A DNA stretch of 64,000 nt, from the NCBI GenBank assembly GCA_956465555.1, contig OY101130.1:62001-126000 (forward strand). The letters are read 5' to 3'. The first letter of the stretch is position 1. Each line of letters opens with the position of its first letter. The position numbers and the translations under genes are program-made. This document shows, one piece after another, positions 1 to 64,000 of this stretch. The notes beneath the pieces were generated by a model that did no database searches, had not been told where the DNA came from, and saw only the letters and a list, made by a program, of their open reading frames with translations. The stretch comes from Nitzschia sp. pyKryTriq1. Its lineage: Eukaryota > Bacillariophyta > Bacillariophyceae > Bacillariales > Bacillariaceae.

Positions 1-740
1 TGCGTTCCAGTCTTTCTCGAGGCGCCATTGTCGCCGGAGCTGGTTTGACTACGGCAAATCCTAATGCCGATCAACGTGCGTATCACCTATTGTATGCAAG
101 TCAGGCAAATCCTGCCATTGCCTTTTGGATGGTCTATCCTTTGGTCATTGATTTGAATGCTTCGACTTTGAAACGATGGCAACAACCTGGAAAACGATTA
201 CCGGACGATGCCCATCGCTTGGATAGATTGAAACATGCTCCCTTTGTATGGTTGCCCGATCCCATCTTGCCAAGGATGGAGAATCTAGAAGATACACGTC
301 CGTATTTGATAGTAACCACAGGAGGAGTCCAAGGCATGTATGTGTGGGTAGGCAAGGATGTCCCACCAGAAACGATGGAAGCATTACAACGTGTCGTATT
401 TGAGGAAGAGGACAACAACACCACCAGCAGCAACGACTTGGACGATGACACCAATGACGCTACGAACACTACTCAGGACGAGCAAGCCCAAGAACGAGAA
501 CAATGGTGTTCCAATTTGAGACGAGCGGTCCGTCAAATTCGTGTCTGGTCGCAAGTCGGCTGCGAACCTCGATGGTTGCGACCTGTCTGGGATTCATTGG
601 AATTCGTGCACCACGACAAGGCGGAGGATGTCGCGTCTTGGCTCGTAGCCGATGCCGGCGCCAGGGAGCAGGACTACACATCCTTTTTGGTATCGCTCCA
701 ACAAAATGTATTGAAGAAACAAGGGGGAAGCAGCAAGTAG
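1..740 (+). CDS. Sec24-like COPII coat protein, C-terminal part (5' truncated by window)
   Basis: Open from the window edge (reading frame starts at base 3) to a TAG stop at 738-740, so only the last ~245 codons are present. The segment RPYLIVTTGGVQGMYVWVGK looks like the C-terminal gelsolin-like domain of Sec24. The preceding ERAY-like helix followed by a YP-L turn and the ending DYTSFLVSLQQNVLKK match the usual Sec24 tail. Sec24 is the cargo-binding subunit of the COPII coat at ER exit sites. An acidic, Asn/Thr-rich insert (bases ~400-480) interrupts the gelsolin-like domain and is typical of low-complexity inserts in this genome. The first in-frame TTG (45) is not a start; the protein simply continues upstream. 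The family call rests on a short C-terminal stretch and could be Sec23/Sec24-like in general. Confidence 0.6.
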   Translation, partial: RSSLSRGAIVAGAGLTTANPNADQRAYHLLYASQANPAIAFWMVYPLVIDLNASTLKRWQQPGKRLPDDAHRLDRLKHAPFVWLPDPILPRMENLEDTRPYLIVTTGGVQGMYVWVGKDVPPETMEALQRVVFEEEDNNTTSSNDLDDDTNDATNTTQDEQAQEREQWCSNLRRAVRQIRVWSQVGCEPRWLRPVWDSLEFVHHDKAEDVASWLVADAGAREQDYTSFLVSLQQNVLKKQGGSSK

Positions 741-1008
741 CTAGTCGTAGAAAACAAGGTAGTCTAGTAGTAGTTGAGCCTCTGCTGTGGACGATTGGAG
801 ATCACAGCGTTCTACTAGAACAACTACGAGTAGTTGGGTAGAGTATGAATCAGCTGTCCCCCGGTCGATAGAACCGTCATCTTCTATTCTCGAAGAAACT
901 GGAACTAATAGCTAGTAGACTACAGCAAAGTCCCGACCTACATTTTTATAAATCTATAGTAGCTTTTCTAGGATGATAAATATGGTGTTCCTTCCTTGAT
1001 TCCTTTAT

Positions 1009-4000
1009 TTAACCGGAAAAGAAGTTGAGGTATCCAAAGATGCTTGACTTGGATTGATTATTGAGAGCGTCTTCGTCCATCATGTCAGGCTCTTCAGAAT
1101 CCTCCCCTGGCGGCAAGCGCGTGTCTTCCATTTGCATAAAGTCCATCTCGCATTCATCGGCTACCTGGAGGACCTTTTCGACAAGGCGATGGTCGCGGCA
1201 TTTCTCTTGGACCATGTCGGTGACTTTCTGCAGGGCCTTTTGGTATTGGAGACGTGATTGGACTTCGGCAACATACGAGGCTTGCTTCATTTTGAGTTCG
1301 TCCTTGAGTTCCACTTGAAGGATGTTCATCTTCTGGACCTGGCCTTTACAAGTTTCGACTTCCTTGAGAAGTTGGGTGTTCTGCTTGCTCATTTGCTTGG
1401 CGTGTTGGTTCAGAGCGGCAAAGGAAGCACCAGCACTTGCGTTGGCATCCATGAGACGCTGGTTATTGTCCTTTAGAAGATCAAAGTCCGTCTTGAGCTG
1501 TTGGTTCTGGCTTCGAAGCTTGAAAACTTCCTTTCGAAGATACTCAAGCATACGTCCACTCTCATCCATAAGGCGCTGTTGCTCTTCTTGCATTTGAATT
1601 TCTCTCTCGAGCTCCAGGGCCTTTTCGGCTTCTTCTTGTTCCAAACGTCGCTCTTCCTCTTCTTTGGCTTTGCGTTCTTGCTCCTTTCGAATGCGTTTGG
1701 CTTCTTCCTCCTGTTTCGATTCGGCAAATCGTTTGGCTTCAAGCTCGGCCTCTTCTCTCTGCCTGGCTTGCTGTTCCAAATGAGCCTTGGCTCTGGCCTC
1801 GGCATCACGTTCCGCTTCGGCTCGTTTGGCTTCTGCTTCTTCCAATTTACGTTGGAGGGCCACCAATTGGTTTTCCAGTTTGGCCTCGTCCTTCTTCTCT
1901 TGAAGTGCTTTCCGGTACTTGGGCCGTTGGAGGGATCCTCGAACCATGGTTTGAGCCACAATGGCCGCCGCCCGAAGCTTGCGATATTGCGTCCGATCTC
2001 GCCGGATTCTCCACTGCGTTTGAATGACGGCGGCCTTGAAACTACGACGCAAGTGCACAATGGTGCGAGCCGCAAACAAAACGCGATACCAACATTGGAC
2101 TCGTACGGTCGACGATCGAAGTCTTTGGTAGGATAGACGGGCCCTTCGTTGGCGGTAGCCGGATTGGAGGCGGACAGTAGCGTAGTGGAAGCGTTGATAC
2201 TTGGATCGCTGTACAAAGCCACGTGCGTGCGCCTGGACCAAGGCAGCATAGGTTCCCAAGTGGCGCAGCCGTTCCCCTTCCAAGAATTCCAGCGCCCCGG
2301 CTCGAAAATACGCCCGCGTTCGACCCATGACAAACCCTCGTGTCTTGCCGCCATCTGGTCGCTTCACTTCCATTTCCTGAAGAGCAAGGGTCAAGAGGAC
2401 TTCGGTGGCCTTGACGTTGCGTTGGGACGGATCAATAGTCATATCCTTGAGGATTGCCATGTGGTCGCCCTTGGGCCAGAGAGACTTGAAACGCTCCAGG
2501 ACTATAATGTGTTCCAAGCGATTCGGAAAGGCAGATCGAGAAATGGTCACGGCTGCCACGACACCGGCGCATCGTAGTTGTTCTACCGTGCTGGAATGCT
2601 CCATGATAAAGGGCTTCTTTTGAGAGTTTGGCTTGATGCAACGGATGTACCGCGTCTTGGTTTCTCCCAAGGTTTCCATGAGATGTGTCAGCTGATTCTT
2701 GAATTTGGTCCATACTGTTTCCGCAATTATATTGGAAGATCGTTTTTGCATCAGTTTCGGGTTGGTCATAGTAGTAACAGCTGCCTTGGAGGTCTTGGCT
2801 CTTCGTTTCTTCTTGGCAACACTACCACCACCGCCCACTGTTCCGTCGGTCGTCATGGGATTCATCATGTCTTCATTGCCCAATTCATTGGCTACGATTG
2901 GATTGGACGAAAGCGTAGCACAGTCTTGAAGATCGCTGGGTAGTGTATCCATATTCTTGACGACAAAGTTGGTAGCGTCGTACGTTACTTTCCCGGCGTA
3001 GTGTTGAATGCCAAATTCATGATCCGACGCATGCTTGGCACGGAGAAAGCATGGATTGTCCTTATTCATGGCTTGGGCCTTGTACACAAAGGTCTTATCG
3101 GATCCTTTGGGACGTACGCACTCTTCATTTAAAAAGGCGAGGAGTCCCATCCGTCCTTCGACCAGATCCAACACATCGGTATTGTCATCGTAGGTAATCT
3201 CTTCGAGTTCAATGCCTTCCATCTCGTATTCGATTTGAACGCTTCGGAAAATATCTTGGGTAAACTTTTGTTGTAATTTTTCCTGTGGACGATAGTATAC
3301 GGTGATTGAGTGAGTGAGTGAGTGAGTGAGATACGTGGTTTTCATCATCATTATCGTCATTCGTCGTCCTCGGCGATTATGATATAGAAGGACGTACGTA
3401 CGTACATTGGCATAGTTAATACAAAGCTGTTCGAAACGATTCACTTCAAAGGTCTCAAAGCCAAAGATGTCCAGAAGACCGATGATGCCATAGTCACGAT
3501 GAGCCATATTGGAAGGAGAGGCGACGATGGTTGCGGCTGCTGCTGCTGCTGGCGTCCTAGTAGTACCGTGAGTAGTAGAAGCAGAACGTGCTCGAATACT
3601 ATCCGCCAACGACGACGAAGCCACCTTGGCAGTAGTAGAAGTATCAGTGTTAGAAGTGGAAGACTTGACTTTGGAAGGATCGTAATTCTTTTCGGCACAG
3701 GTCGCATCATTGATGGTGCGGACCAGCCATAAAAAGGTCTTGGCGTAAATCTCCTTGGCAAAGGCATCGGTCGATTCCTTGGCCTTGTCGGCCGTCAATG
3801 GGACTTGAAAGGTTTCGGATCGTGCCTGGACGGTCCGAATCGTCAAGGCGGCTTGGAGTGCATCCGACGCAATCCCCATGAGTTCACTCAACGACTGGAG
3901 TTCCGCGTCATCTTCAAAGATGCTGGCGTCGGCATTTTTCGGATCGGGTATAAAATCCAAATTTCCCAATTGCAAAACGATACAAATTGCTCTCCATAGT

Positions 4001-5779
4001 GTCAACAATGATTCGCCATGCAGTCCAATCAATTCCAAGGCTTGGACGGTCAATTGAAATCGTTCGGCATCCGTCTTGCCTTCAATCGTATTGGTATTGG
4101 ACCATCCGACATAATCAAAGGATTCATTGTCGGTTTGGATTAATCCGGACCAAATTTCCGCCTTGACCGATTCGGGTGCCGCCAATAATTGATAAAAAAT
4201 GTGATAGGTACGTTCTTCGGGATGATGGAGGGTCACTCGTGACTTTTCCAGTAGGTATACTTCACATTTGGATCCTGCCAAGATACAGGAACTTTCACTT
4301 TCTCGATCAAATTGCAATTGCAAATACTTTCCAAATCGACTCGAATTGTCATTTCGCAATGTTTGAGCATTTCCAAAAGCTTCGAGTAATGGATTACTGT
4401 CCAATACCTTTCGTACAATTTCATTATCCCCGACGCCCAGAGTGGGACTGGAAATGGCGGAAGGTCCCTTTTGGACACTGGCAATATCGCCCAATAAGAT
4501 TTTGACCGTTTCCGTCTTGCCGGCACCACTCTCTCCACTGACCAAAATGGATTGATCTTCATGGTCTTTTAAGAGTCCCTTGTAGGCCAAACAGCTGGCT
4601 TCATACACATGAGGTGGTAAATGAACTCTTGGATCTGTCGTAGTAGTAGTCGTAGTCTTAGTCTTAGTCGTCGTCGTCTTTTCACCACTTTGGGATTTCT
4701 TCTTGGGGGATGTAGGACTTGTAGTACTAGTAGTACTAGAATGCTGATGCTGATGCTGATGATTGATATTCCATACCAGTGCTTGTCCATAATAGAGTCG
4801 TTGCGATAAGGAATACAAATCGGAAAACCACTGATAGGGATTGACGGCAATAACAATATCTCCCGTCCGTGTATAGGGTTGTTGTCGAATATGCCGGGCT
4901 TTTAAATTGTATAAAATCGCGGCCTAATAGTAGAAGTAGCAGTAGTAGTAGTAGTAGCGGTAGTGGCAGTAATAGAAGGAAGTCAGGAAGTCAGATGGTA
5001 ATATGATACAAACAAAGAACGGCAGCATGAGACAACAGTCCATCAGCACAATACTCCACTGTACTCTTCTGTACTGTACTGTATCATTACGTTCGTCGTA
5101 CACGTACCTCATGTAAAAATGGCAAATCGACCATATCTTCCACCTCTTGCAACACGCCTTCGGCATTGACATTTTGCAACGGCAGCGCTTGATTGGGATA
5201 CAATGCCATGTTTTGTTCGAGCGTCAGGTCGAGCGTTTCTTGTTCCCATTTGCGTGCCGTACGACCCCCATCACACACAATCGCTTGTTCTTGGCTATAA
5301 ATGGGAAAACTGACGACGGCCGTGTGGGGAGAGGGACGTTCCACGACTTGGGCCGGAATCCAAGAATGGTCGGCATGCCAAATGTACACATGATTGGCCG
5401 TCTTGACACTGTTGCTGTTGCTGTTATTGTTGTTGTTGTTCGTTTGGGATTGCTCCTGCGCTTGCTGGGGTTGGGGTGAACTGCTACTGCTACCAGTTGT
5501 ACCTTCAGCGATAGTGTCAACATTAAAATGGCCAGCATCCACAGTATCCACATCTGCATTGTTAGTGTCTTCCGTCCTCGTCGTACTAGCCGGTGACGAA
5601 GAAGGAGGCTGGTCGGGAGGAGGAGACGCAGCACGGCCTGACATTTTATTATTCTTATTATGATTATTCTTGGAGAAATACGAGCAGAAGAGTTGTTCAA
5701 AAGGCCCAGCTTCATCAGTGCGCTTGGACGAAGAATACAGAAGCACCGCACCGCCATGGTCTGCCTTTGACATCATCAT
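1009..5779 (-). CDS. Unconventional myosin heavy chain (3 exons)
   Basis: Exons on the minus strand: 5779-5108, 4923-3406 and 3282-1009; about 1,487 residues. The introns (184 and 123 nt) are both phase 0. Their joins restore DLPFLHE/AAILYNL and CINYAN/EKLQQKFTQ, exactly as in myosins. Seen in order: an SH3-like N-terminus (VYIWHADHSWIPAQVV), P-loop GESGAGKT, switch I NSSRFGK, switch II LLDIFGFE, a Lys-rich loop 2 (VAKKKRRAKTSK), a converter, five or six IQ motifs (light-chain sites), a long Glu/Lys/Arg coiled coil and a short tail. It is an actin-based ATP-driven motor, probably a dimer. No FYVE, PH or cargo domain is visible in the tail. Low-complexity inserts sit before the P-loop (His/Thr/Lys-rich, ~4620-4760) and before switch II (~3510-3660). 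An ATG at 5644 is an alternative start. The 123-nt intron is a multiple of three with no stop, so it could be mistaken for coding sequence. Confidence 0.93.
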
Positions 5780-6313
5780 CGATCCTCATGACATGACATG
5801 ACATGAATTGCATGTGAAAAGATGAGCCGCCTCGGCACTCGTACGTTCAAATATCTTCAATGACGAAGATTGCATAGTGTCACGCCTACGATTACATACA
5901 CCAATCAAAAGGTTCCACTTGCCTTTATTATTCTATTTCATGCATCCGAATTATTTGATTTTCGGTCCGTCCGCCAAGCGCCAGGTCAAAACCGTCTGTC
6001 CACCTACCGTTGGGGTTGGGGTTTGGGGTTCCACCATGACATCATGATGACGTCTCACAATCACCCATCCTGCACAAACAACGGTACAAGTAGTGTATGA
6101 TACCTTTACTACCGTACCAGGTACCAGTAGTGACTACCGTAGTGTAGCTCTACACTACACTCATTTTTGAAAGAGAGGTGTCAACGAAAACGTCAAACCA
6201 TACACCAGCAGCCGCCCCCCGCATCTGCATGCAGCGAGCATCCCCTTCCTTTCACAACAACATCATTGCAAGTACCGGGTGCGTACCTCATCGTCATCGT
6301 CATCCTCATCCTC
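5780..6313. promoter_or_regulatory. Divergent intergenic region between myosin and the CRAL-TRIO/DUF6824 gene
   Basis: About 530 bases separate the divergent starts of the myosin gene (minus) and the next gene (plus), so both promoters should lie here. A short TGACATGACATGACATGA repeat is next to the myosin start. No confident core-promoter motif is visible. Confidence 0.35.
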
Positions 6314-9076
6314 ATGACGCTTTCGACTTTGTTATTTCCGCCCACCAGCAGCTGCAGCAGCAGCACAAACAAGAGTACTGGTAGTAATACTACTGCTACT
6401 GCTGCTGCTGCTGATGATGATGATAATGTCGACTTCCAGAAGCAGAAGCAGAAGACATCATCATCATCATCATCATCATCACATTATCGCTCGACGACGA
6501 CGACGACCAAAACGACGCAGCGTCAAAATGCTTCCAGTAGTAGTAGTAGCAGTACTGGTACCCACGGTGGGGAGTTTGGCTTGGTTCCCCCACGATATTT
6601 AAAACGCGGCATGATGATGAGCATCCATAAGGCACCGCCACCTGGTACACCTGCAAATGCTAATGCTGCAAATGCTAATGATATTCCCGGAACGCCTCCT
6701 CGAAAAACATCCGTAGCAGCAGCAGCAGCAGCAGCAGCAGCATCATCCGCACTGATGATGACGCCCACCAAGATTCCTCAATCTCCCCATCATGAAGCAC
6801 TTAAAGACGTTGGCAGTATCAGCAGAAGCAAGCAAAATGGGGCTCGCAACATTGGCAATAATAATAATAATCATTTGATGGATCCGTTGGGGTTGATGGG
6901 AGAGATGATGATGATGGGCGGCAACAACAACCATAAGAACGGCGACAGCAACAATCATCAACTTTCTCGCCGCCGTCGTCGTCGTCGTCGTCGTCGTCCC
7001 AAGACACCAGAAGAACGCAACGCATTATTACAAGAATTGAATCGGGCCTTGCGACAACGTGGCGCTCATTCCATGTTGATTCACGACAACAACAACAACA
7101 ACAACAACAGTAGTAGTAGTAGTAGTAGTTCATTTGTCCAAGATTGGAAAATGGCATGTTTACGGGCCGAAGGAGGATATGGATATTATTATCCAGTCCA
7201 CAACAACCCCCATCCCCATCATAATACTACTACCACCACGACGACGACCACCACTCTTCGCATCCTCAATCATTGGCGAGCCAAATCGGAATTGTTTGGA
7301 ACGCCCGATTTAAAGGTCACCATCAAAGATGTCGCACCCAATCTCCTGCATGCTGGATTCATTCAATTGGTACCGGTCCGAGACTTGGCCGGACGGGCCG
7401 TCCTTTGTATGAAATTCGATCCGACTCTATATGCCCATCAAGAACGGGAGGTACGTAAATACGGAATGTATATGTATACGTAATGTTGTTGTGGTTACGA
7501 CAAATGAATGAATACTCGATGTGTTTGGTTGGTTGGTTGGTTGGTTCGTTGGTTGGTCGAGAAGATTGTTACAGATGATGGATTCTTATTTGTGACTGAC
7601 TCATACATTGCTGCCCTCTTCTCTTCTCTCATCCTTCCCTCCATCCTTGTTCCTTCCGTGTGTGTTTTCAATATATACGACTGCTGCTGCTGCTGTTACT
7701 GTTCTACGTTTTAGGTCAAAAAATATTTATTTTACATGCTCGCCAGTGCTTTGGAGGATGAAGAAACGCAAGACAAGGGAATTGTGTTGGTAGTATGGAA
7801 CTATTCTTTGGCCGAACAACAAGCAGCAGCAGCAGCAGCAGCCAAAAATAATGCATCATCATCATCATCATCATCATCTTTATTATCATGGGGAGCAGCA
7901 GGTGCAGCAGGCATACATCAGGCAGTCTCTTCGTTCTTTGATTCCTTTTGGAACTTGTGGAAATTCATTCAAAAGTCCTTTCGGATTGAACGATTGCATT
8001 ATTTGACCATTTCGTCCATGATGATGGATGCCAACGGTAGTAATACTAGTAGTACGAACGGGGGTGGTGGTGGGGATACGGTGGCGGCGCCTTATTCCGT
8101 CAAGGAATATGAAGAAGGGGGAGGGGGAGGAGATTCTTTCAATGGTGGTGGTGGCGGCAGTAGTGCTACTAGTACTGCATCTCATTCTGCTACTACCAGT
8201 GTACGGCATCATACGGGAAGTCCTCAAGAATGTTTACATGCCCTCTTGTCGGTCGGATTGCCCATTCCAGCACTTCCCATAAATCCAGAAGATGGTACGA
8301 TGCACACTGCGTATCATCACCAATGGGTCGAATGGCGACATCGTACCGATTCGTATCATCATCAAAATCAATTCCAAATTATACTCGTGCCGAATCGACA
8401 CGATGTCTTGATGCTGGGTGGTGGCACCAGTACTAGTACAACAACAACTACTACTACTAGTACTTCCAGGAACAACAACAACGCCAACACCAACAATAGG
8501 ATTGTCAATGCAGGCAATATCCATTTTCATCAATTGATATTGGCCAATATCCAAGATTATCGAAACGCCAAATCATCGGCCGAACAAGCAGCGATCCGGA
8601 ATCATATCTACATGACCATTATGAATACGACCATGGAAGATGACGACGACGACGACGATGAATACGAATATGAAGACTATGACGGCGACGAGGATGCTGA
8701 TGGTGATGATGGCGGCGGCGGTTCTTCTGGTTCGACTCCGGCCAAGTTTCTACAACCCTTGGATGTTCGCATGGGGATATTATGGGAACCCATGAGTGAA
8801 AAGGATGCCCTTTTGAAAATTGCTGGTGCTTTGGATTATGTGAGACGTCAATTGGAAGAACAAGAAGCAGCAGCAGCAGCTGGCGATGATTCGTCGTCCA
8901 TGGCTAGTGGCGCTCCGAGATCTGGAAAAGGAGGACGAGACGACCCACATGACAGCGACATGTTCTGGGACGTGTGGTACGTGAAGCAATGTTGTTTCAT
9001 GGTCACGTGTAAGGAAGGATATCGAGTATGCGACTCGTCGACGCTTTCCAAAGGAGGATGGCACGTAGTAAAATAA
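6314..9076 (+). CDS. CRAL-TRIO-like protein with C-terminal DUF6824 domain (2 exons)
   Basis: Exons 6314-7450 and 7715-9076. The intron (264 nt, donor GTACGT, acceptor TTTTAG) is phase 0 and its removal gives HQERE/VKKYLFYMLASALEDEETQ. The region around this join (LHAGFIQLVPVRDLAGRAV, then KGIVLVVWN) resembles the lipid-binding CRAL-TRIO/SEC14 fold. This suggests, but does not prove, binding of a small hydrophobic ligand. The C-terminal part (~8390-8860) has the DUF6824 layout: NRHDVLMLGGGT, NAGNIHFHQLILANIQDYRN, KFLQPL, then a W-x8-ALLKIAGALDYVRRQLEEQ helix. DUF6824 is common in diatoms and has no known function. The canonical GRGGGTN core is altered and split by a Thr/Ser/Asn run. The N-terminal 150 codons are Ser/Thr/His microsatellite-like. 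The in-frame sequence is open further upstream, but 6314 is the first ATG; 6611 is another candidate. Confidence 0.65.
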
Positions 9077-9498
9077 TGACGTACCTCCTGCTCCTGGAGG
9101 TACGGTACCTTACTACTAGCTAACGTACTTCTTTCTATAGAGTGGGTGTTCTTATGGAGGGAAACTATATATATGTACTGTATTGTTTGTTTCACTCTAC
9201 TAACATGCAGCATTAGTCTACTATATACTATTACTAGTAGAGAGGGAGTCTACAGGTACAAGTCCCAGTACAGTACTGTAATGTACGGTACGGACACCGA
9301 CGTTATTACAAGTACGTGGGCGGACCGACGACGATGACGACTCCTCGGGAAGACGCTCCGCCTACCGTACACGTACTGTACGTGTAGTGGCTATGTATTA
9401 CTGACTGTAACAACGAATGAATACCTGGCTTATTATTGTGTCAGCGTACGGTATGTTGTGTGCTCTCATTTTACATCATAAAAACCTCACATCATCAC
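9077..9498. other. Intergenic spacer
   Basis: About 420 bases between two plus-strand genes. They must contain the end of the upstream transcript and the promoter of the HTH-like gene. TAC/GTA-rich short palindromes (GTACGGTACC-type) are frequent, but there is no gene and no convincing RNA. Confidence 0.3.
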
Positions 9499-11949
9499 AT
9501 GTTGTCATATCAAATCAGACATCACATTACAATGATGAGTACTGTTCCAGCACCAGCACCACCTCAGTATAACAACGACTACAGGTACAACTACCCTGCA
9601 TTACGAGTAGCAGCAGCACCGCCATATTATTATTATTATCATAATGATGGTGTTACGGCACAAGCAGCAGCACAAGCTTCCGCATTATTGTTAGCAGATG
9701 GAGAATGCCATCAGCAGCAGCAGTACGCAAATACTAATAATAGCACGGCTGCTGCTGCGGCTGCTGGAACGGCGGCTGAAACGGCAGCAGCATCCGCAAT
9801 GCCATCAGCAGCAACAGCGGCCGAAGCAGCAGCAGCACAGCATCAGCAGTATTACCAGTATCATCATGCACTTCTTTGCCAAGCACTCGATCAAGTGACG
9901 GGGATTCGACATTATGCTCATCATGAATGGCAGCAGCAGCAGCAGCATCTTAATATTGCCGCACTGATAGACCATCCACCAGCAAATCAGCATCATCATC
10001 ATCATTATCAGCAATCGCTGCAGACGATTCAAACCATCATGGAACAATTGGACTCTGTCCAAGAATTATTGCGACAAACCTTGTCTCTTACTACTACTAT
10101 TATTACTACTGCTACTACCAGTCCATCACCGGCTACTACTACTACTCAACAACATCAGCAGCAGCAACTACGTCAACAACTCCCAACTACTACTACTACT
10201 ACTACTAGTATTAGAGCCCGAAGAAAACGTTCTCGTCCTACTACTGAGGAAGATGAAAATGACGATTCATCAACGTCCTCATCTATCAAGAAAACCCCTG
10301 GTGGTGGTGGTGGTGGTGGTGGTGGTGCAACAACAAAAGCAGCAGCAGCAGCAACAACATCAGCAAGAAGAAAGCAATACCGACGTCGCGCCGAACGTCC
10401 CCTACCCACCAATCTTCCACCCCCCAAAACGCCTCCCCACTACACCAAACTGGAAGCGCTAGAAATTCTATCATCCCAGCAATTTTGTTGTGGTTCTTCT
10501 TCTTCTTCTTCTTCTCCAAAAGATCAACATCAACGTCAACGTCGTCGTCGTATCATTCAATATATGATATCGACCCATCAAATTCCGGTCCGGACCGTGA
10601 GTACCATGACCAAGTACCTCTCGGAATATAACAGTGGCACTTTGAAGAAACAAGAATGGGAAACTGAATTGGCCAATACTACTACTAATAGTAGTAGTAG
10701 TACTCTTCTAGGACCATCAGCATCATCATCACCCACCGAAGAAGAAGAAGATCATGATCGTGATGATCATCATGATGATGATGAGGATGATAATACGAAA
10801 TATTATACGCGTCGGGAAGCTGTGGCCATATTATTACCGTTATCGGCATCCCAGCGCATTGCCTTGGCCAGTCAATGGATGAGAAAGGGTCAAATTCCCG
10901 TCACGTCATTATCGGCCGTCCATCGTGCCATTCAACAAGGATCAGCAGCTCTAGCAGCAGCAGCTCAAGCAGCAGCAGCAGGCCATGATGATGGTGAAGG
11001 AGGAGGAGGAGGAGGAATCGATGCGATTCCAGAACACTGGGGACGGTGGGGAAACAATACGGATGCGGATACGAATAAGAACACGCATACTACTAATACG
11101 AGCAATGGATCGAAGAAGAAACAGAAAACTAAGAAGACACAGAACGATCAAGACAATGATGAAGAAGCAAGCCATGATGAAGATGAAACTACTACCACGA
11201 CTAATACTGCTCCAGACAGCAGCCGAAAAAAGAAAAAGAACAACTCCAAGTACAACAGTAACAACTCCAACAACAACAACAACAACAATAGACACAAGTC
11301 TTTTTTAACAATGAGGATGATTCCACCACCACCCCATCCACCGCCCAAGTTTGGAAACGAATATACCAAGTTGGAAGCGATTAGTATTTTGAATCAAATA
11401 ATATCTCCCAGCGATCGTCAAAAGGTATTGAATGCTTGGATTTTGGCCAAACAAATCCCACTGCGTCATCCCCACAGTATGAGACGTATTTTACGACAAG
11501 CCGAATTGGGACAATTGACGTGTTGGGAATGGAAAACGACAACGGCGACAACGGCGACAATGCCGTCGACAGTCGGAGCAACTACTACTACTAGCGGCAC
11601 CGCACGTGAAGGAGGGAGCAGCAGCAACAACAACAGCAGCAGCAGCAGCGGCCCCATGATGATCTTTCCTCCCTTGCCGCCGCTGCTTCTGCTGCCACCA
11701 CCCAGCGACAAGAATAGCAATATGTATAACCTGACGGAAATGGTGACCCTCTTGCAACCTCTGGGTGCTCGAGATCGGAATGACTTGTTACGAAAATGGG
11801 TCCATGAACATACCATTCCTTATACCTGTCCATTGAGTGCCAATGCGGCCGTCATGAAAGCCATAAAGAAGAATAAGGAGAAGAACCCACAACAACAACA
11901 ACAGACGACGAATACGAATACGACGACGACGACGACAACAACAGCCTAA
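9499..11949 (+). CDS. Low-complexity protein with four spaced HTH-like (psq-type) repeats
   Basis: Single exon, 816 residues from ATG 9499; a second ATG pair (9532/9535) has a better A at -3. Four copies of a ~50-residue helical motif are separated by long Gln, Thr, Asp and Asn runs. They sit near 10438 (HYTKLEALEIL), 10801 (YYTRREAVAILL), 11359 (EYTKLEAISIL) and 11722 (MYNLTEMVTLL). The shared pattern is Y-[TN]-x3-E-x3-[IL]-L, a ~12-residue gap, then W/Y-[MIV]-x4-IP and a basic or small-residue helix. Diatom proteins with such repeats are usually labelled HTH psq-type, which would imply DNA binding. That assignment is from memory and no DNA-contact residue can be verified here. A basic patch RARRKRSRP (~10214) could be a nuclear signal. 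The Thr/Gln/Asn tracts are encoded by ACT/CAG/AAC microsatellites. Confidence 0.65.
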   Translation: MLSYQIRHHITMMSTVPAPAPPQYNNDYRYNYPALRVAAAPPYYYYYHNDGVTAQAAAQASALLLADGECHQQQQYANTNNSTAAAAAAGTAAETAAASAMPSAATAAEAAAAQHQQYYQYHHALLCQALDQVTGIRHYAHHEWQQQQQHLNIAALIDHPPANQHHHHHYQQSLQTIQTIMEQLDSVQELLRQTLSLTTTIITTATTSPSPATTTTQQHQQQQLRQQLPTTTTTTTSIRARRKRSRPTTEEDENDDSSTSSSIKKTPGGGGGGGGGATTKAAAAATTSARRKQYRRRAERPLPTNLPPPKTPPHYTKLEALEILSSQQFCCGSSSSSSSPKDQHQRQRRRRIIQYMISTHQIPVRTVSTMTKYLSEYNSGTLKKQEWETELANTTTNSSSSTLLGPSASSSPTEEEEDHDRDDHHDDDEDDNTKYYTRREAVAILLPLSASQRIALASQWMRKGQIPVTSLSAVHRAIQQGSAALAAAAQAAAAGHDDGEGGGGGGIDAIPEHWGRWGNNTDADTNKNTHTTNTSNGSKKKQKTKKTQNDQDNDEEASHDEDETTTTTNTAPDSSRKKKKNNSKYNSNNSNNNNNNNRHKSFLTMRMIPPPPHPPPKFGNEYTKLEAISILNQIISPSDRQKVLNAWILAKQIPLRHPHSMRRILRQAELGQLTCWEWKTTTATTATMPSTVGATTTTSGTAREGGSSSNNNSSSSSGPMMIFPPLPPLLLLPPPSDKNSNMYNLTEMVTLLQPLGARDRNDLLRKWVHEHTIPYTCPLSANAAVMKAIKKNKEKNPQQQQQTTNTNTTTTTTTTA

Positions 11950-12966
11950 TTATTCGTGATGATGAATGATATAGATAGTAGTACTACTGCTTGTAGGTCG
12001 TAGAGTCGACGGATGAGGAGGTAGGATCATGCTTCGGGACTTATTAATATTATTGAACGTAATACCTACGTTGCAAATCGTGCACCACCAGTCGTAGTAG
12101 AAGACAAGTTCTAGTAGTAGTAGAGTAGTCCAAACACACACACACACACATAGAGAGAGAGAGAGAGCGTAGAATAGAAGGAAATGTGGATCTACTAGTA
12201 GTTTGAAACCTTATTGCGTTGATTGCTTGGGGGAAGATTGGCAACGGTCGACTGCTCCGACCTTTCTGGATTCTGGGGGATGGATCTGAGAGGGCGAGAG
12301 CGAGGGATCCCCTACGTTTCATTTCGTCATCTTGCAATCGATGATGTCATCATCTTGCAATCGATGCGCGCCAGGCTGGCCCCGGCCCTAAATAATAATG
12401 ACCAACGAGATCCAAAATGACCCATCGCTCCCCAAAAATAAAGACTGTCGAGCAAGATCGCCATAAAAGATAGCAGATAGCACAAACTAGCACAAACGCA
12501 AGAACAACGCCAACCACCACCAACAACAACACATCATAAAGAGACGAGCGAAGGGAGAGGAAGTGATTGTTCTCGGCATCTCTCGACTATTGATCCATCC
12601 ATCCATCTTTCCTTCCATCATCATTATTTCGTTCGTAGAGAAGAATCAGTGCAGTTGGAATAATATAAGCGTGCAGCAGCAGAGCAGAGCAGAGCATCAT
12701 ATTATATCAGGCATACTACTCTCTACTAGTAGAGGCGAGAACAATCGAAAGCATCGGCATCCGCGTCATCCGTGCTATATTCACAACAGGCTTCTACTAC
12801 ACTACTATACACTACTCTACACCACTCTACTTCCGGTAATAGTAGAGCTCTGCCTGCTGGTGACAGCACAAAAGAAGAATCAAGAAGGATCAAGGATCCA
12901 AAATAAGTGTCAAGTATCGAAAATAAGTACTATCAAGTATCAAGCAGGATCATCATCATCATCATC
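11950..12966. other. Intergenic region and probable 5' leader of the coiled-coil gene
   Basis: About 1 kb without a supported gene. It holds a CA/GA dinucleotide microsatellite (~12132-12167), GC-skewed sequence near 12280-12400, and many TACTACT/CTACTCTA repeats before the next ATG. A 191-codon open stretch (12563-13138) overlaps the next gene in another frame and has repeat-driven composition, so it is not taken as a gene. Confidence 0.35.
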
Positions 12967-15900
12967 ATGTCTTCGAACAACAACAACAACAATCACGATC
13001 CCAATTTGGACTTGTTGCCACCCGCCTTGCGAATGGCGGCGACTCGTCGTCCGATACGGCCCAGTGGTACTGGTGGTAGTAGTGGTACAGCTACTACTAC
13101 TACAGGAAGGGCTGTTCCATCGGTCCGCATTCCCATGAAGAATAAATCCTTTCAATTGCGCAAGGATCAGACCGATGCTCTGGCCAAAATTCGATGTCAA
13201 CCCCGTCAAGACATGATGGCCGAAGATGAGCAACGAAAACAAACCTTGTTGCGAAGGCAGACCATGAAGGCCAAACGACAAGAAGAATTGCAAATGGCCC
13301 AACGAGAAGAAAAATCCAAATCCATCATGGAAAGTATGACGACGACGACGAGTATGATGGAATCTTCGTCTTCCAACCTTGCTGCGAGTATTAGTAATAA
13401 TATGGACTATTATAATAGTGCGGATCCGGCACCGTCACCGTCCTGGCAACGATCGTCGCCACTCCTGAGTCCGACTACCGCTTCCAAACGAACATCCACC
13501 TTGAAACAACAAGCGCAAGCCATGAGAGAAAAGGTAAAAGCGTTGCAATTGGACAATGATGATGATGATGACGAGGAGAATGGCACCGCCGGTGGAAAGC
13601 CAAAACATAGTTTGGATATTGTCCAAAAGAAATTGGAAAAGGTGGAGAAATTAATGGCCAAAGAAGGAGATTCCGGCAGTAAGGAGTACAAGAAATTATC
13701 CAAAAAACGTCAACAATATCAAGCCGAATTGGAAGAATTTCAATTGCGCGAACAACAACGAGCCGATGCTATTGCCCAAGCCAAGGCTGAAGCCGAAGAA
13801 GTGGAACGTATGGCCCAACAAGCGGAACAAGAAGAAAAAGAAGCAGCCGCAGCCGCAGCCGAACAACAACGACGACGCAAAGAACAAGAATCATCGGCCA
13901 AAATGGCGGAAGAAGCTCGATTGTTAAAAGAACGGGCCGAAGCTCTCAAGGCCAAACGAGAATTGGAATCTGTACCACCACCACCACCACCACCCCCTGC
14001 TAAAGAAGACGACGACGATGATGATGATGATGATGATTCGGAATCTGAAATTGAGGTCGAGTCCGTGGCCGAACAAGAAAAAGTAGAAGAAGAAGAAGTC
14101 ATGGATGAAAAGGAACGTATTCGACAGGCACGAATCGAAGAATATCGCCAGAAAATGGCCGAAAAGAAAGAACAAGAGGAAGCGGCCCAACGCAAGGCCG
14201 AACAAGCCAAGGAATTCAAAATCCTCAAGAAAAAACTCCAAAAACTCGAAGGAATGATCTCCGAAGCAGAAGACGATGGAAAGGATACTACCAAACTCTT
14301 CAAGAAAAAGAATGAATATATATCTCAACTGGAAGAATTCGACCAGTGGAAAGACGAACTGGCAGCTCGTCAAAAGGCCGAACAAGCTGAGCGGGAGCGA
14401 AAAGAGCGAGAAGAAGCCGAGCGACAACGCAAGGCAGCTTTGGAGCAAGAACGACGTCGTAAAGCGGAAGAGGAAGCCGAACGTCGTCGTGAGGAAGCGG
14501 AAAAGGCCCAGCGTGAACTAGAACGATTGGAAAAGGAGCGAGAAGAAGAGGCACAGAGGCTACGCGTAGAACGTCTGGAGAAGGAACGCATCGAAAGGGA
14601 AGAGGCAGAAGCAAGACGGATTCAAGACGAAGAACGTGCTGCTCGAGAAGCAGAGGAAGCCGAAGAACTTGCTGCCCGAGAGGCGGAAGAAGCAGAGCAG
14701 CGTGCTGCAAGAGAAGCAGTGGAAGCGGAGGAGCGTGCGGCTAGAGAGGCTGAAATGGCTATACAGCGGGCCGAGCAAGATCGACTCAATGCGGAACGGC
14801 GAAAGCAAGAAGAGGAAGAAAATGCCCAACGACGCGAGGAGCTACGGGAACAAACCCGCGCTGCGGAAGCACAAGCCGCCTCTGAGGAAGGCCAACGACC
14901 AGCCGCCGCCGCTACCAAAGCCGAAGCCTCACAGGACTTTATGGATCTGCGGAATATTCCGGAACCTCACTCGGCCAATACAAAGAAGATTTTGAGTGAG
15001 ATTGAATCGCTAGAAGATCTTCAAGCGAGACTGGAAAAGACGCTCAAGCAAAATGGTATCGCAGCCTCGGAAGACATTCCGTACGAGGTTGCCAAGGATA
15101 AGATTGCTCAACTCCAGGAACAGATGCAGGCCCTGGCTGTTAGCGAAGAAGATCAATTCGTCGTGCAGAAGAAATATTACAGCTTGGAGGAAGAATTGTC
15201 CAAGTACGTCACCGCCATGATGTTGACAGATGAATTCGCGGAGGAACAGCGAATGGCAGAAGAAAAGTGGGAAGCGAGCATCGAAGTCGATAATATTGCT
15301 GCTCTTCGCAAGATCCGAAGTTACATGCCAGTCAATATTCGCAACATGACGGAGGATGAATTGACCAACAATCCTACTCCCAACGGCAAGATGCTTCCCA
15401 AGGCCATCCCCAAGAAATTCAAGCGAACCAACGTCCTTCAACTGCTTCGAGTCGATCCTCACGATTTAGAACGTATGCATCCATCGTTGATTGAAGGATT
15501 ACGAAGTACTGGTCTTACTTTGACCGAGCGACGTGCTCTTCATGAACATCTGAAAGAAGTCGGTGCCCAGTGGCAAGAGATGCAACAAGATCCGTCGATT
15601 GAACGCAAATATTCGTGGTTTTTAGGGCTCAAATCTAAATTCAAGGAAATGGTCACTGCCTACGACAAGCACGTTCAAGAGTACGGCCCACCGGGCAATC
15701 ATCCGTATGCCAAACGCAACGACCCTCAAGGCGGTGGCTGTCCTATGATTGGCAATCAATGCCCTGTCAAGGCTGACGCAGCCACACCGTACGATGATGA
15801 TTATGGCTTTACTCAAGACGCCGAGTACGAAGGTTCATCCAGTGATACGCCTACCAAGGCCTTTCACGTCAAGTCCAAAGCACGCATCAATACAGGTGGC

Positions 15901-17331
15901 GCCAAAGCCAAGGATGATGCGCTCATGGCGTCTATCCGAGAACGACTCAATTTGAGCGAACCGGAAACAGCCATTGAAAGCAAACTTCTACGGGAACTCT
16001 TCTTTGCGGAGAAGCGGGCGATCAATTTAGAGAAACAATTGACTCAAAACGGTATCGCCTTGCCGAAAGAGGACATCAGCTATGCTGTCGCCAAGGCCAA
16101 GGTCGCGGAGATTACCGAAGATATCAAGGAAATCGCTAGCAAGATGGGGTCGACATCCGACATGAAGGAAATGATGCAGCTCGAGAAAGAGTACTCGTCT
16201 CTCTCCGACGACTTGGAAAAGTACAACAACGCTCTCATGTTGACCAAGGAATGGGCGCTCGAGTTGTTGGAAAAGGAACGACAATGGGAAGAAGGCGTCC
16301 GACCCGACAATGAGGAGGCTCTTCGCAAGATTCGTCGTCACATGCCCGTCAACATTAAGGATTTGAGCGAACAAGACATGATCCAAGGGACGACGCCGAA
16401 TGGAAAGCAACTTCCCCAAAATATTGTCCGTAAATTCAAGCGTACCAATATTCTACAATTGGTTCGCATGCCGCCGAGTATGATCGAGCCGATGCACCCT
16501 TCGTCGTTGGAAGGGATGAGATCCACTGGACTGACCATGACCGAACGTCGAGCGCTCCATGAACACTTGAAAGATTTGGGGGTCAAGTGGAAGGCGGCCT
16601 CGAATGACAAAATGTCCGAACGTAAATGGATGTGGCACGAATCCCTGCGGAGCAAATTCAAGGAACTTGTGGACAAATACCAGAAGCATGTTGATGAGTT
16701 TGGACCGCCAGGCAACCATCCATATGCAAAAGCACGGGGCGATCCTGGCTGTCCCTTGCTTGGCAAGCAATGTCCTCTCAAGGCTGATCTAGAAGTCGAC
16801 TACAGTGACGACTACGGATTCCCAGCCGAAGATGTATATAATGTCGAAAAGGTCAAAAAGTCAAACCTCCTGACAGTGGAAGAACTCGAACGACGGAAGC
16901 AAGATGACGATTGGGGATACGACGCCCCGGCCCCAAAAGAAGTAGAGCCCAGTCAGCCTCCCATGGCTGGACTAATGGCCGCGATCGGTTCGAGAGGCGG
17001 CGATGGCGGCAGTAGTAGCACTAGCGTCGAACCTCCCAAGAAAGGCACTGGTCTTATCGCCGCCATTGCCAAAGCTGGCGATGGCAGTGGTGGGAATAGC
17101 AGTCGACCGCCTGCGCCGAAACTTGGAGGAGGCCTCTTGGCCGCTATCGCTTCCAAGAAAGGTGGCGTTGATGATATTCAAGCCAAGGGGGGCGGAGATG
17201 ACAAAGATGACAATACAGGTAGTAATAGTACCAGTACGCCTGCAGCAGGTCCAGCAGCCCCGGTGTCTCCCGGAAAGAAGAAACGAATGGGCGGTCTCTT
17301 GGCTTCGATTACGGGCCGAGGGAAAAAGTAG
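12967..17331 (+). CDS. Large coiled-coil protein with an internal ~300-residue duplication and WH2-like tail motifs
   Basis: Single exon, 1,454 residues from the first in-frame ATG (12967). The N-terminus is Asn/Thr-rich. A long Glu/Ala/Arg/Lys coiled coil spans ~13500-14900 and includes two copies of a ~42-residue segment ending YQAELEEFQ and YISQLEEFD. Next come two related units: ~14968-15830 and ~15960-16850. Both contain LEDLQARLEK/AINLEKQLTQ, an NG-IA start, [AE]LRKIR-x2-MPVNI, a KKFKRTN-[VI]-LQL[LV]R core, ERRALHEHLK, GPPGNHPYAK and a Cys pair GCP-x2-G-x-QCP followed by a DDYGF box. The last 120 residues carry four GL[LIM]A[AS]I motifs (~16965, 17047, 17128, 17290), the last one ending the protein with basic residues. 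They look like the LLxxI core of actin-binding WH2 motifs, but that is only an inference. No known family was recognised. Confidence 0.75.
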   Translation: MSSNNNNNNHDPNLDLLPPALRMAATRRPIRPSGTGGSSGTATTTTGRAVPSVRIPMKNKSFQLRKDQTDALAKIRCQPRQDMMAEDEQRKQTLLRRQTMKAKRQEELQMAQREEKSKSIMESMTTTTSMMESSSSNLAASISNNMDYYNSADPAPSPSWQRSSPLLSPTTASKRTSTLKQQAQAMREKVKALQLDNDDDDDEENGTAGGKPKHSLDIVQKKLEKVEKLMAKEGDSGSKEYKKLSKKRQQYQAELEEFQLREQQRADAIAQAKAEAEEVERMAQQAEQEEKEAAAAAAEQQRRRKEQESSAKMAEEARLLKERAEALKAKRELESVPPPPPPPPAKEDDDDDDDDDDSESEIEVESVAEQEKVEEEEVMDEKERIRQARIEEYRQKMAEKKEQEEAAQRKAEQAKEFKILKKKLQKLEGMISEAEDDGKDTTKLFKKKNEYISQLEEFDQWKDELAARQKAEQAERERKEREEAERQRKAALEQERRRKAEEEAERRREEAEKAQRELERLEKEREEEAQRLRVERLEKERIEREEAEARRIQDEERAAREAEEAEELAAREAEEAEQRAAREAVEAEERAAREAEMAIQRAEQDRLNAERRKQEEEENAQRREELREQTRAAEAQAASEEGQRPAAAATKAEASQDFMDLRNIPEPHSANTKKILSEIESLEDLQARLEKTLKQNGIAASEDIPYEVAKDKIAQLQEQMQALAVSEEDQFVVQKKYYSLEEELSKYVTAMMLTDEFAEEQRMAEEKWEASIEVDNIAALRKIRSYMPVNIRNMTEDELTNNPTPNGKMLPKAIPKKFKRTNVLQLLRVDPHDLERMHPSLIEGLRSTGLTLTERRALHEHLKEVGAQWQEMQQDPSIERKYSWFLGLKSKFKEMVTAYDKHVQEYGPPGNHPYAKRNDPQGGGCPMIGNQCPVKADAATPYDDDYGFTQDAEYEGSSSDTPTKAFHVKSKARINTGGAKAKDDALMASIRERLNLSEPETAIESKLLRELFFAEKRAINLEKQLTQNGIALPKEDISYAVAKAKVAEITEDIKEIASKMGSTSDMKEMMQLEKEYSSLSDDLEKYNNALMLTKEWALELLEKERQWEEGVRPDNEEALRKIRRHMPVNIKDLSEQDMIQGTTPNGKQLPQNIVRKFKRTNILQLVRMPPSMIEPMHPSSLEGMRSTGLTMTERRALHEHLKDLGVKWKAASNDKMSERKWMWHESLRSKFKELVDKYQKHVDEFGPPGNHPYAKARGDPGCPLLGKQCPLKADLEVDYSDDYGFPAEDVYNVEKVKKSNLLTVEELERRKQDDDWGYDAPAPKEVEPSQPPMAGLMAAIGSRGGDGGSSSTSVEPPKKGTGLIAAIAKAGDGSGGNSSRPPAPKLGGGLLAAIASKKGGVDDIQAKGGGDDKDDNTGSNSTSTPAAGPAAPVSPGKKKRMGGLLASITGRGKK

Positions 17332-17687
17332 AGTACTACTGTACCGTACGTATTTCTCTTTGACTTTAAAAGAATTGGCAAGTGTGAATACTTTAGCTGT
17401 TCACTATTCCTGGTATCTACTACTACTGCTACTACTTGCTTGTGATGATGTATTGGTACTTGTTGTATCTGCAGTGTACGCGGGAGCTAGCTACTCTAGC
17501 TACTCTACTATCTACTCTAGCTAGCTTGCGTAGATTGCAGACGGATAGTTCGTTGGGGTTGGAAGTAATAGAAGCAGAAGTTCTTGGAAGAATCCATATA
17601 CTGTAGATCTACTATTATATAGCCAGTATATGATTATGATTATGATTATAATTATCGTTTTCATCATCATCATCATCATCATTATCA
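17332..17687. other. Convergent 3' intergenic spacer
   Basis: The plus-strand coiled-coil gene and the minus-strand MORN gene end on either side of this 356-base stretch. It contains CTACTACT and AGCTAGC repeats and a GATTATGATTATGATTAT run near 17630-17690, and no gene. Confidence 0.35.
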
Positions 17688-18140
17688 TTATCGCTTCAAG
17701 AGTTCCATGGGATGAATAGTTGTAGTAGTAGTAGTAGTAGTAGTAGTCGTGGTAGGAGTAGGAGTACTACCGAACGATAGTAGTGGGGCGGCGGTACTAG
17801 TAGTAGTGCTTGACCGTTGTTGTTCTCGTTGTTGTTCTTGTTCTTGTTCTCGTTCTCGACAAGCAGCAGCAGAACGTTCTTGATGATAACGACGACGACG
17901 AGGACAACCACCACCACCACCACGAACGGGGACTCCATTTTTCCACAATCCATCATGTCGTAAGGTACCATCACTTCGTACTTCCATTCCCATTCCATCC
18001 ATTTCTCCTTGATTCCATTCTCCTAAATAAAATCCTCCATCGGCCCATACCAATTGTCCATGTCCATGAAAGTTGCCTTCCATAAAGTCACCTTCATATT
18101 TGCTGTAGCTGTAGGATGATGATGATGATTTTCCAGGAGT

Positions 18141-18171
<31 letters not shown>

Positions 18172-18618
18172 GTAGCAGTAGCAGTAGCAGTAGCAGTAGC
18201 AGTAGCAGTAGCAGTAGCAGTAGCAGTAGCAGTAGCAGTAGCAGTAGCAGTAGCAGTAGCAGCAGCAGCACCATCATCATCATCATCAGCATTATCAGTA
18301 CTACTACTATCACAACAAGAAGTAGAAGGAAAGATACAAATGCCACGTCCTTGACGTTGTCCATCGACCCATCCCCCCTCATAGCGTGTCCCGTCGGGAT
18401 ACGTCATGATGCCATGAATCAAATGTCCGTGCAAATGTTTGCCTCGAAAGATCCGACCATCGGGGAATTGGATTTTGCCCTTGGCAATTGGACTCGGACT
18501 TCGTACAACCATATTTGCAGCAGCAGCAGCAGCATCATTATTTTGATTATTGTTCTTTGGGCGTGGTGGTGATTGTTTGTTGGGACTCACAACGTGACGA
18601 TGCTGTTGCTGATGCTGA

Positions 18619-18653
<35 letters not shown>

Positions 18654-18680
18654 ATGACGATGGGGTGATGCCAACGTTGG

Positions 18681-18713
<33 letters not shown>

Positions 18714-19433
18714 TCGTGCAAAAGGACGACTCTTCAAGTTCATCCAGTCGGGCGATCCTGGAGGTGTCACCATAATATTCGTACCGGTATTATTGGGGTG
18801 GGCAAAGGAACCCAAGCTCATTTCCAGAGCCTCGTTGTAGTTGTAGTTGTAGTTGTAGTTGTTGTTGTTGTTGTTGTTGTTGGTGCTGTTGTTGCTGTTG
18901 TTGTTGTTGGTGCTGTAGTTGGTGGTGCTGTGAACAATAGGCGTTGCTGGCGCAGTAGCAGCAGCAGCAGCAGTAGTAGTAGCAGCAGTAATGATGTTCA
19001 TGGAAGAGTCCATCAGTCGATCATCATTATCACCATCATCATGATTTGCATATTGATATTGATATTGATATTGATATCCATGTCCATCACATTCATCATT
19101 CTCGGAAGAAGAATCATCATCGTCATCGTCATCATCATCATGATCATCATCATCATGATCGCTGGTGGTGATGACCAGCAGAGGTTGGTGACGACTGGCA
19201 TCGTCGGGATCGAAGTGGATTTCACGCATACTGCATTGCATGGCCAGTAGACCGATCGACGGCGTACTGGTAAAGGAATCCTCCATCATGATTGTCATCA
19301 TTTGCGATTGGTGCATCATGAGAGACGACGAGGAAGATGAATTCAGTACGACGACTCGTGGTTGCTGCTGCTGCTGTTGTTGCTGCTGCTGTCGTAAACG
19401 TCGACGGGGGGAGGTTGCTTGATGATGATTCAT
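17688..19433 (-). CDS. MORN-repeat protein with long homopolymer tracts
   Basis: Single exon, 581 residues, ATG at 19433. The C-terminal half has about five MORN units: FPDGRIFRGKHLHGHLIHG, YPDGTRYEGGWVDGQRQGRG, YEGDFMEGNFHGHGQLVW, GFYLGEWNQGEMDGMG and LRHDGLWKNGVPVRG. MORN repeats form beta-hairpin strips that often tether proteins to membranes or the cytoskeleton, and are sometimes fused to lipid kinases; no catalytic domain is present here. The repeat block is split by a ~50-residue Asp/Ala/Thr insert made of a GCT/ACT hexanucleotide microsatellite (~18137-18270), giving alternating Ala-Thr. The N-terminal half is Gln, Asp, Asn and Ser tracts, including a KQQQQQQ run at ~18670-18715. The minus-strand start region has no competing upstream ATG. 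Confidence 0.82.
18130..18275. repeat. AGTAGC hexanucleotide microsatellite inside the MORN gene
   Basis: About 20 near-perfect AGTAGC/AGCAGC units on the plus strand. On the coding strand it is read as alternating Ala (GCT) and Thr (ACT) codons, then poly-Ala. The unit is six bases, so length changes stay in frame. Confidence 0.9.
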
Positions 19434-20562
19434 ATTATATTACCGGTAATGGCTAGACTAGTAGTAGTAGTAGTAGTAGTAGATGGAGTTGAGGTGCTTT
19501 GCTTTGGAATGATCGATGGATGGGAATGATGTTGTGTGTTAGTTGTTGGCGGTATTGATAAATGTGTTCGCTACTAGTAGTAGTAGCTGCGGTTTGGTCT
19601 TGGGTCGGTGAGCGCGAGGCAGGGTTGCCTGCCTGGATGTTTTTGCCGCCATCATCATCGATCATAGATGATGATAGCCCCGAGGCACAATTGTTGGATT
19701 GGTCGGAACGTATTCCCATGGCAAAATCATTAATTATTAAGGAATGTCTTTCAAATAACAATACGACATTCCTCGACACCGTTTGATATTTCTTGGCATA
19801 TATCACATCCGGTCAATGACCTCTGATTTAACCGGTCCCGACGAGAAGCCATCGAGCGTGGCAGTCGCCCAAGACAGAGGGCAATAATCAAAGCCTAAAC
19901 ATTTATGGCACAATTTAAACCAAGGTGCGAAACTCACGCCGCCTACTAAATGTATCGGTCGGTATTATTGGGCCCAAGATACAAGAATGAGAATGAATGA
20001 ATGAATAATACACGAACACGAACACCAATAGGCACAGTACAGTACTACCAACAGTACCAGTACCGGTAGGTACATCGATGAGACTGTGTGGTTCTCCAAT
20101 CATTCATTCATGATTCAGTCATTCATTCATTCATTCATTCATTTCTTCGTCGTCGTAAAAAGCAGCCAGATATTACGAGTAGACTACTCTGTAATAGTAG
20201 TAGTAGCTACTCTCTACTCTACACTACTCTACTCTACTCTACTACTCTAGCTAGTAGTAGTAGAGAGAGTAGAATAGCGAGTAGTAGAGTATCATAAAGC
20301 AGCAGCGAGAAAGTGTACTGTCTACTAATTTAGTTAGTTAGTTTCTACCTCGACGGTCGAGAGCAATGAATCTCTCTTGTCCTTGCGCCGCGAGTGCCTT
20401 GTCGTGAAACACTTTTCTTTGGGTTTGGGTATGTAGTATTGCTATGTATTACCACCGGTAGTAGAGTAGTAGTAGTAGTAGTAGATACTGCTTACTCACA
20501 TCTCTACTGCTACTCTCTACTACTAGTAGTAGAGAGTACGAGTAGTACAGAGTAGACAACTG
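19434..20562. other. Intergenic region upstream of the MORN gene and downstream of the mutase gene
   Basis: About 1.1 kb. It contains a TAGTAG run (~19460-19482), an ATTC tetranucleotide array (~20098-20142) and dense CTACTCTACT repeats (~20195-20290 and 20465-20540). The promoter of the minus-strand MORN gene should lie near 19440-19700. Short open stretches near 19562-19786 have no family similarity and are not called. Confidence 0.35.
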
Positions 20563-23435
20563 TTAGTTTTCCAAATTCTCCTCGTCCTCGTCCTCGTCAT
20601 CATCCAAGAGAAGACATTCTCGAAATAGATATTTGGCAGCCGGTCCAAAATCATGGGCATCCACGTTGTTGTCTTTGTGGTGGTCATCATCGAGTAGTAG
20701 CGAGATACAACGACGCTTGACATCGTAGACCAAAGGCAATCCGTTGGGCAAATGCAATTGATTCATGGCGTCGGGTGGAATATCACAAAGATGCATGAGT
20801 ATCCCTCGAATGGCATTCTCGTGGCTCGTAATTAGCACTCGTTTCCCCTTGTCAATCGCTTCTTTTTGTATCCGTTGTGTATAAAAGGGTATTGATCGAT
20901 CCATACAATCCTTCAAAGATTCCGTCTTGGGGAACTTGCGATGGATCGAAAGTCGTCGTCCTTCGATACTACGATTGATCGTTTCACGAAAGGATATTGG
21001 AAGATCCTTGAAATGTTTGGCACGGCGTTCGTCATTGCCAGGATAACTCAAGGAATACGAAGACGTCGGTGGTGGTCGAATGGTATAGCCTCGTCGCCAC
21101 TTTTTGAGCTGCTCTTCCCCGTATTCGTTCGCAATCATCTTTTTGGACTTGCCCGTCAGTGCCCCGTACATGCGTTCGTTGAGTCTCCAGCTCTTGATGA
21201 TGGGTAACCACACCATATCCATTTCCAAGAGACAATAGTAGGCCGTTTGAATGGCTCGAGTCAACCAGGAGGTATACACGACATCAAACTCAAATCCATG
21301 ACGTTTGAGTAGCCGTCCAGCGTTCTTGGCATCTTCGACACCTTCTGGGGCGAGTGGGGGATCTTCCCAGCCAGTAAAGAGCTAGTACGTAGAAACAGTT
21401 AAAGTGAAAGGTCGTGAGAAAATAAGCATTACAGCTGCTCAGCAGCAAGTAGTAAGTATACTAAAGACTCACTCACCTGCATATTATTGTGTGGAGTTCG
21501 ACCATGTCGAATCAGTACCACAAAGGGACCGGTTCTCGTTTTCTTCGGGACGGGAGAGTCGTCGTCCTGATCGTCACCAACGGCCGCCAAAGGTACAGGT
21601 ACAACAGGCAACAACACAAAGTTGTTGTCATCGGCCGTAACATCAGCAAATTCATCATATTCTTCGAATTCACACTCGTCATCCGACCAATGTTCCACCG
21701 TGAGTATTCTTGAGGAGGAGGAAGAGGAGGAGGATGCCGTTGATGGGAGAGTTGTCGTAGCTGTACCATTGATGCTGGAAGAGACTTCCTTGAGTCGTAC
21801 AACATCCTCATCATCGGCAAAGCTAGTAGGAGGAGAAGAAGAAGCAGCAGCAGCAGCCTCTTCTTCCACTTTTCGTAGCTTGAGCAAGGACCGCTCCAAC
21901 GTATTGGTGCGTTTGGTCGTCGTCGTCGCATCGTAATCATTCGTACGAGTAATACTGAATGCTTGCTCATATTGCTGATTCCGTTCCAAAGCTTGTTGCA
22001 AACGTCCCGGTTTTTCCAGAAAGGCGCCGCGAGTATAGACTTGAGTCAAACTGCCATTATCGGGTTCAATGGGACGCATGCGATTCTTATCTTTGTCCTT
22101 GTTGTCCTTGTTGTCCTTGTTGTCGAATTTGTAAACCATTGGGACACCCGCTGGAATGGCAATTGATTCAATATGTTGGTCATCAATATCATCAATGACT
22201 TTGATCAGTCCTCGAAGGGAATCCCGATGCGCTACTACCAGCACGGTTTTGCCTTGCTGAATGTCTCTCGAAATCTTGTATTCCCACAACTTTTGAGCCC
22301 GTTCTTGACATTCCAATAATGATTCTGTATCGGGAATAATATCCGTATTGTCGTCGTCGTCGTCGGAAGAAGAATCCAACACCAAATCGGCGTAACGTGG
22401 ATCATGAATGGGATGAGAGGGATCGTCTCGTGACAAGGGAGGTGGGCGTGCCTTTAATGAATTTCGCCAGGCTTGGACGACTTCGGGACCGAATTCGTTC
22501 GTCACTTGTTGCTTCGAAAGTCCTTGTAGAGCGCCGTACATGCGTTGATTCAAGCGAAATGTCTTTTGAATGGGAATGTACAAAGCATTCAATACCTCCA
22601 ATACATTCCATGCCGAGATGATGGATCGTTGTAGACGCGACGTATACACCACATCGGGATCCAATCCCTCGGCAACCAACAAGGCTCCAGCATGTCGAGA
22701 TTGTTCCACTCCGAAGGACGTCAAGGTCGGATCCAACCATCCGGTAAAGGTCGAGTTTTGATTCAGTTCCGATTGACCACATCGCAACAGAATGAGTGTT
22801 CCAGGCTTTCTTTCTCTTGCTCTTCTTTTGATGATGATGTTGTTGACGGTGGAAGAACGCAGCCTTTGAAAGGCTCGTTTCCACCAAGGTCGTCGGCGTC
22901 TCTTATTCTTTCTTCCATGATCACCATGATCATTGATAAATTCTGCCTCGACTTGTTCTTGTTCCTTTCGTGGTGATAAACATCTAGCGTATCCTTCATA
23001 CTCTTCAATCTCAATAGTCTTGTATCTTCGGTTATTGTTGTTGTTGTTGTTGTTGTTGTTGTATGTTCTGGTGGAAGTACTAGCAGTACTTGTACTTGGA
23101 GGGACGACATCCTCGACATCCTTGCTAGACGGCGACGACGATGCGAACACCAGCAGCTCTTCTTTGGAGGAGGGTGTGGTTCTTGATCTTGATCTTGTTC
23201 TTGTTCTTGTAGTAGACGAAATAATAATAGGAACAAATGCTTCGGCGGCAGCCTTCTCGTAGCTGCAGCTGCAAATAATAAGACAAATCAGCATCCGCAT
23301 CAGCAAAACAAAAAAGAGGACGATCCAAGAACTATTTCTTGCAGTAGTAGTAGTAGTAGTAGTAGCAGTAGTATGCATCGTAGGATTATTATTTCTTCTT
23401 GCCATCATCATAATATGATGCGCATTCATAGGCAT
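20563..23435 (-). CDS. Tandem two-domain phosphoglycerate-mutase-like protein with plastid-type presequence (2 exons)
   Basis: Exons on the minus strand 23435-21477 and 21381-20563; the 95-nt phase-0 intron (GTGAGT...CTAG) splits the second domain, restoring RHGRTPHNNMQ/LFTGWEDP. About 925 residues. Two histidine-phosphatase domains of the dPGM type: domain 1 (~22795-22110) has LRCGQSELNQ, FTGWLDPTLTSFG, YTSRLQRS, RLNQRMYGALQG and AHRDSLRGL. Domain 2 (~21525-20690) has IRHGRTPHNN, FTGWEDPPL, YTSWLTRA, RLNERMYGALTG and SHENAIRG. dPGM interconverts 2- and 3-phosphoglycerate through a phosphohistidine. Domain 1 has Cys (TGT) in place of that His, so it is probably inactive, while domain 2 keeps both key His residues. 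The N-terminus has a hydrophobic stretch (WIVLFFVLLMRMLICLII) ending AAAEAFVP, the ASAFAP-type signal of diatom plastid import. The link between domains is acidic and Ser-rich. The enzyme family is clear; the exact substrate is not. Confidence 0.85.
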
Positions 23436-24467
23436 TTCATTCTTGTTGTGTCATTTGAATGAATCATCAAGCCGAATGAATGAATGAATGAATGAATGAA
23501 TGAATTCAAGCGAAATAAGAATATGATGAGGAAGAATCATCATCATATACTATTGTTCCTCAAAGAACAACAACATCATCAACAACAACGTACAAATGCG
23601 TACCGTGGTACAGGTACCAGGTACCGTACAACAATCCTGTCCTCATCATGAATACTACTCGTAAAAAAGGATCTTGTCGATCTCCGATCCCCTTGCTTGA
23701 TGAGTGACGTACTACTAACTACTGTGTTCGTGTGTGTTTTCATTGCTGGCGGATTGACGTCACATCAGGCCGTGTGTACAGTATCAACTTTTCGTTATTA
23801 CACGTGGCAGCAAGATAGATATCTGCTGGGGGACCCGAACATGGGGAATGCGGACGACGCACCGTCGATCAGAATGTACAGCACGGTATTGTACGTACAG
23901 TACTGTACCTGGTACCTGCGACAGACCAGCCCAGTATGTCGCACCGGTATTGATTACAGGGACAGTAGCACCAGTACTAATAAGCACTGCAGCTGCTACT
24001 GCATCTAACGAAATTCCTAAGTAAGTAGTCGTCCTTTCATAGACTCTCTTGCCAAAAACGGCACGATTCCATTGTCAATCATTATAGCCCCAACCCGAAT
24101 TGGGCGTTCGTTGCTATGTCTTGGACAAAAATGATGGACGGAATACTCGTATGATAGATACCTGTACTCGTAATAATGGACTAAGAGTAATAATGACTTT
24201 TTTTAAAATTTGGGTTGGCATTCGGGTCATCATCATCTGATGAAAAAGTATTACTCGAAGACAACACGCTAGCTTCTCATTATCGGCGGCAAAAAATAAA
24301 ATCAAGCACATTACTATCAGCTTCCGCTTCGCATGCACTAACTTCGCATCTCACCGCGCCGCAGATCATCATCATCATCATCATCATCATCATCGGCAGC
24401 CACTAATACTCCACGTATTCATTCTCTTCAATCATCAATCAATCAATCAAGCAATCAATCCAACATC
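23436..24467. promoter_or_regulatory. Divergent intergenic region between the mutase-like and CHRD genes
   Basis: About 1 kb between divergent starts. It includes a GAATGAAT tetranucleotide array (~23472-23503), GTACC-rich palindromes (~23605-23630 and 23885-23925) and an ATCATCATC run (~24365-24395) shortly before the CHRD start. No gene is supported; both promoters are expected here. Confidence 0.35.
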
Positions 24468-25730
24468 ATGAAGAGTGTTATAACTAATAGTATCCTCCTT
24501 CTCGTCCTCGGCCTCCTCCTCATGGTGATGGTCGAGGCGAAAGGGGCCAAGAAAGACAAGGACAGCACAACTCCCTCCTTCGTCATCAGTTCCTTTCAAT
24601 TTTCAAGTACCAGTACTACTCCTGACAATAAGAAGGAGGATGGCAAGAAATCGAAAAAAGACCCGAATAGTAGTAACCTCAAGTCATCATCATCATTGTC
24701 CTCCTCCTGCTCGGCTTCCGGAGGCAGTGCGGTGCTGACTGGAGCCAACGTGGTAACCACAAGTACAACCTCAGCCAAAACGCAAAATACAGGCGCGGCG
24801 GCCACATTCACATGGAGCTTCAACCCGGTCATGTCGGAAATGGCCTATACTCTGGATGTCCAATGCTTTACTTGCAATCCACCATCAGCACAGCAATCAT
24901 CATCGGCCGTCCGAGGAAAGAAGCCCAAAAGCGCCAAAGGTACTACTACTACTACTAGTAGTAGTATTGGCGGTAGTTCGGTCCAGTTTGTCGATAGTGC
25001 CGGTCTTTACTGTGGAAAAGCAGGACAGGAGGGTATCTTGCTCGCCACGTTGTCTTACAATCCCTATGGTGGCACGACGGAAGCAAGCATCAATTCGGCA
25101 GCCTTGGCAGCACCAGCTGCTGCGTGTGGAACAGTGGCGAATCTCAGTACCATGGCAGGACTGTATCAGGCCATTCTCAACGACGACGTGTATATGGAAA
25201 TGAAAGTTGCCACTCCTCCCGCCTTTCTGACGAATGACCATATTCGAGCTCAATTGATTCAAACAGACCCCAATCCGACTACCAATCGAGGTTGTACCGT
25301 TGCTAGTTATGCTTCGGTATTGAATCCTCCGAATAATGCAGGAGATCGTGGTTCCTTTGCCCAATTGGAATTTGCCTTTACCGACTTTCCAGTCACCATG
25401 CAATATACCACTTCTGCATTTGACGGCCAATGCCCGAATTGCGTCTTCGCCTTTTATAAAATGGGCTTGTACTGTGGCGATGCCGGTGATGCCAATGGGG
25501 CCCTGCTCACCGATCTCGTTGCCTTTTCCCAGTCGGGACAAACAACGTCTGGAACCCTCACTACTCCTACCGCAAGTACCTCCTGCGGTGCCACTGGCAC
25601 GATCAATACTATTGATACTTTGAAGGCTGCCATTGCTGAGGGAGTGGTGTACTTTCAAGTCGATACCGATCCTTCTGGTACTACCCCGGTCGTGAATACC
25701 ATTCGAGGCCAAGTCTACTTTGACACATAA
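24468..25730 (+). CDS. Secreted protein with two CHRD-like domains
   Basis: Single exon, 420 residues, ATG at 24468 preceded by an AATCAATCAAT-rich leader. A signal peptide is evident: MKSVITNSILLLVLGLLLMV then MVEAKG. Two related domains follow. The first (~24800-25250) has AGLYCGKAGQEGILLATL, ACGTVANLSTMAGLYQAI and DDVYMEMKV. The second (~25370-25727) has MGLYCGDAGDANGALLTDL, SCGATGTINTIDTLKAAI, EGVVYFQVDT and the terminal IRGQVYF. The closing I-R-G-Q motif and the YxxVxT strand are characteristic of CHRD domains, first described in chordin, which occur in many bacterial and algal extracellular proteins. Paired Cys in each unit (CFTC, CPNC) suggest disulphides. A Ser/Lys/Thr linker follows the signal peptide. 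Function in diatoms is unknown; cell wall or extracellular matrix is plausible. Confidence 0.82.
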   Translation: MKSVITNSILLLVLGLLLMVMVEAKGAKKDKDSTTPSFVISSFQFSSTSTTPDNKKEDGKKSKKDPNSSNLKSSSSLSSSCSASGGSAVLTGANVVTTSTTSAKTQNTGAAATFTWSFNPVMSEMAYTLDVQCFTCNPPSAQQSSSAVRGKKPKSAKGTTTTTSSSIGGSSVQFVDSAGLYCGKAGQEGILLATLSYNPYGGTTEASINSAALAAPAAACGTVANLSTMAGLYQAILNDDVYMEMKVATPPAFLTNDHIRAQLIQTDPNPTTNRGCTVASYASVLNPPNNAGDRGSFAQLEFAFTDFPVTMQYTTSAFDGQCPNCVFAFYKMGLYCGDAGDANGALLTDLVAFSQSGQTTSGTLTTPTASTSCGATGTINTIDTLKAAIAEGVVYFQVDTDPSGTTPVVNTIRGQVYFDT

Positions 25731-25960
25731 CCACCACACAAACACACGTTATCTAGTAGTAGTAGTAGTAGTAGTACCGGAGGCATCTAATACTACTTAC
25801 CCCATAAGGGGATTTGATTGAGTTCATTATTTCTCCTCCTCCTTCGTCTACGATATTCATGGACATGATTGATCATCTCAGAAGCATATAATAAACTTTA
25901 ACTTACAGTATTAGCAGCTTGTTGGCAAGTCTAACGCATTGACCCCCTGCGTGTTTATCA

Positions 25961-26981
25961 TTACTTGTTTGGTTCGTCTTCCTCGTTGCAAGCTGTTCGA
26001 TCTTCACCGGATGTGCTGGAGTTCGATTGAATATCACCACCACTGCTGCTGTTGGTACTCTTCCGAATTGAAACTGGCAGAGGAATTGCTGGTGACAACA
26101 AGCTTGAGAGGAGATGATCGCTGGACATTGGAAACCGCTAGGACTTCCTTAAGCCAGTCCTTGATTTGATTTCGATCTCCTGTATTGCGGGGACACTTCT
26201 CCAAAAGCCCGGCCCATTCTTGGATCTTGGGTGGTACTAGATCCAACGCCGACGAGTCTTGGGAGGAGAGAGCCAAATTGCTATAATCGCTGCTGGAGTA
26301 GCTACTACTATGGCTACAATGTGCGGAGGAATCACTGTTAGCACTGGGGCCGACTCGATGATACTCGACATTGTTGTTGTTGTTGTTGTAATTGTTGTTT
26401 CGTCCTTCCTGGTGAGCGTGCTTTGCGGGTAGTTTGTTCTGGTGAGAAGGGACGAAAAAAGGATGAGTGACGATTCAAGGGAGGAACGAAGACCACCCTC
26501 ATGAGATCAGAGCTCCAAAATATACTACTGTACTCACTTTGTCTGCTATGGGTTGCTTCCTGTGAAGTGGATTATGACGTTCTTCCGACCCTTCGTCCGA
26601 AGAGATAGAGATTTCAATATCATACTTTCGGCGCTTCGATCGGTGATGGTGATGGTGAGGATGATTGTGGCCTCGCCCCTTCCGCTTCTGCGCGGACGTA
26701 AAGTAAATATCGACGCTCCGATCCAGAGCTTCGAGAGCAGTCGCTGCAATGCAAGCGGTGCCGATCTCTGAGGCGCTCGCCACCGCGGGGAACGTTGATG
26801 AGGCGATACTACTACTACTAAGATCACCACAGTTCGATGACGATGCTGCTGCTGCGCCTGCTCCCATCTCTCTCATCAAAGCTGCCGATTTCTCCATATC
26901 TCTCTCGTGCTGGAGCCTAATACTAGATAGATTAGTGCGTTCGTCCTGGGGCTCGAGTTGTTGGTGCTTTTGACTTTCCAT
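25961..26981 (-). CDS. W-LL/WL-VL family paralogue A (2 exons, 3' end frameshifted)
   Basis: Exons 26981-26538 and 26438-26034; intron 99 nt with GTGAGT donor, phase 0; 282 residues to the first stop at 26034. The N-terminus MESQKHQQLEPQDERTNLSS, the HERDMEKSAALMREMGAG box and the ALDRSVDIYF box are nearly identical to the plus-strand paralogue at 36937. The core IQEWAGLLEKCP...IKDWLKEVLAVSNV lies at ~26220-26115. The paralogue's tail (SGGDIQSNSSTSGEDRTA) is still encoded here, but in a different frame, and runs to a stop at 25961. The reading frame therefore shifts at ~26065-26050 and the present protein ends in EEYQQQQWW. Basic runs around HHHHRSKRRKY suggest a nuclear signal. The molecular role is unknown. 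Confidence 0.72.
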
Positions 26982-27091
26982 GGTTCTTCGTTTATATCGA
27001 TGATGATGATGATGATGATATGCGTCGAATTCATTATTATTTTTGTGTGTTTGTGTTCAACCTGCAGATGAAATAATTGCCATATCGGTTC

Positions 27092-27196
27092 CATAAGTAG
27101 GGAGAAGGAAAACCACCATCCTCTTTAAATAATGTAATATCCATACTCAGAATGACGTATTAATTCTAGAAGAACATAAGTAGGGACAAGGAAAAC
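27092..27196. repeat. LTR-start-like fragment between 22-bp direct repeats
   Basis: Two copies of CATAAGTAGGGASAAGGAAAAC-like sequence (27092-27113 and 27175-27196, one mismatch) flank a ~60-base segment. That segment (27113-27174) matches 30107-30167, the outer end of the upstream LTR-like region, apart from one substitution and a few inserted bases. It is probably part of a rearranged retroelement 3' end. Confidence 0.6.
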
Positions 27197-27330
27197 TGTT
27201 AAAGTTCTGATACCACTCGTGACTCGTCACGTGTCTCAACTCAATATCTCCGCTCAGATATACTTATACCTGTTACTACTACTGTGTGATCAAATACAGC
27301 AGGCACAATCCAGAATACGCTCGTCAGTAT
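27197..27330 (-). repeat. 134-bp LTR-end/primer-site repeat, downstream copy
   Basis: Perfect direct repeat of 29422-29555. Read on the minus strand it contains TGGTATCAGA, the typical Copia primer-binding site complementary to initiator Met tRNA, preceded by the end of the LTR. Here it overlaps the last ~90 bases of the gag-protease reading frame, so the final ~30 residues of that protein are LTR-derived. Confidence 0.8.
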
Positions 27331-29391
27331 GCCCAAGTGTACCGTGGTCCATCCTTGCTTGTAAGCAGTCACCGTCTTTCCATTGCCGACAATGATGTCG
27401 ATTTTGACGTCGACTGGATCTCGAATACGTCGGATGTCGGTTATTACATGAGACGTAGAGCCACTGTCCAAAAGGAACAAATTTGATTTCTTTGACTCGT
27501 CGCGCGTAGTGGTCGCACACAGCGCAGTGTCTTTGTCTTCGCGCACGATGTCTTCGAAGCTCCCAGTGTCCGGTCTTGTAGGAACTCCAGCGAATATTCC
27601 GTGCGTGCAGCCATAACAGACATCACCGTGTTTCCCTATTTTTCGACATTGGCAACATAGTCCTTCATCGTCCCGCAGTACTTGTCCTGGTTGTTCATAC
27701 GCCAAGTATGTGTGAAATTCACCCGGTACGAAACACTTCATACACCATGTATCGTGAGGTCCAATGTCGTGACATGTTGCGCAAATTCCGACTCCTTCGA
27801 TCCGCATCTTCTCGAATCGTTCGATTGCATCGGTGGTAACCGTCTCTTCGCGCATCCTCTGGAAGCGTGCGCGATCCTCATCATCACTCAACGGTTCCAA
27901 CATATTGCAGTTATCTTCGCATGCGCCACTCTCACAATAATTGCCGGCGATACCAGTATTCCCGCATTCCCAACAGTATCCAGTTTCAATACCTTCATTT
28001 TCATCGTCATCATCTTCATCGGAGCTGTCAAATGGATTTTGGATCATCATGGTTTGCTCTTGAATACGGTTCATTATCATGTTGGGCGCATCATGGAGAC
28101 CAAAAATGTGTTGATCACAGTCAAACACATGGTCGTACATACATGCAGCTGCTGAGTCGTCGTCCTCGGAATCCGAATCGTTGTCCGTCCTCATCATCAA
28201 ATCAGCTAGCGATTCAGGAAAACTTTCATCAAGGCTACCGTCATCCCATTCAGATTCACGCTCCGCCAATGGTGGCATCGAATCGCAGTCACTTCCATCT
28301 TCCCATTCGGGCTTGCGTTCTGCCAGGGATGGCATCGAACCGCAATCGCTGTCTTCTTCGCACAACAAGCACTGTTCCACCATGACGCCGTCCTCTTCAT
28401 CATCATCTTCTTCGCAAATTTCGAACCAGCTTTTCTTCTTTGACTCGACAACTTGAGTCACACCAACGAACAAGGCCTCCTGTCGCTCACTTCCACCTCG
28501 CTTCTTCGGGCAATTCTTCGACAAATGACCGTTCTGTCCGCAGTTGTAGCATCGTCTCTTCTCTTCAGTTGGTCCGTTTCGGTCTGCCTTTCTGCACTGA
28601 TTGGCGCGGTGCCCCTGCAGCCCGCAGTTATGGCAATTCCCTTTGAATGGACGCCATCCATTTTTGCCACCGTTGGTTCTCTTAAGATTATCGAACATCG
28701 GCTTCTTGACGAATCTCTTCGGTTGATTCCATTCTGTCTCTGCTTTTGGCTCATACACTGCAAAAGCTACATCATTCTTTGACTTCCTGCGGTCATCATT
28801 GAACGATTTCATATCCCGCTTCCAAATGTCGAAATACTCTTCTTTGTAGGATTCGAGCTTCGAATTCTTTTGGGTCTTCAACGTCGATGTTATTTCACGA
28901 TAATGCTCGTTCGCGTTCATCTGCGTTACCACCAGCGAGAGCAACTCGAGATCATCCTTCTCTTTTCCTCCTGCCTTGACTATATCCTTTTGCGCTTCAT
29001 CGATCGCATAGAACCATAGAGTCGGGTCTTGTAGGCCCGGTCCGTCAGTAATCAGCTCCGTAAAGTTAGTGTAAAGCGTAGTCAAGTCATTCATGTCCAA
29101 ATCATCGAATCGTCGTAGGAACGCCTTCCAGATCAAGTACGGATCCGATTGATTTGCCTTAACGTAGTCTCCAGCTGTCTTCTCGCATGTCATCGCGAAA
29201 TAGTACCCTGCTGCGTCTCGCAGCTCTTTGTCCTCAGCGCTTTCACTAATGCTTCCAGCCTTCTGGATCACTTTCCACCACTTCTTTTTCATTCCAGTGG
29301 CGCGCGTCTTGAGCCTGTAGGCTCTCCAGTTCTTGTCATCGCCATTGAAGCTCACCGTGTAGGTCTTCTCGTAGTCCTTATCTTTCGTCAT
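27241..29391 (-). CDS. Copia-type retroelement Gag plus truncated protease
   Basis: Uninterrupted 716-codon frame, ATG at 29391. The N-terminal ~220 residues form a Copia-type Gag (NWRAYRLKTRATG, then helical DLDMNDLTTLYTNFTEL). Two CCHC zinc knuckles follow: CHNCGLQGHRANQC and CYNCGQNGHLSKNC. A long acidic region then carries three CxxC zinc-ribbon-like units of the pattern C-x2-C-x9-C-x2/4-C (CWECGNTG..., CATCHDIG..., CCQCRKIG...). Near the end, FLLDSGSTSHVI is the aspartic protease active site. Integrase, reverse transcriptase and RNase H are absent: the frame runs into the LTR-like repeat and stops. It is therefore a deletion derivative that could move only with help. The intact frame over 2.1 kb suggests it is young. 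Confidence 0.85.
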   Translation of the reverse strand: MTKDKDYEKTYTVSFNGDDKNWRAYRLKTRATGMKKKWWKVIQKAGSISESAEDKELRDAAGYYFAMTCEKTAGDYVKANQSDPYLIWKAFLRRFDDLDMNDLTTLYTNFTELITDGPGLQDPTLWFYAIDEAQKDIVKAGGKEKDDLELLSLVVTQMNANEHYREITSTLKTQKNSKLESYKEEYFDIWKRDMKSFNDDRRKSKNDVAFAVYEPKAETEWNQPKRFVKKPMFDNLKRTNGGKNGWRPFKGNCHNCGLQGHRANQCRKADRNGPTEEKRRCYNCGQNGHLSKNCPKKRGGSERQEALFVGVTQVVESKKKSWFEICEEDDDEEDGVMVEQCLLCEEDSDCGSMPSLAERKPEWEDGSDCDSMPPLAERESEWDDGSLDESFPESLADLMMRTDNDSDSEDDDSAAACMYDHVFDCDQHIFGLHDAPNMIMNRIQEQTMMIQNPFDSSDEDDDDENEGIETGYCWECGNTGIAGNYCESGACEDNCNMLEPLSDDEDRARFQRMREETVTTDAIERFEKMRIEGVGICATCHDIGPHDTWCMKCFVPGEFHTYLAYEQPGQVLRDDEGLCCQCRKIGKHGDVCYGCTHGIFAGVPTRPDTGSFEDIVREDKDTALCATTTRDESKKSNLFLLDSGSTSHVITDIRRIRDPVDVKIDIIVGNGKTVTAYKQGWTTVHLGILTSVFWIVPAVFDHTVVVTGISISERRY

Positions 29392-29421
29392 CTTAGAACT
29401 CTAGACTGTCGTTTTAAAACG

Positions 29422-29555
29422 TGTTAAAGTTCTGATACCACTCGTGACTCGTCACGTGTCTCAACTCAATATCTCCGCTCAGATATACTTATACCTGTTA
29501 CTACTACTGTGTGATCAAATACAGCAGGCACAATCCAGAATACGCTCGTCAGTAT
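29422..29555 (-). repeat. 134-bp LTR-end/primer-site repeat, upstream copy
   Basis: Identical to 27197-27330. On the minus strand it is the 3' part of the 5' LTR followed by the tRNA-Met-type primer site and a ~30-base leader before the gag ATG. This is its expected place in a Copia element. Confidence 0.8.
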
Positions 29556-30168
29556 ATCCCTTTTCGAATTGTGAGCTAAAGCAAATTAATTCTATTCTAC
29601 CTTTTGTCGTTTCATCCTGACTTCACGAATAGAATAAGATCATCCAAGACTAACTTGTCATAGATCTTCAGTTCACTTTATCTCCTTTCCCATATATCTC
29701 TCCAACACATATCGTCGATCTGATCTTACTTTGTTTCCAATCCGGTCTTACTTTTGTATTCCAAGATCACAATCAGTTTAGTTCATATATCTTGATCATA
29801 GCATCCGAATCGATTAAATCAGTGGATTCAAGTCCCGAGTAAATCTCCAGTATATTGTATGACTCGTTTGATACGCCCGGTCGGATGCCATCCGACCTCG
29901 CTCATTGTCTGTTCATACATCAATCCGAACTTCGCCCATCTCGCGTTAGGACCAATCAATTCATTTAGATGAGTTCGCGAGTAGTGCCCGTATACTTCAA
30001 GTTGGCATTTTGTTTCCGTTATCGAACCGTTTCTCATCGTCTGCACTTCATCCGTCGGGTCTCTCCGTGTTTGACTCTTCCGACATAAGTGCATCTTCAA
30101 CAGAAAACGACCATCCTCTTTAAATAATGAAATATCCATACTCAGAATGACGTATTCTAGAAGAACAG

Positions 30169-31715
30169 TAGTTTTCAATGAACCTTGAATCACACACAGG
30201 AACGTTTCACGTCTGTCCGTCGCGCACGTTTCTTCATTATAGGCATATATATAGTCATATACGACATCATCAGGACACACGACGGATTGCAAGCAATGCG
30301 AGGTCTGTCATCCGTCACGAGGTTTGTGACGCGTCGCGAATACATCGCGACGCGTTGCGACGTGTCGCGACACGTCGATCGTTCCACAAACGAGGAGGAA
30401 CGTCAAGAGACCAAGGAGGAAGAAGAATCACGAAAAGCAGCAATCGCAGCAGCAAAAAGAGAAGAAAGAATGAACCGCGAACTCAAAAGACTGCAAGCAT
30501 CATACAACCCCGCAGCAGGCATGAAAGAACAAACAACAACATTTCGCGGAAGCGACGGTCAAGAAACGGAAAAGACAGTCAATTTCAATTTCGCACATGA
30601 TCAGACGAACTACTAGCAATACTACACGACACGGGACTGAAGAAGTAGTCCCACGAGTCATCAGTCAGCTGACGAAGAACAGACTACGGAGATTTCAACA
30701 GCGGTACACTGTACTTCTACGAAGAATCATCATCATCATCATCGCCGCGATGTTCCATCTGCGGTCCCAACAATCCACCTAGTATCTGCACACCAAACGC
30801 TGTCTGCGACACAAAACAAGCCAGTTGCAGTATTCTAGTGTAGGGCATAGGTTGTAAGCATTTGTCGTCGAACCACGTAGAATGAGTACCATAGGATTGG
30901 TCATCACTAAATATTAAATATCTCGCCGAATTTACGTCCTTTGCAGTTCATGCCAATGGCTCGACACCTCGAAATAAGACGCGCTTTCAGATTATGTAGT
31001 TTGTTTGACGGTGAGACGTTTTGTTCCAGACGTCACTTTTGGGATTTTCTTTCAGCAATCACGAGTTTTTAGTACGGCACTCATGCACGATCATGTGGTA
31101 CGATTTCTACGTATTCCACTAGGCGACCATTCAGATTTGCGCCAGCTGTAGCGATGGGGGTTTATCCACTCCTCGTTCTTACTTACCGGTGACACTAATA
31201 ATCATGCCCCTTGATAATCGATCATGGATTCGGAGTCGTTCCGAAGAGGTTCAGTGTCCAACAGCAATGTGCACGTGAAAGAACAAGAACAGGCGACTTT
31301 GTGAAACAGTACTACCTTTTGGATATGCCCCGTCCGCTGTGGCTGATTCTTCTGTTCTGTGGTGGCCGCAAATTTCCTTCTTCGAATGAATGTGTCTGTT
31401 CTCCAGGGTCCGCAAAATCTTGACGTGAGTGTTGGACGGCTACCCGTGCGTACCGGTACAAGTACGAGTAGGGCCCTACCACTCAGTCTTTATCTCCTCT
31501 CCGCTGCTTGCTTGATGTTCTCCAAAAAAGTAAACGAAACCAGAAAAGACAAGGCAAACGCTGCTGGCAGCAGCCACCGGCATCTCAAAGTATTGATATA
31601 TTTACAACACAGCACAGCACAATAATACATGCGTATCCTGTTGCTGTCACCATCAGAATAACCCTCTCTCAGCTCTAGCAATACAGCAGCAGCAGCAGTA
31701 GCAGTAGCAGCAACC
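30169..31715. other. Intergenic region between the retroelement and paralogue B
   Basis: About 1.5 kb. A plus-strand open stretch with ATG at 30296 (106 codons, ending 30616) has a Glu/Arg/Ala-rich helical centre but no recognisable family and no paralogue, so it is not called. Bases ~31240-31430 are similar to ~38430-38700 upstream of paralogue E (shared CAGTGTCCAACAGCA and GGCCGCAAATTTCC). This points to a duplicated 5' region of the W-LL family genes. A CAG/TAGCAG run ends just before the paralogue B start. Confidence 0.45.
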
Positions 31716-32931
31716 ATGAGCGGCCGCCAACAACTTGGGTTTGAAACTGAAGATCAAAAGTCCGTGAGAAAAAGCCACGAGAATTCTGCCGCCTTGTTGC
31801 AAGAAGCAGGAAAGGCAGCGGCGTCTTCGTCGTCAAATCAACACCAGCGGCAGCACTGGGAAGCTGTTCATCATCGCGGAGGAGGTACTAGCACCAGCAG
31901 TATCAGCGGTAGCGTCAGTAGTATGAATACTACTTCTTCCCAAATACTATCGAAAGAGGCACTGAATGCCTTGGATCAAACGGTCGATAAGTACTTCACT
32001 ACTTTGTTCGGCGTTGGAACCTCGGCAGCGGGAGTCACGAGTAGCAGTGGCAGTGGCAGCGGGTCGTCCAAGAATCACGACAGCGCCAACATCAACGGAA
32101 CAAGCAACAGGAGTGGTCATCAAAAGAATGGCACTAGTAGTAACAGCAAGGGAGATTCCTCGCGTACTTCATCGACTGCCAGCGATAAGCCATCCTCATC
32201 GGCGGCAGCAGACGCTACTAGTAGCAATGGAGCCAACTCTACTAACGAAGAAGGATCTTCTTCTTCGTCTCAACCGGATATCAGGGTACGTAGTACTTCG
32301 CATCCAATCCAAACTAACAAAATTATTGGCAACCTATCTGCTACTACAACATACTCACCTACTATATTCATATTACCCACTGCAGGCTGCGATTCATCCG
32401 ACCGAATGTTCGCCCAAGAAGCGCAAGATCTCCGAGACTGCCGCATTACTCTTAGGACCATCGTCCGGCAATTTCAAACGAGCCCGAGGCAAAGCCAGAT
32501 CGAAGAAAGCAGCACGACGCGCTTCCTCAAGCAGCAGTGACACGAGTGAGGATAATATTTCGTCTGCCATGATGAACAATCCGAATTTCAATGACTGGGC
32601 TGGCTTGTTGAAGAAACGACCCAACGATGAAAGTATGAATCAAGAACAAGTACGAAACTGGCTCATGGAAGTCCTAGAAGTATCCCGCACTCAAGACAAT
32701 AACAACCTGAACGGACCTCTCAAAGTTTCGTGTTCCAGTGGTGCGTCGGGTACCAGCGGTTTTCACTCGGCAAGTGGCAGTGGTGGTGATAGCAGTAGTG
32801 AACTGGATCGGACGGATCTTCAATCCAACTCGAGTTCGTCAGGGACACGCAGCAACGACGCTGATGATGCTGCCGGTAGCAATCGTTCGGATGGAAGCTC
32901 GGTGGATGAAACGGAAATCAATGAAGAGTAA
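31716..32931 (+). CDS. W-LL/WL-VL family paralogue B (2 exons)
   Basis: Exons 31716-32285 and 32386-32931; the 100-nt phase-0 intron has a GTACGT donor and a CTGCAG acceptor; 371 residues. N-terminal box MSGRQQLGFETEDQKSVRKS then HENSAALLQEAGKAAASS; middle box EALNALDQTVDKYFTTLF; a Ser/Asn/Gly-rich linker; after the join, HPTECSPKKRKIS and a basic KRARGKARSKKAARR stretch (likely nuclear signal); the core NPNFNDWAGLLKKRP...VRNWLMEVLEVS (~32577-32685); and the acidic/Ser tail SSELDRTDLQSNSSSSG ending SSVDETEINEE. The intron changes the frame, so unspliced reading would give a wrong tail. Function unknown. It is the best-preserved member of its subgroup and closest to paralogue E. Confidence 0.75.
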
Positions 32932-33495
32932 TCGACCCGGGAATGCATACAATTGTACAAACAAAGAACAGGAAGATGCATCTACTCTAGGTACATGCCA
33001 TGGGTGGGTGGACCATCAGGGTTAGCATTCGACCCAAAAAGTACGAGGATGACCGCTACTTGAGTAACAACTACATTTCGTACATTCAAGGAGGAAGATC
33101 AAGCACGTGTTGCATCAACGTAACCATAATATCATGGCTAGTAGTAGCCTCACAGACAGGTAAAATAAAACTACATTACTACAACGACATCATAATATCG
33201 TTTGAGCACTCCTCTCGCTCTAGTAGTAGTAGCAAGAGTTGACGAGTCCTCCTCACACACAAATGAGCTTTGAGAAAGTCTACTCTCTACTCTAGCTAAC
33301 TACTCTACTACTAGAGTAGAGACTGAGAGAGAGAGAGAGAGAGAGAGCGTTGTATTCGGAGTGAATCAAAATGGTGTCCTGTACTAGCGTGGTCCCCAAA
33401 AACAGAGGTACCACCAGGAATAGAAACTCAATTTCGTTTATAACGTACTATATGAGGCAGGAAGAGTCTTTAGATTTACTTGTCGATGCTATTAT
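32932..33495. other. Convergent intergenic spacer
   Basis: 3' ends of paralogues B (plus) and D (minus) face each other across ~560 bases with CTACTCTA repeats and a GA dinucleotide run (~33326-33347). No gene is seen. Confidence 0.35.
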
Positions 33496-35269
33496 TTATC
33501 TGTGTTTCATTTTCTTCTCTACGTGCATCTGTTCGTTGCCCGACGATGACGAGGGCCTTTTAGCGTCGTGATGATTGGTATAGTTCTTCTTTTCAATCGC
33601 GCCACTACCTGATTCTGAGCTTCCCATGGTGCTGCCGGCGCTCAAGCTTGAGGACGCTTCTCGGGGCAAGGTATCACCGTCGTTGGAGCCGGAGCCACTG
33701 GTTGGGTCATTGGTTGATGTATCCACACCTCCGGCGTCCGTATTAGAGCCGGAAGGAGATTCTTCAGTTGAATTCCTAAAGTCACTAACGACTGGTAGCA
33801 CGTATTGATGCTGAGGCCTTTCGTTGTGCTCGCCGCCGCCAGAAGAGCTTTCGCTCGGTCCAGAGGAGTCACCGGAGCCCATGGTCTCGCTGGATGAGGA
33901 GTTCCATCCTGCACCTCCATTTGCACCAGACCCACCAGCGCTGCTTTCATATGACGAGGACGATTCATTCTCATTTGATGCTTCATTGGACTCAGACGAG
34001 CAGTGTTGCTGATCGTTGTTATTGCTGCTGGGGGCATTGGTGTTCGCATTCGACGAGTTTCCACCCGCATCACTGATTTCTAGAACAGCAAGAAGCCACT
34101 TGGACATCGCATCTCCTTCTGTGTCGAGAGGCCGTCGGCGAAGTAACTCTCTCCACCGCCTTTGTCTCTCATCTTCTTCGTCGTCGACAATAGTCTCTGG
34201 ATTTTGCCCTCGTCCAGTTCTGCGTTGGAAAACCAGGTTTCTCATTGGCGCATCGTCACTTCGCTGTCCAACTCCTTGTTCATGATCTCTCTGCGCAAAA
34301 CGGTGGTTGCGATGAGGTGCGTTACCTTCATGGCTACGACGACGTTCTTCTTCTTCGTGGTGTTGGTGTCTTCTTCTTGAAGGTGGTTGGTGTGATGCAT
34401 CAAGAACTGGTGCAGACGCGTGTTGGTTGATATCATTCGAATGTCGTCGCTGCGATGCTTGCTGCTTCTTTTCCCTGGAAATGACCATGCCGGCATGCTC
34501 GTGACGCTGACGGAAGTTCCGTTTGGCCACAGGAATACCACAGACGAGGCAGTAGGCAAACTTCACTCCCCCATCCCTGCACTGCGGGAACGAACAGAGG
34601 AGGTCCTCGCCGTGCTTTACATCCCGTGATATTTTAAATACCGCTGACTGTAATCGACATTAAGAACACAAAAAGAAAAGTGAGAATCAATGTTTTATCA
34701 GACTGATGGTTCAAAATATCATCACGATGCCTCGCGACAAATAGTACTGAAGCAAGAATTCCTCGAGTTCGCTCGCTCCTGAGGAAGAGATAAGCAAAGC
34801 TATTGCTTACATTTGAGTTGTGATCCGGAGGCATGGCTCGAGCTCTGCATGGAACGATGGAAAAAGTCCCTGGCATGGCTTTGTCGGAATGATTATGGTT
34901 GTGGTGGTGACGTTTCTCGCTAGATTGCTGTCCGCTCGTCTTGCCATGATGGCCCGCCTGCTTGCTGTCGTGCACTCCTGGTGGTGGTGCGTGACTGGTG
35001 GGTGCTGATGGACTTGAATGGTTCGCAATGGTTTTGGACCGTTGCTGTGCAGCTTGTTGCAGTCCGAAATGCTGAAGAAGCATTTGACCAGCAGCTTCAG
35101 CGACGGACGAGCTCATGGGCTCGTGAGGAGGCTGGTGACCCGAGGCCAATCCCGAGGATATCGCGTTAAGGAGCTGTGAGGCCAATTGAAAGTTTACGGT
35201 CGAGCCGTTCGTAGTACCGGCTCCCATCCTATCGCTGTTTCCGCCATCTCTGTCGTTGCTTAAAGTCAT
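33496..35269 (-). CDS. W-LL/WL-VL family member D with an added zinc-finger-like module (2 exons)
   Basis: Exons 35269-34811 and 34647-33496; the 163-nt phase-0 intron has a GTAAGC donor and TTACAG acceptor; about 536 residues. Exon 1 encodes a Ser/His/Gln-rich segment (LASQLLNAISSGLASG; HHHNHNHSDK). Exon 2 begins SAVFKISRDVKHGEDLLCSF and contains a C-x4-C-x9-C-x2-C-x12-H-x-H cluster around CGIPVAKRNFRQRHEH, a likely zinc-binding module I associate with diatom proteins of unknown function. After a His/Gln/Arg-rich linker comes the family core RQRRWRELLRRRP...MSKWLLAVLEIS (~34170-34070), then a long Ser/Gly/Glu tail ending EKKNYTNHHDAKRP and KKMKHR. It shares only the core with the neighbouring paralogues and is the most divergent member. 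It may represent the ancestral architecture. Confidence 0.68.
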
Positions 35270-36400
35270 CTTGCTTCTTTGTATTGTTGTTGCTATTGTA
35301 GTATTTGTAGTTGTAGTTGTAGTTGTTGTTGGTGGTGTTCCTGCTTCTTGCTCAGTTTTATGACAACAACTGCTTGTGGATGTGTTTTCGTCGTTTTTTT
35401 ATCGTCTAATCGTGCGTGTAATTAATTTGTATGAGTTTTACCGTGTGATCATGTCCGTACAACCCTGTAGATTCAGTGCTGCGGTACCATAGCACATTTG
35501 TTCGTAGCGTTCGCGCACATCCGTGGTCCTCGATTTCAGCAGATGCTTCGACAACCTTTCCGCCGAACATGCCCCCCAGACACCTGAGTAGTGGCAACTG
35601 GCACCGTGTCGTATTTAACAAGAGCGAAGGGCTGAGTTAATGAATAAATGTCAGTTAATTGATAAGAAGGTTCTCACATCCAGCTCTTCAATGATCTTCA
35701 GGTTCTCTAATTTATTTTTCCTACAACAACGTCACGGTGTGACGAGCAGAACTGAACTCAGTCCGTACTTCATCCGTCAGCCGCCCGGCGCGGTCGAGGA
35801 TGACCACACGAATGCCAGTTGTACAGTACTTCCAAGAGGAACACACAACGTCCAACGACGTCCAACGATGTCCAACAACGTCAAATAACGTCCAACACAC
35901 GTCCAAGACGTCCCTCCCAAGATGTGCAAGACGTCCAGACGTCTCAAACGTCCAGATAACGTCCCGATAACGTCTAGCAGCGTCCAGCAGCGTCCAGCAA
36001 CGTCGCAAACGCCTACATGGCTAGTAGGGGACGGCTGAAGAGGACTAATTCTGGACATTTTGCCGAGTATTCCTGTCGATCCCGGCGGAGTCGCCTCCAT
36101 TGATACGGTTCTCTTCGGTTCTCTTTCCTAATTAGGCCATGCATTAAGTAAAGAATTGTCGGAGTCGCAACGAGCACGAGGGGGTGGTTCGGATCAGTGT
36201 CGAAGAGGTACATAAGAACAGGTACTTGGTAAAGGTACGCACGTACCACGTATGCTTGAGAATATTTATTGCACACACTCCGTTCGATCCGCCTTGCTTC
36301 CGCACCTTCTCCTTCCCCGTCTGTCGGAATCATCGCACCGACCGCCACCGACCGAGATCCAGTAGTGTCGTGTTGCCAAGGAATGTTCGTCTTCCTGCCC
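35270..36400. other. Intergenic region with a GGACG minisatellite
   Basis: About 1.1 kb between paralogues D and G, containing TTGTAGTTGTAG repeats near the D start (~35290-35335), the minisatellite at ~35838-36012 (listed separately) and a conserved flank. No gene is supported. Confidence 0.4.
35838..36077 (-). repeat. Dispersed GGACG minisatellite element, copy 1
   Basis: On the minus strand: a 46-base flank (GGAATACTCGGCAAAATG ... CTCTTCAGC) at 36077-36030, followed by ~170 bases of imperfect 8-11-base units such as TTGGACGTT and TGGACGCTGC. The flank and the first irregular units match, in opposite orientation, the copy starting at 56206. This shows a mobile or duplicated repeat family rather than local slippage. 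Confidence 0.75.
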
Positions 36401-36832
36401 TACTTAATGCGGGAACAGATGGCGAGCAGGAGGCATTTTGATGTTGAATATCCGCCTTTGCCCGGAATTTAGTGGCCAGCCAGAAAGAGGGAGATGACGA
36501 TTTTTTGTTTTACAAGAATACTGTACCAGTAATACTGTACTCGTTACTTAATGCGGGAACAGATGGCGAGCAGGAGGCATTTTGATGTTGAATATCCGCC
36601 TTTGCCCGGAATTTAGTGGCCAGCCAGAAAGAGGGAGATGACGATTTTTTGTTTTACAAGAATACTGTACCAGTAATACTGTACTCGTTACTTAATGCGG
36701 GAACAGATGGCGAGCAGGAGGCATTTTGATGTTGAATATCCGCCTTTGCCCGGAATTTAGTGGCCAGCCAGAAAGAGGGAGATGACGATTTTTTTTTAAC
36801 AAGAATACTGTACCAGTAATACTGTACTCGTA
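36401..36832. repeat. Three tandem copies of a 144-bp unit upstream of paralogue G
   Basis: Units start at 36401, 36545 and 36689 with TACTTAATGCGGGAACAGAT. They are nearly identical; the third loses a few bases in its T run. The array ends about 100 bases before the ATG at 36937, inside the likely promoter or 5' leader. No open frame or RNA hairpin explains it. Confidence 0.9.
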
Positions 36833-36936
36833 CACGAGAGGACATACTGTAAAAAAGCACACAGCACACTCACACACACACACACAAAATGAATCGACGC
36901 AGCGCATCACCATTATAATATATCAACGAAAGAACC

Positions 36937-38046
36937 ATGGAAAGTCAAAAGCAACAACAACTCGAGCCCCAGGACGAACGCACTAATCTATCTAGTATCA
37001 GGCTCCAGCACGAGAGAGATATGGAGAAATCGGCAGCTTTGATGAGAGAGATGGGAGCAGGCGCAGCAGCAGCATCGTCAGCGAACTGTGGTGATCTTAG
37101 TAGTAGTAGTATCGCCTCATCAACGTTCCCCGCGATGGCGAGCGCCTCAGAAACCGGCACCGCTTGCATTGCAGCGACTGCTCTCGAAGCTCTGGATCGG
37201 AGCGTCGATATGTACTTTACGTACGCGCAGAAGCGGAAGGGAGGTCACAATCGTCCTCACCATCACAATCACCGATCGAAGCGCCAAAAGTACGAAGCTG
37301 AAAGTACTAATAGTAAGACTAATACTCCTGATGGCAGTAGCGACATCTCTACCTCTTCGGACGAAGGTTCGGAAGAAGGTCATAATCCACTTCACATGAA
37401 GCGAACAACAGGAACACGTGCACCCGTGGAAGACAAAGTGAGTACAGTGGTATATATTTTGGAACTCTTCTTGAATCGTCGCACTCATCCTTTTTTCTTT
37501 CTTTCTTTCTTTCTTTCTCAGAAACTACCCGCTAAAAACAGGCGAAACAACGAGCAGCATCACGCTCACCGAGGAGGACGAAACTACAACAACAACAATG
37601 TAGAGTATCATCGAGTCGGCCCCAGTGCTAACAGTGATTCCTCCGCACATTGTAGCCATAGTAGTAGCGACTCGAGCGATGATAGCAATTTGGCTCTCTC
37701 CTCCCAAGACTCGGCGTTGGATCTAGGACCACCCCAGATCCTAGAATGGGCCGGGCTTTTGAAGAAGTGTCCCCGTAATACAGGAGATCGAGATCAAATC
37801 AAGGAGTGGCTCAAGGAAGTCCTAGTGGTTTCCAACGTCCAACGATCAGCTCCACTCAAGGTTGTCACCAGCAGCAGCAGCGGTTCCTCCTCTGCCAATT
37901 TCAACAGCAGCAGCAGCAGCAGCAGCAATTGCTGGGAGAGTGGTACTAACAGCAGTGGTGGTGATATTCAATCAAATTCCAGCACATCCGGTGAGGACCG
38001 AACAGCTAGCAACGAGGAAGACGTACCCAACAACAAGTTAAAGTGA
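36937..38046 (+). CDS. W-LL/WL-VL family paralogue G (2 exons)
   Basis: Exons 36937-37437 and 37522-38046; 84-nt intron with GTGAGT donor and a CTTT-rich tract before CAG; 341 residues. The intron is a multiple of three without a stop, so it can look coding (it would insert LFLNRRTHPFFFLSFF), but paralogue A lacks it in the same place. Boxes: MESQKQQQLEPQDERTNLSS, HERDMEKSAALMREMGAG, ALDRSVDMYF, the basic HNHRSKRQKY, the core ILEWAGLLKKCP...IKEWLKEVLVVSNV (~37740-37845) and the tail SSGGDIQSNSSTSGEDRTA. It is the intact counterpart of A; their 5' flanks (CACACAAAA...AACGAAAGAACC before ATG) are also similar. Function unknown. Confidence 0.76.
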   Translation: MESQKQQQLEPQDERTNLSSIRLQHERDMEKSAALMREMGAGAAAASSANCGDLSSSSIASSTFPAMASASETGTACIAATALEALDRSVDMYFTYAQKRKGGHNRPHHHNHRSKRQKYEAESTNSKTNTPDGSSDISTSSDEGSEEGHNPLHMKRTTGTRAPVEDKVSTVVYILELFLNRRTHPFFFLSFFLSQKLPAKNRRNNEQHHAHRGGRNYNNNNVEYHRVGPSANSDSSAHCSHSSSDSSDDSNLALSSQDSALDLGPPQILEWAGLLKKCPRNTGDRDQIKEWLKEVLVVSNVQRSAPLKVVTSSSSGSSSANFNSSSSSSSNCWESGTNSSGGDIQSNSSTSGEDRTASNEEDVPNNKLK

Positions 38047-38974
38047 TGATATGTCAGCACGCATACATACTAGGAAGTTTATTTTCTTCCAACTATAGTA
38101 ATAGTAGACGAAATTCTCTACCAAATAGTACCGGTAGTACAATACTAGCCTCTACTACTAACATTCGACACCAAATTCTAGACCGCCGACTTACGACTCA
38201 AGCAAGCTGCACATCCAGCGAGACGAGAGCGCGCCACAAGTAGTTGCTTGCCATCTTCGATGATGATGATGATGATGATTCCACGCGACATGCATTCGAG
38301 AAGAGCGAGAGGTAGTTCTTGCCCCACCCCCCCCCGGCCAGACACAGGGAGAACCATACTGTACAAACTGGTACGTACCGTACGATACATCTTCATTAAA
38401 CATGCCCCCCCCCTGCCCTCCTTGCGAGGTTCATCAGTGTCCAACAGCATTGTGCACGTGAAACAGAGAACCAACCGACATTGTGAAATACTAGATCCAT
38501 TTAGATATGCCCTTTCCGCTATTGAACCGCTATTGAAGTTTCTGGAGATGGTCGGAGTCGACATGACCACGTAGGCAAGAATCGGCATTGGCAAGAGTCA
38601 ACTTGAAGGAGAACATATTGTACACACCAGGCACTAAATTCAACAGATTCTCCTGTTCGGTGGGGGCCGCAAATTTCCGGTTTCTCCGTCCCTCAAGCTG
38701 CAGCAGAGTCAGTCAGCAGGCGGCAGCATGCAGGGTCCGCTAGCTAGCAGATGCTGCGCAAAAATAATAATGATCTTCAATCTTCACGTCTTTTTGCGTT
38801 CCTCATCACTCACACTCTCCTCTTTCCTGTACGCCCTCTGCTCTGCTCTGCCCTGTTGATAAAAAAGTGATATAATACTGTAAAACAAGGAGACTTTATC
38901 ATCTATTATCGCTGGCAGCAGCTAATAGCAACCAACAACGATCACCACCATCAGGATAACCCACCCACATAGCT

Positions 38975-39014
<40 letters not shown>

Positions 39015-39022
39015 CAGCAATC
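38047..39022. other. Intergenic region upstream of paralogue E
   Basis: About 1 kb. It holds an ATGATGATG run (~38256-38278), C homopolymers (~38327-38337 and 38404-38413), a region similar to ~31240-31430 (upstream of B), and a CAG repeat (~38980-39010) immediately before the E start. No gene is seen. Confidence 0.4.
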
Positions 39023-40351
39023 ATGAGCGGCCGCCAACAACTTGGGTTTGAAACCGAAGATCAAAAGTCCGTGAGAAAAAGCCACGAGAATTCTGCCGCC
39101 TTGTTGCAAGAAGCTGGAAAGGCAGCGGCGTCTTCGTCGTCAAATCAACACCAGCGGCAGCACTGGGAAGCTGTTCATCATCGCGGAGGAGGTTCCGGCG
39201 CTAATAGCACCAGCAGTATCAGCAGCAGCAATACCAACAACACCAATTCTGCTTTGCTTCTTCCCAAATACTATCGAAAGAGGCACTGGATGCCTTGGAT
39301 CAAACGGTCGATAAGTTCTTCACTACTCTGTTGCACGTAGGAGCCTCGGCAGCGGGAGTCACGAGTAGCAGTGGCAGTGGCAGCGGGTCGCCCAATAATC
39401 ATCATCACAAGAACGCCAACGGAAGCGACATTAGTCATGGAAATGGCACTAGTAGAAACAGCAAGGGAGGTTCGTCACGTACTTCATCGACTGCCAGCGA
39501 TAAGCCATCCTCCTCGGCGGTAGCAGATGCTAGCAGTAGCAATGGGGCCAACACTGCCAACGAAGAAGGATCTTCTTCTTCGTCTCAGCCGGATATCAGC
39601 AGGGTGAGTGCTCATGGTCTGTTGGCTGGGTTGTATAATATGATGTATGCATATCGTGCCCATCGTACAATCCAAACTAACAAAATCTTCATTGTTTGCT
39701 ATTACTAACCTTCTACAACATGGCACACTGTAGGCGGCTGCCAGTCATCCGACCGAATCTTCTTCCAAGAAGCGCAAGATGATGATCCCCGAGACTGCAG
39801 GATTACTGGTCGGACCATCAGCCGCTGCTGCACCGGCCGGCTCGTCCAAACGAGCCCGAGGCAAAGCTAGATTGAAGAAAGCACGCGCCTCCTCGTCCAG
39901 TAGCAGTGAAGCGAGTGATGATGAGGGTACTAATAGTGGTTCTTCAGCCATGATGATGAACAATCCTAATTTCAATGACTGGGCTGGCTTGTTGAAGAAA
40001 CGGCCCACCAATGATGATATGAACCAAGAGCAAGTACGAAACTGGCTGTTGGAAGTCCTGGAAGTATCCAGTATCACCCAACAACAAGGCAATAATAACA
40101 ACCTGAACGGACCTCTCAAGGTTTCGTGTTCCAGCAGTGGCAATAGTCGGTCGGGCAGTACCAGTTGTTTTCACTCGGGAAGCGGTGGCAGTGGTGGTGA
40201 TAGCAGTAGTGAACTGGATCGGACGGATCTTCAATCCAACTCGAGTTCGTCAGGGACACGCAGCAACGACGCTGATGATGCTGCCGGTAGCAATCGTTCG
40301 GATGGAAGCTCAGTAGATGAAACCGAAATCAATGAAGAACCAGGTGAATGA
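39023..40351 (+). pseudogene. W-LL/WL-VL family paralogue E, frameshifted in exon 1
   Basis: By comparison with B: exon 1 39023-39603, intron 39604-39733 (GTGAGT...TGTAG), exon 2 39734-40351. The N-terminus is identical to B for over 50 codons (MSGRQQLGFETEDQKS...). At ~39255-39265, however, the frame runs into LLLPKYYRKRHWMPWIKRS and stops at 39340. The expected box (ALDQTVDKFFTTLLHVG) and the rest of the protein continue intact in another frame through the intron to the stop at 40351: core NFNDWAGLLKKRP...VRNWLLEVLEVS, tail RTDLQSNSSSSGTRSNDAD. No plausible micro-intron explains the shift. It is either a recent pseudogene, a sequencing or assembly error, or a site of programmed frameshifting. 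Confidence 0.68.
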
Positions 40352-40918
40352 ATGAATATAGCTAAATGTACAAACAAACAGCAAGATGTACCATGCATGG
40401 GTGGACGAGCAGGGTTGGTCTTTGACGCCAAGAGGATGAGGATGACATGATCCCTACTGTAGTAGTAACGACTACTGTACATACATTTCGTACATTACAA
40501 GCGGAACATCAAGCAAGAAGTGTTGCACCAGTATCAGCAACAGCATAACCATAATATCATTGCTACTTTGAGCACTCTCCTCTATACTACTACTAGAGCT
40601 CTTGCTACTGGTAGCATTGAAGAGTCGGTCCTCCCAAGCTATCAGTAAAGTGTACCGGTACCGCCCTCTCTAGTAGTAGTAGCGGTACACGAAGTCCCTC
40701 TACTATCAGCAGCCCTCTCTACTACTAGCTATGGTACTCTATAGACTCTCTTAAAGTTAGTAGTGGTAGTAAAGTAGAGAGAGCGTGCAGTTCGTTCTGG
40801 GATCATTCTTGTACATCAAGCAAGGGCTATCCGTTTTCGGTTGGCATGCAGCAGACTTCGCCGATGCGATGATGAACCGACCAATATATATGTGCCCTTC
40901 AACTACTGTTCGAGTACA
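40352..40918. other. Intergenic spacer left of the foldback element
   Basis: About 570 bases rich in TACTACT/GTAGTAG words and short GTACCGGTAC palindromes (~40653). No gene is supported. Confidence 0.35.
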
Positions 40919-41592
40919 TACGAAACCTCATCTGTACCACATCGGAATTTTGGCGCGACGGCCCGCCCGCGCGCTGACGCTACTCCGACTGCTACGCTTC
41001 CGACGTCCATGACAAATGGCCTAAGGCCTTTTTCTGTTGTCTGTCAGTCGTTGCCCGTACAGTCGAAAAGTCGAAAAGTCGAATCCTCTACTAATCGATT
41101 AATCGAATCCACAAATGGCAGTTACAAAATAGTCCAGAAAATTTACAAGTCCACAGCGACCTCTGACATTGTGTTGCATGTGCTTGTGTTTATTTGTTTA
41201 TTACTTTGTATGAATTCGTTCGATCATTCGGTTATTCGAACAGTTGATTCTTCTATCTTTCTACTATTCGAATCGTCTCATGTCAGAAGTCACTTTGGAC
41301 TTGTAAATTCTTGGGATTATTTTGTATCTGCCATTTCGTGGATGTCAGAGGTTGCTTTGGACTTGTAAAGTTTTTGGACTATTTTGTAACTGCCATTTGT
41401 GGATTCGATTAATCGATTAGTAGAGGATTCGACTTTTCGACTTTTCGACTGTACGGGCAACGACTGACAGACAACAGAAAAAGGCCTTAGGCCATTTGTC
41501 ATGGACGTCGGAAGCGTAGCAGTCGGAGTAGCGTCAGCGCGCGGGCGGGCCGTCGCGCCAAAATTCCGATGTGGTACAGATGAGGTTTCGTA
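40919..41592. mobile_element. Foldback (MITE-like) element with 250-bp inverted arms and TA flanks
   Basis: The left arm (40920-41169) is an almost perfect inverted copy of the right arm (41342-41591), with only a handful of mismatches. The arms are separated by a 172-base spacer. The outer ends read CGAAACCTCATCTGTACCAC, and TA lies directly outside each end (40919-40920 and 41591-41592), as for Tc1/mariner-type or Stowaway-like insertions. The spacer's right part is a degraded copy of the arm's inner end (GGACTTGTAAA...TGCCATTT). There is no transposase frame; long open stretches on both strands simply reflect the palindrome. It would need a transposase from elsewhere. Confidence 0.75.
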
Positions 41593-41609
41593 AAGCATCG
41601 AATAAATAA

Positions 41610-41733
41610 TGAATACTCCGAAATCCATCTGGCCAAGAAATCGACGTACGCACGCACGCCCTTCAAGTTCTGAATACTCCGAAATCCATCTGGCCAAGAA
41701 GTCGACGTACGCACGAATTCGCCCTTGAAGTTC
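41610..41733. repeat. 61-63-bp tandem duplication
   Basis: Two adjacent copies (41610-41670 and 41671-41733) of a unit beginning TGAATACTCCGAAATCCATC and ending CAAGTTC/GAAGTTC, next to the right end of the foldback element. They differ by a few changes around the CGCACG repeat. Confidence 0.85.
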
Positions 41734-42128
41734 TGGTAAGTACTTATTCTGCGTAGAAAAGACATTTTTATGGGTTCTGAATGCCCTTCTTCGTTCGACT
41801 ATTTTTATTTAGTTGTGGTATTTTATGCACTCGTACTGCTGGTACATGGTACATGATTCTACAGCCGCCTACGCATGCAGCAGCACAGCACAGAGAACAC
41901 AACATCGCTAACAACTGTACCGGTATTGCACGGTGCAGTACTTGTGGAAATAGTCTTTTACTACAGTACTACAGTCTACTACAGTCTACAGACGTCTACG
42001 CGCGAAGCGAAACCGAAAATTGCTTGATTTTGTTTTTTTAGCGTTACAATTTTCGTGAAAGAAAAAAAGAAACAAACAAACAAACAAGTATTGTAAGACA
42101 TAAGTAATATCATACCATCATCCATACC

Positions 42129-43637
42129 ATGAGCGGCACCAATATTAGTATTAGATTTGAAACGGAGGAGCAAAAGTCGATGCGTCGAATGCAAGAGAAC
42201 TCGGCGGCTCTGATGCAAGAGGTGGGCAAGGCTGCGCCGGCGGCGAGCGGCAGTCCGAGTACTAGACACAACAACAACAACAACAACGCGGTTGGCCGCA
42301 GCATCACCAGCTCCAGCGGCGGCGATTCCGAGCCATCGGCCTCTCGTTCCGCAGCCACTACGTATACTACCACAACTAGTAGTTCACCCTCACTTGCCTC
42401 GCAAAAGCTATCCAAGGAAACATTGCAAACCTTGGACGAAACTGTGGATTTCTACTTGACGTCGGGGAGAAATATTAATCATAGTATTCATACTGGAGGA
42501 GGAGTGATGGCACCCGGAGGACCGTTGCGGGAAGAGTACATCCAGAGAAAGCAGCAGCAACAGCAACATCAGCAACAACAACAACAACAACAGTATGAAT
42601 CCTCCTCGTCTACAAGTCGCTCGCCTCAAGAGAAGCAACAACAACCGCGAGATAAGCCAAATCCAGAAGATGTTCCTGTAAGTACAAATCTATTTTTGTA
42701 GAAGTCAACAGACGCTACTACCTGCTTCACTGCCTGACACTGGAACGTGCTTGTGGATATATACTCACTCTTTATTTTTCTGCTACTACTTGTTGCTTGC
42801 CTACTATAGGAGGTACTAGCTTCTGCTGCTTCTGCTGATTCCTCCGTTCCTCATGTAGCCGCCGCCGCCGCCGCTGCTGGTACGGGACGCAAGAAGCGGC
42901 CTTGTGGAGAAATGGGCGATGCCCATCACAATGGCATTCTTGGCAAGAGCAGCCATAATGATATCGGTCACAAGAGACCGAAACAAGGTGACGACTCCCA
43001 GCACGACACCGGTCGTGGCCCAAGCAATACTTCGGAATCGAGTGAAGAAGACAATAACATGGAGATTGTGCCTGATCACTTGAAGAAGCCTAGTATGTAC
43101 GAATGGGCGAGATTGCTCAACAAACGACCTAGCGATGCCAGTAATCGTGATGAAATCAAAAATTGGTTGTTAGAAGTTCTACGAGTCACTGCTGCCAGTG
43201 AGGCCGACGATGAGCAAAACCTCAAAGTCACTTGTTCCTCCTCTGGTGGTGGCACCAGTGGTGGTTCATCGTACGGGGGAGCGACCTATGATGAGTATGA
43301 GAGCAGTAGCAGTGATTTAGATCGGACCGATCTACAATCCAACTCGAGTTCTTCTTCTGGAAATTTAATGAGGAATCATCATCATCAGCAGCAGCAGCAA
43401 CATCAGCATCGTCAACAAGAAGCGGATACTCGATCGGATGGAAGCTCGGTAGATGACTTGGAAGCGAACAATGAAGAACGATGGAATCATCATCATCATC
43501 ATCGTCATCATCATACTGGAAAAGAGCAAGCAGTCGCTTCAACAAAACCCGCTACCGACACACAACAACAACAGCAGCAGCAGCAACAACCGCAGCAACA
43601 AACCCAGGAAGAGGAAGTCGCAGCCAAATCGGGCTAG
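42129..43637 (+). CDS. W-LL/WL-VL family paralogue F (2 exons)
   Basis: Exons 42129-42677 and 42810-43637; 132-nt phase-0 intron (GTAAGT...TATAG); 458 residues. N-terminal box ISIRFETEEQKSMRRMQENS then AALMQEVGKAAPAASG; middle box KETLQTLDETVDFYLTSG; a Gln-rich linker; exon 2 starts EVLASAASADSSVPHVAAAA and has a basic GRKKRP. The core is PSMYEWARLLNKRP...IKNWLLEVLRVTAA (~43087-43190). The tail keeps SSSDLDRTDLQSNSSSSSG and RSDGSSVDDLEANNEE but is extended by Gln/His-rich repeats. It is intermediate between the B/E and A/G subgroups in the core and closest to B/E in N- and C-terminal boxes. No disruption is visible, so it is probably functional. Function unknown. Confidence 0.75.
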
Positions 43638-43936
43638 AGTATAGTAGACTATCTACATAAAAAATAAAATACATGCATTTGCAGAACGTCGACGCACCAC
43701 ATATCCTCTGACTCAATCATACTTCGTATCGCCTACCGGTACTACTCGAACGTAGGGTGTTGGAAAGAAGCGGACTTCTATTACTACTACTAATGTACTA
43801 CTGGAAATACAATAATGTTATACTAACAACAAAATTGCAAAGCAAGTACGCTCTTGTTAGTGGATATTCTTCTAGAGTACAAGCTGGTCCGCCCCCCTGG
43901 CTGGATCGTGCAGCGCCACACAACACTACTAGTAGT

Positions 43937-45374
43937 CTACGATTGTTTTTGTTCTGGTGGTGGTTGCTCCTGAGGACTCGCCGACGCAGCTGCCGTACTA
44001 CTACAAACAGATCGAATCATTTTCATCGCGGAAGTAGTGTGCTTGTGCTGGGACCCGAGCACAGATTCAAAAATACCTGCCGCACGGACCCAGTATGTGA
44101 CGGCTTGGTTCGATTTGTTCCATTTGTGATGTGCCTTGCCAAGTTTGTAGTACAACATAGCGCACGCCACTTGGGTTCGGCCCAAGTATCCATTTTCGGT
44201 GGCCAAGGCAGCTTCGTACTCTTTGATGGCTGCTTCGGGACTCTTGTTAATATCCAGCAACCAATCCCCCGTTTGCTCATGACGTACCGACTGCGGGATG
44301 GATTCGACATACTCTGTAGCGACAGATTCTTGGTACCCCATGTCCAAGATCAGCTCCACCATTCGCTCCACAATCTTGATGGTATGTCGATGGTTTTGAC
44401 CGTATTTGGAATAGAAGATCACCAAGGCTTGACGGTACTCCACCACGGCACGATCCCAGTTCTTCTGTCGATGGTAGCATCGTCCAATCTTGTAGTAGAG
44501 ATCTCCACAGTCGGCCAAGGGCCGCCCGGGGACGGCAGGATTCAAGTGACGACGAAGGTATTCGAATTTGACGGCCGTGCGGTACGCATCGATGGCTCGA
44601 TCATACTTGCCACTGTCCTTGAACGAATCACCCTTTTGATCTTGTTCAATGCAAGTCATAAACTTCTTCCAATACAAGTCCTTCTCCTTTTCGGTCTTGA
44701 CTCCTTTGGCGTCCAGGGACTTGTTGATCCAGTTCGAGACGACATGGCACTTGTCTTGATTACCATCAGCCATTTCGTATTGAATTCGAAAGCATCGATA
44801 GAAGTCATCGAGAGCACGGTCAAATTCATCTTGCAAAAAATGAATCGTTCCAACCCACAGATAACATTTGGCCGTTTCGGGATCGTTCCTTCCTCGAATA
44901 TCCTCACGGATTTCCAAACTTTGTGAGAATTCTCGCATGGCATTGTCGAGATCCGAGTCCGTCCAGTAGTTCAAGCCCGTATCGAAGTACTCTTTCGCCA
45001 TTTGTAACTGAAACTCTTCTTGCTCGTTTCGTTCTTCCGTTCCATCCATAAACATTTCGACTGGCATATCGCCCAGCAGGCCAAGATCGTCGTTGTCATC
45101 CTCGACATCACATTTGATTCGAACGGCTTCGATTTCATCCTGAGAAGAAGAAGAAGAAGAAGTTTGAGTACGGGGGCATGACTACGTGTATGATGGCTCA
45201 ACAATATCTTGGTATTCAATTTCTACTTACGAAGGATTCTTCAACATTCTCCTCTGGAGTCGTCACAGCGGCTTCCGCCGACAGCTTTTCTCCATCGGCA
45301 TGGTCGGGGGCAGAGAAACTCTCCGCCGGAGTCAATACAGTTGTGGGAGACTCTCCTCTTTGTTCTTCGGCCAT
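43937..45374 (-). CDS. TPR-repeat protein 1 (2 exons)
   Basis: Exons on the minus strand 45374-45231 and 45139-43937; 91-nt phase-0 intron (GTAAGT donor, CTTCTT tract then CAG); 448 residues starting MAEEQRGESPTTVLTPAES. Exon 2 carries a series of tetratricopeptide helices: QMAKEYFDTGLNYWTDSDLD, AMREFSQSLEIRE, AKCYLWVGTIHF, ALDDFYRCFRIQYEMA, GDSFKDSGKYDRAIDAY, DLYYKIGRCYHRQKNWDRAV, AAIKEYEAALATENG and LYYKLGKAHHKWNKSNQAV. These repeats form protein-binding scaffolds, and the arrangement resembles kinesin-light-chain-type TPRs. The end is Ala/Gln/Pro-rich. It lies head to head with a paralogue (46210). The partner proteins cannot be told from sequence. Confidence 0.85.
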
Positions 45375-46209
45375 GGCGTTGGATGCTTGCTTGCTTGCTT
45401 GATTGATTGATCAGAGAAATATATTGAATTGGACTATGAGCAACGAGGAGTACTTGTTGGCTAATGTCACGCCAAAGATGTACTTCCAAACCAAGAAGAA
45501 GTTGCATGGATGTGAATCTTTGGAAAAAAAGCAATCGGTTTTGCCTATGTATTCCTAATCGGGCTGGAGATCCTCGTAACTGTTAGAGCTCTCGGCGGCA
45601 TATACTCTTCATGAATGAATAGCTAATATATCGCCGCTCTCGCTAAGTAATTTCAGTTACTTAGGGATACACACTCGCAACTTTCCGATAGAGCCTAGTC
45701 ACCGAATGTCTCGCGGGCTCGCTTGTATTTTATGTGTCGTTCGGCGGGCGCGCAAAGGAAGTCCTTCGCGTGACCGCGTGACCGCGCGTGACAGATTTGG
45801 GGGAAATAGTAGTAGGGACAGTCGGTTTCCACTACATGTACCTCTTCCGCCCCTAAAAACAATACAATATCCATGACTCAAAAATTTTGGCATATCGAAA
45901 GGGCTCGAGCCAATCTTTTGGAGATAAGCCCAGCGGCATACAAAAATAGAATACTTAGATAAGAGAGCGAGTTATATAACATCCATCCATGTAGGTCTAC
46001 ATAGACCATACGACATTTGGATACACGTGCCGTGTCAGTGTCCTTTTTGTCAAGTGCGAAAACCGTCTCTATGATGATTTGAGTGACGCTCCTTTCTTCG
46101 TTCACACAAGTTTCTCGAGTTTGTTGACACCGGTACCGGTACCGGTAGTGATAGGGAGAGGATCACCCTCTGCTATACTGTTACTTGCATACAAAGAATC
46201 CAGAGCAAT
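45375..46209. promoter_or_regulatory. Shared divergent promoter region of two TPR genes
   Basis: 835 bases separate the two starts. A GCTTGCTTGCTTGATTGATTGA run lies directly upstream of TPR gene 1, and an ACCGGTACCGGTACCGGTAG palindromic run (~46130-46149) lies upstream of TPR gene 2. No gene is supported between them. Confidence 0.4.
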
Positions 46210-49011
46210 ATGCTTTCCGATAACATCAGCCTCCGACGACCATCACCTCCAACGAAAGCTCCTGATGTCCTCCTCAACAACGATGACAAGAGCAGGACGA
46301 GGAGGGACCACGAAATAATCATCATGGCGACAACGACAGACGAAACAAACAAAGGGAGACACAAGAAGATACTACGGGTGCCTCAGGGCGGCGGCGAAGG
46401 CGACGACGACGATCAAAGAGAGGAGTGTCCACCATCTCATACCGCACAATTACTTTTGGATGAAAACGGATACGAGTATCGGTCCGCCGCTCCTACTACT
46501 GCTGATCATCATGCTCCTGTCACTGCTGGTGGTGGGGAAGAAGAAGACGTACATCCTAGTATCGAATTTCTTACCGATCATCATCGGTTAGATCAATATG
46601 ATGAGCGGCACTGGTACGAGGACGACCAGGAGGAACTAGTGCGAGGATGCCCAGCACGCTCTTCCTCCAACAATGTAGCGCTTGAAATGTTGCTGTTCGG
46701 TGAAAGCGAAGAAGAAGGCAACGATCAAGAAGAAGAAGAAGAAGAAGAATTTCATCTTCAAATGGCAAAAGAGTACTTTGATCGAGGGATGGATTACTGG
46801 ACCGACTCGGATATGGACAATGCAATGAGAGAATTCTCGCAGAGTTTGGAAATTCGAGAAGATATTTCTGGTGGACGAAAGGATCCCGAAACGGCCAAGT
46901 GTTATCTATGGGTCGGAACGATTCATTTTTTAAAAGAGGATTGGGAACAGGCACTGGACGACTTTTCTCGATGCTTTCGAATACAATATGAGCTCAGCAT
47001 GATCCACCACGAGGATCATGGTGGTGATGATAATGATGCATGTCATGTCGTCAGGAACTGGATCAACAAATCGTTGGATGCCAAGGGCGGAATGAAGAAG
47101 AGTACGAGTACACAACAACAACAACAACAACAAGCAGTCAAGAAATGGTATTGGGAACAATTCATGGACGCGATCGAACAAGAGCAAAGCGGTGATTCTT
47201 TCATGGAAAAGGAAGACTACGATTTAGCTATCGAATCGTACAAAAGGGCTCTCCGACTCGAATACGGTCGTCGAGATCTCAGTCCATCCAACCCAGAAAG
47301 ATTCTTGGCCGACTGTGGAGACCTTCATTATAAGCTGGCACGTTGCTACCATTTGCAAACAACAAAAAGAAACTGGGACTCTGCTTGGACCGAGTATCGT
47401 CAGGCACTCTTGATTTATACTAGCGACCCCAAGTTTGTTGGTTCCAGACATCGCCGCGGCTATGCCGCCCGGACCAAGGAACAAATGGTGGAACTGGCAC
47501 TCGAAATGGGGTATCCGTATTTCGAATCGGAAGATTACGTCCAGTCGATCCCTACGGCCATTCGTCACGAACAAAATGGCGATTGGTTATTACTGCATGG
47601 CGACGACGACGATAACTATCTCGATGCGGCGATTCAGGAGTACGAGGCGGCCTTGGAAATCGAAACTGGATCCATCATTGGCAATGCCCAAGCCGCATGT
47701 GCCCGATTGTATTACAAACTGGGAAAGGCATCCTTTGAACGTTCTTCTCGAAAAAAGGCCCACAGCAGCAACAAATTCTTCCAACACGGGCCACCGGTCT
47801 CGAGGAGGATGTATGACGAAGAACAACCATTCAGTGATCATTGGATAAAGAACGACGAATCGGCACTCAACCAAACCTTCACGCAGACGAGTCAGGACGA
47901 CACAGCACCACCACCAGACCTACTAGGAGGAGGAGAGGAGGAACATCTAGTAGTGTCATTCTTCAAAGAAAACACGGAAGAAGATCACAACGCTTACCCT
48001 GCTGAATCAACAACAAGGAGAACGATCGATGAGGGCATACTTGCTGATCATGGCATCCTTGGTGGTGCTGGTGGTATGACTGTCTGTTCTTCTCCCTCTT
48101 CATTGATTTCGTCCTTTAGCGTCCATTGTCACGAAGATCCTGGCAATGAAGATGTTTCCATTATTTCGGCACGCACTGCCATGGAGGACCAAGCACGAGA
48201 TCAACTCCTACTACCACTATCGAGCCGCTCCATGATGATGATGATGATGACTGAAGAGAGAATGATGTTGGAAATGATTCTTCAAGATCATTGCGGCGAT
48301 AGTAGTAGCACTACCAGGAGCTACACACCAAATGATAATGATGACGATGACGAAGGAGTGGAAATAATTGTGTTTGAAAAACAAGAGGACGAAGAACGAG
48401 ATGATAATGATGACCAGCAGCCGCCTACTACTAGTAGGAGTACTACTATCTGCTGGCAAGCATATTCTGAAGAAGAAAACGCGGATGACGTCCACCCCAT
48501 TTTGACGGAAGCCTCCACAGAGGCTGTTATTGAGGCGAAGACGACGACCACCACCACCGCCACCACCACACATCAAGAAGAACCCTCCTCGTCTCTGCTA
48601 GAATTCGCCTTCGCCACTACAAGAACGGTATCTTCATCTTCTTCATCATCATCACCACCGCCGCCGCCGCCGCCACCATCAAAAGAGAACCACCAGCTGC
48701 AGCAACAACAACAAGAACTTGAGCAGTGTTCAAACCATACTTCGTCTGATGGTCGTGCTGGTGGTGTTACAAAAACTATAAGTCAATCCAGCACGAGATC
48801 CACCAGCAGAGTTGAACGGCGACGACGACGACGACGACAAAGGAGGCGAAGGAAACAACAACAAGAAGAAGAAGAAGACCACCGAGGAACAACAACAAGA
48901 ACAAGCCTACAACACAAAGGGGGCCGAGCAGGACGACCATCACGGAAAAAGAAATCTACTACAACTAGTACTACTAGTACTACTGCTGCAGGTCCACAGC
49001 ACCAAGAATAA
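46210..49011 (+). CDS. TPR-repeat protein 2 with long low-complexity tail
   Basis: Single open frame, 933 residues, ATG at 46210. After a ~170-residue acidic N-terminus, the TPR block (~46750-47750) closely follows TPR protein 1: QMAKEYFDRGMDYWTDSDMD, AMREFSQSLEIRE, AKCYLWVGTIHF, ALDDFSRCFRIQYE, DLHYKLARCYHLQ and LYYKLGKASFERSS. The final TPR of the sister (HKWNKSNQAVTYW) is missing; the sequence diverges after KLGKASFE into Asp/Glu/Ser/Thr-rich sequence and a very basic, RRRRRRQRRRRKQ-type end with RPSRKKKS, which may be a nuclear or RNA-binding tail. The tail may contain unrecognised introns, so its exact form is uncertain. It probably arose by inverted duplication with TPR gene 1. Confidence 0.75.
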   Translation: MLSDNISLRRPSPPTKAPDVLLNNDDKSRTRRDHEIIIMATTTDETNKGRHKKILRVPQGGGEGDDDDQREECPPSHTAQLLLDENGYEYRSAAPTTADHHAPVTAGGGEEEDVHPSIEFLTDHHRLDQYDERHWYEDDQEELVRGCPARSSSNNVALEMLLFGESEEEGNDQEEEEEEEFHLQMAKEYFDRGMDYWTDSDMDNAMREFSQSLEIREDISGGRKDPETAKCYLWVGTIHFLKEDWEQALDDFSRCFRIQYELSMIHHEDHGGDDNDACHVVRNWINKSLDAKGGMKKSTSTQQQQQQQAVKKWYWEQFMDAIEQEQSGDSFMEKEDYDLAIESYKRALRLEYGRRDLSPSNPERFLADCGDLHYKLARCYHLQTTKRNWDSAWTEYRQALLIYTSDPKFVGSRHRRGYAARTKEQMVELALEMGYPYFESEDYVQSIPTAIRHEQNGDWLLLHGDDDDNYLDAAIQEYEAALEIETGSIIGNAQAACARLYYKLGKASFERSSRKKAHSSNKFFQHGPPVSRRMYDEEQPFSDHWIKNDESALNQTFTQTSQDDTAPPPDLLGGGEEEHLVVSFFKENTEEDHNAYPAESTTRRTIDEGILADHGILGGAGGMTVCSSPSSLISSFSVHCHEDPGNEDVSIISARTAMEDQARDQLLLPLSSRSMMMMMMTEERMMLEMILQDHCGDSSSTTRSYTPNDNDDDDEGVEIIVFEKQEDEERDDNDDQQPPTTSRSTTICWQAYSEEENADDVHPILTEASTEAVIEAKTTTTTTATTTHQEEPSSSLLEFAFATTRTVSSSSSSSSPPPPPPPPSKENHQLQQQQQELEQCSNHTSSDGRAGGVTKTISQSSTRSTSRVERRRRRRRQRRRRKQQQEEEEDHRGTTTRTSLQHKGGRAGRPSRKKKSTTTSTTSTTAAGPQHQE

Positions 49012-50040
49012 TCAAGATCATCATGATGATTATCAATCAATCGTGCAACCGACACAGCACCAACTCGCGGCAGCTACCGTTATAGTATTGCCGCTCAGAG
49101 GAAAAGCCAGCGGGCAGACAAGTAGTACCTGTAGTAGTAGCAGCAGCAACAACAGTAGCACTAGCTTCGCCAGCAGCATGAAGGAAGGAGGACGACGAAC
49201 AGAACGAGAGAGGATCCACTACTAGTACTACTATACCATCCATCATGGAATATGCCGCACGAATACTATTATACTACGACGTATGCTGCTTGTAATCTTT
49301 TCATTCTAGTATAGCTCCCAGGTATCTTCGTTGGATTAACGTAGAGTCGTATCGTAGTACTAGTAGTGTTTGTGCATATTATTTTTTGAGATTACTATTA
49401 TATTTATGATGAACAATACGGGTCGGGCAGTAGTACTAGCAATAGCAATATCTAAATCTTTTTAAACTTGGTCTATCTAGCGCCACGACACCAGAGGCTA
49501 GGACACGAGATCGGTCCATAGAAAGGGTCGGGCAGTAGTACTACTACTGCAGCTACTAGACGACCTACTTTGTCCGTCTACGGGTACTGTTTGTCCGTCT
49601 ACGGGTACTGTACTTCAGTCGGACACTGCTTTGACTGTTCGATGAGCGTCCGTCTTATCGACGGTACGTACCTCGTACGGTAGAGAGCGCACCGCCCGCC
49701 AAAAGCCCATACGAGCGTGCAGCGCTACAACGGATAAATCCAAAACCTCCCAAACGATACTACTGTAGTTGGAGATTGGATCTCCCGCCAGATCTTTTCA
49801 ATTCAATTCAATTCCCACAATCTTGTAGCCATCATGTGTCTCGGCGGGAGGCATAACAATATGAAGGTGCGTCTCCATCATAAACTTCACTTCTCCGACT
49901 TGAGAAGCGTGGTGGTAGCAGGTACGAGTATCACCATCCCATATCTTGCACATAGCTTGATCGAAAGAGCAGTCTACTACCCTATTAGAGTCACCAGTCT
50001 ATAGCAATACCAGTAGCAGCAGTAGCAGGAATTGAGTAGA
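49012..50040. other. Intergenic region
   Basis: About 1 kb. A short direct repeat TTTGTCCGTCTACGGGTACT occurs twice in tandem (~49569-49609), and GGTCGGGCAGTAGTACTA occurs near 49423 and 49527. Purine/pyrimidine TAGTAG repeats are common. No gene is seen. Confidence 0.35.
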
Positions 50041-51063
50041 ATGGCATCATCAGCATCAGCATCAGCATCAGCATCGAGCTTCGTCTCGGCGCCCTCGTTG
50101 GTCGGAATCATCTCTGCGCCATCGACAGCTTCTCGAAAAGTCTCGAAGGGAGGAGGAAGAGGACGTGGAGGTGTCGAGAAGGAGAAGGAGAAGGAACAAG
50201 GCTCGGAGCACACGGGGAGGAACAGCAGCAGCATCAGCAGCAGCAAGCAAAAGAGCCAGCAGTTGCCCTTGCGACGATGGAACGATTATTGTTTACGGTG
50301 AGTATGGCCATTGCATGTGCTAATTTTATATTTCGAGAAGCAAGGCGCAACAACCACAACAACCTTATTGTCAATCTGCTCATCCATTATTATCTCTTTT
50401 TTGTACGAATACTGGTACTCTTTGTACTCGTACTCGTACTGGTAGTATCGTAACCATTATCCTTTCCTTGTTGGCACAATGCGCCTCGATATTGGTCATT
50501 GACTCTTGTGATTTTTTTGAAACGGCTCTTCATGTGTTTGAACCATCCTTGACGGATATACAGCTGCTGGCATCATCATCATCATCAGGGTCATCAGGAT
50601 CACCATCTTCTTCTTCTTCCAATGGGGGTTGGTGGGAAGCCGTGGATTCCTTGTATGTGGTTCGAGTGGGCCTCTTTCGATTTTCAACCACTCTTGCCAT
50701 GTCGGCCAAGGAATCCTTGCTGGGTGGTATTCTGAGTGGTGCCAACGATGAGCAACAGCAACGTTGCTTCCACTATTCTTCTCTCTCCCCGTCTCTGGAT
50801 ATTATTTGGAATGCGACGGAACACGACGTCCTTCCTCCCACATCTTCCTCCTTATCCGCCAAAAATAATAATAATGACATGATCATCACTGGGGTAGCAA
50901 CAGTAGAGGATCCTTCTTTTGATCCCTACTTGACGGCGGCCCAGTGGTGTTCCGTCGCTGCTCCGTCAGTCGCCGCATTGGCCAGTCTCTGGTTGGGATT
51001 GTTAGTACCGCTGCTAGTACTATTGCGGAATCGTGGTCGTTGTTGGGGCAACAACAGCAACAA

Positions 51064-51098
<35 letters not shown>

Positions 51099-52727
51099 AG
51101 AACGACAACAACATCAAATCATCGAGTTGGTCGCTGATGCCCATCCTCCTGCTGGCAGCACCTCCAGCCATCTTGTATGCGGCAGCCGCGGCTCTTCAAA
51201 TAGCTGGCTTGCTACTCCTTCAATCGGCCTCATTCTGGTACGTATTGAATGCATCCATGCATGCATGCATGCATGCGTGCATGAATCGGATTGAATGGGA
51301 TGGGGTAATACTAGCAAGTCCAGTCATCTTCGCCGCCAGTTTCATCTCACAGCATGTACTTCATTTCACTTCACTTTTCTTTTCTTTGATACATACGAAC
51401 CAATAGCCAAGAGAGCGATCCCTTTACAATGCCATGCCAATGGTCAACTGGTGCGATTGTGGCAGTCATTGCCATGGTATTGTATTTCGCTGCCTTTGCG
51501 GTCAGCGTCCTAGTCGCATTCCGTCAGGATCATGATCACGATCATGATCATTATGCTACTATCACCACGAATACAACATCCACCCTATCCGTCAAGACGA
51601 CGATGAACAATCAAAATCAAGATGGGGGCGACGACGAGGAGGAAGCCGATCTTCTTATTCCCGATTTAGAAGCTTGTATGTTGCTGGTGGCACCGACCAA
51701 AGATTTTACTACTGCTGGAGACAGTAGTGAGAAGACTGATGGCAACGATGACGACGGCAATGATGACCACAATCATCATGATCTTGAAAATGTCGAGGCC
51801 GACATTGAATCTCCGGACGATAAAAAGACTACGACTACCATCATTTACAACAACAACAACAACAACAACACCAGCAGCTTTCCAGACGAAATGACACCCT
51901 CGCTGGCCTCCACTGACACTGATGATGAGCATGACGAGGAGGAGGATAATGATGATGATGATGATGATGATGCGGAGCCAGAGAATGAAACACTGGAAGA
52001 CGATGCAGCGACTGTCGAAGACGGAGCTACTAGCAGCGTGTTGACGAGCACGACAGAGGGAACTGAAATGATTGTCTTTGAAAGTACTGGAGTTTCCGCC
52101 ACTTCCGAAGAAGAAGAAGAAGAAGAAGACGACGACGAAGAAGGAGATGCTACGAGTGACGAAGACCCTCTGTCAACAGCGGCAGCAGCCAGGTTAGCTG
52201 AGAGTAAATCCTCGTCCTCCCCACAGAGACAAGACGAAGACGCCACTGCTGGTGCTGTTAATACTGCTGTGGATAACACCCCATCTCCTACATCTGCCAC
52301 ATCTTCCCCTCTTTCTAACTCTTTCACTGATGATGCCGATGCTGCTGCTGCTACTGCCGCTGCAGGGAAAGCAGAAGACATTCCCAACGCCATTTCCAAC
52401 GACGACGCATCGCCTCCCGGTGCTACGACGTCATCTTTACTCCAAGGATGTTTCCCCATATCCGCCATCATCACTACGACTACTTCTACACACGACGCCG
52501 AAAAAGGAGTAGAAGAAGACCCATCAGGAGGAACCGAGAAGGAAGAATCATCATCGTCTTCGTCGGAAGGCGAAGAAAAGGACCAGCCGAACACCAGCTC
52601 AAAGACCGCTGATGATGATAAGCTTGACGATGATGCTGAAACAAAAGAAGATGAAATTCCCGACTCTCTATCCAACCCCGATTCACTATTAGCTGGTCCT
52701 ACAGCAACGAGTTCTCTACTCGAATAG
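50041..52727 (+). CDS. Multi-spanning (about 4 TM) membrane protein with long acidic Ser/Asp tail (3 exons)
   Basis: Exons 50041-50297, 50446-51237 and 51407-52727; introns 148 and 169 nt with GTGAGT and GTACGT donors, both phase 2; 789 residues from ATG 50041. TM-like segments: IVTIILSLLAQCASILVIDS after the first join, a second around VAALASLWLGLLVPLLVLL, a third AAPPAILYAAAAALQIAGLL, and a fourth after the second join, GAIVAVIAMVLYFAAFAVSV. The loop between TM1 and TM2 holds Trp/Cys and Ser-rich sequence. The layout resembles small diatom tetraspan (claudin-like) proteins, but no family signature is certain. The C-terminal ~400 residues are Asp, Glu, Ser and Thr runs encoded by GAT/GAC/GAA repeats, with possible phosphorylation sites. 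Splice joins restore continuous TM helices, which supports the model. Confidence 0.68.
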
Positions 52728-53184
52728 TACTACTAGTACGAAATATCGCAGTCACTCTATTAGAAGTCAGTGAGCATAGAAGGTCGTAACAGTAGAAGAA
52801 TCATAGTTTTACCACGAGCAGCTAGCAGACGATGAGCATTCACCCCTCTTCTAATACTTCGCACATGTACTCGTGGCTTAGTAGACTATTACTATCATAA
52901 TCATAACATGCACATTATTGGTTATTGCACAATTCTCTTGCGTTGACGAGAAGAGGGACTTCGATCGGAGGAGTCAAACGCCGAGCAAAGTGCAGACGTC
53001 GGATATTCGATCAAGAGAGATTGATTCGAACGGGCACACGTAGGTAGCAGTTCCATAAGAACTTTGCGGAAAACGGCCCATTTCCTACCAAACGGCCGTC
53101 ATTTTCGTATTTGCGGCTACTTTTTGCTAGTAGTCATTGAAACAGAATAAATCTAGGTATTAGTACCTCCTTACGGGATTAATT
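52728..53184. other. Intergenic spacer
   Basis: About 450 bases with no open frame of interest. It includes a CGGCCCATTTCC/AACGGCCGTC stretch and ordinary AT-rich sequence. Confidence 0.3.
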
Positions 53185-53972
53185 TGTGAATCACGGTATG
53201 ATTCACATTTTGCTACTTGGCTCAATATCCGTCACCAATGCAAAACAACCAATCAGGTCATGGCAGCTGGCAACATTGCTTTCGGAAACGTTGGGTCAGA
53301 CGGGCGAAGTGGTTTGGAGGGTGTAGCCCCCCTTTTGGCTTACTACTGGGCCACTGACGAGAGCAGGTCACGCCATCAACGCGCATTTTGACACAAAATC
53401 TACCCAAAACTACCAGAGATGTATTTCATGTAAAATCAAAGCCACTACTGAAATTCCACTTCGACCGGGTCCAGGAGTGAAGGGTCGCATATGATGAGGC
53501 GCAAGGATTCTGAAAGCAGGTCTTTTGTTATTCAATAACAATATTTCCTTTTCGACTGCATTTCTACTAGGCAAGATTGGAGTCATATGAGTCAATCAAT
53601 GTTCCGAATGAGACTACTTTTCATCATCAAATGGAGGTTAGCCACCAGACATCCTTTCGGATTGCTGGAGTACTGTCCGAGGAAGGGTACTGCTGCATCG
53701 GTGGCTTTGAAAGTTGTGATGGTATGCGATGACGGGTCTTGTTCAGTTTGAGTGAAATGTGAATCAGGGGTGCCTTGCGCGCGCATTTTGCCCGTACTCT
53801 TACTACCTTAGTGGGGGGGAAAGTCGTCGGAAGAAAATTCCAAGCGGCGTCTTCGTAAACTTTCGAATATTCCGCATCGGATGATGTGATTGGTTTAGAG
53901 ATGACTATTTTTGATTGGTGGCTAGCTATGTGCCGAAGATAGACTGATGTGAATCAGGGTCTGATTCACATC
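53185..53972. repeat. Possible small element bounded by palindromic TGTGAATCA hairpins
   Basis: A hairpin TGTGAATCA-5nt-TGATTCACA (53185-53207) and a second, 12-bp-arm hairpin containing the same word (53946-53972) delimit ~790 bases. TGTGAATCA also occurs once inside (~53758) and GCGCATTTTG twice (~53382, 53781). Terminal and subterminal repeats of this sort suggest a non-autonomous element. No target-site duplication or transposase was found. Confidence 0.35.
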
Positions 53973-54286
53973 CTTTGGGATCCCCCACGAAACGGTTTAT
54001 TCGTTCGTGTGGGAACACCGCTTCGCCAAGGGCATATTTGGTGCCTCGCTACAGTCGAACCGGACACGTGTGCTGACATAAATATTGGTCATTATTTTTA
54101 TGTGTGTCAACGGTCAAATGGCCAAGTACTAAAAAAACTCGGGGAGTCAGTCGTTGTCGTCCCAATGCAACCTCTCTGCTACTTCGTACTGTACAACTAC
54201 AGTACGTAATAGAAAGAAAGACTGGGGAATTTCTCAGAGCACAACTTCGAAACGATAGAAAACCTGTTGAATTGAGCAAAGACGAC

Positions 54287-55558
54287 ATGGCAATCCAAAC
54301 GATGCTGCTGCCATTTACCGCCAAGTCGACGATCCTTCTGTTTCTCGTTTCGTCTGGCCAGATGAAAATCGCTACTGTTTCTGCAATCGGTGTTGAATCC
54401 AAGACTTCTATTACGGAGGACGAAACCATGGCGCCTTGGCAGAACTGTGAAGTCTTCATGGCACCGACCAACACCAGCACGGGTTGGGGCGTCTTCGCCA
54501 ACCGAGACTTTGGACCAGGAGAACTCATTGACATCACGCCTGTGCATTTTTACATGAAGACATCCGACCAATTGTTTCCGGAGGAAGACCGTTTGATGAA
54601 GTTGACCTCCCTGGATGATTACGTATACGGCGTCAATTACGAACATCTGAACAAGCGCGATAGCAATATCTTGTTTGGGTATGAAATGATTTACAACCAT
54701 CATCCAACCGCTTCAAACCTCCGTCTCGCCGTCAGTCGCAGTGGCTATCTTCATGGTTTCTACACCAAAAAAAGCGTTCGCGCTGGTGAGGAATTCCTCT
54801 CCAACTATGGTTCCAAAGATGGAGGCAAACATTGGTTCGAAGGCCGTAATCTGACGATGAATACTGATGAGCCCATCACTATTGACTCACCGGAGCGACT
54901 CGATTTCTTGAGATCCCAGTACTGTACCAAAATCTACGCTGGCGCTGGCCCCCAAACCCATCAGAGGTTATTTCCATCCCTCGATGAATCGCGCGTCGCA
55001 CCTTTTGAGGCTGGTCTCTTCGATGCCCGGGCAAAGTTTCCGATCAAAGCGGGTGAACTAATAGAGCAAGCCCCTGCCATGCTTCTTTTCAAACCCTTTG
55101 TTAGAGACACTGCTCTCGGTCCTCTAGTGATCACATGGGAGGATTTGCTTCCAGAGCATCAAGACTCAATAATGGCTACCGCTGATCTCATCGGAGGAAA
55201 GCTTCCGATTGAGTATAGAGGCCCCGAAAGAGTTCTTCGTATGACAAATGTAAAGAACGTAGCTATCTTTCCCTTTGCTGGAAGAATTGGCACGGTGCGA
55301 AGACTGGACATGAGCTCTCCTTTTCTTCCGGTCAAAAGTAATTGCCGACTGAAGATCAACCTCCAAGTTCACGAAGGAGAAGCAAGCGACGAGAATAGCA
55401 AACCGAGAGTATCTGTACTACTTGAACTCATCGCGACAAAGGATATTGGAACAGGTCAAGTTCTGATGATGGATCTAAAGCCAACAGGAACAGCGTATGA
55501 ACGCGAGCTGCTGAAGGCAAAGTTGCAAGATATTGGCCACTCCTTTGTTCTGGACTAA
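54287..55558 (+). CDS. SET-domain protein with N-terminal signal-like sequence
   Basis: 423 residues from ATG 54287; the frame is open further upstream but without an ATG. The N-terminus MAIQTMLLPFTAKSTILLFL with VSSGQ looks like a signal peptide or anchor. SET features: GWGVFANRDFGPGELI at the start, a substrate or pseudo-knot region FGYEMIYNHHPTASNLRL in the place of the usual NHSC motif, and VRAGEEFLSNYGSKDGG corresponding to the G-E-E-x-x-x-x-Y-G end. A second ~200-residue region follows with another GLFDARAKFPIKAGELIEQA motif, so part of the SET fold may be repeated. SET proteins usually methylate lysines, but the changed NHxC box and possible secretion make the substrate uncertain. No intron is visible; the composition is less repetitive than neighbouring genes. 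Confidence 0.72.
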   Translation: MAIQTMLLPFTAKSTILLFLVSSGQMKIATVSAIGVESKTSITEDETMAPWQNCEVFMAPTNTSTGWGVFANRDFGPGELIDITPVHFYMKTSDQLFPEEDRLMKLTSLDDYVYGVNYEHLNKRDSNILFGYEMIYNHHPTASNLRLAVSRSGYLHGFYTKKSVRAGEEFLSNYGSKDGGKHWFEGRNLTMNTDEPITIDSPERLDFLRSQYCTKIYAGAGPQTHQRLFPSLDESRVAPFEAGLFDARAKFPIKAGELIEQAPAMLLFKPFVRDTALGPLVITWEDLLPEHQDSIMATADLIGGKLPIEYRGPERVLRMTNVKNVAIFPFAGRIGTVRRLDMSSPFLPVKSNCRLKINLQVHEGEASDENSKPRVSVLLELIATKDIGTGQVLMMDLKPTGTAYERELLKAKLQDIGHSFVLD

Positions 55559-56205
55559 TGACCGTCTACTGAGCACCGAGCGAAACCCAAGCATGATTTG
55601 TATCGGCTGACCTAAGGTATCACGTTACCAAAAAACATGATGTAGAGGAAGAAATAATAAACGCCATCAGTTTCCATTAGAAGAAAATACTCGCGATACT
55701 GTAACTAGCTAGAACTCAACTTACTAGCCAATCCAACCGACATAACTTCTCCTCCTCGAAGCAACGTGCAATTTCTCAGCTAGTAGTGGTCATCTTCCTC
55801 CAAGCCGAGTTGATGATCAATTTGTTGCAAGAGCTCGGGGGCGTCTCGCAACTTGTACAGGATGGCACCGACCTTGTCTTCGGCTCCAATTTGCTCTTCG
55901 TTGAAGGGGGGGGGGGGCAGGAAAGCCATACAACCGTATTCTCATGTACACGAATTCAAATGTGATCATAATGAGATGGTCAGGTTGTGTCACTGCCCAA
56001 AAGAATGGTGTACAATCATCACAATAACGTACCACAATCATCATTGGCGACAGCTGCCAATCGCAACAGATTCCGCGGGTCGCGTTGAGTTACGGAATAA
56101 AATACCGGTATCAGACTATGTACCGTACAGACTACGGTGGTACGTACAGACTACGTACAGACGGTACCCACAGACTACGTACAGACTACAGTACGGTTGG
56201 ATTTA
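55559..56205. other. Intergenic region
   Basis: About 650 bases downstream of the SET gene. It holds a possible gene relic on the minus strand (listed separately), a G10 homopolymer (~55907-55917) and a tandem GTACAGACTACG repeat (~56124-56192). Confidence 0.35.
55784..55910 (-). pseudogene. Possible C-terminal gene relic
   Basis: Read on the minus strand, about 40 codons next to a C homopolymer give FNEEQIGAEDKVGAILYKLR followed by DAPELLQQIDHQLGLEEDDHY and a TAG stop. The composition is that of a normal amphipathic protein, not a repeat translation. No start, acceptor site or upstream exon is visible beyond the homopolymer, so it looks like the 3' remnant of a broken gene. Family not recognised. 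Confidence 0.35.
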
Positions 56206-56600
56206 TCCCTGGAATACTCGGCAAAATGTCCAGAATTAGTCCTCTTCAGCGGTCCCCTGGACGTTTGCGACGTTGATGGACGTTACTGGACGTTATCTGG
56301 ACGTTTGAGACGTCTGGACGTCTTGCACATCTAATGACGGACGTCTTGGACGTTCGTTGTACGTTATTGGACGTTATTGGACGTTATTGGACGTTACAGG
56401 ACGTTATTGGACGTTGTTGGACGATGTTGGACGATGTTGGACGATGTTGGACGATGTTGGACGTTGTTGGACGATGTTGGACGATGCATGTTGGACGATG
56501 TTGGACGATGTTGGACGAAGTTGGACGAAGTTGGACGAAGTTGGACGAAGTTGGACGAAGTTGGACGAAGTTGGACGATGTTGGACGATGTTGGACGTAG
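56206..56600 (+). repeat. Dispersed GGACG minisatellite element, copy 2
   Basis: Starts with the conserved flank (ATCCCTGGAATACTCGGC...) shared with copy 1, then irregular units, then a regular 10-base array TTGGACGATG/TTGGACGAAG (~56410-56597). Because the unit is 10 bases, all three plus-strand frames are open and encode the same GRCWTMLDDV-like repeat; these are not taken as genes. Confidence 0.85.
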
Positions 56601-56741
56601 TCTTTTTCGCTGCTTTGTTTTAGTAGTACTCGTACCAGCAACAAGAGTAGTCTACCTACAATATTCTCTCTCTCTCTAGCGTTATGGTATTACTCTCCAG
56701 TGGTCATCGACCGTGAATTCAAGGCATTGTTGCTGTTGCTG

Positions 56742-57020
56742 CTACTGTAGGTATTTGTAGTAATTGGCAGGCTCGTCCATACTGACTGCACCGGGTTTGC
56801 TACGACTGCTGGAGGTTTTCGCCTCTTGTTCTGAAGCTTTGAGTGCCATTTCAAGTTCTCGTTGTTCTCCAAGATACGCAACTGTTCATCTTGATTCCTT
56901 GCTCGAGCTAGGTGCTGGTAATGATAACGACGACGACATTGGTCCCGCCGTGGTACCCGACGCTACGAAGTCCGTCACGCTGTGGTTAAAGTTTTGTTGC
57001 ATCCATTCTGCTGGTGCCAT
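56742..57020 (-). pseudogene. Possible broken small gene between minisatellite arrays
   Basis: A 93-codon minus-strand frame, ATG at 57020 and TAG at 56744-56742, interrupted by one TGA at codon 45 (56888-56886). It begins MAPAEWMQQNFNHSVTDFVA and continues after the TGA as GEQRELEMALKASEQEAKTS, ending PANYYKYLQ. The composition is protein-like. It may be a captured gene fragment carried between the two repeat arrays, or exons of a gene whose intron was not recognised. Family not recognised. Confidence 0.35.
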
Positions 57021-57025
57021 GTTGT

Positions 57026-57358
57026 TGGACGTGGTTTACGTGGTTGGACGATGTTGGACGATGTTGGACGATGTTGGACGATGTTGGACGATGTTGGACG
57101 ATGTTGGACGTTGTTGGACGTTGTTGGACGAAGTTGGACGATGTTGGACGATGTTGGACGATGTTGGACGATGTTGGACGTTGTCGGACGTTGTCGGACG
57201 TACTCTGGACGTTTGCGACGTCTTGGACACGTCTTGGAAGTGTCTGATAGACGTCTTGAACGTTAGTGAACGTTTGGGAACGTTCGTGGACTTTTCGGAC
57301 GTTTCGGACGTTCTTTGTCCGATCGGCGACGTTTTGCCGAGTATCCCTGGCGTTAGGA
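57026..57358 (+). repeat. Dispersed GGACG minisatellite element, copy 3 (inverted end)
   Basis: About 17 units of TTGGACGATG (~57048-57180), then irregular GGACGTT units, ending GACGTTTTGCCGAGTATCCC at ~57334-57353. This last part is the inverted form of the end that opens copy 2 (GGAATACTCGGCAAAATGTC), so 56206-57358 is bounded by inverted ends. Confidence 0.8.
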
Positions 57359-57715
57359 ATACGAGTACGAGTACGAGGATGAGGACTGCGTGTCAGCCAT
57401 ATGTAGTCAGCCGCCGCTGGAATCTGCCCGTGACGTCAGGGGTGTCTGTCCGTTGCTGGGCTATCGAAGACAACAACAATCTACAGTACAAGTACACGTA
57501 CTGTACGAACATGCGATCATCCGCGACCGTTGAGCGTTGAGCTCCCGCATCTACCGTAAAATATATCCATCGAAATTTTCGATTTTCTCATTCCATATAT
57601 CATCACATAATACCATCATCATTTTGCAGGTAACATACAGAATAATATAATATTAGCAATAAAGCAAGAAGAAGGTGGCATTTACATGCATCCTTTACGG
57701 TAAAGGCTCTACGAG

Positions 57716-59104
57716 ATGCTGGATGATGATGATGATGATGCTACTACAACAAGTTGTAGTAGACCTCGTCGGGCGACGACGACGAGGAGGAGTAGTAGGC
57801 GAGGGAGGAGAGGCGTGGTGGTATTGGCAGTGGTGATGGTGTGGGCGCTAGTGACAGCCACCATCATGTATGATGTCACGACTCTTTCGTCGAGGATCTC
57901 TTCCAGCTTGGTCGAAATAAATATTCGGCGCAATGCTGCCCCCGCTACTAGTAATACGTCAAAAACAACAACAACAACAACAACAACAACAGCGGTACTA
58001 CTGGAAGAAGATGCTCCGACTTCTTCCCAAAACACGAACCAGAAGCAGGAGTGGAAAGAGCCGCCTTATTTTTGGAATCGATATCCCTTGGCAGATTTGA
58101 TTAAATACAACAATACTGGAGCCACGGATATGGTTTCCGACTTGTGCAGCGGTGGCGGTGGTGCTGGTGGTCGTAGCCAGCACCATCACCAGCAGCAGCA
58201 GCAGTCCTCGACCAAATTGATTGTCTGCCAGTACCGGAATCGAACCACGGAAAATTCCAACATTGCCGTCTTGATTCAAGTATTGGAAGATCAGCAGCAA
58301 AGGCAGTTTGAAAATACTACAATGACGAATGCCTACTACTACGACAACAATAATCAAAAGAACAAGTTGATGGAATTTCCTTCCTCGGATGAATTAGTGG
58401 TCCATTTACGTTTGGGGGACGGATTGTGTACGCAAGAGCCCAATCGATTTCAGAAACGTCACTGCCGTTGGGATCATAGGCGGCAAATAAAAATGAACTC
58501 CACGACAGCAAGTATAGCATCAAATACCACAACAACAACAACAACGACAAAAACGACAACAACAACCACAGAATCAAATTATTATCTCGCACCCGACTGC
58601 TGGAACGACATTCGAGATTGCTATGGGTTTGATAAGAAGGTCCCCTACGCACTTTCCCGATCTCACTACCAACCCCTGATTGATACCTTGCAGGCCTTGT
58701 TGTTGTCGCCTACTAGTAGTGCTACTACTACTACTATCCGCCAAATTACCTTGGTGAGCGATGTCCGACATTGGGGATGGGACCAGGATCCTCGTCCAAA
58801 CAACAATTATACTGTCGACTGGAATTATCGTCATCAGGTCGCCCAATGGTTCTCGAGTACTATACTGAACAACAACAACAGCGACAGCGACAGCGACAGC
58901 GACAACCAAAAGAACAAAAGGACAATCAAGAAGGTGGTGGTCTTTCGAAATGGAGAAGAATTGAATCGTACTCCCGATCAAGACTTTCAATACATGAGTG
59001 CGGCACGATGGTTCGTACCGTCCGGTGGTGGATACAGTCAATTGATTAGTCAAGTCGTCCAAGCACGAGGTGGGACGGTATTGCGTCCCAAAGGGATTCG
59101 CTAG
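57716..59104 (+). CDS. Type II membrane glycosyltransferase-like protein (fucosyltransferase-type motif)
   Basis: Single exon, 462 residues, ATG at 57716. A short Asp/Thr/Arg-rich cytosolic end is followed by one TM anchor (GVVVLAVVMVWALVTATIMY) and a lumenal domain, the usual Golgi enzyme layout. Motifs: DELVVHLRLGDGLC, matching the H-x-R-x-G-D element of GT11/GT23/O-fucosyltransferase-like GT-B folds; ITLVSDVRHWGW; and near the end DQDFQYMSAARWFVPSGGGY followed by SQLISQV, resembling the acidic/SGGGF acceptor-end motif of these enzymes. Several N-x-S/T sequons are present. Thr/Asn/Gln tracts interrupt the domain (~58520-58570, 58170-58210). The sugar donor and acceptor are unknown. It faces a second glycosyltransferase-like gene (59250) tail to tail. 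Confidence 0.68.
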   Translation: MLDDDDDDATTTSCSRPRRATTTRRSSRRGRRGVVVLAVVMVWALVTATIMYDVTTLSSRISSSLVEINIRRNAAPATSNTSKTTTTTTTTTAVLLEEDAPTSSQNTNQKQEWKEPPYFWNRYPLADLIKYNNTGATDMVSDLCSGGGGAGGRSQHHHQQQQQSSTKLIVCQYRNRTTENSNIAVLIQVLEDQQQRQFENTTMTNAYYYDNNNQKNKLMEFPSSDELVVHLRLGDGLCTQEPNRFQKRHCRWDHRRQIKMNSTTASIASNTTTTTTTTKTTTTTTESNYYLAPDCWNDIRDCYGFDKKVPYALSRSHYQPLIDTLQALLLSPTSSATTTTIRQITLVSDVRHWGWDQDPRPNNNYTVDWNYRHQVAQWFSSTILNNNNSDSDSDSDNQKNKRTIKKVVVFRNGEELNRTPDQDFQYMSAARWFVPSGGGYSQLISQVVQARGGTVLRPKGIR

Positions 59105-59249
59105 CTAGCTACTAGAGTAGAGTAATTATGATGATGATGTGATGATGTTTTCGACTACTACTTCTACTACTAGGAGTAGAGTAGGTACTAGCTAGCTCTT
59201 GTAGTAGTACATTACAAAATAATTATACTTGAGTAGTAGAAACTACCAC

Positions 59250-60779
59250 CTACACTTTTCCCACATTTTGTAGTAAACGACGCGCCGTCCACCATCCAAC
59301 TTGATTCAGAAAACCAGCCAACCACGGTCGGATACTATCGTCCGTTTCCTTGTCATATTTCATCTTCTCGTATGCTTCTCTAGTTCGTTTGTTTCGTGGA
59401 TCGGCACTTCGATGACTCCATTGTTCCCATGTTCCTCCATAATGATGTACGACCAACAAAGATTGGGAATTCAAAATCCACAAATCATCTTCTCCATTAC
59501 AATATTCTTGAATGGGTAAATGGACCATGACTTGTTTCGTCGGTACAAACAAGGACGAATCGACTCGTGACACATCCATCAGAGCTTTGGATATTTTATT
59601 GACACTCTTTTTGGATCGTCCCGCATGCCAACGCCAACGAAGCGTTTGAAAGAAATGTGGATCAAACCCCCATGGAATATACGTATTGCTGGATGCATAA
59701 TACAATTCTTCTTTGGTACTTTCCTTGACACCAAATCCCAATCGGACCATGGGGAAACATGGAGACGCTTGTAGTTGTTGGGCCAATTGCGTTTCTTGCT
59801 TCATTGCCGCTACGAGCGGATCGACTGACGTTACTTCCGACGATTCTTGGGTGATGGGTGGATGATGTTCCTTCGGATGCAATAGTTCCATTACCGTAAC
59901 GTGTCCGTTTTGTTGTTGTTGTTGTTTTTGTTTTTGCTGCAGGTAGGCATAATATTTTCGAGAATGTAGTGTATTGGGAGAAATGTATTCATCGGTATCA
60001 ACCAGAGCGACCCACGTTTTCCCTTCCACTTTGAGCCGTGCCATGCATCGAGCATAAAATTCTTCTTGTCGTTGACGAAACAATTTCGTCAATGCTTCAC
60101 TATCATTTTTAATATCGGTTTGCAAATGAGCATCCATAAGAGTCGGGGGCATGAAATCGACATCGGACCATTCCGTAATTTGCATCAGACCTGCGTCTTG
60201 CCAACGATGGAGGATTTCGGAAGGACTTGTCTGGGAACGAGGATCCACCGCCACAATGAGTCTTCGTAGGGGAAGGGCGTAATAATGATAGGCCAACCAT
60301 TCGATCAAATGGGCATTATCATCCATGAGCATCAAACAGGCACTGAAGTTTTCTTCATTGTCATTATGGGGAACGGCGGCGGTCCGTGTTCTCAGATTGG
60401 TGCTGGAAGCAGTACGAGGATAAGCTGCTGCTGCTGCCGCCGCTGCTGCAGCTGGAGTCAAAAGAGAAATGCTGCTGCTGCTGACAGTACTTTTCGTAGT
60501 ATTGCTGCTACTACTACTAGGCGGTCCCCGAATGAATTCTTGCATATATTCTCTGCCGCTGCTGCCGTTGCCACTATTATTAGCATTCAATTGCACATCC
60601 ATCCTCACCACTTGATAGACTTGCAATAGAAGAATCACGAAGAACAAGAGACCCGTGATCCAAGATCGTAATAGTGATGGTGAGGATGAGGATGAAGACG
60701 ATCCTGCTCTTCCTCCTCCTTCTCCACCACCACCACCACTACCGAGGACAATCACGTTGCCTCGCTTTACGTGTATCAT
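59250..60779 (-). CDS. Type II membrane glycosyltransferase-like protein (GT92/DUF23-like)
   Basis: Single exon, 509 residues from the first in-frame ATG (60779). TM anchor SWITGLLFFVILLLQVYQVV near residue 45, then a Ser/Ala linker. The lumenal domain starts NFSACLMLMDDNAHLIEWLA and continues YHYYALPLRRLIVAVDPRSQTS, WVALVDTDEYISPN (the D-x-D metal site) and a late VMVHLPIQEYC...LLVVHHYGGTWEQW with HHY residues. This order (N-E-x-x-x-L-x-E-W-x-x-Y-H-like start, DxDE, C-terminal H) is that of GT-A enzymes of the DUF23/GT92 group. Likely a Golgi galactosyl- or related transferase. The two glycosyltransferase-like neighbours may work on the same class of glycans, but that is only inferred from adjacency. 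Confidence 0.75.
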   Translation of the reverse strand: MIHVKRGNVIVLGSGGGGGEGGGRAGSSSSSSSPSLLRSWITGLLFFVILLLQVYQVVRMDVQLNANNSGNGSSGREYMQEFIRGPPSSSSSNTTKSTVSSSSISLLTPAAAAAAAAAAYPRTASSTNLRTRTAAVPHNDNEENFSACLMLMDDNAHLIEWLAYHYYALPLRRLIVAVDPRSQTSPSEILHRWQDAGLMQITEWSDVDFMPPTLMDAHLQTDIKNDSEALTKLFRQRQEEFYARCMARLKVEGKTWVALVDTDEYISPNTLHSRKYYAYLQQKQKQQQQQNGHVTVMELLHPKEHHPPITQESSEVTSVDPLVAAMKQETQLAQQLQASPCFPMVRLGFGVKESTKEELYYASSNTYIPWGFDPHFFQTLRWRWHAGRSKKSVNKISKALMDVSRVDSSLFVPTKQVMVHLPIQEYCNGEDDLWILNSQSLLVVHHYGGTWEQWSHRSADPRNKRTREAYEKMKYDKETDDSIRPWLAGFLNQVGWWTARRLLQNVGKV

Positions 60780-61722
60780 TATATTGGAATCCACCACCGT
60801 ACGGAATGATTTGAGAGTAGTGTTGTAGTATTAGAGAGATGCACGACCGACCGATGGTATGATGGTTAATATGGTCATGGTCATGATGATTCTGTGTGTT
60901 GTATGATATGTGCGGGATATTTTTTATGCTTGACAGCGGCATTTCAGTTTTACCGAAATACAACTCATCGCGCGATAGCGCATTCACCAACGGCGGCGAC
61001 GACCGCGACGACTCCTCCGAGTACAGTAGTTCCATTCGACTGACATCGCCGACCAGTATGATCACATTCAATCTGATCGCGCCATTTCTCGGAGTAATTT
61101 GAATTGAAAGAAAAAATCGCGCCGTTCTCGTTTTTCTGAGGGCGATGTTTTTGATATTGCTATCATACAGTAGACTACAGGTACATAGACGGCGGGGTAG
61201 AAAATCTGGGTACGTACTACTAGCTAGTAGTAGAATATCACTTCGTGTTCCGGCGGTGGGGCTATATCGATAGTGGAGAAAGTAACAAAGAGTATCTTGG
61301 GTGCAGAAGAGGGCAATTGAACAGGTAACCGCCCACCCGCTTACAACAAGACTTGAGAGAGAGAGAGAGTTCAGAAACACAATTTATTTTGAAACACAGT
61401 TTAGTTATTATGTGCTGTATTGCGTGGTGGCGGTGCACGCACGGTGATGAGGTTATTTTCCATGCAAGCATCGATGTCGTCAGATGGATGAAAAAGCTCA
61501 GACATCCCGCGCCGCACGAAATACTCTAGCTAGTAGGTAGTAGTATTGGCTCTACCGTACCTCACTCTACTACTAGTAGAGTAGAGAGCTGTCCGGAAAG
61601 TTACAGGTACCGGTACAGGTAATAGTAGTACAGTTGTTGCTGTCTACTCTCTCTAGAGTACTAGTAGCCACAGCAACAGCAGACCAATAAAACTACTTCT
61701 ATTCGTGTACTCTACTACTATA
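60780..61722. other. Intergenic region
   Basis: About 940 bases between the start of the GT92-like gene and the end of the ARM-like gene, both on the minus strand. It contains ATGGTCATGGTCATGATG repeats, a GA dinucleotide run (~61350-61372) and CTACTACTAGTAGAG palindromes (~61565-61590). Open stretches here overlap the glycosyltransferase start in other frames and are not called. Confidence 0.35.
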
Positions 61723-63297
61723 CTAGTAGTTTCGTAGTAGATAGGCCTGCAAGGATTGAACACTTTGGGTTCCCAAAAGAGTCAAGTACATGTGCGAAGC
61801 TTGTTCGACAAGTTCCGACATGGTGGTCCTCGTACTACTACTAATAGTAGTTTGCTGCAGCTCCTGCTCCTGATGCTGCTCCTGATTCTGACGCTGAGGA
61901 TCAGGATCAGGAGCATGATGTTCGATCATGGCCCACAAGGCTTGAAATGCCGCAGATTGGACATGAATCGAACCGGGATGGGCTTGAAGACTTTGTAGCA
62001 ATACAGTAATACTCTTTTCCAGGTGTTCTTTGAGATAGGGAACGTGGGCCAAGTGAAAGAGAGTCGTACATGCCGCTTCTTGAATGGAAGCAGCAGCATC
62101 AGAAGGATCAGAAGCATTCGCATCAGATCGAACAGCAGCAAAAGAAGACAGGACGTGCAGCATAATGCGTGCTCCACCAAACTTGGCCATGACGACCTTG
62201 TAGTAGGAATCCTTCACGAGCTGCGCCAATAGGGCACATTGCTGTTCTACCGTTGCTTCATCGGTCGTTTCCGGTGTAGCCCCGGCTAGTTGGGTCAAGA
62301 TGGCCTTGACCTGTTTGGAACTCGAACGTTGAGCAATCATCAGGCAAGAAGCCGGAAGAGCAGCAGTAGTTGTCTCGTTGTGGTTACTGCTGTTATTGTG
62401 ATGATTGCGAAAGGATGTATTCTTGTTGCTAGTGGGAGACGGAAAACTGTTATGGTTGTTGCTCCAGTTGGTAGAAGAGCTGAATGAGTGGGGAAGGGAA
62501 GAAAAACTGGTACTTGTAGCAGTTGTGAAGGAGGCGGACGTTCGAGACGTCAAGGAACTGGTAGTATGAGAGACCAGTAGAGGAGGTTTGAAGAGATTCA
62601 TGTTGTGGGCGAGTCGATGCGGCGCGACTCGGCCCCGAAGAGCGGTTCGAACCCCATGCGGAGAGCCCATAAACTTGCTCGGTCCTCCTCCTCCTCCTCC
62701 GGCGGCAGATGAACAGATCGAAAAGGAATCGTTCGACCGTATGGATCGACTCGAAACAGAGCCATTCCCGCTAATACCTCCTTTTCGGTTGCTGTTGCTG
62801 TTGCCGTTGCTGCTGTTGTTGTCAGTGTTGCTGTTGCCTCTTGCTGATGATTTGGATGATATTAGCTTGGTAGTATAGTCGCCATTTCCAGTCAATGAAC
62901 CGGAGGAGGAGTCGTCTCGCTCAATCATGCCAAAGTTCACATCGGGCAGAGAAGAGCACTCCATCTTTTCGAGTTCATGCTGGGGCTTCTGATGAGCAAG
63001 TATTCTTACGTGCTGAATCATGGAGTCGTTGACAGGGGGGATGTTGTTGGGTTGGTTTCGAGTACAGGGCACCATCATTGTTATTGTTATGTTTGCGTTG
63101 TAGTTGTTATGCGCTGCTACAAAATATGAAGTTTTGTGATGCTGCATGTTTCTTTCCCCTTCTCCTACAACGTGCTGGGTGGATGCGTTTGCGAACACAG
63201 GGGAACACACGATCGCTGTCGAAATTCCACCGGCTTCTTTTTCCTCGGGGAAACCTTCATCCCTGTATCCGAACCGCAGAAGGTGGAAACCTTTCAT
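61723..63297 (-). CDS. Ser/Asn-rich protein with C-terminal armadillo-like helical domain
   Basis: Single exon, 524 residues, ATG at 63297; ATGs at ~63149 and ~63083 are alternative starts. The first ~330 residues are low complexity (Ser, Asn, Thr, Gly runs; GGGGGGPSKFMG). The C-terminal ~190 residues are helical: KQVKAILTQLAGATPETTDE, VEQQCALLAQLVKDSYYKVV, FGGARIMLHVLSSFAAV, IQEAACTTLFHLAHVPYLKE and VQSAAFQALWAMIEHHAP. The spacing and the G-G-A-R-I-M-L turn are typical of ARM/HEAT repeats, a protein-interaction fold. A Gln-rich insert splits the last repeats. A family more specific than ARM-like cannot be named. Confidence 0.68.
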   Translation of the reverse strand: MKGFHLLRFGYRDEGFPEEKEAGGISTAIVCSPVFANASTQHVVGEGERNMQHHKTSYFVAAHNNYNANITITMMVPCTRNQPNNIPPVNDSMIQHVRILAHQKPQHELEKMECSSLPDVNFGMIERDDSSSGSLTGNGDYTTKLISSKSSARGNSNTDNNSSNGNSNSNRKGGISGNGSVSSRSIRSNDSFSICSSAAGGGGGGPSKFMGSPHGVRTALRGRVAPHRLAHNMNLFKPPLLVSHTTSSLTSRTSASFTTATSTSFSSLPHSFSSSTNWSNNHNSFPSPTSNKNTSFRNHHNNSSNHNETTTAALPASCLMIAQRSSSKQVKAILTQLAGATPETTDEATVEQQCALLAQLVKDSYYKVVMAKFGGARIMLHVLSSFAAVRSDANASDPSDAAASIQEAACTTLFHLAHVPYLKEHLEKSITVLLQSLQAHPGSIHVQSAAFQALWAMIEHHAPDPDPQRQNQEQHQEQELQQTTISSSTRTTMSELVEQASHMYLTLLGTQSVQSLQAYLLRNY

Positions 63298-64000
63298 CCC
63301 CTTGGAAATAATTACCGTACTGATGATTCGGAGAACAAGTTCAGTTGTTAAACGCTTATAATAGCCCTCATTTTATTTCTGCTTCGCTTTACTCGTATTT
63401 TTTTTTTTATTCTACATTTTTCATTCACATACTAACTGTATCACCGATTCGCTACTACATACGAGTACAGTAACTAAAACTACGAGTACGAGCTTTTGTT
63501 CGCCGAGCGTGCCGGGGTAGAGATATAATAAAATTTGGTGGTGCATCAATACATACTTCTCTTTCCCGCCGCCTGCACCTGCGGAAACTTGACTAACTCT
63601 ATCTATGTGTGGACATATTTTAATATTTCTCCGTTATTTTCGACCATATAAGCCTTCCTTCGTGGGAATCTCGGTTCGAATACTGTGGGGAGCTACAAGT
63701 ATGCCAAATCCGAACGCCGAGGAAGGGGCCGGGGAGACGATTCTCGCGCCGCCGTTGTAGTACTGTGGTGAGACAAGAGGAGGGGAGGCCAGACGAAAGA
63801 GGGGCGAAAGCAGACGAAGAACCATCAGAAAAGGGGGAAATCGTACCCCTATACTTAGACAGCACCCTAAATCAATATGTCCCATTACGGAGGGGGTTTT
63901 ACATCGTGATATTTCAAATATCAAGTATCATGCTCCTCCTCCACTTTGTTGCCATCATCGCCATCGCCATCGCCATCATCATCCAATACTTCAATGACAT
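63298..64000. other. Intergenic region to window end
   Basis: About 700 bases upstream of the minus-strand ARM-like gene. A T homopolymer (~63399-63409) and GCCATC repeats at the very end (~63955-63980) are the only notable features. No gene is supported. Confidence 0.3.

Follow-up and report, generated by a model that had tools for sequence, protein, structure and literature searches.

Hairpin-only genes clustered beside a Cys/His-box relative in a diatom genome: members, almost certainly, of a larger and apparently unnamed family

In a 64,000-nucleotide stretch of the genome of the diatom Nitzschia sp. pyKryTriq1 (bases 62001–126000 of contig C16, which is 1,281,402 bases long; hereafter ‘the window’), six genes for low-complexity proteins, A, B, D, E, F and G, lie close to one another. 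The initial annotation took them for a local expansion of an undescribed family held together by a short Trp/Leu-containing core. Do these copies form a family of their own, confined to this locus, or are they part of something larger, and what might their proteins do? The genome searched for an answer comprises 40.65 Mb in 20 contigs; it also contains 72 light-harvesting family matches and eight silicon transporter family matches, seven with E-values no higher than 3.7e-262 and the eighth at 2.4e-134, which mark the host as a diatom.

The six copies sit at the positions given in the initial annotation, and the core they were said to share is common to them. An HMM made from 18 cores, all of them from genes outside the window to avoid circularity, was run with filters off against the 921 window ORFs of 40 or more residues, and it matches every copy (E 2.5e-14 for D, 9.9e-9 for F, 1.3e-8 for E, 1.5e-8 for A, 9.9e-8 for B and 3.6e-7 for G). 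The seventh-ranked window match has an E-value of 0.91, and the best from 20 sets of shuffled ORFs is 0.018. By this measure, the hairpin core W..LL..RP…WL..VL.[VI]S is found in six of the six. A local expansion is supported, as was first proposed, with copies in mixed orientation, two of them damaged (A and E), and mobile-type elements between them. A stand-alone local family is not supported: the same core occurs in some 21 zinc-box genes, D among them, spread over 11 contigs, and in seven zinc-less genes. With its single full-length gene and five hairpin-only ones, the window cluster almost certainly belongs to a larger diatom family, about 28 genes of which were found in this genome.

The Cys/His box that distinguishes D had gone without mention in the initial description. 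In full-length genes its consensus is PCRARGMPxDHN…HG..L.CS…C…G.KF.YC..C..PVAKRNF..RH.H, and it is paired with the same hairpin, W..LL..RP…WL..VL.VSD. The proteins are laid out alike, with a low-complexity N-terminus, the Cys/His box, a basic, Ser-rich linker, the hairpin and, mostly, a Ser/Asp/Glu-rich tail. Three queries (D, C2:2493847 and C13:1295653) each returned the same 22 zinc-box places on 11 contigs, nearly all of them at E 5e-8 or better with each query. The exceptions are C2:795941 (E 0.006), C11:893277 (0.087) and C5:2090328 (1.8e-6) with D; C2:795770 (9.6e-8) and C11:893409 (1.9e-7) with C2:2493847; and C11:893376 (1.9e-5) and C2:795785 (0.065) with C13:1295653. The genes at C2:795 kb and C11:893 kb are the two weakest, and in these an intron splits the box, with each query matching different parts. 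Two of the C11 places (L015 and L062, C11:892598-893522) appear to be one gene, with two zinc boxes in a row followed by a single core, and so the 22 places are counted as 21 genes, both numbers being lower bounds. Only one of the 22, D, lies in the window; the box is absent from A, B, E, F and G, which are members by virtue of the core alone.

Eighteen of the 22 boxes were aligned, leaving aside L002, L006, L061 and the first C11 box; the PCRARGMP part is missing from six of these rows. Thirteen positions are invariant among them: A19, H29, C35, S36, C40, G44, F47, C50, C53, P56, F62, H66 and H68. The box probably binds zinc. The PCRARGMPxDH part was found in 17 boxes, and was not within reach in five of the 21 loci. 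In 13 of the 17 (D and 12 others) a phase-0 intron, with splice sites and phase read by eye, falls three codons past the His of this motif; 12 of these introns begin with GT and one with GC, and the remaining four boxes are uninterrupted.

The core accompanies the box in all 21 zinc-box genes: the 18 of the HMM, D, L017 and L005. In the HMM genes and D, it shares one open frame with the last part of the box; in L017 it occupies a separate frame beside the box (E 5e-12), and in L005 it is degenerate (E 0.0043). It is a 36-residue hairpin in which W7, L10, L11, P15 and W26 are invariant among 26 aligned cores, from 19 zinc-box and seven hairpin-only genes, L005 and L017 being left out. Structure prediction, which the initial annotation had recommended, gives two helices: in the AlphaFold2 model of the six window cores these span residues 12–20 and 29–53, with block-mean pLDDT values of 88–94 over residues 11–40 and an overall mean of 72.7.

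Copy D, on the minus strand, is a full-length member of 536 aa when spliced. Its first exon (34811..35269) ends in the PCRARAMPPDHN box, within 34811-34888; its second (33496..34647) carries the remainder of this zinc-like Cys/His box (within 34477-34647), a basic linker, the core at 34024-34197 with flanks, and a Ser/Glu-rich tail. Copy A, also on the minus strand, is hairpin-only. Its exon 1 (26538..26981) is an open frame with the N-terminal SAAL and LDRSVD boxes and a GT donor, and its exon 2 (26034..26438, to the in-frame stop) holds the core and its flanks at 26082-26258; the product to the stop is 282 aa. The other four are on the plus strand. G, a near-duplicate of A, has exons at 36937..37437 and 37522..38046, the latter with the core at 37705-37881 with flanks and the QSNSS tail (341 aa). 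B has exons at 31716..32285 and 32386..32931, the second encoding a PKKRK basic cluster, the core at 32554-32751 with flanks (the E 9.9e-8 match) and the QSNSS tail (371 aa). F, with exons at 42129..42677 and 42810..43637, has its core at 43062-43256 with flanks, and a tail (458 aa). E is interrupted by a frame change before 39259 in its first exon (39023..39603), the second frame being open from there on; its second exon (39734..40351) is open, with 205 codons in frame, the core at 39938-40147 with flanks, and a tail. B, F and G are fully open after splicing.

A phase-0 intron at a common place and a common QSNSS tail had both been claimed for A, B, E, F and G. Each of the six copies has one GT-AG intron. 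It is of phase 0 and leaves an open frame after splicing in B, D, F and G, and in A as far as its stop; D differs from the rest, its intron lying inside the Cys/His box. The tail of A is present in the DNA but out of frame, beyond the stop at 26034.

Several repeats and other genes share the window with these copies. Between A and B, at 27192-29555, is a Gag-like ORF of 716 aa with a CCHC zinc knuckle (E 1.5e-7), flanked by 139-nt direct repeats that are 99% alike. Between E and F, at 40919-41592, is an inverted repeat whose 251-nt arms are 98% complementary and enclose 172 nt; it has the look of an inverted-repeat element. A 144-bp unit is present three times in tandem at 36401-36831 (TRF, 99% matches), and about 105 bp separate the end of this array from the start of G downstream; TRF listed no 144-bp array of that sort before A. 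Arrays of related 10-base units (GTTGGACGAT, ACGTCCAACG) occur at three places, 35848-36004, 56258-56597 and 57043-57200. Beyond F, two neighbouring ORFs in opposite orientation, 43937-45067, which has TPR matches, and 46210-49011, have the stretch EYFD.G..YWTDSD.DNAMREFSQSLEIREDI in common and appear to be diverged duplicates.

Where else do hairpin-only genes occur, and how are they related? Core searches found two besides A, B, E, F and G, at C16:170667 and C16:173525, approximately 65 and 68 kb beyond F, with open frames of 146 and 309 aa. All seven are on contig C16, in two clusters that each contain full-length genes as well; the second includes three, at C16:175104, 180429 and 184205. 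The three top matches of C16:173525 are its full-length neighbours (47–55% in the core). The nearest relative of D is C2:491532, and the window hairpin-only group does not join D. In the core tree this group falls together on a branch (97/96) that also takes in L016, a zinc-box gene with a long branch, and a single clade of all seven hairpin-only genes is marginally rejected (p-AU 0.045, from 37 columns only). Within the window, B/E and A/G are duplicate pairs, and F is the most diverged of the five. A genome query with the N-terminus of F gave no match with an E-value under 0.03 apart from B and E, and because it missed A and G its sensitivity is not very high; an exon-1 profile of A, B, E, F and G matched only cluster members among the loci fetched. 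Queries with single cores are weak, and may have overlooked hairpin-only genes elsewhere that have diverged.

B and E are 88.1% and 86.2% identical in their two exons, 68% in the intron and 48% in the 600 bases upstream; A and G, with corrected borders, are 94.6% and 85.9% identical in exons and 62% in the intron. Eleven of 12 coding gaps in B/E, and nine of ten in A/G, are multiples of three, 20 of 22 in all, the other two being the sites of the frame breaks in E and A. Comparison of dN/dS between copies, also recommended at the outset, gives 0.39 for B/E, 0.83 for A/G, and, for exon 2 of F and B, a rough 0.25, dS there being above 2 and saturated. Differences within the pairs are clumped: between B and E, the first 57 codons have a dS of 0.056 and exon 2 one of 0.386. 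The longest identical run in this pair, 129 sites at the 3′ end, was reached in none of 10,000 permutations, and stretches at the 5′ end are nearly identical, too. For A/G, the longest run was reached in 128 of 10,000 permutations, and the combined length of the top three runs in three of 10,000. Gene conversion is the likeliest cause of this clumping, since amino-acid constraint alone would leave synonymous change undiminished.

Pfam provides no convincing match to family members, and NCBIfam none at E 0.1 for the second exons of D, F and B; no characterised domain was matched convincingly, in keeping with the initial annotation, which could name no known family. An NrtR winged helix (PF21906) was considered for D and rejected, its 21.4 bits being below the cut-off of 27. 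Searches of PDB gave no relative by sequence, and none by fold for the core. Viral contigs and prokaryotic genomes supplied no confirmed relative, and four motif strings of the family appear in no paper of the open-access library searched, subscription papers and other diatom proteomes lying outside the scope of the search. Within the literature and databases searched, then, the family is apparently unnamed and undescribed.

What might such proteins do? A regulatory or interaction role, as first suggested, is plausible, and the chances that these are nuclear regulators seem to us evenly balanced. Together, composition and basic clusters (such as KKRKI in B, KKRKM in E and RKKRP in F) suggest proteins that would be nuclear and largely disordered; clusters of this sort fit nuclear import. 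The zinc box would touch nucleic acid or chromatin, or else protein, and the hairpin would provide a shared docking or self-association surface. Since nothing but the hairpin is kept in five of the six copies, these may be partners or competitors of the full-length proteins, a suggestion we make tentatively: they would join the same complexes without bringing a zinc box, and so alter or block the proteins that have one. Full-length nuclear regulators, together with hairpin-only members that modify or block them, is the best overall explanation we can offer, and we hold it with something short of confidence. The two damaged copies and the dN/dS of A/G fit decay equally well, however, and A, G, B and F, at 282–458 residues, exceed typical microProteins in size. 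A fuller version seems unlikely to hold as a whole: an undescribed family of nuclear regulators that combine a novel zinc module with a novel two-helix motif for docking, whose zinc-less docking proteins would have evolved at least twice, near full-length genes on one contig, and would act in trans, kept similar by gene conversion. On the matter of two origins, the core tree sets the two hairpin-only groups apart, by the same marginal test (p-AU 0.045, 37 columns).

Decay is the main rival. The hairpin-only copies might be a dwindling tandem array of little or no function, with the zinc-box genes as the working family, and we consider this somewhat doubtful rather than far-fetched. A has lost the frame of its tail and exon 1 of E is frame-changed; the dN/dS of 0.83 for A/G points the same way, as do the Gag-like element and the inverted repeat between copies, and an N-terminal part not found outside the cluster by the low-sensitivity F query or, among fetched loci, by the exon-1 profile. 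But B, F and G are fully open, dN/dS is 0.39 for B/E and roughly 0.25 for exon 2 of F and B (dS above 2), 20 of 22 coding gaps are in-frame, exons outlast introns and flanks, and there is a second cluster with two more hairpin-only genes. Nor do the copies behave like an artefact of assembly. That they stem from a duplicated contig is barely credible, despite the 129-base identical 3′ run and nearly identical 5′ stretches of B/E, for the pairs differ at 5–14% of aligned exon sites and at some 30% or more in introns and flanks, A and G lie in opposite orientations, and gene conversion is a better account of the patchiness (longest identical run reached in 0 of 10,000 permutations for B/E; 128 of 10,000 for A/G).

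Other rivals concern the proteins themselves. If the zinc box had IBR-like chemistry, ubiquitin would be implicated rather than DNA, and the family might act in the control of ubiquitin or other protein complexes through an IBR- or RING-like protein-binding module, and not on nucleic acid. Weak matches to IBR_2 (PF22605) in seven of 18 boxes (best E 5.1e-4) lean in that direction, as do the only two matches of the zinc-box profile in PDB, 2lwr (SD01679p, E 0.41) and 9c5e (the E3 ligase parkin, E 0.5). Neither PDB match is significant, however, their coverage being just 21 residues of Cys spacing, and D's own box has no Pfam match; on balance we think this improbable. Less probable still are low-complexity cell-wall or secreted proteins, akin to the silaffins. 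Ser, Asn, Gln, Gly and Thr do account for 36–50% of residues, but the products of A, B, D, F and G have no hydrophobic signal-like N-terminus, judged by eye, and in their conserved Cys/His box and Trp/Leu hairpin the family's proteins differ from repetitive wall proteins.

If full-length nuclear regulators and their hairpin-only modifiers are indeed what we are looking at, some 21 full-length genes and seven derivatives in a 40.65-Mb diatom genome have escaped the domain libraries searched, and regulator counts based on known domains would miss the family. Paired full-length and zinc-less genes would offer a clear case in which to test how derivatives limited to interaction come into being and endure, and the zinc box and hairpin core provide two motifs for searches of other diatom genomes.

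How does the family compare with known systems? To the IBR_2 and zf-C2HC5 zinc modules it is similar in Cys spacing in part of the box; it differs in that matches are weak and confined to seven and three of the 18 boxes, respectively (best E 3.6e-5 for zf-C2HC5, PF06221), with none in D. Id proteins, inhibitors of the same single-domain type as microProteins, are another parallel. MicroProteins are single-domain relatives of multi-domain regulators (PMC6003976), and the zinc-less genes resemble these in retaining one domain of a larger family. They differ in that A, G, B and F, at 282–458 residues, are not small, in that they possess conserved N-terminal boxes and a tail of their own, and in that their interaction is putative. 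Heat-shock factors (HSF) have likewise expanded in diatoms into a many-copy regulator family, partly by tandem duplication (PMC4827209, PMC7335047). The likeness is in many copies, some in tandem; the difference is that HSF is a known DNA-binding domain, and one that was not matched among the window members scanned. A survey of microalgal transcription factors identified them by known domains (PMC4827209), and a family built of a zinc box and a hairpin would be passed over by a survey of that kind.
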